From: Microbacterium sp. | GTDB lineage: Bacteria; Actinomycetota; Actinomycetes; Actinomycetales; Microbacteriaceae | Direction: 5' to 3' | DNA: 41,101 nt | Assembly (NCBI GenBank): GCA_002703245.1 | Contig: NZTV01000037.1 | Location: 1 to 41,101 of the forward strand | In this document: positions 1-41,101 of the stretch, piece by piece | Position numbering within the stretch: position 1 is the stretch's first letter | How the letters are laid out: each line of letters opens with the position of its first letter | Made by a program: the position numbers and the translations under genes | Notes under the pieces: generated by a model | Seen by the model: only the letters and a program-made list of their open reading frames with translations | What the model was told of the DNA's origin: nothing | Database searches by the model: none

Positions 1-1694
<1,694 letters not shown>

Positions 1695-1698
1695 TCCT

Positions 1699-1731
1699 CC
1701 GGTGAGGGGCGGTCCGTCCGCCCCTCACCGG
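1699..1731 (+). promoter_or_regulatory. Intercistronic stem-loop after malE
   Basis: A perfect 14-base inverted repeat (1699-1712 with 1718-1731) encloses a 5-base loop (TCCGT). It starts five bases after the malE stop and ends 22 bases before malF. No T-tract follows. Such hairpins behind binding-protein genes commonly protect the upstream mRNA or attenuate read-through, so that the binding protein is made in excess of the permease. That role is inferred. Confidence 0.6.
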
Positions 1732-1753
1732 AACCTGTCCGAAAGGGATGAAG

Positions 1754-3376
1754 ATGTCTGCTCCGGTCACCGAAGACAGCGACGTCGCTGTCGACCCCCG
1801 ACGAACGAAACGCTCGATCCGCGCATGGCGCATGGCCGATGGTGCATCCGTCGGCTGGAAACTGCTCCTGGTCAAGATCCTCGCGATGGGTGTCATCGAC
1901 GCCCTCGCGGTGTACTCCGTGATCGTGCTCGCCCAGACCGCGCAGTGGGTCCCCATCGTCGTCATCCTGTTGGTGACCGGGTTCGCCAACTACATCTACT
2001 TCAGCCGGGGAAACCTCCCCGCGAAGTACCTCATCCCGGGGCTGGTCTTCCTGTTCGTCTTCCAGATCTTCGCGGCCGGGTACACCGCCTACGTCGCGTT
2101 CACGAACTACGGGACCGGACACAACAGCGACAAGGACGCCGCCGTGAACGCCCTGCTGCTGCAGGCGCAGGAGCGCGTACCCGATTCGCCCGCCTACCAG
2201 CTGACGATCGTCGAGCGTTTCGGCGAGTTCTCCTTCCTGGTCACCGATCCGGACGGGGAGGTCGAGATCGGCAACGACCTCGACCCGCTCACCCCGGTGG
2301 AGGACGCGCAGATGCAGGGAGGCCGTGCCGTCGGTCTCGACGGGTACGAAAGCCTCGGGTTCGCCGACATCGTCGCAAACCAGGCGCAGATCGCCGAGAT
2401 GGCCGTGCCGCTCAGCGACGACCCGAACGACGGTTCCCTTCGCACCCCGGACGGTTCGACCGCGTACGTCTACACCTCCAAGCTCGTCTACGACGAGGTC
2501 GCGGACACCATGACGGACACTCGGACCGGCGTCGTCTACGCGGACATCGGCACCGGGGCGTTCACCGCAGAGGACGGCACCGAGCTGTTGCCCGGATGGC
2601 GGATCTGGGTCGGCACGGACAACTTCGAGCGCGCGTTCGCCGAGGACTCGATCCGCGGTCCGTTCCTGTCGGTGCTGGTCTGGACGTTCGTCTTCGCCTT
2701 CCTCTCGGTTGCGACCACCTTCGTCCTGGGGTTGTTCATCGCCATCGTGTTCAACGATCCGCGCATGAAGTCCAAGAAGTACTACCGCGTGCTCATGATC
2801 CTCCCGTACGCCTTCCCGGGCTTCCTGTCCGCGCTCGTGTGGGCGGGGATGATGAATCAGGAGTTCGGCTTCTTGAACGTCGTACTCTTCGGCGGAGCGG
2901 ACATCCCCTGGCTCACGAATGAGTGGCTCGCCAAGTTCAGCATCCTGCTGGTCAACCTGTGGCTCGGGTTCCCGTATATGTTCTTGATCTGCACCGGAGC
3001 GCTTCAGGCGATCCCCGACGAATTGCAGGAGGCGGCCCGGGTCGACGGTGCGAGTGCCTGGCAGGTGTTCCGCAGCATCAAGTTCCCGCTTCTGCTGGTG
3101 GCTGTCGCGCCGCTGCTGATCGCCTCCTTCGCCTACAACTTCAACAACTTCAGCCTGATCTACATGCTCACCGGCGGCGGGCCCCGCGACGCGGCAGCCG
3201 GCGTGAACGTCGGTGCGACCGACATTTTGATCACCATGGTCTACAAGGTCGCTTTCGTCGGCTCCACCGCCGACTACGGGCTCGCGAGTGCCTTCTCGAT
3301 CATGATCTTCCTGATCGTGGGCACTATTTCGGTGATCGCATTCCGCCAGACCAAGGCGCTCGAGGAGTTGAACTGA
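1754..3376 (+). CDS. malF: Maltose/maltodextrin ABC transporter permease MalF
   Basis: An inner-membrane permease subunit of 540 residues that pairs with MalG to form the translocation channel. It has several N-terminal membrane segments. A large extracytoplasmic domain (roughly residues 120-300) follows, as in Enterobacterial MalF and unlike the short ~300-residue sugar permeases. The core transmembrane domain comes last and carries the EAA loop ELQEAARVDGASAWQVF, which contacts the ATPase. I chose the ATG at 1754 rather than 1748 because GAAAGGG (1741-1747) would touch the earlier start but sits six bases before this one. It ends one base before malG. Confidence 0.93.
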   Translation: MSAPVTEDSDVAVDPRRTKRSIRAWRMADGASVGWKLLLVKILAMGVIDALAVYSVIVLAQTAQWVPIVVILLVTGFANYIYFSRGNLPAKYLIPGLVFLFVFQIFAAGYTAYVAFTNYGTGHNSDKDAAVNALLLQAQERVPDSPAYQLTIVERFGEFSFLVTDPDGEVEIGNDLDPLTPVEDAQMQGGRAVGLDGYESLGFADIVANQAQIAEMAVPLSDDPNDGSLRTPDGSTAYVYTSKLVYDEVADTMTDTRTGVVYADIGTGAFTAEDGTELLPGWRIWVGTDNFERAFAEDSIRGPFLSVLVWTFVFAFLSVATTFVLGLFIAIVFNDPRMKSKKYYRVLMILPYAFPGFLSALVWAGMMNQEFGFLNVVLFGGADIPWLTNEWLAKFSILLVNLWLGFPYMFLICTGALQAIPDELQEAARVDGASAWQVFRSIKFPLLLVAVAPLLIASFAYNFNNFSLIYMLTGGGPRDAAAGVNVGATDILITMVYKVAFVGSTADYGLASAFSIMIFLIVGTISVIAFRQTKALEELN

Positions 3377-3377
3377 G

Positions 3378-4367
3378 ATGAGTGACTTCAGACCCGGGGC
3401 CCCCGCCGCGCGCGGCCTTCTCGAGAACGTCGGGGAGGACGCCGGATCGGCAGACGCGGCGCGTGGAGACACCCGCCGTGGCGGCGCTCGCGAGAAGGTC
3501 GTCCACCCCCGACGCCGGTTCGGCCGCTACTTCCGCGAGACCGGGTGGCGCCACCTCGTCGGCATCGGGGTGGGGATCTTCGCCGTTTTCCCCCTGCTTT
3601 ACGTGCTGTCGGCGTCCTTCAACCCCAACGGGACCCTGCTTACGGCGAACGGGCTGTTCCAGCGCATCAGCCTCGACAGCTACGTGCAGCTGTTCGGCAG
3701 CGCACAGCACCCCTACGGGGCGTGGTTCGTGAACACGCTCGTGATCGGCCTCATCACCGCCGCCGGGACGGTGCTGCTCGGCGCGCTCGCGGCCTACTCG
3801 TTCTCGCGCATGCGTTTCACCGGACGCCGATTCGGCCTGACCACGTTGCTGGTCGTCCAGATGTTCCCGCAGCTGCTCGCGGTCGTGGCGATCTTCCTGC
3901 TCATGGTCGCGATCGGGGACATCTTCCCCGCGATCGGACTGAACTCCCAGATCGGGATCATCATGGTCTATCTCGGCGGCGCGCTCGGGGTGAACACCTA
4001 TCTGATGTACGGGTTCTTCAACACCGTCCCGGCATCGATCGACGAGGCCGCCAAGATCGACGGTGCAGGTCACGCGCGCATCTTCTTCACGATCATCCTG
4101 CGTCTGGTCTCGCCGATTCTCGCGGTGGTCGGTCTGCTGTCGTTCATCGGCACCTCGAGCGAGTTCGTCCTGGCCAGCGTCATCCTCATCGATCCGGAGA
4201 AGCAGACCCTCGCGGTCGGGCTCTACAAGTTCATCTCCGACGAGTTCTCGAAGAACTGGAGCGTCTTCGCCGCCGGTGCGGTGCTCGCGGCGATCATCCC
4301 GGTCGCGCTCTTCCTCGCCCTCCAGCGCTACATCGTCGGCGGGCTCACGGCCGGCAGCGTGAAGTAG
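3378..4367 (+). CDS. malG: Maltose/maltodextrin ABC transporter permease MalG
   Basis: The second inner-membrane permease subunit, 329 residues. About 55 polar, Arg-rich cytoplasmic residues come before the first membrane segment (GVGIFAVFPLLYVLSASF). Five or six hydrophobic helices follow. The EAA loop SIDEAAKIDGAGHARIFF sits in the usual place for docking the ATPase. The start lies one base after the malF stop with GAGGAG as its ribosome site, so the two are translationally coupled. No MalK/MsmX ATPase is in the cluster. The complex presumably borrows a shared sugar ATPase encoded elsewhere, as is common in Gram-positive bacteria. Confidence 0.92.
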   Translation: MSDFRPGAPAARGLLENVGEDAGSADAARGDTRRGGAREKVVHPRRRFGRYFRETGWRHLVGIGVGIFAVFPLLYVLSASFNPNGTLLTANGLFQRISLDSYVQLFGSAQHPYGAWFVNTLVIGLITAAGTVLLGALAAYSFSRMRFTGRRFGLTTLLVVQMFPQLLAVVAIFLLMVAIGDIFPAIGLNSQIGIIMVYLGGALGVNTYLMYGFFNTVPASIDEAAKIDGAGHARIFFTIILRLVSPILAVVGLLSFIGTSSEFVLASVILIDPEKQTLAVGLYKFISDEFSKNWSVFAAGAVLAAIIPVALFLALQRYIVGGLTAGSVK

Positions 4368-4372
4368 CGATG

Positions 4373-4389
4373 CCGCCGCGCTGCGGCGG
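4373..4389 (+). promoter_or_regulatory. Short GC stem-loop between malG and the GH13 gene
   Basis: CCGCCGC (4373-4379) pairs with GCGGCGG (4383-4389) around a 3-base loop, five bases after the malG stop. There is no T-tract. It may modulate read-through or mRNA stability within the mal operon, but a chance GC-rich repeat is also possible. Confidence 0.3.
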
Positions 4390-4441
4390 GGTGAGGCCGT
4401 GTCCGCGTGACCTCGCGGATTCGATCGAAAGGAAGTCCCCC

Positions 4442-6334
4442 ATGGCACGACTCCCGCACCATGACGGGTCGCCGCTGTACGTGTCCACCCAGACCCCGCG
4501 GGCGGGGGAGAGGGTGCGGGTGCGGATCCGCCTTCCCGACGATGACGCGCCGCTGCGGGCCGTCCACGTCCTGGCCAACCCCGACCACGAGCCGGAGTGG
4601 ACCCCCGCCCGACGGCTGGGTGCGCTCCAGCGGTGGCAGTGGTGGGAGGCGGAGATCGTCGTGCGCAATCCCCGACACGGCTACCGGTGGCTGCTGGTCG
4701 GAGAGGACGGCGACATCCGTTGGGTGAACCAGGCCGGTGTCCACTCCGGTGAGACCCGTGACGTCGACGACTTCGCCCTGCTCACTCACCCCGCTCCACC
4801 GTCGTGGATGACCGACGCGGTCATGTACCAGATCTTCCCCGATCGGTTCTCGCGCTCCGCGCAGGCCGACTCGCGCCCGACACCCGAGTGGGCGATCCCC
4901 GCGCACTGGGGCGACCCGGTCGACCCGGTCCTGCCGGGACGCTCGCAACAGTTCTACGGGGGCGACCTCGACGGCGTCGTCGACCGGCTCGACCATCTCA
5001 GCGCATTGGGGGTCGACGTGATCTATCTCACGCCGTTCTTCCCCGCCGCGTCCAACCACCGGTACGACGCGTCCCGCTTCGACGTCGTCGATCCGTTGCT
5101 GGGCGGGGACGACGCTCTGGTCAGGCTGATCGACGCCGCCCACCGTCGCGGCATCCGCGTCATCGGTGATCTCACCACCAATCACTCGGGCGACCGCCAC
5201 GCGTGGTTCCGTGCCGCCTTTCAGACGCCCGGCGCGCCGGAGGAGGATTTCTACTACTTCACCGACGACGAGAACACCGCCTACGAGTCCTGGCTCGGCA
5301 CTCCGTCGCTGCCGAAGTTCGACTGGGCCTCGCCCGAACTGCGGCGGCGCTTCATCGAGGGGAGCGACTCGGTCGTGGCCCGATGGCTGCTGCCGCCCTT
5401 CCGGGCCGACGGCTGGCGGATCGACGTCGCGAACATGACCGGGCGCCTCGGGAAGGTGGACCTGAACGCGCAGGTCCGGGCGACGATCCGACGCACGATG
5501 ATCGACGTGAACCCGGACACGCTCCTCATCGCCGAGATCACCAACGACGCCTCCGGCGATCTGCAAGGCGACGGCTGGCACGGGGCGATGACCTATCCGT
5601 CCTTCACCCGCCCCCTGTGGGGCTGGCTGTGCGCGCCCACCGGGGAGCCGTACCTGACGGCGGAAGGCGAGGAGCGCCGCGAGCCGTGGTTCTTCGGGCA
5701 ACCCCTCGGGGGGATCCCGCGGGGCACGGGAGTACAGTTCGTGGACGCCGTCGTGCGGTTCACGAGCGGAATCCCATGGCGCGTGAGACTCGGGAACATG
5801 CTCGCGTTGGACAGCCACGACACGGCGCGCTTCGCCACGAACGCGCCCGCGGAGGTGATCCCGGTCGCGGTGGGCCTGTCGATGACGCTCCCCGGGCTCC
5901 CGGTCGTCTATGCCGGCGACGAGTTCGGTCTCACCGGTGCCGACGGTGAAGCCAGCCGCACACCGATGCCCTGGGGAACGGAGGAGGAGTCGGAGACGGC
6001 GCGACGCCTGGCGCTGTACCGGGATCTCATCGGCGTGCGTCGGACGCACCCGGCTCTGTCGACCGGGGGGCTGCGCTGGCTGCACGTCGAGGACGATGCG
6101 ATCGTGTTCGTCCGGGAGCACCCGGACGAGAGCGTCCTTGTGCTCGCCGCGCGCGCAGAGGCACGGATCACGCTCGACGCCGCCGAGCTGTCCGATCCGC
6201 GCGGTGCGCGGACGGTGTTCGGCGATGCGCTCCTCGAGACGGATGCGCACGTCGTGGTGCTCCACGCGACGCATGCGACGTTCGGAGTGTGGTCTCTCCC
6301 GCCGGTCGTCGTGCCCGAGTCCGACAGGGGGTGA
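4442..6334 (+). CDS. GH13 alpha-glycosidase, neopullulanase/cyclomaltodextrinase-like
   Basis: A 630-residue glycoside hydrolase that cleaves alpha-1,4 (possibly alpha-1,6) bonds of imported maltodextrins; no signal peptide is seen, so it is cytoplasmic. About 120 N-terminal residues form a beta-rich, CBM34-like domain. The barrel starts near WMTDAVMYQIFPDRFSR. The four GH13 regions are present: DLTTNH (243-248), GWRIDVAN with nucleophile Asp328, IAEI with acid/base Glu365, and LDSHD with stabilising Asp460. The ATG at 4442 follows AAAGGAAG at seven bases; longer upstream readings in this frame overlap malG and are not real. It is the last gene of the mal operon. The exact enzyme (neopullulanase, cyclomaltodextrinase or maltogenic amylase) cannot be settled from sequence. 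Confidence 0.9.
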   Translation: MARLPHHDGSPLYVSTQTPRAGERVRVRIRLPDDDAPLRAVHVLANPDHEPEWTPARRLGALQRWQWWEAEIVVRNPRHGYRWLLVGEDGDIRWVNQAGVHSGETRDVDDFALLTHPAPPSWMTDAVMYQIFPDRFSRSAQADSRPTPEWAIPAHWGDPVDPVLPGRSQQFYGGDLDGVVDRLDHLSALGVDVIYLTPFFPAASNHRYDASRFDVVDPLLGGDDALVRLIDAAHRRGIRVIGDLTTNHSGDRHAWFRAAFQTPGAPEEDFYYFTDDENTAYESWLGTPSLPKFDWASPELRRRFIEGSDSVVARWLLPPFRADGWRIDVANMTGRLGKVDLNAQVRATIRRTMIDVNPDTLLIAEITNDASGDLQGDGWHGAMTYPSFTRPLWGWLCAPTGEPYLTAEGEERREPWFFGQPLGGIPRGTGVQFVDAVVRFTSGIPWRVRLGNMLALDSHDTARFATNAPAEVIPVAVGLSMTLPGLPVVYAGDEFGLTGADGEASRTPMPWGTEEESETARRLALYRDLIGVRRTHPALSTGGLRWLHVEDDAIVFVREHPDESVLVLAARAEARITLDAAELSDPRGARTVFGDALLETDAHVVVLHATHATFGVWSLPPVVVPESDRG

Positions 6335-6392
6335 CCGCCGCCGGGCGCATGGTGCGGCGGAAGCACACCGGAAAGGCTGGCAGACTGGAGGG

Positions 6393-6410
6393 GCGGCCCC
6401 GCGGGGCCGC
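6393..6410 (+). terminator. Possible stem-loop between the mal operon and tRNA-Gln
   Basis: GCGGCCCC (6393-6400) is complementary to GGGGCCGC (6403-6410), giving a compact GC hairpin whose outer pairs are stable. It lies 58 bases after the GH13 stop and two bases before the tRNA. It could terminate the mal transcript, but there is no T-tract and it nearly touches the tRNA, so the role is uncertain. Confidence 0.3.
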
Positions 6411-6412
6411 GG

Positions 6413-6484
6413 TCCGCCGTGGTGTAATGGCAGCACGACAGCCTTTGGAGCTGTGAGGTCTAGGTTCGAGTCCTGGCGGCGGAG
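6413..6484 (+). tRNA. tRNA-Gln (anticodon TTG)
   Basis: A complete cloverleaf of 72 bases. The acceptor TCCGCCG (6413-6419) pairs with CGGCGGA (6477-6483), and the discriminator is G at 6484. The anticodon stem ACAGC/GCTGT closes the seven-base loop CTTTGGA, giving anticodon TTG, which reads CAA and CAG. The T-arm is CTAGG-TTCGAGT-CCTGG. The 3' CCA is not encoded (the next bases are CATGG), so a CCA-adding enzyme is needed. The glmU ATG starts at 6486, one base after the discriminator. Confidence 0.95.
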
Positions 6485-6485
6485 C

Positions 6486-7937
6486 ATGGTGAGCACCGAC
6501 ACGCAGTTGGCCGTCATCGTCCTGGCCGCGGGCCAGGGCACGCGGATGAAGTCCTCGACCCCGAAGGTGTTGCACCGCATCGGCGGGCGATCGCTCGTCG
6601 GCCATGTCCTGGCCACCGCCCGTTCCCTCCGACCGGCGCGCGTGGTCGCCGTGGTCCGTCACGAACGCGACCGGGTCGCCGCCGAGATCGCCGACGAAGC
6701 CCCCGAGGCGATCGTCGTCGACCAGGACGACATCCCCGGTACCGGCCGCGCGGTGGAGGTCGCCTTGGAGGCGCTCGCCGATTTCGACGGCGATGTCGTC
6801 GTCCTCAGCGGCGATGTGCCGCTGCTGCAGGAAGACACCCTGTCGGCGCTGGTCGGCGCCCACCGCGATCGCTCGGCGGGGGCCACCGTGATGAGCGCGC
6901 TCCTGGAGGACGCGACCGGGTACGGCCGCGTGATCCGCGACGCCTCCGGTGACGTGCTGCGCATCGTGGAGCAGAAGGACGCCTCCGAAGCGGAGCGAGG
7001 CGTGGGCGAGATCAACGCCGGCGTGTACGTGTTCCAGATCGACACTCTGCGCGTGCACCTGGCCGAGATCGGGACCGACAACGCGCAGGGGGAGAAATAC
7101 CTCACCGACGTGATCGCCCTCGCCCGGGCTGCGCAGCGCCCCGTCGCGGCGGCCGTCGCGCCCGACAGCGCCGCGGCGCTCGGGGTGAACGACCGCGTGC
7201 AGCTGTCGGAGGCGGCGCGGACTCTGAACGCCCGAACCGTGCGCCGTTGGCAGCTCGAGGGTGTCACGGTGCTCGACCCCGCCACCACCTGGATCGACGT
7301 CACCGCCACGCTCGCCCCCGATGTCACCCTGCTGCCCGGCACGCAGGTGCTGCGCGCGACGACGGTCGGGGAGGGCGCGACCATCGGCCCCGACACCAGC
7401 TTGGTCGGCTGCGAGGTCGGCGCGCGCGCCACGGTGACGCGCACCGACGCCACCTTCGCCGTGATCGGCGACGGAGCCAGCGTCGGGCCTTTCGCCTATC
7501 TCCGTCCCGGGGCCGAGCTGGGGCCGCGTGGCAAGGTCGGCACCTTCGTCGAGGTGAAGAACTCCACCATCGGTGAGGGCAGCAAGGTGCCCCACCTGTC
7601 GTACATCGGCGACACCGAGATCGGTGACCGCGTGAACCTCGGCGCCGGTGCGATCACGGCGAACTACGACGACGTCGACAAGCACCGCACCGTCATCGGT
7701 GACGAGGTCCACAGCGGCTCGCACAACGTCTTCGTCGCCCCCGTTAGAATCGGTGATGGCGCGAAGACCGGCGCGGGTGCCGTCATTCGCAAGGATGTGC
7801 CCCCGGGTGCCCTGGCGTTGAGCGTCGCCCCTCAGCGCAATGTCGAGGGGTGGGTCGAAAAGAACAGATCGGGTACCGGAGCCGCAGAGGCGGCGGCGAG
7901 GGCCCGGTCGGCACAGAAGGCGGACGATGGCGCGTAA
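6486..7937 (+). CDS. glmU: Bifunctional N-acetylglucosamine-1-phosphate uridyltransferase / glucosamine-1-phosphate acetyltransferase
   Basis: This cytoplasmic enzyme makes UDP-GlcNAc for peptidoglycan. The N-terminal half is the pyrophosphorylase with nucleotide-binding LAAGQGTRMKS (residues 13-23) and VVLSGDVPLL. The C-terminal half is a left-handed beta-helix acetyltransferase, with GPFAYLRPGAELG, EVKNSTIGEGSKVPHLSYIG and AGAITANYDDVDK typical of GlmU. Length is 483 residues, normal for the family. The start is either ATG 6486 or GTG 6489. The only purine-rich ribosome site is GGCGGAG, which is the 3' strand of the tRNA-Gln acceptor stem. The 3' end overlaps prs by 11 bases. Confidence 0.95.
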   Translation: MVSTDTQLAVIVLAAGQGTRMKSSTPKVLHRIGGRSLVGHVLATARSLRPARVVAVVRHERDRVAAEIADEAPEAIVVDQDDIPGTGRAVEVALEALADFDGDVVVLSGDVPLLQEDTLSALVGAHRDRSAGATVMSALLEDATGYGRVIRDASGDVLRIVEQKDASEAERGVGEINAGVYVFQIDTLRVHLAEIGTDNAQGEKYLTDVIALARAAQRPVAAAVAPDSAAALGVNDRVQLSEAARTLNARTVRRWQLEGVTVLDPATTWIDVTATLAPDVTLLPGTQVLRATTVGEGATIGPDTSLVGCEVGARATVTRTDATFAVIGDGASVGPFAYLRPGAELGPRGKVGTFVEVKNSTIGEGSKVPHLSYIGDTEIGDRVNLGAGAITANYDDVDKHRTVIGDEVHSGSHNVFVAPVRIGDGAKTGAGAVIRKDVPPGALALSVAPQRNVEGWVEKNRSGTGAAEAAARARSAQKADDGA

Positions 7938-8961
7938 GAAGAAGACGGTCGAGTTGGATCGGGAGCACGAGGTCGCCCCCGGCCTGGTCGCCAAAACCAA
8001 GAAGCGCCTGGTGGTGGCATCCGGTCGATCGCATCACGCGCTCGCCGAGGACGTCGCCACGGCGTTGGGCACCCAGCTGGTGCCCACCGAGTACCGCACG
8101 TTCGCGTCGGGTGAGATCCTCACCCGGTTCGAAGTCTCCATCCGGGGCTGCGACGTGTTCCTGGTGCAGTCGTTCGGTCCCCCGGTGAACGAGTGGATCA
8201 TGGAGCTGCTCATCATGCTCGATGCCGCCAAGCGTGCATCCGCGAAGCGCATCACCGTCGTCGCGCCCTACTATCCGTATTCGCGCCAGGACAAGAAGGG
8301 GCGCGGGCGCGAGCCCATCAGCGGCCGCCTGGTCGCCGACCTGCTGAAGACCGCCGGTGCCGACCGGGTGATGAGCGTGGACCTCCACGCTGCGCAGATC
8401 CAGGGATTCTTCGACGGTCCCGTGGACCACCTGTTCGCCAAGCCGGTGCTGCTGGAGTACTTCGAGCAGAACCTCTCCGCCGCCGATCGGGAGCAGCTGA
8501 CCGTCGTCTCGCCCGACACAGGTCGCGTGCGCGTGGCGGACACGTGGTCCGACAGCCTGGGGGCGCCGCTGGCGATCATCCACAAGCGACGCGATCCGAA
8601 CGTGGCCAACCAGGTCACCGTCAACGAGATCGTCGGTGACGTCGAAGGTCGCGTCTGCCTCCTGGTCGACGACATGATCGACACCGGCGGCACGATCGTC
8701 AAGGCCGCTGAGGCGCTCAAGGCCAATGGCGCCCTCCGCGTGATCGTGGCCGCCACCCACGCCATCTTCAGCGACCCCGCCTCGCAGCGGCTGCAGAGCG
8801 AGGCGGTCGACGAGGTGGTCGTCACCGACACCGTCCCGGTCCCGGACGACAAGCGCTTCCCGTCCCTGACGGTGTTGCCGATCGCGCCGCTGCTGGCCCG
8901 CGCCATCCACGAGGTGTTCGAAGACGGCTCGGTCACGAGCATGTTCAACGGCGCCGCCTGA
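7927..8961 (+). CDS. prs: Ribose-phosphate pyrophosphokinase (PRPP synthase)
   Basis: Converts ribose 5-phosphate and ATP to PRPP for nucleotide, histidine and tryptophan synthesis. Its 344 residues include the family blocks PYYPYSRQDKKGRGREPISG, the SVDLHAAQIQGFF segment, and the PRPP loop VDDMIDTGGT (about residues 247-256). The ATG at 7927 lies inside the 3' end of glmU, with AGAAGG six bases upstream, so the two genes are coupled. A short Lys/Arg-rich N-terminal extension precedes the conserved domain. glmU-prs adjacency is widely conserved in bacteria. Confidence 0.96.
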   Translation: MARKKKTVELDREHEVAPGLVAKTKKRLVVASGRSHHALAEDVATALGTQLVPTEYRTFASGEILTRFEVSIRGCDVFLVQSFGPPVNEWIMELLIMLDAAKRASAKRITVVAPYYPYSRQDKKGRGREPISGRLVADLLKTAGADRVMSVDLHAAQIQGFFDGPVDHLFAKPVLLEYFEQNLSAADREQLTVVSPDTGRVRVADTWSDSLGAPLAIIHKRRDPNVANQVTVNEIVGDVEGRVCLLVDDMIDTGGTIVKAAEALKANGALRVIVAATHAIFSDPASQRLQSEAVDEVVVTDTVPVPDDKRFPSLTVLPIAPLLARAIHEVFEDGSVTSMFNGAA

Positions 8962-9031
8962 TCGCGGTCGCCCCCGTCGTCCCCACCATCGCGCGGGGCG
9001 GGACGGATACCGCTCGACCCGAGGAGACCTC

Positions 9032-9454
9032 ATGACCGTCCGTGTCGTCACCCCCGTCCGCGTGACCGCCGCGGGCGTCGGCGTGCTCGGTGCCGCCCTC
9101 CTGGGTGGCTGTGCGACGGGAGATACGGGCACCGCGGACAGCGGGGGAGGCTCGCCCTCCCACGCCGACGGCTCGTACACCGCCGAAGGCTCATACGCCA
9201 CTCCCGAGTCGGTGGAGACCGTGACGGTGACCGTGACGCTCGAGGGTGACATCGTCACCGCCGTCGAAGTGGTCGGAGAGCCCACCAACGCGGAGTCGCA
9301 GCGCTACCAGTCGGAGTTCATCGGCGGGATCGCGGCCGAGGTGGTCGGCAAGGACATCGACGAGGTGTCGGTCTCGCGCGTCGCCGGCTCCTCGCTCACC
9401 AGCGGCGGTTTCCGGCAGGCGCTGGACCAGATCAAGGCCGACTCGGCGGCGTGA
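9032..9454 (+). CDS. FMN-binding domain lipoprotein, predicted covalent flavin carrier
   Basis: A 140-residue secreted lipoprotein: hydrophobic N-terminus, lipobox LGGC with the lipidated Cys at residue 27, a Gly/Ser linker, then one FMN-binding (NqrC/RnfG C-terminal-type) domain from about residue 45. The family's flavinylation motif (usually SGAT followed by x-T/S) appears as AGSSLTS at 118-124, so the acceptor would be Ser121 rather than Thr. The next gene encodes ApbE, the enzyme that attaches FMN to such proteins. The GTG of apbE overlaps this stop (GTGA). GAGGAG precedes the ATG. The predicted role is an outer-face one-domain electron carrier; its acceptor is unknown. Confidence 0.88.
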   Translation: MTVRVVTPVRVTAAGVGVLGAALLGGCATGDTGTADSGGGSPSHADGSYTAEGSYATPESVETVTVTVTLEGDIVTAVEVVGEPTNAESQRYQSEFIGGIAAEVVGKDIDEVSVSRVAGSSLTSGGFRQALDQIKADSAA

Positions 9455-10320
9455 GCGCATCGACCCCGCGCGCGGTGTGGGGGTTCGACGCGATCGGCGT
9501 GCCCTGGCGCGTCGAGACCGGGGTGGAGACGGACGCCGCTTCCCGCGACCTGATCGGCGCCATCGTCGCGGACTTCGACCGGTCTTGGTCGCGATTCCGG
9601 CCCGACTCGACGGTCTCCCGCCTCGCTGCGGGGGCCGGTTCCCTTCCCGCACCATCCGACGCGAGCGCGATGCTGGATGCCCTCGCCGCAGCCGCGGACG
9701 CCACCTCGGATGCGGTCACGCCGCTGGCCGGTGACGCGTTGGCCGCCATCGGATACGACGCGGCGCTCACCCTCCGCCCCGGACCCGCGCGGCCCGCAGA
9801 ACGCTGGAGGGGCGTGTTGTCCTGGACCCCCGAGCGGATCGGACTCGCGCGCCCGGCCCTCATCGACGTGGGGGCGCTGGGCAAGGGGCGGCTGGTCGAT
9901 CTCGTCTTCGATGCGTTGGCGGATCGGCCGGGGCCGCTCACCGTCGATGCCAGCGGCGACCTCCGCACGCGCGGGGCGGTCGAACGGGTCGGTCTCGAGC
10001 ATCCCCACGACGCGCACCGCGTGATCGGCGTATGGGAGATCCAGGATGCCGCGCTGTGCGCCTCGGCGACGAACCGGCGCGCCTGGGGGAACGGGCTCCA
10101 CCATGTGATCGACGGACGCACCGGTCGACCGGTGCAGACGATCGTCGCGACGTGGGCCGTCGCCGACGACGCGATGCACGCCGATGCGGTTGCGACCGCG
10201 CTGTTCTTCGAGGGCGGCCCGCGCCTCGCGTGGGAGTGGGGCGTGGAGTGGGTGAGGATGACCTCCGACGGTCGCGCCGAGTACTCTCCCGGATGTACCG
10301 CGCACCTGTTCACGGCGTAG
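9451..10320 (+). CDS. apbE: FAD:protein FMN transferase
   Basis: ApbE transfers FMN from FAD to a Thr or Ser of a target protein through a phosphoester bond, with Mg2+. Its 289 residues carry the family blocks DVGALGKGRLVD, a DASGDLRTRG segment (family GG[D/N]), NRRAWGNGLHHVIDGRTGRP and DAMHADAVATALF. No lipoprotein signal is visible, unlike many exported ApbE proteins, so the site of action is uncertain. It could act in the cytoplasm before export, or the signal may be missed. The GTG start overlaps the stop of the FMN-binding lipoprotein by four bases, making that protein the obvious substrate. Confidence 0.9.
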   Translation: MSASTPRAVWGFDAIGVPWRVETGVETDAASRDLIGAIVADFDRSWSRFRPDSTVSRLAAGAGSLPAPSDASAMLDALAAAADATSDAVTPLAGDALAAIGYDAALTLRPGPARPAERWRGVLSWTPERIGLARPALIDVGALGKGRLVDLVFDALADRPGPLTVDASGDLRTRGAVERVGLEHPHDAHRVIGVWEIQDAALCASATNRRAWGNGLHHVIDGRTGRPVQTIVATWAVADDAMHADAVATALFFEGGPRLAWEWGVEWVRMTSDGRAEYSPGCTAHLFTA

Positions 10321-10337
10321 ACGCGCGCGGCGGGGGT

Positions 10338-10343
10338 TAGCGT
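10338..10343 (+). promoter_or_regulatory. -10 box for a leaderless transcript of the membrane flavin reductase
   Basis: TAGCGT is followed by six bases (GGTGGG) and then the GTG at 10350. Transcription would start at or next to the start codon. There is no good Shine-Dalgarno here, which fits leaderless translation. Read-through from apbE (18 bases upstream) is also possible. Confidence 0.45.
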
Positions 10344-10349
10344 GGTGGG

Positions 10350-11918
10350 GTGATCGCGTCGTTGACCTCGTTCTCCAACCGCGTGTTCGCGGTGCTCGGC
10401 CGTATGTCGATGTACCGGGTGGTGTTCCTCGCCCTGGTCGGCTTGAGCGTCGTGGCGCTGCTCGTCTCGATGCTCGGTCTGGTCGCCCCCACCCCCGTCG
10501 AGCTGATCGTGACCCTGGCGGTGCTGGCTGTGGCGTGCGTGGTGACGGACGGGATCGCCCATCGGGTGGTGCGGCTGCCGCTTCGTCTGGAATCCGCGCT
10601 GATCACGTCCTTCATCCTCGTGTTCGTCTTGCGCCCCACCCTCGAACCGGCCGCACTGGGCGGCATCGCGATCGCCGGTGTCGTCGCGTCGGCGTCGAAG
10701 TACCTGTTGGCATGGCGAGGGCGGCACATCTTCAACCCCGCCGCCGTCGGGGCGACCGTGCTCACCCTTCTCAGCGTCGCGGTGCCGGCCCTCGGTGCCT
10801 CGTCGTGGTGGGTGGGGACCCCCGTGCTGGCCGCCCCGGTGATCCTGTTCGGGCTCGCGGTACTCTGGCGCACCGAGAAGGTGCGCGTGATCGCCCTGTT
10901 CCTCGTCGTCGCGGTCGGGGTGGGGGTGGTGCGCACCTCGGTGCAGTACCAGCAGGCGGGGATCGCGGTGGAGGGCGCCGATCTGGTGTGGCCGGTGCTG
11001 TGGTCTTCACCGTTCCTGTTCCTGGGTGCGTTCATGCTCTCCGAGCCGCTGACGCTCCCGCCACGTCGTTGGCAGCAGCTCACCGTGGCGGCTCTGGTCG
11101 GCGTGCTCGCGGGCTGGCCCATCGATGTCGGTGCCGTCGGTCTCGGCCAGGAGCGCGCGCTGCTGATCGGCAACCTGCTCGCGTTCGCCTTCACCTTCCG
11201 CACGGCGGTGCGGATGACCCTCACACGACGGCGCCACCTCACCCCGACGGTGCAGGAGCTCACCTTCCGGACGAAGCGGCCGTTGCGGTTCGCCCCGGGG
11301 CAGTTCCTCGAGCTCGACGTCCCGCACCGTCGGCCGGACGCACGCGGCACACGGCGTGAATTCAGCATCGTTTCGGCACCGGCCGACGCCCCCGATGTGC
11401 GGGTCGCGTTCCGCGACGCCGTCGGCGCGGGCGCGCCCCAGAGCAGCTACAAGAAGGCGCTCGCGGACGTGACGGAGGGTTCCTCGCTGGCGGTCACGGG
11501 GGTGTGGGGGGACTTCCTGCTTCCGACGAGCACGTCCAGCCCGGTACTCATGGTGGCGGCGGGCATCGGCGTCACCCCCTTCGTGTCGCAGCTGCGGCAG
11601 GCGCGGCTGACGGAGCAGGATCGCGATGTCGTGCTGGTCTACATCGCCGCCGAAGCCTCAGAGCTGGTGTACCGGGAGGAGATCGAGGCCTCCGGTGTGC
11701 CGGTCGTCGTCTTCACCCGCGACGAGCCGGCCGACCTCGCACCTCACTGGCGTTGGGCGCGAGGGGTCCGGCTCGATGCCGACGGGCTCGTGCGGGTCGT
11801 TCCCGACATCGCCATGCGTCACGCATACATCTCCGGGCCGCCGAGGTTGATCGCCGACCTGGCCCCCGCGCTCGAGCGGGCGCGGTCGATCACGACCGAC
11901 GCCTTCTCGGGCTACTGA
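10350..11918 (+). CDS. RnfD/NqrB-like membrane domain fused to an NAD(P)H:flavin oxidoreductase domain
   Basis: A 522-residue two-part protein. Residues ~1-290 are hydrophobic with about eight or nine membrane segments and include GRHIFNPAAVGA, matching the HIFNPAA block of RnfD/NqrB subunits. Residues ~290-522 are a ferredoxin-NADP reductase-type module: PGQFLELDVP, the FAD motif R336-E-F-S339, and the nucleotide motif AAGIGVTPF near 403-411. The likely role is to take electrons from cytoplasmic NAD(P)H through FAD and pass them across the membrane to the flavinylated lipoprotein two genes upstream. No Fe-S cysteine motif and no SGAT flavinylation motif are visible in it. The stop overlaps the convergent kinase stop by seven bases. 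Confidence 0.85.
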   Translation: MIASLTSFSNRVFAVLGRMSMYRVVFLALVGLSVVALLVSMLGLVAPTPVELIVTLAVLAVACVVTDGIAHRVVRLPLRLESALITSFILVFVLRPTLEPAALGGIAIAGVVASASKYLLAWRGRHIFNPAAVGATVLTLLSVAVPALGASSWWVGTPVLAAPVILFGLAVLWRTEKVRVIALFLVVAVGVGVVRTSVQYQQAGIAVEGADLVWPVLWSSPFLFLGAFMLSEPLTLPPRRWQQLTVAALVGVLAGWPIDVGAVGLGQERALLIGNLLAFAFTFRTAVRMTLTRRRHLTPTVQELTFRTKRPLRFAPGQFLELDVPHRRPDARGTRREFSIVSAPADAPDVRVAFRDAVGAGAPQSSYKKALADVTEGSSLAVTGVWGDFLLPTSTSSPVLMVAAGIGVTPFVSQLRQARLTEQDRDVVLVYIAAEASELVYREEIEASGVPVVVFTRDEPADLAPHWRWARGVRLDADGLVRVVPDIAMRHAYISGPPRLIADLAPALERARSITTDAFSGY

Positions 11919-13489
11919 CGAGGCCCGTCCGCGACATCCGGCTCGCCTTCCGGTTCGACTTCCGGCTCGAGTTCCGGCTCCGCCGGCGCGGCCGTCGGAT
12001 CGGCCGGACGGGCGGGGATGCGGACTTCGAACACGGTGTCGCCCGGCTCGCTGCGTACGGTGATGTGGCCGCCGTGGGCGCCCACGATCGCCTTGGCGAT
12101 CGACAGCCCCAGTCCGGTGCCGCCGCTCTTGCGGGCGCGGGACCGGTCGGCGCGGGAGAACCGTTCGAACAGCTCGTCGGCGATCGAGGGGTCGACCCCC
12201 GGACCGTCGTCGCGCACGCGGAGCACCGCATCGTCACCGTCGCGCACGACGCTGAGAGTCACCTTCGTGCCGGCCGGAGTGTGGGTGCGGGCATTGGCGA
12301 GAAGGTTCGCCACGACCTGATGCAGCCGTGCGGCGTCCCCGGCGACGTGCAACGACTCGTCGGGCACCTCGAGCACCCATTCGTGCTCCGGCCCCGCCGG
12401 TCGCGCGTCTGCGACGGCCTCGACCGCGATCTGGGTGAGGTCGATCGGGCTGTACACCAGCTCCTGACCTTCGTCGAGCCGTGCCAGCAGGAGCAGGTCT
12501 TCGACGAGGTCGGTCATCCGCACCGACTGGGCCTGGATGCGCTCGAGCGACTGCTCGGTGGTCTCCGCGGCCTGCGGGGAGTCCGGGTGGGTGCGCAGCG
12601 CTCGAAGGGACAACTCCGAGAACCCTCGGATGGAGGCCAGGGGGGTGCGCAACTCGTGGCTGGCGTCGGCGACGAACCGGCGCATCCGTTCTTCGTTGCG
12701 CTGGCGGGCATCCAGTGACGAGTCCACGTGGTCGAGCAGCGTGTTCAGCGCATGGCCGACGCGACCGATCTCGGTGTTCTCGTCGGTCTGATCCTCGGGG
12801 ACCCGCTCGGTGATCGAGACATCTCCTTCGGCCAACGGCTGATTGGCGACCCGGGTGGCCGTCGTGGAGACCGCGCGCAGGGGTGCGAGGGAACGCCTCA
12901 CGATCCACGCCACGATCGCGGCGAGGAGAATCAGCCCGCCGGTGGTCATGAGGACGACGGAGGTGATGATGGGGGTGACGGTCTCCTGGACGCCGGACTC
13001 GGGCATCCCGGCGTACGCGACATACCCGAGCGACTGGTACGGGAACATGCGGTAGTCGCCGAGCCCGTCGATGTCGACGGTGGTGTACTCCGGCGTCGTG
13101 ACGCCGAGCAGGACGTCTTCGACCTGAATGTCGGTCAGGGTGACGATGTCACCGGGGCCCGCGACGTACGCGCCGGTCGCCGTGCCCTCCCCGCCGCCGC
13201 GGAGCACCAGGACGGTGCCCTGGGGCTGGTTGCCGGACTGCAACACCTCGGAGGCGGTGACCTGCTGGCTCTCGCGCGGGATCTTCAGGTCGAGCAGTGT
13301 GCCCGCCGTCTGTTGCGCGGCGCTTTGCACCTGAGCGTTGAGGTTGTCCTGCAACACCCTCCCCAGGACGGCGCTGGTGGCGATGGCCACCATCACGAGG
13401 ATCAGCGCGACGACGGCGACGATGGCGGTGATCAGACGCGCCTGCAGACTCCACTGTCGGGGTCCGCGAGAAGGCGCGGCTGAGGTCAT
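11912..13489 (-). CDS. Two-component sensor histidine kinase
   Basis: A membrane kinase of 525 residues. TM1 lies near 18-43, followed by an extracytoplasmic sensing domain of about 130 residues (44-178) and TM2 near 179-202. Next come a HAMP linker and the H-box FVADASHELRTPLASIRG. The ATP-binding domain holds an N-box (HQVVANLLANARTHTP) and Gly-rich boxes DDGPGVD and GGTGLGLSIAK. The C-terminal ~25 residues are a Pro/Glu-rich repeat tail. The start ATG overlaps the response-regulator stop (ATGA), so the pair is co-translated. The inducing signal is not evident; the divergent MacB-type ABC transporter suggests envelope stress or an antimicrobial. Confidence 0.93.
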   Translation of the reverse strand: MTSAAPSRGPRQWSLQARLITAIVAVVALILVMVAIATSAVLGRVLQDNLNAQVQSAAQQTAGTLLDLKIPRESQQVTASEVLQSGNQPQGTVLVLRGGGEGTATGAYVAGPGDIVTLTDIQVEDVLLGVTTPEYTTVDIDGLGDYRMFPYQSLGYVAYAGMPESGVQETVTPIITSVVLMTTGGLILLAAIVAWIVRRSLAPLRAVSTTATRVANQPLAEGDVSITERVPEDQTDENTEIGRVGHALNTLLDHVDSSLDARQRNEERMRRFVADASHELRTPLASIRGFSELSLRALRTHPDSPQAAETTEQSLERIQAQSVRMTDLVEDLLLLARLDEGQELVYSPIDLTQIAVEAVADARPAGPEHEWVLEVPDESLHVAGDAARLHQVVANLLANARTHTPAGTKVTLSVVRDGDDAVLRVRDDGPGVDPSIADELFERFSRADRSRARKSGGTGLGLSIAKAIVGAHGGHITVRSEPGDTVFEVRIPARPADPTAAPAEPELEPEVEPEGEPDVADGPRQ

Positions 13490-14229
13490 TGCGGGGCCTT
13501 GATCATGTATCCGACGCCGCGGACGGTGTGGATGAGCGGGTCGCGGCCGGCGTCCAGCTTCTTGCGGAGGTAGGAGATGTACAGCTCGACGACGCTGGAA
13601 CGGCCGCCGAAGTCGTAGTTCCACACGCGGTCGAGGATCTGGGCCTTGGAGACCACGCGCCGCTGGTTGCGCATGAGGAAGCGCAGCAGCTCGAACTCCG
13701 TCGCGGTCAACTCGATCTCGTCGTCGCCGCGGATGACCTCGTGACTGTCCTCGTTCAGCGAGAGGTCGCCGACCCGCAGGATCGGCTCCGTCTCGGCCGA
13801 CAGGGCTGTTCCGGCGCGCCGCATGAGACCGCGCAGACGTGCGACGACCTCTTCGAGGCTGAACGGCTTCGTGACGTAGTCGTCGCCACCGGCGGTCAGG
13901 CCGGCCACACGGTCGCCGACGGCGTCCTTGGCCGTGAGGAACAGCACCGGAACGTCGTTGCCCGACTGACGCAGGCGCTGGAGCACCGCCATACCGTCGA
14001 GGTCGGGCATCATGATGTCGAGCACGAGGGCGTCCGGGGCGAATTCGCGTGTCTCCTGCAGCGCCTGGAGGCCGGACGCGGCCGTGCGCACATCCCATCC
14101 CTCCATCCGCAGAGCCATGGACAGCAGATCGGTCAGCATCTGCTCGTCGTCCACGACGAGCACGCGCAGGGGGGAGCCATCGGGTCGCGTCAGGGCGGCG
14201 GCGGGAGTCGGGGGGGTCATGTCTCCCAT
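13486..14229 (-). CDS. OmpR/PhoB-family response regulator
   Basis: A 247-residue DNA-binding regulator. The receiver domain (~20-135) has the acidic pair D27/D28, phosphoacceptor Asp71 in VLDIMMPDLDG, and conserved Lys121 in TKPF. The winged-helix domain (~150-245) ends with RSSVVELYISYLRKKLDAG and HTVRGVGYMIK. It is the first gene of the operon with the kinase. The start is uncertain. ATG 14229 has no ribosome site, while ATG 14220 has GGGAG only two bases upstream. Tandem 11-base repeats begin 13 bases upstream of the start and probably bind this protein. Confidence 0.93.
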   Translation of the reverse strand: MGDMTPPTPAAALTRPDGSPLRVLVVDDEQMLTDLLSMALRMEGWDVRTAASGLQALQETREFAPDALVLDIMMPDLDGMAVLQRLRQSGNDVPVLFLTAKDAVGDRVAGLTAGGDDYVTKPFSLEEVVARLRGLMRRAGTALSAETEPILRVGDLSLNEDSHEVIRGDDEIELTATEFELLRFLMRNQRRVVSKAQILDRVWNYDFGGRSSVVELYISYLRKKLDAGRDPLIHTVRGVGYMIKAPQ

Positions 14230-14242
14230 TGTGCGGATCGAC

Positions 14243-14287
14243 CTATGTGATTCCTATGGCGTGCTCTATGTGAATCCTGTGAAGGTG
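14243..14287. promoter_or_regulatory. Tandem 11-base-phased repeats, predicted response-regulator binding site
   Basis: CTATGTGATTCCTATG (14243-14258) is repeated as CTATGTGAATCCTGTG (14266-14281) 23 bases later, with two mismatches in 16. Each copy contains two CTATG/CTGTG elements 11 bases apart, giving four elements about one helical turn apart. OmpR/PhoB regulators bind head-to-tail direct repeats with this phasing. The site lies between the regulator/kinase operon and the divergent ABC transporter, so it could control both. No biochemical evidence is visible. Confidence 0.55.
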
Positions 14288-14393
14288 GCGCGTGGGGTGC
14301 ACAACGATTTCATAGGCGGTCCTGCGGGTCGTCATGGACACCGTTCGTAGCGTCGCTTCGACGGCCGGCATCGTGCCCGCCGAGAGGAGACCC

Positions 14394-15878
14394 ATGTACG
14401 CAAGGTATCTGCGGCGGGAGCTGGCCGGCCGCAAGAAGCAGACCGTGATCGTGGCCTCGGGGCTCGCGATCGCGATCGCACTCGTGATGATCGTCAACTC
14501 CCTGGCCGCCGGGGTCCGGGACGCGCAGGCGCAGACGCTCGAGGCCGTTTACGGCGTCGGTACCGACCTGACGGTGACGGGAGCCCAGGCGGAGCCGGGC
14601 GAGGGCGGTCGTGGGCAGCAGTTCCAGTTCGACGAGGACGCGGGATCGACCGACGACGACGGCACCACCTCGCTTGCGCAATCGCAGTTGATGACCGAGA
14701 TGTTCCGGTCCACCCTCGACGCATCCGTGCTGGAGACCGTGCGGGAGATCGACGAGGTCGCCGCGGCGACCGGGACCCTGAGCCTGACCAACACGACCTT
14801 CTCCGGCGAGCTTCCGGAACGGCCCTCCACCGACGACATCTCCGGCGACGCCGGCGCCGGCGGTCAGGCACCGCCCACCGGCGGAGATACGGGCGGCGGC
14901 TTCGGCGGCGGAGCCTTCGACCTCGACTCCTTCACCGTGATGGGCGTCGAAGCGGACGCCGCAGCGCTCGGCCCGTTGTCGGCGGTGACCGTCAGCGATG
15001 GCCGAGGGCTCGAGTCCAGCGACAGCGGCCAGTTCGTCGCCGTCATCGACGCGACCTACGCGGCGACGGCGGAACTGGCCGTCGGAGACACGCTCGAGAT
15101 CGCGGGGGAGGATTTCGAGGTGGTCGGCGTCGTCACCTCGACCTCCGACGAGGCGGACACCGCGTCGAACGTGTACATCCCGCTCGATGTCGCCCAGGAT
15201 CTCTCGGGCGTCGGTGACGCGGTGTCCACCGTCTACGTGCAGGCGACGTCGTCGGATGCGATCAGTGCCGTGCAGACGGAACTGGAGGAGGCGCTGCCCG
15301 AGGCCACGGTCAGTTCGCAATCAGATCTCGCCTCGACGGTGTCGGGATCGCTGTCCAGCGCATCGGCACTCATCACGAACCTCGGGACGTGGTTGTCGGT
15401 GATCGTGCTGATCGTCGCGCTCGCGTTGGCGGTGCTGTTCACGATCTCCGGTGTCAGCCGGCGCACCCGGGAGTTCGGCACGCTCAAGGCCATCGGGTGG
15501 TCCAACGGGCGCGTGGTCGGGCAGGTGGCCGGGGAATCGGTCGTGCAGAGCCTCATCGGCGGCGCGGCGGGGCTGATCATCGGGCTCATCGGCATCGGGA
15601 TCATCAACGTGGCCTCACCGACGATCTCGACCGCCGCGGCCACGACGGCAGAGCAGACCGGTCCCGGCTCCGGCGGTCCCGGATTCGGCGGGGGCCAGGC
15701 ATTCGGCCAGGCCGCCACGCAGACCGCGAGCGACATCGTGCTTCAGGCGCCGGTCACCCTGTGGGTCGTGGGAGCCGCCATCGGGCTCGCGATGCTCGGA
15801 GGACTGCTCGCCGGCGCCTTCGGCGGCTGGCGCGCTTCGCGACTGAGCCCGGCCGAAGCGCTGAGGTCGGTCGGATGA
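14394..15878 (+). CDS. MacB/FtsX-type ABC transporter permease
   Basis: A 494-residue integral membrane protein with the MacB layout. One membrane helix lies near the N-terminus (QTVIVASGLAIAIALVMIVN), then a large extracytoplasmic domain (~45-330), then three C-terminal helices in the FtsX domain with SGVSRRTREFGTLKAIGWSN, typical of this family. Two Gly-rich stretches stand out, one in the extracytoplasmic domain (about 160-180) and one between the last helices (about 420-435). The ATG at 14394 has a strong GAGAGGAG; an upstream in-frame ATG at 14334 has no ribosome site. It forms a pair with the ATPase downstream. Export of a lipid, peptide or drug, or mechanotransmission, is inferred from the family. 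Confidence 0.88.
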   Translation: MYARYLRRELAGRKKQTVIVASGLAIAIALVMIVNSLAAGVRDAQAQTLEAVYGVGTDLTVTGAQAEPGEGGRGQQFQFDEDAGSTDDDGTTSLAQSQLMTEMFRSTLDASVLETVREIDEVAAATGTLSLTNTTFSGELPERPSTDDISGDAGAGGQAPPTGGDTGGGFGGGAFDLDSFTVMGVEADAAALGPLSAVTVSDGRGLESSDSGQFVAVIDATYAATAELAVGDTLEIAGEDFEVVGVVTSTSDEADTASNVYIPLDVAQDLSGVGDAVSTVYVQATSSDAISAVQTELEEALPEATVSSQSDLASTVSGSLSSASALITNLGTWLSVIVLIVALALAVLFTISGVSRRTREFGTLKAIGWSNGRVVGQVAGESVVQSLIGGAAGLIIGLIGIGIINVASPTISTAAATTAEQTGPGSGGPGFGGGQAFGQAATQTASDIVLQAPVTLWVVGAAIGLAMLGGLLAGAFGGWRASRLSPAEALRSVG

Positions 15879-15930
15879 CCCCCGTCGCGTTCCGCGCACC
15901 CTCGACCCGCATCCTGGAAGGAGCACTCCG

Positions 15931-16662
15931 TTGACCTTGACCGACACCGACCACGGCAGCACGCCCGACGCGGTCCCCGCCCCCACAGCTTTGTACCGGC
16001 TGTCGGGTGTGACCCGCACCTACCAGCAGAAGGGGCGCATCGTGAAGGCGCTTACCGGGGTGGACCTCGAGATCACCACGGGAGACTTCGTCACGATCCA
16101 GGGGCCGACCGGTGGAGGCAAGTCGACGCTGCTGCAGCTGCTGGGGGCGCTCGACAAGCCGTCCTCCGGACATGTGATGCTCGGCGACGTCGACATCGCC
16201 GCGGCATCGCGCGCTCACCTCGAAGGTCTGCGCGCCAGCGAGATCGGCTTCGTCTTCCAGGGGTTCAACCTGATCCCCACGCTGACGGCGGCGGAGAACG
16301 TCGACATGGCGCTCGAGCCGCTGTCGATACCCAAGGCGGAGCGTGCCGAACGCGTCGCCGAGGCGTTGACCCAGGTCGGCCTGGCCGAACGCTCCGACCA
16401 CCGTCCGTCGGAGCTGTCCGGTGGTCAGCAGCAGCGTGTCGCGATCGCGCGCGCGATCGTCAAGCGGCCCAAGGTGCTGCTGGCCGACGAGCCGACGGGG
16501 AACCTCGACGAGAGCATGCGGGATGAGATCCTCTCGCTCCTGGAGCGCCTGAACGCGGAAGGGCTGACGCTGATCGCCGTCACGCACGACTCGGCCGTCG
16601 CCCGTCGCGCGCGGCGCCGACTGCGCCTGGCGAAGGGGACGGTCACCGACATCACACGGTGA
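15931..16662 (+). CDS. ABC transporter ATP-binding protein (MacB/LolD type)
   Basis: The cytoplasmic ATPase that drives the permease encoded 52 bases upstream. Its 243 residues include Walker A GPTGGGKST, Q-loop FQGFNLIPTLTA, signature LSGGQQQRVAIARA, Walker B VLLADEPTGNLDE and the switch His in VTHDS. The first ~30 residues are a polar extension. The start is TTG at 15931, chosen because GGAAGGAG lies seven bases upstream and no ATG or GTG is suitably placed. A strong hairpin terminator follows 21 bases after the stop. Control by the neighbouring two-component system is likely. Confidence 0.93.
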   Translation: MTLTDTDHGSTPDAVPAPTALYRLSGVTRTYQQKGRIVKALTGVDLEITTGDFVTIQGPTGGGKSTLLQLLGALDKPSSGHVMLGDVDIAAASRAHLEGLRASEIGFVFQGFNLIPTLTAAENVDMALEPLSIPKAERAERVAEALTQVGLAERSDHRPSELSGGQQQRVAIARAIVKRPKVLLADEPTGNLDESMRDEILSLLERLNAEGLTLIAVTHDSAVARRARRRLRLAKGTVTDITR

Positions 16663-16679
16663 CGACGTTCTCCGCTCGG

Positions 16680-16725
16680 AAAACAGGTCAGGGGCGGGGA
16701 GCTCGTGCTCCCCGCCCCAGACCTG
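16680..16725. terminator. Bidirectional terminator between the ABC operon and gnd
   Basis: A 19-base stem (16684-16702 with 16707-16725) has one A-A mismatch and a TCGT loop. On the minus strand it is followed by a T4 run (complement of 16680-16683), so it is a good intrinsic terminator for gnd. On the plus strand it has no T-tract, but it sits right after the ABC ATPase and can serve both convergent transcripts. Confidence 0.8.
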
Positions 16726-16756
16726 TCCGCCGTCGCCGGCGCGTGGCCGATGGGCC

Positions 16757-18217
16757 TCAGTGGGTGTCTTCGGCCTCGATCTCGCTGCGGTCGCCCGACC
16801 ACAGCGTGTGGAAGGTGCCGTCCTTGTCGATGCGCTTGTAGGTGTGCGCGCCGAAGAAGTCACGCTGGCCCTGGATGAGGGCGGCCGGCAGACGGTCCGC
16901 CCGCAGCCCGTCGTAGTAGGCCAGGGACGAGGAGAACGCCGGAGCCGGGATGCCCACGCGCGCCGAGGTGGCGACGACTTCGCGCCACGCCGCCTGCGCG
17001 CGCTGCAGCGCCTCGACGAAGTACGGTGCGGTCAGCAGCACCGGGAGCTCGGTCTCGGTGTCGTAGGCCTCGGCGATGCGGTTGAGGAACTGCGCGCGGA
17101 TGATGCAACCGCCGCGCCAGATCTTCGACACCGCGCCGAGGTCGATCTTCCAGTCGTACTCGGCGGCACCCGCGCGGATCTCGTCGAAGCCCTGCGAGTA
17201 CGCCACGATCTTCGACGCGTACAGCGCCAACCGGATCTTCTCGATGAACGCCTCGGGGTCTTCCACCGTCCAGTTCGACTGTGCGTCGTCGGCGGGACCG
17301 GGAAGCCCGCGGGAAACCTCCCGCTGCTCGGCGTGGCTCGACAGCGATCGCGCGAAAGTCGCCTCGGCGATGCCGGAGACGGGGACGCCCAGGGACAGCG
17401 CCGTCTGAACCGTCCATGCGCCGGTGCCCTTGGCCCCGGCCTGGTCGAGGATCACATCGACCAGCGGCTTCTGCGTGTCGGCGTCGACCTGGCGGAGCAC
17501 CTCCGCGGTGATCTCGATCAGGTACGACTCCAGTTCGCCGCGGTTCCACTCGGCGAACACGTCGGCGATCTGCGCCGGGGTCTTGCCCGTGCCACGCCGG
17601 ATGAGGTCGTACGCCTCGGCGATGAGCTGCATATCGGCGTACTCGATGCCGTTGTGCACCATCTTGACGAAGTGTCCGGCGCCGTTGTGCCCGACGTGGG
17701 TGACACACGGCTCGCCCTCGGCGACGGCCGCGATCGAGGTCAGGATCGGTCCGAGCGTGACCCAGGACTCGTCGGAGCCACCGGGCATGATCGACGGGCC
17801 GCGCAGTGCGCCCTCCTCGCCGCCGGAGACGCCCATGCCGACGAAGTTGATGCCGGTTTCACGCACCGCCTTCTCCCGGCGGATCGTGTCGGTGAACAGC
17901 GCGTTGCCGCCGTCCACGATGATGTCGCCGGGCTCGAAGACCTCGACGAGGGACTCGATGACCGCGTCGGTCGCGCGGCCGGCCTTGACCATGATCACCG
18001 CGGTGCGCGGCTTCTGCAGCGACGCGGCGAACTCCTCGTACGAGAAGGCGGGTACGAATCCCGCTTCGGGGTGCTCGGTGACCAGCTCGTCGGTCTTGGC
18101 ACGGGAGCGGTTGTACACCGCCACCGTGTTTCCTTCGCGGCTGGCGAGGTTGCGGGCCAGGTTCGAGCCCATCACCGCCAGACCGACCACGCCGATGTTC
18201 GCTGAGTTCTCGCTCAC
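16757..18217 (-). CDS. gnd: 6-phosphogluconate dehydrogenase, decarboxylating
   Basis: Oxidises and decarboxylates 6-phosphogluconate to ribulose 5-phosphate with NADP. The 486-residue length is normal for the long-chain form. Visible blocks are GLAVMGSNLARN and VYNRSRAK (the Arg fits NADP use), GVSGGEEGALRGPSIMPGG, HFVKMVHNGIEYADMQL, and the C-terminal FFGAHTYKR segment. The start is GTG at 18217 with AAGGAG six bases upstream. It lies 69 bases downstream of eda on the same strand. Its place beside gluconate kinase suggests it is the outlet for 6-phosphogluconate made by this island; a second gnd elsewhere cannot be ruled out. Confidence 0.96.
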   Translation of the reverse strand: MSENSANIGVVGLAVMGSNLARNLASREGNTVAVYNRSRAKTDELVTEHPEAGFVPAFSYEEFAASLQKPRTAVIMVKAGRATDAVIESLVEVFEPGDIIVDGGNALFTDTIRREKAVRETGINFVGMGVSGGEEGALRGPSIMPGGSDESWVTLGPILTSIAAVAEGEPCVTHVGHNGAGHFVKMVHNGIEYADMQLIAEAYDLIRRGTGKTPAQIADVFAEWNRGELESYLIEITAEVLRQVDADTQKPLVDVILDQAGAKGTGAWTVQTALSLGVPVSGIAEATFARSLSSHAEQREVSRGLPGPADDAQSNWTVEDPEAFIEKIRLALYASKIVAYSQGFDEIRAGAAEYDWKIDLGAVSKIWRGGCIIRAQFLNRIAEAYDTETELPVLLTAPYFVEALQRAQAAWREVVATSARVGIPAPAFSSSLAYYDGLRADRLPAALIQGQRDFFGAHTYKRIDKDGTFHTLWSGDRSEIEAEDTH

Positions 18218-18286
18218 GCGCGCTCCTTCTTGATCCGCTCGTCGGGGTTCCCGGTCGCCGCGCGGCGATCCGGGCCGTTGTACAGC

Positions 18287-18928
18287 CTAGGGTGTGGCGG
18301 CCCGCGCGACCGTCTTCGCGGTCAGCCGGGTGATCCGGTCCCAGTCGCGCTCTGCGACCGCGGCGCGGGGAAGCATCCACGACCCCCCGACCGCCGCGAT
18401 GCACGGTTCGGCGAGGTAGTCGCCGAACGTGTCTTCGCCGATGCCGCCGGTGGGGATGAAGGTGACGTCTCCGAACGGTGCGGACAGGGCACGCACGGCG
18501 GCGAGCCCGCCGGAGGTCTCGGCGGGGAAGAATTTGAGCGTGGAGAAGCCGTGTTCCCGTGCGCTCTGCACCTCGGTCGCCGTGGCCGCGCCCGGCACGA
18601 GGGGGATTCCCCGTCCCCGGGCGCGTTCGGCCACTGAGGTGCTCAGGCCCGGGGAGACGAGGAATCGGACCCCGATGTCGGCGGCGAGGTCGACCTGGTC
18701 GGGCGTCGTGACGGTGCCTGCTCCGACGATGAGGTCGTCGCGCTCGACGAGCGCGGCCATGACCGCTACGGCGGCGGGGGTGCGGAAGGTCACCTCGGCC
18801 ACGGGGAGACCGCCGGCCGCCAGCGCCGAGGCGATGCCGATGCCTTCTTCGACGCTCTCGGCGACGACGACGGGAACGATGCGGTGGGGGCGGAGGAGGT
18901 CGACGGCGTTGTTCATTTCCGGGTCCAT
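18287..18928 (-). CDS. eda: 2-keto-3-deoxy-6-phosphogluconate (KDPG/KHG) aldolase
   Basis: A class I aldolase of 213 residues that splits KDPG into pyruvate and glyceraldehyde 3-phosphate, or cleaves 4-hydroxy-2-oxoglutarate. Catalytic Glu45 lies in EVTFRT and the Schiff-base Lys132 in TLKFFPAE, at the spacing seen in known Eda. PTGGIGEDTFGDYL is the phosphate-binding region. I chose ATG 18928. The next ATG (18916) is also possible, and earlier in-frame ATGs fall in or before the predicted -10 box. The Entner-Doudoroff dehydratase (edd) is not in the window, so the source of KDPG here is unclear. It heads an eda-gnd operon. Confidence 0.92.
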   Translation of the reverse strand: MDPEMNNAVDLLRPHRIVPVVVAESVEEGIGIASALAAGGLPVAEVTFRTPAAVAVMAALVERDDLIVGAGTVTTPDQVDLAADIGVRFLVSPGLSTSVAERARGRGIPLVPGAATATEVQSAREHGFSTLKFFPAETSGGLAAVRALSAPFGDVTFIPTGGIGEDTFGDYLAEPCIAAVGGSWMLPRAAVAERDWDRITRLTAKTVARAATP

Positions 18929-18930
18929 TC

Positions 18931-18957
18931 GTGACACGATCGAATAAATCATACTAT
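18931..18957. promoter_or_regulatory. Divergent promoter/operator region between eda and gluconate kinase
   Basis: TATGAT on the minus strand (complement of 18948-18953) is a good -10 box for eda. TACTAT on the plus strand (18952-18957) overlaps it and could be the -10 for the kinase. ACACGATCGA (18934-18943) resembles the repeated ATACGATCTT elements in front of the FadR gene at 22101 and 22123. One regulator bound here could silence both directions. The -35 boxes are not clear. Confidence 0.45.
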
Positions 18958-19008
18958 TGAGCGCGGGGCGACCGATGCCCCGCAAGTCACAGACGACGGA
19001 CCTGGAAC

Positions 19009-20448
19009 ATGATCATTCTCGCGTTGGAATCAAGTACGACCTCGGCCAAGACGCTCCTGTTCGATTCCGAGTCCGGGAGCATCGCGGTGCGCAGCCGTCG
19101 ATTCGAAGTCCCGGGCCCGGACACCTCCGTGCGGGACCCCGACGCGATCTACACGCAGCTCATGGCACTCGGCCGTGAGGCCGCCGCCGGTGTCGCGGTC
19201 GATCTCATCGTGCTCAGCGGCACGTGGCACGGACTCACCCTGGTCGACGACGACCTGCGCGTGGTCACCCCGGTGCGGGAGTGGCCGGACACCAGCGCCC
19301 AGGATCTGTCCGCGCGCGAGCGCGCCGACGCCGAGTTCACCTGGTGGTTCTACGAGCGCACCGGATGCATGGTCAACGCGATCTACCCCGCCTTCAAACT
19401 CGCTTGGCTGCAGGAGCAGGGGATGTCGCTGGAAGGGCGCCTGGCCCTGGACCAGGCGTCGTTGAATTTCGCCCGGATGACCGGCGAGGCCACCACGAAC
19501 GTCTCTCTCGCGTCGGGGTCGGGTCTGCTGGGGGCGGAGAGTCTGGACTGGGACTCCGATGTGGTGGAGCGGCTCGGTATCTCCGCCGTGCGGCTCCCCG
19601 CCTTGCGGGACGCATCGCACACGGCGCCGCTGTCGGCGGACGCCGCGGTGCTGCTCGGGCTGCGTGCGGGGATCCCCGTACTCACGCCGGGCCCCGACGG
19701 GGGGCTCAGTCAGGTGGGGGATCGGGCCACGGAGCCGGGGGACATGACCTTCTCGATGGGCACCAGCGGCGCGCTCCGCTTCGCCACGCGGCATCCGTCT
19801 TTCTCCCCCGCGATGAGCACGTGGTCGTATCGCTCCCCGCTCGGCGCACTCAGTGGTGCCGCGACCTCCGGATGCGGCAACTGCGTCGACTGGGCCCGCG
19901 AACGGCTGTTCGGACTGACCACCGACTACGCCGAGATCGAACCGCTCCTGTCGGCCGACAAGTCGGACCTGCCGGTGTTCCTGCCGTTCCTGTTCGGGGA
20001 GCGCAGTCCCGGGTGGCAGGATCAGCGTCGCGGCGGCTTCCTGGACCTCAAGCCCAGCCATACCCGTGCCGACATGTACCAGGGTGTGCTGGAGGGCATC
20101 GTGTTCTCGCTCTACCACTGCTACAAAGAGCTGACCGCGCTCAACGGCATGCCCCGGCGCATCGTGCTCTCGGGCGGCGTGTTGTCCTCGCCGTTCTGGA
20201 CGCAACTGGTCGCCGACGTGTTCGGCGCCGAGTTGGAGGTCTCCGCCCTCCAGCACAGCTCGGTGGTCGGTGCGGTGCGGATGGGACTGTCGGCCAGCGG
20301 TCTCCCGGCGACTCACCCCGCCTTCGACGACGCCACGCCCGGACGCGTGACGCCGCGACCCGAGAGGAAGGCGCACTACGACCGGGAGTTCGCCAGGTAC
20401 CTCGACCACTACTCTCAGACGCGTCCGGGGTCGGGGGTCACGCGATGA
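19009..20448 (+). CDS. gntK: Gluconate kinase, FGGY family
   Basis: ATP-dependent kinase predicted to convert gluconate to 6-phosphogluconate, the substrate of the neighbouring gnd. The 479-residue protein has the two-lobe FGGY/actin-like fold: ALESSTTSAKTLLFD at the N-terminus, GEATTNVSLASGSGLL in lobe one, DMTFSMGTSGALRF as a phosphate loop, and RIVLSGGVLSSPFW near the C-terminus as the adenosine loop. It resembles the Bacillus-type GntK rather than the small P-loop GntK of Enterobacteria. The ribosome site is weak (CTGGA). Its stop overlaps the next start (ATGA). The sugar is inferred from GntP, Gnd and the SDR; other FGGY substrates remain possible. Confidence 0.85.
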   Translation: MIILALESSTTSAKTLLFDSESGSIAVRSRRFEVPGPDTSVRDPDAIYTQLMALGREAAAGVAVDLIVLSGTWHGLTLVDDDLRVVTPVREWPDTSAQDLSARERADAEFTWWFYERTGCMVNAIYPAFKLAWLQEQGMSLEGRLALDQASLNFARMTGEATTNVSLASGSGLLGAESLDWDSDVVERLGISAVRLPALRDASHTAPLSADAAVLLGLRAGIPVLTPGPDGGLSQVGDRATEPGDMTFSMGTSGALRFATRHPSFSPAMSTWSYRSPLGALSGAATSGCGNCVDWARERLFGLTTDYAEIEPLLSADKSDLPVFLPFLFGERSPGWQDQRRGGFLDLKPSHTRADMYQGVLEGIVFSLYHCYKELTALNGMPRRIVLSGGVLSSPFWTQLVADVFGAELEVSALQHSSVVGAVRMGLSASGLPATHPAFDDATPGRVTPRPERKAHYDREFARYLDHYSQTRPGSGVTR

Positions 20449-21407
20449 AGGTGCTCGTCACGCCCACATCCCTGTGCCGCACCCCCGATGCCCCCGCGCT
20501 CCAGGCGCTACGGGCCGAGGTGGGGGAGGTCGTGCTCAACCCGCACGGCCGCCCGCTGACGGCGGCGGAGCTCGCCGACCTGCTCCCGGGGGTGGACGGG
20601 GTGGTCGCGGGACTGGACGAGTACTCGTCCGAGGCGCTCGCGACAGCCGACCGGCTCAAGGTGATCGCCCGCTACGGCGTCGGGGTCGACCGGGTCGATG
20701 TGGATGCCGCCGCGGCGCGGGGCATCGTCGTCACCCGCACGCCCGGGGCCAACGCGCTCTCGGTCGCCGAGCTTGCGATCGGGCTCGCCTTCACCGTCGC
20801 GCGGGGGATCACCGTGGCCGACGCCGGTGTCCGAGAGGGCGGCTGGCCGCGTGTGGACGGGCGCGAATTGACGGGCGCGACGTTCGGCGTCATCGGGTTC
20901 GGGGCGATCGGTCGTCTCGTGGCCGAACGGGCCCGCGGGATCGGAATGACGCCGATCGCGTTCGACCCGTTCCTCCCCGACGCGGTCTTCGCCGGCGCCG
21001 GTGTCGAACGGGTCGACGTCGACGAGCTGTGCCGTCGATCCGACGTTGTGAGCCTCCACGTGCCGTTGACCGCGGCCACGCGCCACCTGATCGATGCGCG
21101 ACGTCTCGGGATGCTGCCCTCGGACGCGATCGTCATCAACACCGCCCGCGGCGGGCTGCTGGACGAGGCCGCCGCACGAGAGGCACTCGATCGCGGCGCG
21201 CTGTTCGGTGTGGCCGTCGACGCCTACGAGTCCGAGCCGCCCTCGGCGTCCCCGCTGGTCGGGCACCCGCGCGTCGTCTCCACGCCCCACAGCGGCGGCC
21301 ACACGCGTGAGGCGGTCCAGCGGATGACCGATCAGTCGATCGCGGACCTGCTGGCCGTGCTGCGTGGCGACGGCTCGGCGAACGCGGTCAACCCGACTCG
21401 CCCCTGA
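20445..21407 (+). CDS. D-isomer-specific 2-hydroxyacid dehydrogenase (PGDH/2-ketogluconate reductase-like)
   Basis: A 320-residue NAD(P)-dependent oxidoreductase. The Rossmann motif GxGxxG is at 151-156 (GFGAIG). The catalytic triad is Arg235 in NTARGGLLD, a Glu near 264 in YESEPP, and His282 in TPHSGGHTREA. It lacks the C-terminal ACT regulatory domain of full-length phosphoglycerate dehydrogenases. ATGA overlap with the kinase couples their translation, so a role with gluconate is likely, for example reducing 2-ketogluconate to gluconate. The family is certain; the substrate is inferred. Its 3' end overlaps the convergent FadR gene by 20 bases. Confidence 0.85.
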   Translation: MKVLVTPTSLCRTPDAPALQALRAEVGEVVLNPHGRPLTAAELADLLPGVDGVVAGLDEYSSEALATADRLKVIARYGVGVDRVDVDAAAARGIVVTRTPGANALSVAELAIGLAFTVARGITVADAGVREGGWPRVDGRELTGATFGVIGFGAIGRLVAERARGIGMTPIAFDPFLPDAVFAGAGVERVDVDELCRRSDVVSLHVPLTAATRHLIDARRLGMLPSDAIVINTARGGLLDEAAAREALDRGALFGVAVDAYESEPPSASPLVGHPRVVSTPHSGGHTREAVQRMTDQSIADLLAVLRGDGSANAVNPTRP

Positions 21408-22086
21408 CCTCTCCCAAGACCGTGTCGACGTATCGGCGCGTGTGGTGTTCGGCGGCGTCGGCATCGCCGCGTGCGATCGCCGCGGCCGTCTGCATGTGGT
21501 TGTGCAACGCCTCCGGCTCCGGCGTCGCCGGGGTCAGGCCCACGCGGGACCGCCCGGCGATCACCTCGGCGATGGGCTGTTTGATCGCGGCGAGCATGAG
21601 GTTGCCGCTGGCGTCCAGGATGAGGTCGTGGAAGGCGATGTCGGCCGCGAGGTATTCCTCGCTGTCGCCGCGCCCCTGTTCCCCCAACTCCTCGAGCAGG
21701 GCGGAAAGTCGCAGGATCTCCGAGCGCTGCACGTCCGTGGCCCGGGCCGCCGCGAGACGCGCGGCGATCGGCTCGATGGCGGCCCGGAGCTCGGTGACCA
21801 CGACGAGTTGCTGCGCCCGGCGCGGCCCCGCCAGCTGCCACGCGATCAGTCGAGGGTCCAGCGCACTCCATGCGCTCGGCGGCTGGACGGTGACGCCGAC
21901 GCGTCGGCGCGAGGCGACCATGCCCATCGCCTCCAACACCCGCACCGTCTCGCGGATGACGGTCCGGGAGACGCCGTACTCGTCCTCGAGTCCGGCCGCG
22001 GTGAGGACCCGACCCGGCGGGAGCTCGCCCGCGGCGATGCGCACGCCGAGGTCGTCCAGCACGTTCGTATGCGAGGCCTGTGCCAC
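21388..22086 (-). CDS. FadR-subfamily GntR transcriptional regulator
   Basis: A 232-residue repressor-type protein. The N-terminal winged helix (~10-70) has the GntR helix-turn-helix DEYGVSRTVIRETVRVLEAMG. The C-terminal FCD domain has likely metal and ligand residues in DIAFHDLIL and the later His-rich HNHMQTAAAIARGD and EHHTRRY. The effector is probably gluconate or 6-phosphogluconate, inferred from neighbours. The start is GTG at 22086 with GGAG five bases upstream. It is divergent from gntP, and repeated ATACGATCTT elements lie just upstream of it, consistent with autorepression and control of the permease operon. Confidence 0.9.
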   Translation of the reverse strand: MAQASHTNVLDDLGVRIAAGELPPGRVLTAAGLEDEYGVSRTVIRETVRVLEAMGMVASRRRVGVTVQPPSAWSALDPRLIAWQLAGPRRAQQLVVVTELRAAIEPIAARLAAARATDVQRSEILRLSALLEELGEQGRGDSEEYLAADIAFHDLILDASGNLMLAAIKQPIAEVIAGRSRVGLTPATPEPEALHNHMQTAAAIARGDADAAEHHTRRYVDTVLGEVRGESG

Positions 22087-22100
22087 GGCGACTCCAATAA

Positions 22101-22145
22101 ATACGATCTTCTGATGGCAAAAATACGATCTTTATGTAAAGATCG
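22101..22145. promoter_or_regulatory. Repeated ATACGATCTT operator with palindrome between the FadR gene and gntP
   Basis: ATACGATCTT occurs at 22101-22110 and 22123-22132, exactly 22 bases (two helical turns) apart. The second copy is part of a perfect inverted repeat, CGATCTTT (22126-22133) with AAAGATCG (22138-22145), separated by ATGT. A related ACACGATCGA sits in the eda/gntK intergenic region. The simplest reading is a binding site for the adjacent FadR-type regulator. The stretch from 22146 to the gntP start shows no other clear signal beyond a GGAG ribosome site. Confidence 0.55.
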
Positions 22146-22243
22146 GATGTCCCCACGGGAAGCCGCGGAGGACGCTCGCATAGTACACGCGGACACCACG
22201 ACGACATCGTCGGTGCCCTCGGCATATCAATGGAGATTCACCG

Positions 22244-23632
22244 ATGGAAGATTGGTCCCAGACCCTGGGGACGGCTCCGCTGCTGCTCATCGCGGCAGGC
22301 GCGATCGCCCTCATCCTCCTCCTGATCATCGTCTTCAAGGTCCACGCCTTCCTGACGCTGATCATCGTCTCGCTGCTCACCGCCTTCGCAGCCCAGATCC
22401 CGGTCAGCGCCATCGCGTCGACCTTGACGGGCGGTCTGGGGGGAACGCTCGGCTCGGTCGCTCTGCTCGTGGCCCTCGGAGCGATGCTCGGACGGCTCAT
22501 CGAGCATTCGGGAGGCGCCAAAGCGCTCGCCGACCGGTTCGTCGACATCTTCGGCGAGAAGCGCGCCCCCTTCGCCCTGGGCATCGCCTCGCTGATCCTC
22601 GGCTTCCCGATGTTCTTCGACGCCGGGCTCGTGATGATGCTCCCCATCGTCTTCGCCGTGGCGCGGCGCGTGTCGAAGAACAACGTGCTGCTGTTCGGCC
22701 TGCCCACCGCCGCGGCCTTCTCGGTGATGCACGTCTTCCTGCCGCCGCACCCGGGCCCGGTCACCGCGACCGAACTGTACGGCGCGAACCTCGGGATCGT
22801 GCTCATCGTCGGCCTCGTCATCGCCTTCCCGACCTGGTACCTCTCCGGCTACCTGTGGGGCAAGTTCGTCTCGACCCGCATCCACCTGCCCGTCCCCGCG
22901 CTGTTCGGCGACATCGACGAGGACCAGCCGCTCAACCCGCCCAAGCCCGGCACGATCGTCGCGCTGCTGCTCCTGCCGATGTTCCTCATCTTCATGAACA
23001 CCGGACTGACCACGCTCGCAAGCGTCGGCGCCGTCTCGGCGGATGAGCTGTGGGTGCAGGTGCTCGTGCTGCTGGGGACCTCCCCGGTCGCGCTGCTGAT
23101 CACGGTGCTCGTGGCCATGGTGGTGCTCGGGACCCGCCGCGGCGAGAAGGGAACCGCGATCGAGAAGCTGCTCGACTCGGCGCTGGGCCCGGTGGCCTCG
23201 GTCATCCTCATCACCGGTGCCGGCGGCATGTTCGGCGCCGTGCTGCGCGCGTCGGGCATCGGGGAGGCCCTCGCCGACACGCTCAGCGATCTCGGGCTGC
23301 CCGTCATCGTCGCCGCCTACCTCATCGCGGTCGTCATCCGCCTGGCCCAGGGCTCGGCGACGGTCGCCCTGGTCACCGCAGCGGGCTTGGCGGCCCCCGC
23401 CGTCCTCGCCGGCGATTTCAACCCGCTGCAGATCGCGGCGATCGTCCTGGCCACCGCCGCCGGTTCGGTGTTCGCCGGTCACGTCAACGACTCGGGCTTC
23501 TGGCTCGTCGGCCGACTGATGGGCATGGACGTCAAGACCACGCTGAAGACGTGGACCGTCCAGCAGGCGATCGAGTCGGTCACCGCGTTCGTCTTCGTGC
23601 TCGCCGTGTTCGGCGTCGGCTCGCTGATCTGA
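22244..23632 (+). CDS. gntP: Gluconate:H+ symporter, GntP family
   Basis: An inner-membrane importer for gluconate or related sugar acids (idonate, ketogluconate), 462 residues with about 12 hydrophobic helices. Family blocks are FPMFFDAGLVMMLPI, MHVFLPPHPGPV and VRLAQGSATVALVTAAG, and FAGHVNDSGFWLV near the C-terminus. The ATG has GGAG eight bases upstream. It leads an operon with the SDR and the idonate-type dehydrogenase, and is divergent from the FadR regulator. Family is certain; whether gluconate or idonate is preferred cannot be told from the sequence. Confidence 0.93.
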   Translation: MEDWSQTLGTAPLLLIAAGAIALILLLIIVFKVHAFLTLIIVSLLTAFAAQIPVSAIASTLTGGLGGTLGSVALLVALGAMLGRLIEHSGGAKALADRFVDIFGEKRAPFALGIASLILGFPMFFDAGLVMMLPIVFAVARRVSKNNVLLFGLPTAAAFSVMHVFLPPHPGPVTATELYGANLGIVLIVGLVIAFPTWYLSGYLWGKFVSTRIHLPVPALFGDIDEDQPLNPPKPGTIVALLLLPMFLIFMNTGLTTLASVGAVSADELWVQVLVLLGTSPVALLITVLVAMVVLGTRRGEKGTAIEKLLDSALGPVASVILITGAGGMFGAVLRASGIGEALADTLSDLGLPVIVAAYLIAVVIRLAQGSATVALVTAAGLAAPAVLAGDFNPLQIAAIVLATAAGSVFAGHVNDSGFWLVGRLMGMDVKTTLKTWTVQQAIESVTAFVFVLAVFGVGSLI

Positions 23633-23669
23633 CCCGCACATCACCCCACCCATCGACCGGAGGAACCCC

Positions 23670-24437
23670 ATGACCGACATCTTCGACGTCTCAGGCCGGC
23701 TCGCGCTGGTGACCGGCTCCACGCGCGGCCTGGGCCGCTCGCTCGCCACGGGGCTGGCCCGCGCCGGTGCGCACGTCATCGTGCACGGTCGCCATGCCGA
23801 GGCGGCCGCTCGCGCCGCGGCCGAGATCACCGAAGAGTCGGGCGCCCCCGCGGTGTCGGTCGCGTTCGACGTGACCGACGCCGCCGGGGTCGAGGCCGGG
23901 ATCGCGGGGATGATCGCCGAACACGGCGTCCCCGACATCCTCGTCAACAACGCCGGCGTGCAGCGCCGGGCGCCCATCGAGGAGTTCGCCGTCTCCGACT
24001 GGGACGACATCATCGCCGCCAACCTCAGCGGCGTGTTCTACGTGTCGCGATTCGTCGCGCCGGCCATGATCGAGCGCGGATCGGGGAAGATCGTCAACGT
24101 CGCCTCCGTGCAGTCTCTCCTCGCGCGGCAGACGATCGCCCCCTACTCGGCCTCGAAGGGTGGCGTGGCCCAGCTGACCAAGGGCATGGCCGCCGACCTC
24201 GCCCGCCACGGGATCCAGGTCAACGCCTTGTCACCGGGGTACTTCGCCACCGAGATGAACCGTGACCTCGTCGACGATCCCGCCTTCAGCGGATGGCTCA
24301 CCCAGCGCACGCCGGCGCAGCGCTGGGGTGATTTCGCCGAGCTGGACGGGGCGTTGCGCTTCCTCGTCTCCGATGCGTCGAGCTTCGTGTCGGGCCAGAA
24401 CATCTTCGTCGACGGCGGAATGACCGCGGTCGTCTGA
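23670..24437 (+). CDS. SDR oxidoreductase, gluconate 5-dehydrogenase-like
   Basis: A short-chain dehydrogenase of 255 residues predicted to interconvert 5-keto-D-gluconate and D-gluconate with NAD(P)H. The cofactor motif TGSTRGLG is at 15-22 and NNAG at 93-96. The catalytic set is Asn118, Ser146, Tyr159 and Lys163 (YSASK). The C-terminus FVSGQNIFVDGGMTAVV is typical of the Ido/Gno group. GGAGG lies upstream of the ATG, 37 bases after gntP. With the next gene it would complete the idonate to 5-ketogluconate to gluconate route. Other SDR substrates are possible; the call relies on similarity to Gno proteins and on context. Confidence 0.85.
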   Translation: MTDIFDVSGRLALVTGSTRGLGRSLATGLARAGAHVIVHGRHAEAAARAAAEITEESGAPAVSVAFDVTDAAGVEAGIAGMIAEHGVPDILVNNAGVQRRAPIEEFAVSDWDDIIAANLSGVFYVSRFVAPAMIERGSGKIVNVASVQSLLARQTIAPYSASKGGVAQLTKGMAADLARHGIQVNALSPGYFATEMNRDLVDDPAFSGWLTQRTPAQRWGDFAELDGALRFLVSDASSFVSGQNIFVDGGMTAVV

Positions 24438-24457
24438 TCGCACGGAAGGACAGCGAG

Positions 24458-25474
24458 ATGCGCGCCGCGTTCATCGACAGCAGAGAGACCATCCGGATCG
24501 CGGACATCGCGACCCCGCAGCCCGCCGAGGGACAGGTGCGCGTGCGCATCGACTACGTCGGTATCTGCGGGAGCGACCTGCACTACTACTTCGAGGGTGC
24601 GAACGGGGCCTTCGTGGTGCGGGAGCCGCTCATCCCGGGCCACGAGGTCTCGGGGCGGATCGACCACGACCCCACCGGGGAGTGGCCCGTCGGTACGCCG
24701 GTGACCGTGCACCCCGCCACCTTCGGCGAGCATCGCGACGACCTCGCCGACGCGCCCCACCTGTGGCCCGGCGGCGCGTACCTCGGGTCCGCCTCCACGT
24801 GGCCGCACACCCAGGGCGGACTCGTGGAACAGCTGCTGGTCGATCGCGAGATGGTGCGTCCCCTTCCGCCCACGTTGCCGGTGCGGCGCGCGGTGCTGGC
24901 CGAACCGCTCGCCGTCGCGTTGCACGGTCTCGGCAAGGCCGGGGACGTCGCCGGCAAGAAGGTGCTGGTCACCGGCGTCGGACCGATCGGGTTGCTCGCC
25001 GTCGCGGCAGCCGTCGCCGCCGGTGCGGCCGAGGTGACCGCCACCGACGTCTTCGATGAGCCGCTCGAGCGGGCGCTCGCCCTCGGTGCCTCCACCGCGC
25101 TGAACGTCACGCGCGACGAGGTGCCCGCGAACACCTACGACGTCGTGCTCGAGTGTTCCGGGGTGGCCGCTTCGATCAACACGGCCCTCGCCGCCGTGGC
25201 GATCGCCGGGGCGGTCGTGCAGGTGGGCATGGTTCCCGACGCCGAACGACCGCTGAACATCGCCGCCTTCATCGCCAAAGAGGTGACGTGGTCGGGCACC
25301 TTCCGATTCCACGACGAAATCGACGAGGCGGTCGCCCTCCTGGACGCGAACCCCGGAATCGAGGACGTCATCACGCATGTGATCCCCGCAGACCGGCCCG
25401 TCGACGCGTTCACGGTGGCGCGGGACTCCCGCGCATCCGGCAAGGTGGTCGTGCAGGTGTGGCCCGAGGGTTGA
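24458..25474 (+). CDS. Zinc-type medium-chain dehydrogenase, L-idonate 5-dehydrogenase-like
   Basis: A 338-residue MDR enzyme predicted to oxidise L-idonate to 5-ketogluconate. Catalytic zinc ligands are Cys37 (GICGSDLHYY), His62-Glu63 (GHE) and Glu149 (AEPLAVALHG). The cofactor motif GVGPIG is at 173-178. The lobe that usually holds four structural-zinc cysteines (about 85-115) has none, only His, Asp and Pro residues, so the second zinc is probably absent. It follows the SDR by 20 bases with GAAGGA before the ATG and is the last gene of the gntP operon. A perfect hairpin terminator follows. Sorbitol/xylitol-type activity is an alternative. Confidence 0.85.
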   Translation: MRAAFIDSRETIRIADIATPQPAEGQVRVRIDYVGICGSDLHYYFEGANGAFVVREPLIPGHEVSGRIDHDPTGEWPVGTPVTVHPATFGEHRDDLADAPHLWPGGAYLGSASTWPHTQGGLVEQLLVDREMVRPLPPTLPVRRAVLAEPLAVALHGLGKAGDVAGKKVLVTGVGPIGLLAVAAAVAAGAAEVTATDVFDEPLERALALGASTALNVTRDEVPANTYDVVLECSGVAASINTALAAVAIAGAVVQVGMVPDAERPLNIAAFIAKEVTWSGTFRFHDEIDEAVALLDANPGIEDVITHVIPADRPVDAFTVARDSRASGKVVVQVWPEG

Positions 25475-25481
25475 CCCCGAA

Positions 25482-25525
25482 GATGTGAGGAAGGCCCCGC
25501 CGAACGGCGGGGCCTTCCTCACATC
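25482..25525. terminator. Strong hairpin terminator after the gntP operon
   Basis: A perfect 20-base inverted repeat (25482-25501 with 25506-25525) encloses a GAAC loop. It begins eight bases after the dehydrogenase stop and ends 11 bases before the stop of the convergent small gene. It has no T-tract but is very stable and probably serves both directions. Confidence 0.8.
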
Positions 25526-25536
25526 CGGATGCGGGC

Positions 25537-25656
25537 TCAGTCGTGGTAGCCCTGACGGCCCATGCTGAAGACGGCGAGAACCACGCCCAGACCGCCGACG
25601 GCGGCGACGGCGCCCACCACCCAGAGAATGACGTGCGAAGCGAAGCCGTAGTCCAT
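25537..25656 (-). CDS. 39-residue single-pass small membrane protein
   Basis: A short gene that is easy to miss: ATG at 25656, stop at 25537. The ribosome site is excellent (CGGAGG seven bases upstream of the ATG), which argues for real translation; longer in-frame readings upstream lack one. Residues ~8-31 are one hydrophobic helix (HVILWVVGAVAAVGGLGVVL) flanked by MDYGFAS and a C-terminal GRQGYHD. I do not recognise a family. It is monocistronic, convergent with the gntP operon across the terminator and divergent from rplY. Possible roles include a subunit or regulator of a membrane complex, but nothing in the sequence says which. Confidence 0.65.
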   Translation of the reverse strand: MDYGFASHVILWVVGAVAAVGGLGVVLAVFSMGRQGYHD

Positions 25657-25715
25657 GAGAATTCCTCCGAAAGAGTGGGGTGGGGGTGCGTTCCTCATCG
25701 TACCGGCTGCGCTGG

Positions 25716-25721
25716 TAGACT
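25716..25721 (+). promoter_or_regulatory. Predicted -10 box for rplY
   Basis: TAGACT fits the actinobacterial TANNNT -10 consensus and is identical to the box in front of mfd. It would give a leader of about 155 bases before the rplY start. No convincing -35 is seen. The leader from 25728 to 25883 holds no gene I can support, and I could not recognise a known ribosomal-protein leader fold in it. Confidence 0.35.
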
Positions 25722-25883
25722 CTCCGGTGAACTTCGGCGAGGGATCCGCGTGATGTTGCGGTATCCGTGATCGACGAGGGCGGACAGGCATTTCCTCACG
25801 CGCTCGCGTTCGAGTCGAAGACCCAGACCTCGCTCCACACGGAGCATCGAAACGGGCCTGTGCGCCCGCAAGGAGAATCCACC

Positions 25884-26507
25884 ATGTCGACCGAAATCGA
25901 TGCCAAGGTCCACGCCGAACTGCGCGAGAACTTCGGCAAGGGCTTCGCCCGCCGTCTGCGCGCCGCCGGCCAGATCCCCGCTGTCATCTACGGCCACGGC
26001 ACCACCCCGGTGCACGTCGCCCTTCCGGGCCACCAGGTCTCGCTGCTCGTGCGCCGCGCCAACGCGCTGCTCGAGCTGGACATCGACGGAAAGGACCACC
26101 TGACCCTGGTCAAGGACGTCCAGCGCGACCCGGTGCGTCAGATCATCGAGCACATCGACCTGCTCGTGGTCAAGAAGGGCGAGAAGATCCACGTGGACGT
26201 TCCCGTCACCGTCGTGGGGGAGCCCTTCGCGGGCACCATCGCCAACCTCGACGCTTCGACGGTCTCGCTCGAGGTGGAGGCCACGCACATCCCCGAGCAC
26301 GTCGAGGTCGACGTCGAGGGCCTCGAAGACGGCGCGCACGTGACCGCCGGTGACCTGAAGCTCCCCAAGGGCGCCTCGCTCATCACCGAGCCGGAGACGC
26401 TCGTCGTGGCCATCTACGTGCCCACCGCCACGATCGCCGCGGACGACGAGATCGCCGAGGCCGACGCAGAGGTCGCGGCCGGACAGTCCGAAGAGTCCGC
26501 GGAGTAA
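25884..26507 (+). CDS. rplY: 50S ribosomal protein L25/general stress protein Ctc
   Basis: Binds 5S rRNA in the large ribosomal subunit. It is the long (207-residue) Ctc/TL5 form. The N-terminal L25 domain (~1-95) includes NFGKGFARRLRAAGQIPAVI and QRDPVRQIIEHIDLL. The C-terminal beta domain (~100-185) includes EATHIPEHVEVDVEGLEDG. An acidic Ala/Glu tail ends the protein. The ATG at 25884 has AAGGAG eight bases upstream; extensions further upstream are not supported. rplY-pth is a conserved pair. A hairpin terminator separates it from pth. Confidence 0.96.
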   Translation: MSTEIDAKVHAELRENFGKGFARRLRAAGQIPAVIYGHGTTPVHVALPGHQVSLLVRRANALLELDIDGKDHLTLVKDVQRDPVRQIIEHIDLLVVKKGEKIHVDVPVTVVGEPFAGTIANLDASTVSLEVEATHIPEHVEVDVEGLEDGAHVTAGDLKLPKGASLITEPETLVVAIYVPTATIAADDEIAEADAEVAAGQSEESAE

Positions 26508-26518
26508 TCGCGATCAGT

Positions 26519-26553
26519 CACGAGGGGGATGCGCCGGTCGCATCCCCCTCGTG
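26519..26553 (+). terminator. Hairpin terminator between rplY and pth
   Basis: A perfect 15-base stem (26519-26533 with 26539-26553) has a CCGGT loop and lies 11 bases after the rplY stop. No T-tract follows, as is usual for actinobacterial terminators. It may attenuate rather than fully stop transcription into pth, which has its own ribosome site 38 bases downstream. Confidence 0.7.
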
Positions 26554-26591
26554 CTGTCTCGCCGGACCCACCCGGACGGAGGGGGGAGCAC

Positions 26592-27176
26592 ATGGCACGC
26601 ACCTGGCTCATCGTCGGACTGGGCAATCCCGGTCCGCGATACGAAGCGACCCGCCACAACGTCGGACAGCTCGTGATCGACGAACTCGCGTCGCGCCGGG
26701 GTGAGGGGTTCCGCACGCACAAGGCCGGGGCGCGGGTGGTCGAGACCTGGCTGCGTCCGGGCTCGGACAAGCTGATCCTCGCCAAACCGAACTCGTTCAT
26801 GAACGTCTCCGGGGGACCGGTGTCGTCGTTGGCGAAGTTCTACGGAGTCGATCCGGAACGCGTCGTGATCGTCCATGACGAGCTCGACATCCCGTTCGAT
26901 TCGATCAAACTCAAATCCGGCGGCGGGCACGGCGGACACAACGGCGTCCGCGACGTCGCCAAAGCGCTGGGGTCACCCGATTTCCCCCGCGTGCGCGTGG
27001 GGATCGGTCGCCCCCCGGGGCGCCAGGATCCGTCGGACTGGGTGCTCGACCCGTTCGGGGCGACACAGCGGCAGACGTTGCCCCATCTGATCGGAGACGC
27101 CGCCGACGCGGTCGAGCAGCTCGTCGAGGAGGGGCTGGTCGCGGCGCAGCAACGCCATCACGCCCCCCGGGGCTGA
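26592..27176 (+). CDS. pth: Peptidyl-tRNA hydrolase
   Basis: Releases peptides from peptidyl-tRNAs dropped by stalled ribosomes. Its 194 residues match the family length. VGLGNPGPRYEATRHNVG holds the catalytic His22 and Asn12; KPNSFMNVSG holds Asn67 and Asn71; IVHDELDIPF holds Asp96; and SGGGHGGHNGVRD is the tRNA-contact loop. The ATG at 26592 has GGGGGGAG just upstream. The C-terminus is a short, Gln/His-rich tail. It follows rplY, as in many actinobacteria. Confidence 0.97.
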   Translation: MARTWLIVGLGNPGPRYEATRHNVGQLVIDELASRRGEGFRTHKAGARVVETWLRPGSDKLILAKPNSFMNVSGGPVSSLAKFYGVDPERVVIVHDELDIPFDSIKLKSGGGHGGHNGVRDVAKALGSPDFPRVRVGIGRPPGRQDPSDWVLDPFGATQRQTLPHLIGDAADAVEQLVEEGLVAAQQRHHAPRG

Positions 27177-27218
27177 TCGGCGAAGCGGACGTTCGGTCGA
27201 AGGGACGGGTCGTGCCGG

Positions 27219-27929
27219 TCAGGGTATCGGAAGCGTCGCCATCGCCCCGGTCGCGAGGCCGATGAACAGCAGGACGTAGACGAGCGTGCCGTAGACGATC
27301 GGACCGAGCACGGCGAGCACGATCGCCGCAATAGCCCATCCTCGCCCTCGTCCCGTGACGGCGGCGACGATGCCCTGGGCGAGACCCCAGATCCCCAGGA
27401 TCGTGCCGCTCCAGAAGGTGATCTCCGCGAACAGGATGAGCTCGCGCACCGGTGCGAGAAGTGCGAGATCGAAGTCCGAGTCGGCCGGCAGATCGCCGAG
27501 CTCCGCGCCCAGCCCTTCACCGATCGCGTACCCGGTGACTGCGCCCAGCGTGGGGACGAGGAGGCCGGCGACGGCGGCCACGACGAACGCCACGATCCCG
27601 AGACCGGCCGCGCGCGCCGCATCGCCGCCGGGTTGCCATGCGGGTTGTCCGTACGCGGGTGGTGTGGCGAGGTGGCCGTACGGCGGAGCCGTGTTCGGGG
27701 CGGTGCCCGGGGTCGCCGCAGGCGGCGCCCAGGTGGGCTGAGGCGGCTGCTGCGGGTACCCGGCGGGCGGTGGCGCCGCGGCCCCGGCGGCGGGCTCCGT
27801 CGCGGCGGGCGGCACGTAGGGCGGGGGAGGGCTCACGCGGGGCGTGCCCGCCGCCGGGGGCGAGGACGCCCGGTCGGCGCCGGGGGCGCCCTGCGGATCC
27901 GGGTCGCGGGGTTCTGCGGGCTCGCTCAC
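27219..27929 (-). CDS. Uncharacterised membrane protein with Pro-rich N-terminus
   Basis: A 236-residue protein I cannot assign to a function. The first ~100 residues are a Pro/Ala/Gly-rich, Tyr-containing low-complexity region with PPAGYPQQPPQ-type repeats, presumably cytoplasmic and disordered. Three to four membrane segments follow (AAGLGIVAFVVAAVAGLLVP, ILFAEITFWSGTILGIWGLA, and two in WAIAAIVLAVLGPIVYGTLV and after). The layout resembles DUF4190-type actinobacterial proteins. I chose GTG 27929 because TAGGAT lies seven bases upstream and overlaps the alternative ATG at 27938, pointing to a leaderless transcript. It is convergent with pth and divergent from mfd. Confidence 0.7.
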   Translation of the reverse strand: MSEPAEPRDPDPQGAPGADRASSPPAAGTPRVSPPPPYVPPAATEPAAGAAAPPPAGYPQQPPQPTWAPPAATPGTAPNTAPPYGHLATPPAYGQPAWQPGGDAARAAGLGIVAFVVAAVAGLLVPTLGAVTGYAIGEGLGAELGDLPADSDFDLALLAPVRELILFAEITFWSGTILGIWGLAQGIVAAVTGRGRGWAIAAIVLAVLGPIVYGTLVYVLLFIGLATGAMATLPIP

Positions 27930-27936
27930 GCGACTC

Positions 27937-27994
27937 ATCCTAGGAGGAGTGATCGGCCCTCGTCGGTCCGAGGGTCGGCGGGGCGGATTAGACT
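27937..27994. promoter_or_regulatory. Back-to-back leaderless promoters for the Pro-rich membrane protein and mfd
   Basis: On the minus strand TAGGAT (complement of 27937-27942) is seven bases before GTG 27929. On the plus strand TAGACT (27989-27994) is six bases before GTG 28001. Neither gene has a good Shine-Dalgarno. Both therefore look like leaderless transcripts that start at the start codon. -35 boxes are not evident. Confidence 0.5.
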
Positions 27995-28000
27995 CGTGCG

Positions 28001-31000
28001 GTGACAGTTCCCGGGATCGTGCGCGCCCTCGAACAGGATGAGTCGTTCGCGGACGCGGTCTCTTCGGCATCGCGCGACATCGACGTATCCGCCCCGACCG
28101 GGTTGGACGCCCCCCTCCTGGCGGCGTTCCTGCGCCGTAGGACGGAGGCCGGCCATCCGCCCGTCCTCCTCGCCGTCGCGCCCACGGGGCGCCGTGCCGA
28201 GACTCTGGGCGCGGCGATCGAGGCGTTGATCCCAGACGTCGGGCTGCTCCATTTCCCGGCCTGGGAGACCCTTCCCCACGAGCGTCTGAGCCCGAGCCCC
28301 GAGACGGTCGGACGCCGCCTGGACGTGCTGCGGCGGCTGGCCGACCACGACGGCAGGACCCCTCTCGTGGTCACCGCCTCCGTCCGCGGCGCCGTCCAGC
28401 CGCTTGCCGCGGGCCTGACCGCGGTGCCTCCGATCACGCTGGTGGCCGGCGACCGGGGCCATGAGCTCGATGACGTCGTGGTGGCGCTGGTGGAGCGGGC
28501 CTATCATCGCGTCGACATGGTCTCGCGCCGCGGCGAGTTCGCGGTGCGCGGTGGAATCCTCGACGTCTTCCCACCCGTGGCCGATCACCCGTTCCGTGTG
28601 GAGTTCTTCGGCGACGAGGTCGACCAGATCCGCGCGTTCTCGGTCGCCGATCAGCGCTCGCTCCCGGGCGGGATCGACCGTGTCACCCTCGTCCCCAGCC
28701 GAGAGCTGCTCCTGACGCCGGAGGTGCGCGAGCGCGCACGTGACCGGATGGAGGCGTTGCCCGGTGTGCGCGGGATGCTGGAGAAGATGGCCGAGGGGAT
28801 CCCCGTGGAGGGCATGGAGTCGCTCATGCCCGCTGTCGTGGACGACCTCGTCACCCTCGCTGACTATCTCCCGGAGGGGGCCGCGCTCGCCCTCGCCGAT
28901 CCGGAACGCTCGGTGGCGCGAGCGGTGACGCTCAGCGAGACGAACCGGGAGTTCCTCGATGCGGCGTGGTCGGCGGCCACCGCCGGTGCCGACACCCCGG
29001 TCGATCTCGGCGCGGGCGACTTCGTCACCTTGCCCACCCTCCGCGAACGGATCACCGAGCGCGGTGGTGTCTGGTGGACGCTCAGCGGATTCGATTCCGG
29101 CGCCGCCGATGCCGCCGCCGAGGGGCTCGTCGACATCGACGCCGCGCTCGAGGCCGCCGCGACCGCGAAAGTCGCCGCGTCGCCGGTGCCGAGCTTCCAG
29201 GGCAACGTCGACGGCGCCACCGAGCACGTGCGCGCGCTGCTGGCGGACGGTTGGCGTGTGGTGGTGACCGCGTCGGGTGCGGGGTTGGTCGAACGCGCAC
29301 GCGATGTGCTCGGCGACCGCGGGATCGCCGCGCAGATCGTCGAGGCGATCGACGGTGACGTCCCTGCGGGGACCGCCCACCTGACGTGCGCCGTGCTCGA
29401 GCGCGGATTCCAGTCCGACGGTGCCAAATTCGCCGTCCTCACCGAGACGGAGTTCTACGGGCGCACCATCGGCGGCGACAACCGCGTCGTCAAAAAGCTC
29501 GCCTCCCGGCGCCGGAACGTCGTCGATCCGATGCAGCTCAAGCCGGGCGACTTCGTCGTGCACTCCACGCACGGCATCGGCAGATTCGTCGAACTCGTGC
29601 AGCGCGAGGTGTCATCGGGCGGGCGCAATGCGGTGAAGAGTCAGCGTGAGTACCTCGTGCTCGAGTACGCCCCCTCCAAGCGCGGCTACCCGGGGGACAA
29701 GCTGTTCGTGCCCACGGACCAGCTCGACCTGCTCTCCCGCTACGTCGGTGGAGAGGCGCCGACGCTGTCGAAGATGGGCGGCAGCGACTGGGCACAGGCG
29801 AAGGGTCGCGCGCGAAAAGCGGTCCGGGACATCGCCGTCGAGCTCGTCAAGCTGTACTCCGCGCGGATGGCGGCGAAAGGTTACGCCTTCGGGCCGGACA
29901 CGCCGTGGCAGCGTGAGCTGGAGGAGGCCTTCCCGTTCGCCGAGACGGCCGACCAGTTGCAGACCATCGACGAGATCAAGGCCGACATGGAGAAGCCGAT
30001 CCCGATGGATCGGCTCCTGTCCGGCGACGTCGGCTTCGGCAAGACCGAGGTCGCGGTGCGTGCCGCGTTCAAGGCCATCCAAGACGGCAAACAGGTCGCG
30101 ATGCTCGTGCCCACCACCCTGCTGGTCAAGCAGCACATCGAGACCTTCACCGAGCGGTTCGCGGGCTTCCCGGTCAAGGTGCGCTCGCTGTCGCGCTTCC
30201 AGAGCGATTCGGAAGCGAGACAGGTCGTCGCGGGCCTCGCGGACGGGTCGATCGACATGGTGATCGGTACGCACCGGATCCTCACCGAGAAGGTCGTGTT
30301 CAAGGATCTCGGTCTGATGATCATCGACGAGGAGCAGCGGTTCGGTGTGGAGCACAAGGATGCGCTGAAGAAGCTCAAAACGAACGTCGACATCCTGGCG
30401 ATGAGCGCGACGCCCATCCCGCGCACCCTCGAGATGGCGGTCACGGGCATCCGGGAGATGTCCACGTTGGCGACGCCGCCGGAGGACCGCCACCCGATCC
30501 TGTCGTTCGTCGGCCCCCGCAACGACAAGCAGATCGCCGCCGCCATCCGGCGCGAGCTGTTGCGCGAGGGACAGGTCTTCTTCGTGCACAACCGCGTGCA
30601 GTCCATCCAGCGGGTCGCAGCGGACCTCGCCGAGCTGGTGCCGGAGGCCCGTGTCGCGGTCGCGCACGGTCAGATGGGCGAGCATCAGCTCGAGGCGGTC
30701 GTCGATGATTTCTGGGAGCGCCGGGCGGACGTGCTGGTGTGCACGACGATCGTCGAGACGGGGTTGGACATCTCCAACGCGAACACGATCATCATCGACC
30801 GGGCCGACAAGTACGGGCTCAGCCAGTTGCATCAGCTCCGCGGCCGCGTGGGCCGTAGCCGGGAGCGCGCCTACGCCTATTTCCTCTACGACGAGTCGAA
30901 GCCGTTGTCGGAGACCGCCGCCGACCGACTCGAGACGATCGCGGTGAACAACGACCTGGGTTCGGGTATGCAGGTGGCGATGAAGGATCTCGAGCTCCGT

Positions 31001-31609
31001 GGAGCGGGGAACCTGTTGGGAGCGGAGCAGGCCGGGCACATCGCCGGTGTCGGATTCGACCTCTACCTGCGCATGATCGGGGAGGCCGTGTCGCAGTTCC
31101 GCGGCGAGGACACGGAGGGTCACACCGAGCTGCGACTCGAGTTGCCGGTCCAGGCACGCATCCCCGAGCAGTACATCGACAGCGAGCGCCTCCGTCTCGA
31201 GGCCTACCAGAAGCTGTCGGCGGCCGCGTCGGCGACCGCATCGGAGGAGGCGATCGACCTGGTGCTCGAAGAGCTGACCGACCGATACGGCACGCCGCCC
31301 GAAGAGGTCGCCGGGCTCATTTCGGTCGCGCGCCTGCGACGGCGCGCGGCGCAGGCCGGCCTGGCCGATGTCGTGGCGATGGGGCCGAACCTCCGGATCG
31401 CCCCCGCGCATCTGCCCGACTCGATGCGCGTGCGTCTGCAGCGGCTCTACCCCAAGGCGAAGCTGGTCTCGAACGGTGACGCACTGGTCGTTCCCCTGCC
31501 GGCGGCCGCGGGAGCGGGGCAGGCCGACGCCGATCTGCTGAGGTGGGTCGGTCAGCTGCTGGACCAGCTGTGGCCGCAGAAGACAGACGCGGAGAAGACC
31601 CCGGCCTGA
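28001..31609 (+). CDS. mfd: Transcription-repair coupling factor
   Basis: A DNA translocase that removes RNA polymerase stalled at lesions and recruits UvrA. It has 1202 residues, close to the family length. In order: a UvrB-like damage module (to ~350), a CarD-like RNA-polymerase-interaction domain around LKPGDFVVHSTHGIGRFVEL, the translocase with Walker A GDVGFGKTE (Lys681) and the DEEQ box at 776-779, and a C-terminal TRCF domain. ETGLDISNANT and HQLRGRVGRS are helicase motifs V and VI. The start is GTG 28001, six bases after a TAGACT -10 box, so leaderless translation is likely. Confidence 0.97.
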   Translation: MTVPGIVRALEQDESFADAVSSASRDIDVSAPTGLDAPLLAAFLRRRTEAGHPPVLLAVAPTGRRAETLGAAIEALIPDVGLLHFPAWETLPHERLSPSPETVGRRLDVLRRLADHDGRTPLVVTASVRGAVQPLAAGLTAVPPITLVAGDRGHELDDVVVALVERAYHRVDMVSRRGEFAVRGGILDVFPPVADHPFRVEFFGDEVDQIRAFSVADQRSLPGGIDRVTLVPSRELLLTPEVRERARDRMEALPGVRGMLEKMAEGIPVEGMESLMPAVVDDLVTLADYLPEGAALALADPERSVARAVTLSETNREFLDAAWSAATAGADTPVDLGAGDFVTLPTLRERITERGGVWWTLSGFDSGAADAAAEGLVDIDAALEAAATAKVAASPVPSFQGNVDGATEHVRALLADGWRVVVTASGAGLVERARDVLGDRGIAAQIVEAIDGDVPAGTAHLTCAVLERGFQSDGAKFAVLTETEFYGRTIGGDNRVVKKLASRRRNVVDPMQLKPGDFVVHSTHGIGRFVELVQREVSSGGRNAVKSQREYLVLEYAPSKRGYPGDKLFVPTDQLDLLSRYVGGEAPTLSKMGGSDWAQAKGRARKAVRDIAVELVKLYSARMAAKGYAFGPDTPWQRELEEAFPFAETADQLQTIDEIKADMEKPIPMDRLLSGDVGFGKTEVAVRAAFKAIQDGKQVAMLVPTTLLVKQHIETFTERFAGFPVKVRSLSRFQSDSEARQVVAGLADGSIDMVIGTHRILTEKVVFKDLGLMIIDEEQRFGVEHKDALKKLKTNVDILAMSATPIPRTLEMAVTGIREMSTLATPPEDRHPILSFVGPRNDKQIAAAIRRELLREGQVFFVHNRVQSIQRVAADLAELVPEARVAVAHGQMGEHQLEAVVDDFWERRADVLVCTTIVETGLDISNANTIIIDRADKYGLSQLHQLRGRVGRSRERAYAYFLYDESKPLSETAADRLETIAVNNDLGSGMQVAMKDLELRGAGNLLGAEQAGHIAGVGFDLYLRMIGEAVSQFRGEDTEGHTELRLELPVQARIPEQYIDSERLRLEAYQKLSAAASATASEEAIDLVLEELTDRYGTPPEEVAGLISVARLRRRAAQAGLADVVAMGPNLRIAPAHLPDSMRVRLQRLYPKAKLVSNGDALVVPLPAAAGAGQADADLLRWVGQLLDQLWPQKTDAEKTPA

Positions 31610-31688
31610 TGGCGCGTCGGGCCTGTCCTCGCCGGAGAGGCATGGTCGGCCTGAAGTCCTGCGCCACCCGCGGAGGCGGCGCCAGAGC

Positions 31689-31928
31689 TCATCGGGGTGA
31701 CGACCCGCCCTCGCGTCGAAGCTGCCGGGCACGCACGAAGATCCCTGTCCAGAACACGGCGAGGATCGTCGAGACCACCGCGAGGAACAGTCGCCACCCG
31801 TCGGGGGCCAGCGCGAACGCCGTCACCCACACGACGGTCATCGCGACCCACACGATCATCTGCATCACCACGAGCGCGAACTGTCGGGTGGCGAGGGAAT
31901 GGACGAAGGCGTCCCACCAGTCGGACAT
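31689..31928 (-). CDS. Small two-helix membrane protein
   Basis: A 79-residue protein with two hydrophobic segments (FALVVMQMIVWVAMTVVWVT and LFLAVVSTILAVFWTGIFV) and a basic C-terminus RARQLRREGG. I do not recognise a characterised family. Two adjacent ATGs exist (31931 and 31928). I prefer 31928 because TAAGGT (complement of 31935-31940) lies exactly six bases upstream, the leaderless spacing seen elsewhere in the window. It is convergent with mfd, whose stop is 79 bases away with no clear terminator between, and divergent from the beta-helix protein gene. Confidence 0.7.
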   Translation of the reverse strand: MSDWWDAFVHSLATRQFALVVMQMIVWVAMTVVWVTAFALAPDGWRLFLAVVSTILAVFWTGIFVRARQLRREGGSSPR

Positions 31929-32022
31929 CATCCGACCTTAACAGCCTGCGACGCGTCCTCCCCTGGGCAGCGGTGGCGCGTGCGGATACGCTGGCGCTGA
32001 CCGCCGTCGACGAGGAGGCGCC

Positions 32023-32622
32023 ATGCGATACGCACACCTGGGGGCGACTCCCCACATCCACCCTGATGCGGTGGTTGCCCCCACCGCGGTGATCAGCGGC
32101 GACGTCGTCGTCGGCGCAGGCTGCCAGGTGCTGCACGGCGCGGTGATCACCGCCGAGGGGGGAGCGGTGACCCTCGCCGAGAACGTCATCGTGATGGAGA
32201 ACGCTCTCGTGCGGGCCACGGTGACCGATCCGGTGCACATCGGCCCGCATGTGCTCGTGGGCCCCCTGGCGAGTGTCTCCGGCGCCCGGGTCGACGAGGA
32301 GGTGTTCCTCGCAACCGGGACCCGGGTCTTCAACGGCGCACACATCGGTGCCCGGAGCGAGGTGCGGATCAACGCGGTCGTTCACCTGCGCACCATGCTC
32401 CCCCCGGAGACGGTGGTGCCCATCGGCTGGGTCGCGGTCGGTGAACCCCTGCGGATCCTCCCGCCCGAGCGCGCCGAGCAGATCCAGCAGGCGCAGCGCG
32501 ATCTCGACTTTCCGGGCTACGTGTTCGGCCTCGACCGGGAGACCCCCGACCTCATGGTGCAACTCACCGAGAGGTATGGGCGTTCCCTCGCCCGACACGC
32601 CGACGACCACGAGGTCGACTGA
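32023..32622 (+). CDS. Gamma-carbonic-anhydrase-fold hexapeptide-repeat protein, zinc site apparently lost
   Basis: A 199-residue left-handed beta-helix protein with many hexapeptide turns (VVAPTAVISGDVVVGAG, VHIGPHVLVGPLASVSGARV) and a C-terminal helix (PPERAEQIQQAQRDLDFPGY). Overall it matches the YrdA/gamma-carbonic-anhydrase family. From memory of that family, the three zinc histidines fall at positions that are here Arg64, Pro81 and Ser86. It is therefore probably not an active carbonic anhydrase of the usual type. Other His residues (72, 76, 107, 121) exist, but I cannot place them. GAGGAGG precedes the ATG. Its stop is four bases from the convergent ppc stop. Acyltransferase or scaffold roles are alternatives. 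Confidence 0.8.
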   Translation: MRYAHLGATPHIHPDAVVAPTAVISGDVVVGAGCQVLHGAVITAEGGAVTLAENVIVMENALVRATVTDPVHIGPHVLVGPLASVSGARVDEEVFLATGTRVFNGAHIGARSEVRINAVVHLRTMLPPETVVPIGWVAVGEPLRILPPERAEQIQQAQRDLDFPGYVFGLDRETPDLMVQLTERYGRSLARHADDHEVD

Positions 32623-32626
32623 GGGA

Positions 32627-35302
32627 TCAGCCGGTGTTCTGCAGCCCCGCCGAGACGCCGTTGACCGACAGAAGCAGCAGACGCTGCTGGTCGGGGTCGA
32701 GGTCGCGTCCGTTCGCGGCGTCCTCGCGCAGGGTGCGCAGGGCGCGCAACTGCAGAAGCGAGAGCGCGTCGACGTAGGGGCTGCGCAGCTTCACGGCGCG
32801 CTGCAGGACGGGCTTGTTCGCCAGCAGCTCGTCGCCGTCGGTCAGCCGCACGACCCAGTCGCGGGTCAGTGCCATCTCGTCGCGCACCAGCGTCGCGAGT
32901 TCCTCGCGGTCCCCGAGATCGAGGTACCGCATCGCGATCCGGTCGTCTGTCTTGGCCAGGCTCATCGCCACGTTGTCGATCAGGGTGCGGAACAGCGGCC
33001 ACTGCTCGTAGGCGCGACGCAACAGCGCCTCGTCACCGACCGCCTCCAGGGCCGTTCCCAGGCCGAACCATCCGGCGAGGTTGATACGGGCCTGCGACCA
33101 TGCGAAAACCCACGGGATGGCGCGGAGGTCGGCCAGCGACTCCACAGACAGACCGCGACGAGCCGGTCGTGACCCCAGAGCCAGAAGTCCGATCTCCTCC
33201 ATCGGCGTGACCTGCGCGAACCACGGTGCGAAGCCGGGCGCGTTCACCAGCGTGGCGAACCGCTCGCGGCTGGCGTTGTCCATCGCTTCGCCGATCGCGC
33301 GGAACTGCTCGGCGGCGTGGCGGTTGGTCCGCTCGACCGAGGGGGAGGAGGCCAGGAGCATGGCCGCGGCGACCTGATCGATGTGGCGCTTGGCGATCTC
33401 GGGTTCGCCGTAGCGGGCGAAGATGACCTCACCCTGCTCGGTGAGCTTGAAGCGGCCGTCCACCGAGTGGGGCGGCTGGGCGAGGATGGCCGAGTTCGCC
33501 GGACCGCCGCCGCGGCCCAGAGCGCCCCCACGCCCGTGGAAGAGGGTCAGTTCGATGCCGGACTCCTTCGCCCAGTCGGCGATCGCGGCCTGGGCTTCGT
33601 ACAGGGCCAACGTCGCCGCGACCGGGCCGACGTCCTTCGAGGAGTCCGAGTAGCCGAGCATGACCTCGAGCTTGTTCCCGGTCTCCTCGAGGCGGGATGC
33701 GAAGGCCGGATGCCCCACGATCTCGCGCAGGATGGCGGGGGCCGCCTGCAGATCGGCGAAGGTCTCGAACAGCGGGATGACATCGAGCACGGGCGGCGTA
33801 CCGCCCTCGCCCACGGCGTACCGGGCGAGCCGGTGCACGTTCGCCAGGTCCTCGGCGGACTGCGTGAACGACACGATGTATCGTCCCGCCGCGCGCGGGC
33901 CGTACCGGTCCTGCAGGAACTTCACGACGCGGAAGACCTCGAGCACCTCTTCGGTGAGCTCGGAGCGCTCGCCGCCGGCGTCGAGTTCATCGAGCACCTT
34001 GCGGTGCACGGCGGAGTGCTGGCGCACCTCGAGTTCGGCAAGGTGGAAGCCGAAGGTCTCGACCTGCCAGATCAACTGCTGAACCTGACCGTAGGCCTGA
34101 CGCGGCGCGCCGGCCTGGATGAGCGAATCCTGCACGACACGCAGATCGGCCAGCAGCTCGTCCGGGTCCGCATAGGCCAGGTCGGCGTCGCGTGTGCGGG
34201 TCGCGGCGATCTTCCGGGTCGTCAGCAGCAGGATGCCGCGGTGCAGCTCGCCGGGGGAGCGCTTGGCGATGTCGCGCGCCGCCTCCTCGTCCGCCGCGCG
34301 CAGTCGATGCCACAGGCTCGTGGCCGCGTCACTGGGCGGCGTGGTGTCGGCGTCGAGGGTGAGCGTGCGCCCGATGCGCAGCGCGGCGCGCTCGAGTCCG
34401 AGCAACACGTGCTCGCCCGCGATCTTCGCGGCCTTGCGTGTGACGGAGGCGGTCACGAAGGGGTTGCCGTCCCGGTCGCCGCCGACCCACGAGCCGATAC
34501 GGACGAAGGGTCGTACCACCGGGGATCGACTCCCCGCGGCCGGTCCCTGCAGTGCGTCGTCCACGCGACGGTAGACCTCGGGGATCGAGGTGAACAGGGT
34601 GTCGTCGAACACCGCCATGACCGCGCGCACCTCGTCGGTGGGCGAGGGCTTCTCGGCGCGCAGGGGGCCGGTGCGCCACAGGGTGTCGATCTCCTCGAGC
34701 ATCTGCCGTTCGGTGCGCGCCTGGTCCGCGCCGTTGCGCAGGGTGCTGTCGCGCTCCTCCAGCAGCTCGGCCAGGCGGCGGATGCCGGTGGAGATCGCCC
34801 GTCGGCGCGCTTCGGTGGGGTGGGCGGTGAAGACGGGGTGGAATCGGAGGCCTTGTAGGCGCTGGAGTGCGGTGTCGTCGCCGATCTCTGCGGCGAGGCG
34901 TACGAACGCGGCGGCGACCGAGTCGGTGGCGTCCTCCCGGTCGGGTCGTCCGTCCCGCTGCCGGAGCACCCGCACGCGTTGGTGCTCTTCGGCGAGGTTC
35001 ACCAGGTGGAAGTAGCAGGTGAACGCACGCGCCACCTCTTCGGCTCGGTCGATGCTGAACGAATCCGCGATGGCCTCCGCGCGTGCGAAGGCTTCGGGCG
35101 TCGCGTCCGTGTAGGCCTGGATGGTCGCGGCGCGGAGTCGTTCGACGTCTTCGAACAGGCCCGGGGAGCCGCTCTCGCGCAGGACCCGACCGAGCAGACC
35201 GCCCAGCAGGCGCACGTCCGAGCGCATCGTGTCGGGGATCTCCTGGCCGGCTTCGTAGCGGCCGACGAGGTCGATCGCCTCGGTGTTCGTCAGTTCGCGC
35301 AT
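32627..35302 (-). CDS. ppc: Phosphoenolpyruvate carboxylase
   Basis: Fixes bicarbonate onto PEP to give oxaloacetate, refilling the TCA cycle. Its 891 residues include FTAHPTEARRRAI (catalytic His), GGDRDGNPFVT, GYSDSSKDVG, the FHGRGGALGRGGGP loop, and the C-terminal LQNTG end that is invariant in bacterial enzymes. The start is ATG 35302, six bases after TAGCGT, so the message is probably leaderless; there is no Shine-Dalgarno. It is convergent with the beta-helix gene across four bases and divergent from nhaA. Confidence 0.97.
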   Translation of the reverse strand: MRELTNTEAIDLVGRYEAGQEIPDTMRSDVRLLGGLLGRVLRESGSPGLFEDVERLRAATIQAYTDATPEAFARAEAIADSFSIDRAEEVARAFTCYFHLVNLAEEHQRVRVLRQRDGRPDREDATDSVAAAFVRLAAEIGDDTALQRLQGLRFHPVFTAHPTEARRRAISTGIRRLAELLEERDSTLRNGADQARTERQMLEEIDTLWRTGPLRAEKPSPTDEVRAVMAVFDDTLFTSIPEVYRRVDDALQGPAAGSRSPVVRPFVRIGSWVGGDRDGNPFVTASVTRKAAKIAGEHVLLGLERAALRIGRTLTLDADTTPPSDAATSLWHRLRAADEEAARDIAKRSPGELHRGILLLTTRKIAATRTRDADLAYADPDELLADLRVVQDSLIQAGAPRQAYGQVQQLIWQVETFGFHLAELEVRQHSAVHRKVLDELDAGGERSELTEEVLEVFRVVKFLQDRYGPRAAGRYIVSFTQSAEDLANVHRLARYAVGEGGTPPVLDVIPLFETFADLQAAPAILREIVGHPAFASRLEETGNKLEVMLGYSDSSKDVGPVAATLALYEAQAAIADWAKESGIELTLFHGRGGALGRGGGPANSAILAQPPHSVDGRFKLTEQGEVIFARYGEPEIAKRHIDQVAAAMLLASSPSVERTNRHAAEQFRAIGEAMDNASRERFATLVNAPGFAPWFAQVTPMEEIGLLALGSRPARRGLSVESLADLRAIPWVFAWSQARINLAGWFGLGTALEAVGDEALLRRAYEQWPLFRTLIDNVAMSLAKTDDRIAMRYLDLGDREELATLVRDEMALTRDWVVRLTDGDELLANKPVLQRAVKLRSPYVDALSLLQLRALRTLREDAANGRDLDPDQQRLLLLSVNGVSAGLQNTG

Positions 35303-35308
35303 ACATCA

Positions 35309-35314
35309 ACGCTA
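35309..35314 (-). promoter_or_regulatory. -10 box for leaderless ppc
   Basis: On the minus strand TAGCGT (complement of 35309-35314) is followed by six bases and the ppc ATG at 35302. The same hexamer and spacing precede the flavin-reductase fusion at 10338. No clear -35 element is seen. Confidence 0.5.
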
Positions 35315-35388
35315 GCGGCGTCGCACGCCCCCTCTTGACACGGACGCCGCGATCGGCTTCGCCGCGCGGAGGGGACGGGCCCGCCCGG

Positions 35389-35394
35389 TAGAGT
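35389..35394 (+). promoter_or_regulatory. Predicted -10 box for nhaA
   Basis: TAGAGT fits TANNNT and would give a leader of about 60 bases before the nhaA ATG, which has its own AAAGGA ribosome site. A perfect TTGACA upstream (35335-35340) is too far away to pair with it, so the -35 is unclear. Confidence 0.3.
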
Positions 35395-35461
35395 GGAGGC
35401 TTGGTGTGCCGGGAAGTCTGGTCGGCGTGGTTCAGCGCATCCCAGACGACGAAAGGACCGT

Positions 35462-36637
35462 ATGTCCCAGTCCCCTCTGTCACTGTTCCGATCCGAGCGA
35501 TTCCCCGCGATCGTTCTCCTGGTGGCCGCGGCCGCAGGGCTCGCGGTGGCGAACTCGCCCGCGGGTACGGCCGTCGACGAGTTCATGCACCTCTACGTCG
35601 GCATCCCGGAGTTCTTCGAGCTGTCGGTGTCGCACTGGATCAAGGACGGGCTGCTCGCCCTGTTCTTCTTCGTGGTGGCGGTGGAGCTGCAGTTCGAGCT
35701 CACCAGCGGCCAGCTCAATTCCGCCAAGAAGGCGCTGCAACCGGCCATCGCGGCCGCCGGCGGCGTGATCGTGCCGATCATCTTCTACCTGGTCATCGCG
35801 CACGGCTCGGATGCGGTCAACGGATGGCCCATCCCCACGGCCACCGACATCGCTTTCGCACTCGGCGTGCTCGCCGTGTTCGGCAAGGGACTGCCCTCGG
35901 CCCTCCGGGTCTTCCTGCTGGCGTTGGCGATCCTCGACGACATCGTCGGCATCGTCTTCATCGCCGTGCTGTTCACCAGCGACGTCAACTACGGCATGCT
36001 CCTCGGTGCCGCCGGGCTGGTGGTCCTGTTCGGCATCCTCTCGCGCCGCGTCGACACCCGCGCACGGATCCCGATCACCATCGCGCTCATCGTCATCGGC
36101 GTGGTCACGTGGGCACTGGTGTACAAGTCGGGGGTACACGCGACCATCGCCGGTGTGGCGCTCGGCCTCGCGATGAGTCAGCAGCCCGCGCTGCACGCCC
36201 GCCATGTGCTCGAGCCCTGGGTCAATGCGATCGTGCTGCCCGTGTTCGCGTTCTCCGCCGCACTCGTGGTGATCCCCCAGGTGAGTCCGAGCGAGCTCTC
36301 GCCCGCCTTCTGGGGTGTGCTGGTCGCGTTGCCCGTCGGCAAGATCGTGGGCATCACGATCTTCGGGTGGATCTCGTTGCGCGTCGGACATCGCGAGGGC
36401 CCACCGGCGTTGACGTTCACCGACCTGCTCGCCGCCGGATCGCTCGGCGGGATCGGCTTCACCGTGTCGCTCCTGCTGTCCGAGCTGGCGTTCGCCGACA
36501 ACGTCGAGATCCGCGACCAGGCCACGCTGGGTGTGCTGGGTGGATCGATGATCTCGCTCGTGTTCGCCGGTGTTCTCGTATCGTGGCGGGCATGGCACTA
36601 CCGCCGACTCGAGAAGACGATCCCCGCGACGACCTGA
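35462..36637 (+). CDS. nhaA: Na+/H+ antiporter NhaA
   Basis: An inner-membrane antiporter that exports Na+ for protons in pH and salt homeostasis. It has 391 residues and about 12 helices. Key blocks are ALFFFVVAVELQFEL, PTATDIAFALGVLAVFG and LALAILDDIVGIVFIAVLF, which carries the paired Asp residues of the ion site, and SLGGIGFTVSLLLSELAF near the end. The ATG at 35462 follows GAAAGGACC. Its last 46 bases overlap the start of mazG in another frame. Confidence 0.95.
   Translation: MSQSPLSLFRSERFPAIVLLVAAAAGLAVANSPAGTAVDEFMHLYVGIPEFFELSVSHWIKDGLLALFFFVVAVELQFELTSGQLNSAKKALQPAIAAAGGVIVPIIFYLVIAHGSDAVNGWPIPTATDIAFALGVLAVFGKGLPSALRVFLLALAILDDIVGIVFIAVLFTSDVNYGMLLGAAGLVVLFGILSRRVDTRARIPITIALIVIGVVTWALVYKSGVHATIAGVALGLAMSQQPALHARHVLEPWVNAIVLPVFAFSAALVVIPQVSPSELSPAFWGVLVALPVGKIVGITIFGWISLRVGHREGPPALTFTDLLAAGSLGGIGFTVSLLLSELAFADNVEIRDQATLGVLGGSMISLVFAGVLVSWRAWHYRRLEKTIPATT
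36579..36584 (+). promoter_or_regulatory. Internal -10 box for mazG within nhaA
   Basis: TATCGT lies seven bases before the mazG ATG at 36592 and inside the nhaA coding region. It would produce a leaderless mazG transcript independent of nhaA. No Shine-Dalgarno precedes mazG, which supports this reading. Confidence 0.4.
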
Positions 36638-37287
36638 CCGACCCGCTGCGCGACGCCGCCGACACGATGCGCGCGGTGAGGGACCGGTGCGTGTGGACAC
36701 AGCGGATCGACCACCGGGCGCTCGTGCCGTACCTGGTCGAGGAGAGCGCCGAGCTGATCGACGCGATCGAGGCGGGCTCGCGCGCGGAGGTCAGGGAGGA
36801 ACTCGGCGATCTGCTGTGGCAGGTTTTGTTCCACGCGGAGATCGCATCGCGCGATGCGGAGGACCCCTTCGGCATCGACGAGGTCGCGAGGGGGCTCACC
36901 GACAAGATGGTGCGACGCCACCCCCATGTGTTCGCGGGGGAGACGGCTCGCACTCCTGAGGAGGTGCTCGAGCTCTGGAACGCCGCGAAGGCCGAGGAGA
37001 AATCCGACCGCACCAGCGTGCTCGACGGGGTGAGCGAGAGGATGCCCGCGCTCGCGCTCGCGCAGAAGGTGTCGGGGAAGGCGCGTGGCGTCGGTGTCGA
37101 GGTGCCCGCCCCCGTGTCGATGCCGGACTCCGAGGAGGAGCTGGGTGAGCTGCTGTTGAGCCTCGCCGCCGAGGCGCGGCGGCGCGGTTGGGATGCCGAG
37201 GGGGCGCTGCGCGCGCGGGTCCGTGGCCTCGGTGATCGCGTGCGGGCCGCGGAGGGCGGGGTGGACCCCGCCGGCCTGGAACAATAG
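36592..37287 (+). CDS. mazG: Nucleoside triphosphate pyrophosphohydrolase MazG
   Basis: Hydrolyses damaged or excess (d)NTPs to monophosphates. The 231-residue protein has the metal-binding EESAELIDAIEAG and EELGDLLWQVLFHAEIA helices (ExxE...ExxD pattern) and DEVARGLTDKMVRRHPHVF, the standard first-MazG-domain signature. The second repeat seen in Enterobacterial MazG is present only in reduced form (EEELGELLLSLAAEARRRG). The ATG at 36592 overlaps nhaA by 46 bases and has a TATCGT box seven bases upstream. The usual strong VRxLRxPxGCPWDxxQ start is altered to MRAVRDRCVWTQRIDH. Confidence 0.92.
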   Translation: MALPPTREDDPRDDLTDPLRDAADTMRAVRDRCVWTQRIDHRALVPYLVEESAELIDAIEAGSRAEVREELGDLLWQVLFHAEIASRDAEDPFGIDEVARGLTDKMVRRHPHVFAGETARTPEEVLELWNAAKAEEKSDRTSVLDGVSERMPALALAQKVSGKARGVGVEVPAPVSMPDSEEELGELLLSLAAEARRRGWDAEGALRARVRGLGDRVRAAEGGVDPAGLEQ

Positions 37288-37291
37288 GGGC

Positions 37292-38569
37292 GTGCCCATC
37301 GTCAATCCGCCGCGCGGAATGCGCGACTTCCTGCCCGCCGACAAGGCCCGCCGCGAGCGGGTGCTCGCCGTCATCCGCGAGCGCTACCGCTCCCACGGGT
37401 TCGATGAGATCGAAACGCCCGTCATGGAGGACCATGCACGGCTGCACGCGGGGATCGGCGGGGACAACGAGAAACTCGCCTACAACGTGCTCAAACGGGG
37501 ACTGGACGCCGATGCGGTACGCGCGGCGGCCGACGACCCGGCGGCGCTCACCGATCTCGGCCTCCGCTACGACCTCACCGTTCCCCTCGCGCGTTTCTAC
37601 GCCTCGAACCGCGCCGAGTTGCCCGCCGTCTTCCGGTCGGTGCAGATCGCGCCGGTGTGGCGCGCCGAGCGGCCGCAGAAGGGCCGCTACCGACAATTCA
37701 TGCAGTGCGACATCGACATCATCGGCGACGCATCCACGCGGGCCGAGGTCGAACTGATCACCGCCACCTTGGACACCCTCGACGCGCTCGGTCTTCAGGG
37801 CGGGTCGGTCCGCATCAACGACCGCCGACTGCTCGACGCGATGCTGGAGTACTTCGGCTTCCCCGAGGCGGAACGCCCCGGTGTCCTCATCACGATCGAC
37901 AAGCTCGACAAGATCGGGCCGGATGGTGTCGCCGCCGAGCTCCGGGAGCGTTCGAGTTCGCCCGCGGCCGTCGACGCGTTCGCCGGCTTCCTCGCGCGTG
38001 AGCGTCCGGACGGCGCCGGGTTCGATGAGGCCCGGATCCGCGCGGCCCTACCCGAGGGCCTCGACGGGGACGCGGTCGCCGCGCTCAGCGAGATCGGAGA
38101 CGCCGTCGCCGCGGCGCGGGGAGCGCGGGTGCCGTTGGAGTTCGACCCCTTCCTCGTGCGGGGCATGGGCTATTACACCGGCACCATCTTCGAGGTCGCG
38201 CATCCCTCGGTGTCGTACTCCCTCGGGGGCGGCGGTCGTTACGACGGGATGATCGGTCGCTTCCTCGGCCAGCAGGTGCCCGCGGTGGGCTTCTCGATCG
38301 GCTTCGAGCGGATCGTCGACCTCGTCGCCGATCATGCCGGCGATGCCCGGGAGGCGGTCGTGCTCGTCCACGATCAGGATGTGCCCGTGGCGCAACTGGC
38401 CGCACTCAAGGCGGCCTTCGTGGCCCGCGGATGCCGGGTCCGTCTGGAACGGCGACCGAAGAACCTCAAGCCCCTGCTGGACCGCGCGACCGCGGACGGT
38501 TACTCCCACTTCGCCGCCGTCCGCGCCGGTACGGACGCCGATTCCCTGGAGCTGAAGCCCCTCGGCTGA
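37292..38569 (+). CDS. hisS: Histidyl-tRNA synthetase
   Basis: A class II aminoacyl-tRNA synthetase that charges tRNA-His. Its 425 residues show motif 1 PRGMRDFLPADKARRERVL, motif 2 PVWRAERPQKGRYRQFMQCD, the histidine-A loop LVRGMGYYTGTIFEV, and motif 3 GFSIGFERI; a C-terminal anticodon-binding domain begins near 340. Start is GTG 37292, five bases after the mazG stop. AACAAT lies six bases upstream and could be a weak -10 box for a leaderless form. It could also be read through from mazG. Confidence 0.96.
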   Translation: MPIVNPPRGMRDFLPADKARRERVLAVIRERYRSHGFDEIETPVMEDHARLHAGIGGDNEKLAYNVLKRGLDADAVRAAADDPAALTDLGLRYDLTVPLARFYASNRAELPAVFRSVQIAPVWRAERPQKGRYRQFMQCDIDIIGDASTRAEVELITATLDTLDALGLQGGSVRINDRRLLDAMLEYFGFPEAERPGVLITIDKLDKIGPDGVAAELRERSSSPAAVDAFAGFLARERPDGAGFDEARIRAALPEGLDGDAVAALSEIGDAVAAARGARVPLEFDPFLVRGMGYYTGTIFEVAHPSVSYSLGGGGRYDGMIGRFLGQQVPAVGFSIGFERIVDLVADHAGDAREAVVLVHDQDVPVAQLAALKAAFVARGCRVRLERRPKNLKPLLDRATADGYSHFAAVRAGTDADSLELKPLG

Positions 38570-38640
38570 TCTGCGCCGGTGCTCGATCCGTTCACCGGTG
38601 CGTCAGAGACGGTTCAGCCGGGCCGGGTCGAATCACGCGT

Positions 38641-39504
38641 ATGAGCCGGACACGTCGCGCCGTCACCGTCGCTTCCACCGCGCTGGCCGCCGCGGTGGTG
38701 GCCACCGCGGCGGCACGTATGACGTTGGACCGTCAAGCCGCGCACGCGCGACGGGTCATCGGGAAGCCGCTGGGGGAGGACGCCCTGGAGGCCGATCGCG
38801 TCTGGCGACGCAAACTCGCCGGTGATCCGCTGGAGTTGCTCATCCTGGGCGATTCGATCGCGGCCGGGCTCGGGGCCACCCGTCGCAAGGAGACGCTCGG
38901 GGCCCGCATCGCCAAAGGGCTCGCGAAGAAGGCGCATCGACCGGTGCGGTTGCGCACCGTCGCGGTGGTCGGCTCGGAATCCTCGGCGCTGCGTGAACAG
39001 CTCGATGAGTTGTCGGACGAGTACGCCCCCGATGTCGCTGTGATCGTCGTCGGGGGCAACGACATCACCCATCGGGTGCCGGTGTCGACATCGGTGGCCC
39101 ATCTGGTCGACGCGATCGCGCGGCTTCGCGCCCGTGGTGCCCAGGTGGTGGTCGGCACATGCCCGGACCTCGGGGCGTTGCGCCCTGTCCCGCAGCCGTT
39201 GCGTTCGCTCGGCTCTCGCATGTCGCGCCAGCTCGCGCAGGCGCAGGCGCAGGCGGCCGTCGCGGCGGGTGCCTACGCGGTCTCGCTTCGCCACGCGGTG
39301 GGTCCGTTCTTCATCTCCCAGCCGGAGGAGATGTTCAGCCTCGACAGGTTCCATCCGAGCGCGCTCGGCTACCGGCGCACCGCCGAGGCTCTGCTGCCGG
39401 CGGTCACCGGCTCGCTCGGCCTCGGGCGTACGAGCGCCGCGACGCACCATCCCCGCGGCGACGCGCCCGTCGCGGACCCCGTCGCCGCGGCGTTCGTCGA
39501 CTGA
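38641..39504 (+). CDS. SGNH/GDSL-type hydrolase with N-terminal membrane anchor
   Basis: A 287-residue predicted esterase or lipase. A basic then hydrophobic N-terminus (~5-27) is a signal anchor. The SGNH blocks are LILGDSIAAGLGA with nucleophile Ser72, VVGGNDITH with Asn140, and DRFHPSALGY with Asp235 and His238. Substrate is unknown; similar proteins in Microbacteriaceae are annotated only by family. Start ATG 38641 lacks a good ribosome site, and upstream readings in this frame overlap hisS. It stands alone between hisS and the GntR gene. Confidence 0.88.
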   Translation: MSRTRRAVTVASTALAAAVVATAAARMTLDRQAAHARRVIGKPLGEDALEADRVWRRKLAGDPLELLILGDSIAAGLGATRRKETLGARIAKGLAKKAHRPVRLRTVAVVGSESSALREQLDELSDEYAPDVAVIVVGGNDITHRVPVSTSVAHLVDAIARLRARGAQVVVGTCPDLGALRPVPQPLRSLGSRMSRQLAQAQAQAAVAAGAYAVSLRHAVGPFFISQPEEMFSLDRFHPSALGYRRTAEALLPAVTGSLGLGRTSAATHHPRGDAPVADPVAAAFVD

Positions 39505-39562
39505 GTGCTCGCACGTGCTCGATGACGGGCGCGATCACGCGGCGCCCCCCTTTTGTGCATTG

Positions 39563-39580
39563 TTATAGGGGAACTATAAT
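39563..39580. promoter_or_regulatory. Palindromic operator overlapping a consensus -10 box of the GntR gene
   Basis: TTATAG (39563-39568) and CTATAA (39574-39579) form a perfect inverted repeat around GGGAA. The right arm overlaps a perfect TATAAT (39575-39580) that lies six bases before the GTG start of the regulator. TTGTGC 16 bases upstream could be the -35. A dimeric GntR protein bound here would shut its own leaderless promoter. Confidence 0.6.
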
Positions 39581-39586
39581 AGAGAT

Positions 39587-39982
39587 GTGCTGATACGAAT
39601 CGACCCTTCACGAGATGTGCCTCTGTGGGAGCAGGTGGCCGCTTCGGTGCGCACCGGCATCGCGGCGGGGCGCATGCGGGCGGGGGAGAGGTTGCCGTCG
39701 GCCCGGGAGGTCTCCGCCTCACTGGACCTCAACCTGCACACGGTGCTCCGGGCGTACCAGGAGCTGCGTGACGAGGGTCTCGTGGACATGCGGCGTGGTC
39801 GAGGCGCCGTGGTGACCGATGCCGCGGAAGGTCTGCGGCACCTCCGTGACGACATCGCCGCGCTCGCCGACCGCGCGAGAGGCCTCGGCCTCGCGCCGGG
39901 GGTGCTCGCCTCGCTGCTGGCCGATGTCGAGCCGGCCCACACGGGCGCACGCGCCCACCGAGAACAGGAGGATCGCTCATGA
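39587..39982 (+). CDS. GntR-family transcriptional regulator, YtrA subfamily
   Basis: A 131-residue regulator made of one winged-helix domain (PLWEQVAASVRTGIAAGRMR and RLPSAREVSASLDLNLHTV, with DEGLVDMRRGRGAVV as the wing) and a short helical dimerisation tail. It lacks the large ligand domains of FadR or HutC types, as in YtrA. Start is GTG 39587, six bases from TATAAT; the ATG two bases earlier is out of frame and hits a stop at once. The stop overlaps the next start (ATGA). YtrA regulators usually repress the membrane genes in their own operon, as expected here. Confidence 0.92.
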   Translation: MLIRIDPSRDVPLWEQVAASVRTGIAAGRMRAGERLPSAREVSASLDLNLHTVLRAYQELRDEGLVDMRRGRGAVVTDAAEGLRHLRDDIAALADRARGLGLAPGVLASLLADVEPAHTGARAHREQEDRS

Positions 39983-41013
39983 CCGCAGCCGCTCCCGACC
40001 AGGATCGCGCGCGGGTCTCGCGCGCTCGCCGGGCGTTCGTGTGGTTCGGCATCGTGGTGCCCGTGGTACTGACCGCGACCGCGGTCGTGATCCAGCTGGC
40101 GGTCATGGGTCAGGTGCCCGACCCCGTCGCCGTCCACTGGGGCGTCGGCGGTGAGCCCGACGGCTACGCCGCGGCGTGGAGCGTCCCGCTTCTGAGCGCG
40201 GGGCTGGGGGTCGGGATGACCGTCCTCCTCTCGGCGTTCGCGCTCATCGGCGCCCGGGAGGGGGAGTGGGGGCCGACGATGCGGTTCCTCGGCTCGCTCA
40301 CGCCGGCCGTCGTCGGGGGGATCCTCATGATCATCACGTGGACCTTCGTGGCCCAGGCCGGGCTGACCACCGCCACCGACGCCGACGGGATCGTCGAGCC
40401 CCTGGTGTGGGGCGGCGCGACGGCGATCGTCCTGGGCGTGGTCGCGTGGGTCTCCCAACCCCGGGTGGTCGTCAGTGGCGGGACCGTGCGTGCGACGACC
40501 GAGATCCCGTCCCTGGCGCGTGGCGAGCGCGCCGTGTGGGTGCGCACGACATCGCTCGGCAGCGCCGGGATGGTGGTCCTCGTGGGGGCGACGGTGATCC
40601 TGTTCGCCCTGGCGCTGTTCGACTTCGCCGCCGCCGGCGGCGTGTGGCCGGTCCTGCTGATCGTCGCGGGTGTCCTGGCGCTGGTGATCCTCGCGACGGT
40701 CATGTTCCGTGTCCGCGTCGACGCGGAGGGACTGAAGGTCGTCAGCCCGCTGGGGGTACCGAGGTTCTCGGTGCCGCTGGATCAGATCGTCGATGTCCGG
40801 GTGGTGTCGGTAAATCCGATGGCGGACTTCGGCGGATGGGGCGTGCGCAAAGGCCTGGACGGACGGACCGGCGTGGTGTTGCGGCGCGGCGACGCGGTGG
40901 AGGTCTCCCGCGCGTCGGGCAGCACGTTCGTGGTGACCGTCGACGATGCCACCACCGCGGCGGGGCTCCTGCTGGCCCTGCGTGATCGGGACGCGCGGGG
41001 TGGTGCCGCGTGA
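39979..41013 (+). CDS. DUF1648-like membrane protein
   Basis: A 344-residue integral membrane protein. The segment DPVAVHWGVGGEPDGYA after the first helix matches the DUF1648 pattern (P-x-H-W-x-x-x-G). I count about six hydrophobic helices up to residue ~245. The C-terminal ~95 residues are soluble and PH-like (VDAEGLKVVSPLGVPRFSVP then LDQIVDVRVVSVNPMADFGG). The function is unknown; such proteins often sit with YtrA-type regulators. ATGA and GTGA overlaps tie it to the genes on both sides, so all three form one operon. Confidence 0.82.
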   Translation: MTAAAPDQDRARVSRARRAFVWFGIVVPVVLTATAVVIQLAVMGQVPDPVAVHWGVGGEPDGYAAAWSVPLLSAGLGVGMTVLLSAFALIGAREGEWGPTMRFLGSLTPAVVGGILMIITWTFVAQAGLTTATDADGIVEPLVWGGATAIVLGVVAWVSQPRVVVSGGTVRATTEIPSLARGERAVWVRTTSLGSAGMVVLVGATVILFALALFDFAAAGGVWPVLLIVAGVLALVILATVMFRVRVDAEGLKVVSPLGVPRFSVPLDQIVDVRVVSVNPMADFGGWGVRKGLDGRTGVVLRRGDAVEVSRASGSTFVVTVDDATTAAGLLLALRDRDARGGAA

Positions 41014-41101
41014 GCCAGCGCGTGCCGGTGGTGCCGGTCGTCGTCTTCGTCGCGGTCTCCTTCGCCGGGGCGTGGCTGGTGGTGTTGCCGCTGTGGCTCG
41101 C
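41010..41101 (+). CDS. Membrane protein, N-terminal fragment (runs off the right edge)
   Basis: A GTG at 41010 overlaps the previous stop (GTGA) and opens a frame to the window end: 30 codons starting MSQRVPVV, then hydrophobic, with AGAWLVVLPLWLA at the edge. It looks like a first membrane helix. CPBP intramembrane proteases start in a similar way, but too little is visible to call it. It is the third gene of the GntR operon. Confidence 0.55.
   Translation, partial: MSQRVPVVPVVVFVAVSFAGAWLVVLPLWL

Follow-up and report, generated by a model that had tools for sequence, protein, structure and literature searches.

Can three adjacent genes of a Microbacterium sp. specify a path for electrons from cytoplasmic NAD(P)H to the outer face of the membrane, using only two electron-carrying proteins and one maturation enzyme? 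We analysed a 41,101-nucleotide stretch of contig NZTV01000037.1 (hereafter the window), in which the original prediction, made from sequence alone, had placed such a module.

Organization and conservation of the locus

The ORF calls on the window sequence confirmed three genes on the forward strand. The first (9032..9454) starts with ATG, is preceded by a likely ribosome-binding site inferred from the sequence (GAGGAG, 9021..9026, forward strand), and encodes a 140-aa predicted FMN-binding lipoprotein, an NqrC/RnfG-like outer carrier with lipobox cysteine C27. Its stop codon is overlapped by the GTG start of the second gene (9451..10320, forward strand), encoding a 289-aa ApbE flavin transferase that lacks a hydrophobic N-terminal leader. 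The third gene (10350..11918, forward strand) also starts with GTG and encodes a fusion of a membrane domain (residues 1-288, 10350..11213) and an FNR-type reductase (residues 289-522, 11214..11918). Sequence scans found no promoter, one terminator (1.0 expected), and, with Rfam, a single tRNA and nothing else.

The gene-neighbourhood survey found the same trio, in the same order and on the same strand, in 78 of 80 relatives, these being the best 80 of 231 loci and nearly all from Microbacterium. The arrangement recurred at 36 of 40 loci further out, which were hand-picked from search hits; the profiles used in the locus scan were derived from those same loci. Because the order is conserved in relatives, the grouping is more than chance, and the joint encoding of the trio stands as predicted. 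Exceptions were also found. One locus (L080) carries an intact fusion with neither a lipoprotein nor an ApbE gene, and neither was found in that genome. In L178 and L179, the most distant pair of loci, no FMN_bind protein was detected with the locus profile.

The neighbours examined, namely one member each of nine clusters and one MOSC-like protein, included no acceptor gene conserved next to the trio. The genes identified were a CNNM-type transporter, an Oxidored_FMN protein (old-yellow-enzyme type), NAD(P)H-hydrate dehydratase, GT87, MFS, subtilase, isocitrate/isopropylmalate dehydrogenase, GNAT and P-type ATPase proteins. They vary with the genomic site and point to no consistent acceptor, and we set them aside as clues. 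Of the 80 relatives, 33 have a P-type-ATPase-like gene of about 910 aa (cluster c10), labelled by the DKTGTLT motif of its Microbacterium members, flanked by prsA and the lipoprotein gene (cleanly in 29, with a called ORF start running into prsA in four). It is absent from the window and was taken as an optional neighbour. A histidine-kinase gene lies downstream in 77 of the 80 loci, less than 500 bases from the fusion in 56; in many of the remaining loci the interval is occupied by other genes, and the kinase gene was left out of the module.

Domain assignments of the three proteins

The original prediction had described its domain calls as direct. In Pfam searches this was true of ApbE (PF02424, 106.4 bits, cut-off 25.6) and of the C-terminal half of the fusion (PF00175, 27.1 bits, cut-off 22); FMN_bind (PF04205) scored 17.3 bits against the lipoprotein, under the cut-off of 22, and NqrB/RnfD (PF03116) did not match the membrane half at all. 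NCBIfam likewise gave no NqrB/RnfD match.

The window ApbE retains the conserved ApbE motifs, matches known ApbE structures and is the sole PF02424 match in its own genome (83.96% complete). We assign it as a flavin transferase, an activity predicted from sequence. The C-terminal half of the fusion is predicted, from Pfam and modelling, to be an FNR-type reductase, in which FAD and NAD(P)H binding is expected. Among its listed Foldseek matches were FNR, SpNOX, flavohemoglobin and the NqrF FAD domain, and Pfam called no 2Fe-2S ferredoxin domain in the fusion.

The lipoprotein assignment is carried by the family and not by the protein's own Pfam score. PF04205 matched 16 of 23 family members at E<=0.01, including that of the window (best E 6.5e-6), and the window protein matched the solved FMN-binding domain 8p2a (E 0.0021). 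The GSSLT motif is kept in 45/45 family members, and its Ser121 (codon 9392..9394, forward strand) aligns with the SGAT threonine of 8p2a, which makes it the predicted flavinylation site. Given these family matches, the 8p2a match and the motif, the protein is best assigned as carrying a degenerate FMN-binding domain. A lipobox was present in the signal regions of 116 of 117 partner lipoproteins. An RR pair was seen in only 17/117, and Tat export as a general rule is therefore unsupported.

When the whole fusion was searched with Foldseek, FNR, flavohemoglobin and NADPH-oxidase entries filled the 50 matches listed. The N-terminal half was therefore modelled alone. The resulting AlphaFold model (pLDDT 95.9, pTM 0.92) had only RnfD or NqrB among its 15 best PDB matches. 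The VIA Z was 20.7-23.5 for these folds, while the next one, a urea transporter, reached 12.8. The family profile of this half matched Azotobacter vinelandii RnfD (A. vinelandii; E 7.8e-6) and aligned with a set of 19 PF03116 proteins (hhalign probability 93.5, E 2.2e-7). Model and profiles thus identify the membrane half as a predicted NqrB/RnfD-type domain, as first proposed. PF03116 itself was matched by 17 of the 44 aligned family members.

The membrane half contains a single conserved His column (H126, 119/120 family members), which disfavours a di-heme conduit. Thr157 (codon 10818..10820, forward strand) falls, in the family alignment, in the column of the ATP(L)-motif Thr of RnfD, which we take to be the flavinylated residue of that protein. 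The column is mixed in the 120 family members (T78/S32/N7/A3), and the window residue lacks an SGAT-type context.

Relationship to known electron-transfer systems

The trio belongs to the NQR/RNF-like systems that have already been described. Meheust et al. 2021 reported 127 such clusters (PMC8238504), and Huang et al. 2024 modelled the fusion and its partner as a two-subunit complex (PMC11334425). As excerpted, both papers describe the same features: an extracytosolic subunit that binds FMN, an ApbE, and a fusion of an NqrB/RnfD membrane domain (N-terminal) with a PF00175 domain (C-terminal), with Actinobacteria, as here, among the main holders. The window cluster likewise combines an FMN-binding protein bearing a lipidation site with an ApbE. 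The compact fusion, in which the original prediction saw the novelty, was thus already in print. In the literature searched we found no biochemistry for the window protein or its class, which is predicted and modelled only.

Three differences from the published class were found. The window protein is not recognized by the PF03116 HMM with which the class was defined. Its ApbE is leaderless, a feature that the excerpted 2021 and 2024 accounts do not discuss. The 2024 paper reports that the flavinylation site is missing from the membrane domain of the class (PMC11334425), whereas Thr157 aligns with the RnfD Thr.

The membrane half resembles RnfD in fold, and the lipoprotein resembles RnfG in its predicted role as an outer carrier of covalent FMN. 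Unlike in Rnf, the reductase is fused to the membrane half and the SGAT-type context is not kept. The trio shares with Na+-NQR the NqrB fold, an NqrF-type FAD/NAD domain and the NqrC role; the ferredoxin domain is not called. The search for other pump subunits spanned PF03116, PF02508 (RnfA/E or NqrD/E type) and PF05896 (N-terminal part of NqrA); none of the three families matched in the window's own genome, which is 83.96% complete, and each was detected in control genomes. On the absence of these three families from the incomplete genome, we rejected the trio as an Rnf or Na+-NQR complex proper. Listeria PplA/FmnB, as far as the source excerpts go, is similar in being a Gram-positive envelope protein with ApbE-attached FMN, which is predicted here. 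Listeria extracellular electron transfer uses a different membrane conduit.

Proposed electron path and its alternatives

We consider the trio an Nqr/Rnf-like flavin relay of two subunits plus a maturation enzyme, with a probability of roughly 0.78. We infer its cofactors, direction, flavinylation and acceptor as follows. In the cytosol, NAD(P)H would reduce the FAD of the fusion's FNR half. The NqrB/RnfD-type half would then carry the electrons across the membrane, probably on a flavin that it holds non-covalently, to FMN covalently bound to Ser121 of the lipoprotein at the outer face; this FMN would have been attached by ApbE. From there, electrons may go on to an acceptor, soluble or in the envelope, that the locus leaves unnamed. 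The predicted reduction to two electron carriers plus ApbE, and the direction from NAD(P)H outwards, agree with structure, homology and conserved synteny.

A heme enzyme of the NOX/MsrQ type (an NADPH oxidase or a ferric reductase), to which the lipoprotein would be accessory, was suggested by the top Foldseek row of the whole fusion, an NADPH oxidase of S. pneumoniae (E 2.2e-12; TM 0.36, taken by query length), and by a PF08030 (ferric reductase NAD binding) match of 15.2 bits in the C-terminal half, under the cut-off of 22.2. However, the oxidase match is driven by the reductase half, while the membrane half modelled alone has an RnfD/NqrB fold, its one His column is too few for two hemes, and Pfam gave no match to a PF01794-type heme-helix domain in the fusion at E<=0.05. 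We regard this explanation as highly improbable. Homology of the membrane half to the NqrB/RnfD pump subunits also raises a minimal ion pump, one that, like Nqr/Rnf, would couple the relay to the movement of Na+ or H+. This seems quite unlikely, given the lack of PF02508 and PF05896 matches in the incomplete genome and the single unidirectional electron path by which both papers, as excerpted, read these systems (PMC8238504, PMC11334425).

The fusion might also, or mainly, serve an acceptor in the cytosol or on the lipid side (a flavin, a quinone or a molybdenum protein of the MOSC type), in which case the lipoprotein branch would be optional. In 17 of the 80 loci, apbE and the fusion are separated by a MOSC-like gene (48.2 bits for the one scanned), and the orphan fusion of L080 retains all 54 near-invariant residues, so that the fusion may act without partners. 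Against this, the window's own genome, at its 83.96% completeness, has no MOSC match; in a by-eye comparison of the places listed from 150 family genomes, no MOSC gene adjoins the fusion; and the three genes stay together in nearly all loci surveyed. We consider this reading unlikely, and favour the outward flavin relay.

Predicted flavinylation and export of the lipoprotein

The missing visible export signal of ApbE went unremarked in the earlier reading. A hydropathy test (threshold 1.6 over 15 residues, furthest upstream start, not SignalP) detected no hydrophobic leader in any of 114 cluster ApbEs; a set of 30 ApbEs tested in this way came from the best-scoring places for which a locus was obtained, not from random sampling. 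As controls, 115 of 116 lipoprotein signals exceeded the threshold, and E. coli ApbE scored 1.99. From sequence, the cluster ApbE thus seems to stay in the cytosol although its partner is exported. Listeria FmnB, in the source excerpts, acts outside the cytosol, unlike the apparently leaderless enzyme here.

The lack of a leader counts against the proposed relay, in which ApbE has to serve an exported lipoprotein: either FMN would be attached ahead of export, or ApbE would exit the cell by an unseen route. Tentatively, and with the odds somewhat against it, we propose that in these actinobacteria the leaderless ApbE flavinylates the pre-lipoprotein in the cytosol, and that Sec then exports it with FMN already covalent. 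Cytosolic attachment would reverse the order of characterised systems, in which ApbE itself is exported and its partner matured outside.

Implications

Two observations add to the published picture of the class, as excerpted. With a PF03116-based rule, more than half of the members sampled go undetected, and a census built on it would undercount the class in this family. The other is the pairing of leaderless ApbEs with lipobox partners. If this ApbE is truly cytosolic, the system would offer a direct test of whether a cofactor can be joined covalently to its protein ahead of Sec export. Many Microbacterium species carry the compact three-gene copy, and each of two genomes of the genus (G000 and G106) gave just one ApbE match; deletions could therefore test direction, acceptor and maturation together.

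Locus organization and conservation of the trio

In the window, the gene of the FMN-binding lipoprotein (9032-9454, 140 aa) overlaps the ApbE gene (9451-10320, 289 aa), and 29 bases separate the latter from the fusion gene (10350-11918, 522 aa); all three ORFs lie on the forward strand. The ORF upstream of the trio, prsA (7840-8961, forward strand), encodes ribose-phosphate pyrophosphokinase. Within 11912-15878, downstream of the trio, Pfam identified the histidine kinase and response regulator of a two-component system on the reverse strand, beside an ORF labelled by eye as ABC-permease-like. The histidine kinase recurs in 77 of 80 related loci (the best 80 of 231), the permease in 43, and their tie to the module looks positional. 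Elsewhere in the window, a tRNA gene (6413-6484) lies inside the early part of a long ORF (5910-7937), the later part of which resembles glmU by eye, and a gluconate-type cluster (16757-23629) encodes 6-phosphogluconate dehydrogenase, an FGGY kinase and a GntP permease.

The gene neighborhood proposed in the original prediction recurs. The trio was found in identical order and strand in 78 of the best 80 of 231 loci, and 36 of 40 further loci, selected from family-genome and phylum-genome searches, carried all three genes in order. The closest named relatives are Microbacterium, with fusion identities of 61-74% among the best 80 of 231 loci, a few of whose records are labelled otherwise or more vaguely. 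One record labelled Planococcus sp. APC 4015 (L025) is probably misnamed or contaminated, because it has a Microbacterium-type glmU-prsA-trio locus.

The two exceptions among the 80 are L036, which ends at a contig edge, and L080, which has neither the lipoprotein gene nor apbE. In L080, an intact fusion gene (L080:5900-7557) adjoins prsA on its 3' side and keeps all 54 near-invariant residues. That genome gave no match to an ApbE query that matched other genomes, and none to a lipoprotein query run with no positive control; this single case may reflect a recent loss. The 36 ordered trios among the further loci include L177, whose lipoprotein gene lies more than 2 kb from the other two genes. 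Of the four exceptions there, L172 and L182 have no adjoining ApbE, which is found elsewhere in both genomes. The most distant loci, L178 and L179, have a partial ApbE and a 252-aa ApbE ORF, respectively, and the FMN_bind profile did not recognize the upstream protein of either.

Genomes of the taxonomic family matched the fusion query in 100 of 150 cases (E<=0.001), the weak ones listed through the reductase half only. By hand count of the matches listed, 64 of the 150, including the source genome of the window, have a near-full-length match. The fusion family profile matched 231 of 396 phylum genomes, only 8 of them over nearly the full length. One of the eight is a more distant fusion copy with an in-frame stop, read as two pieces (L180:8641-10140).

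Domain assignment of the lipoprotein and the fusion

The lipoprotein has a signal with a lipobox cysteine (C27) and a C-terminal FMN_bind-like domain. The original prediction regarded this domain call as direct. Its Pfam score in the window protein is 17.3 bits, below the cut-off of 22. PF04205 was matched (E<=0.01) by 16 of 23 aligned family members, the window protein counted, and the family profile found the solved FMN-binding domain 8p2a (E 0.0021). The GSSLT motif is conserved in 45 of 45 lipoproteins, and its second serine, Ser121, aligns with the threonine of SGAT in 8p2a. The assignment is thus correct in kind, though less strong than the original prediction made it.

The membrane half of the window fusion (residues 1-288) has no Pfam match. 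Four tests place it with NqrB/RnfD: PF03116 was matched by 17 of 44 membrane halves of the family (E<=0.001); hhalign of the family against 19 PF03116 proteins gave a probability of 93.5 (E 2.2e-7); the family profile found Azotobacter vinelandii RnfD (E 7.8e-6); and the AlphaFold model (pLDDT 95.9, pTM 0.92) has this fold. The best 15 Foldseek rows for the model were all RnfD/NqrB chains (E 1.0e-6 to 9.3e-4), and its VIA Z was 20.7-23.5 to RnfD/NqrB versus 12.8 to the next fold, urea transporters. Thus, the original prediction, which would have failed had the membrane half lacked a structural match to NqrB/RnfD, withstood that comparison. PF00175 (27.1 bits) and structural matches to FNR, SpNOX, flavohemoglobin and the FAD domain of NqrF identify the C-terminal half as an FNR-type reductase.

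A two-heme conduit through the membrane half seems unlikely, because H126 (119 of 120 fusions) is the single membrane-half column with histidine in at least half of the rows. Where hhalign places the threonine of the RnfD ATP(L) motif, the 120 fusions have 78 Thr, 32 Ser, 7 Asn and 3 Ala. Judged from this alignment, the column thus seems to hold no strictly conserved acceptor, in agreement with Huang et al. 2024, whose available text describes a class without the RnfD/NqrB flavinylation site (PMC11334425), although the window fusion has a threonine there (Thr157).

Relation to the published class and its neighbors

The compact fusion, presented as novel in the original prediction, is known. 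According to the accessible parts of Meheust et al. 2021 (PMC8238504), exactly such a fusion in a flavinylation cluster defines the NQR/RNF-like systems, found as 127 clusters in 127 genomes, primarily of Actinobacteria and the candidate phyla radiation, and unidirectional electron transfer was proposed, with NAD(P)H as donor and an FMN domain outside the cytosol as recipient. The accessible parts of Huang et al. 2024 present a model of the complex from Ktedonobacter racemifer, with two subunits (PMC11334425). The window fusion shares this architecture, whereas its membrane half has no PF03116 match. Since only 17 of 44 membrane halves match PF03116 (E<=0.001), a rule built on this profile, as in 2021, would miss members of the class in this family; our scan covered membrane halves rather than whole proteins. 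In the literature searched, which left most subscription papers outside its coverage, we found no functional study of the class and no work on it in Microbacterium. The source genome (83.96% complete) gave no match to PF02508 or PF05896, the families that mark Rnf/Nqr partners.

No shared acceptor gene was seen among the neighbors scanned in other genera, which vary with genomic site. The available text of Meheust et al. 2021 (PMC8238504) mentions a VIT1 iron transporter in six clusters; the subset of neighbors that we scanned contained no such transporter. Among the best 80 of 231 loci, a MOSC-like gene lies between apbE and the fusion gene in 17 (e.g. L007:5426-5989), and in 33 a P-type-ATPase-like gene of about 910 aa separates prsA from the trio (e.g. 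L002:1744-4488). Both are absent from the window locus and are clade-level options. A different small ORF 3' of the fusion in L180 is MOSC-like by eye only.

A leaderless ApbE and the possible order of maturation

The ApbE domain of the window scores 106.4 bits in Pfam, resembles ApbE structures such as 4xdt, conserves the motifs D.GA.GKG, HH..D..TG and AD..AT, and is the sole PF02424 match of the source genome (83.96% complete). ApbE is typically exported and lipid-anchored, as stated in the available part of a 2025 JBC review (PMC12052999). By the hydropathy threshold (1.6 over 15 residues), none of 114 cluster ApbEs shows a hydrophobic segment N-terminal to the domain: in 66 the domain is preceded by fewer than 18 residues, in 43 by a longer but non-hydrophobic extension, and 5 have no upstream start (ATG, GTG or TTG). 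The open frame of the window likewise has no such start 5' of 9451, and none of 30 high-scoring ApbEs from the taxonomic class, fusion-linked or not, has a hydrophobic leader. In the controls, 115 of 116 lipoprotein signals exceeded the threshold, and E. coli ApbE reached 1.99 versus 0.55 for the window ApbE.

Either FMN would be fixed to the lipoprotein before export, or ApbE would leave the cell by an unseen route. For the partner lipoproteins, Sec would be the likelier export route, because 116 of 117 have a lipobox and only 17 of 117 an RR pair. A cytosolic ApbE is described in Klebsiella, where it serves a soluble fumarate reductase (PMC12052999, available part). Against attachment before export stands a thiamine-growth test described in the same part of the review, in which a cytosolic ApbE failed to substitute for the exported one, though in a different bacterium and with a different partner. 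In the accessible portions of Meheust et al. 2021, Huang et al. 2024 and PMC12052999, we found no mention of actinobacterial ApbEs that lack a leader. Taken together, the trio is an ordinary, well-conserved member of a published class, with its function predicted, and the predicted order of maturation is the aspect worth a bench experiment.
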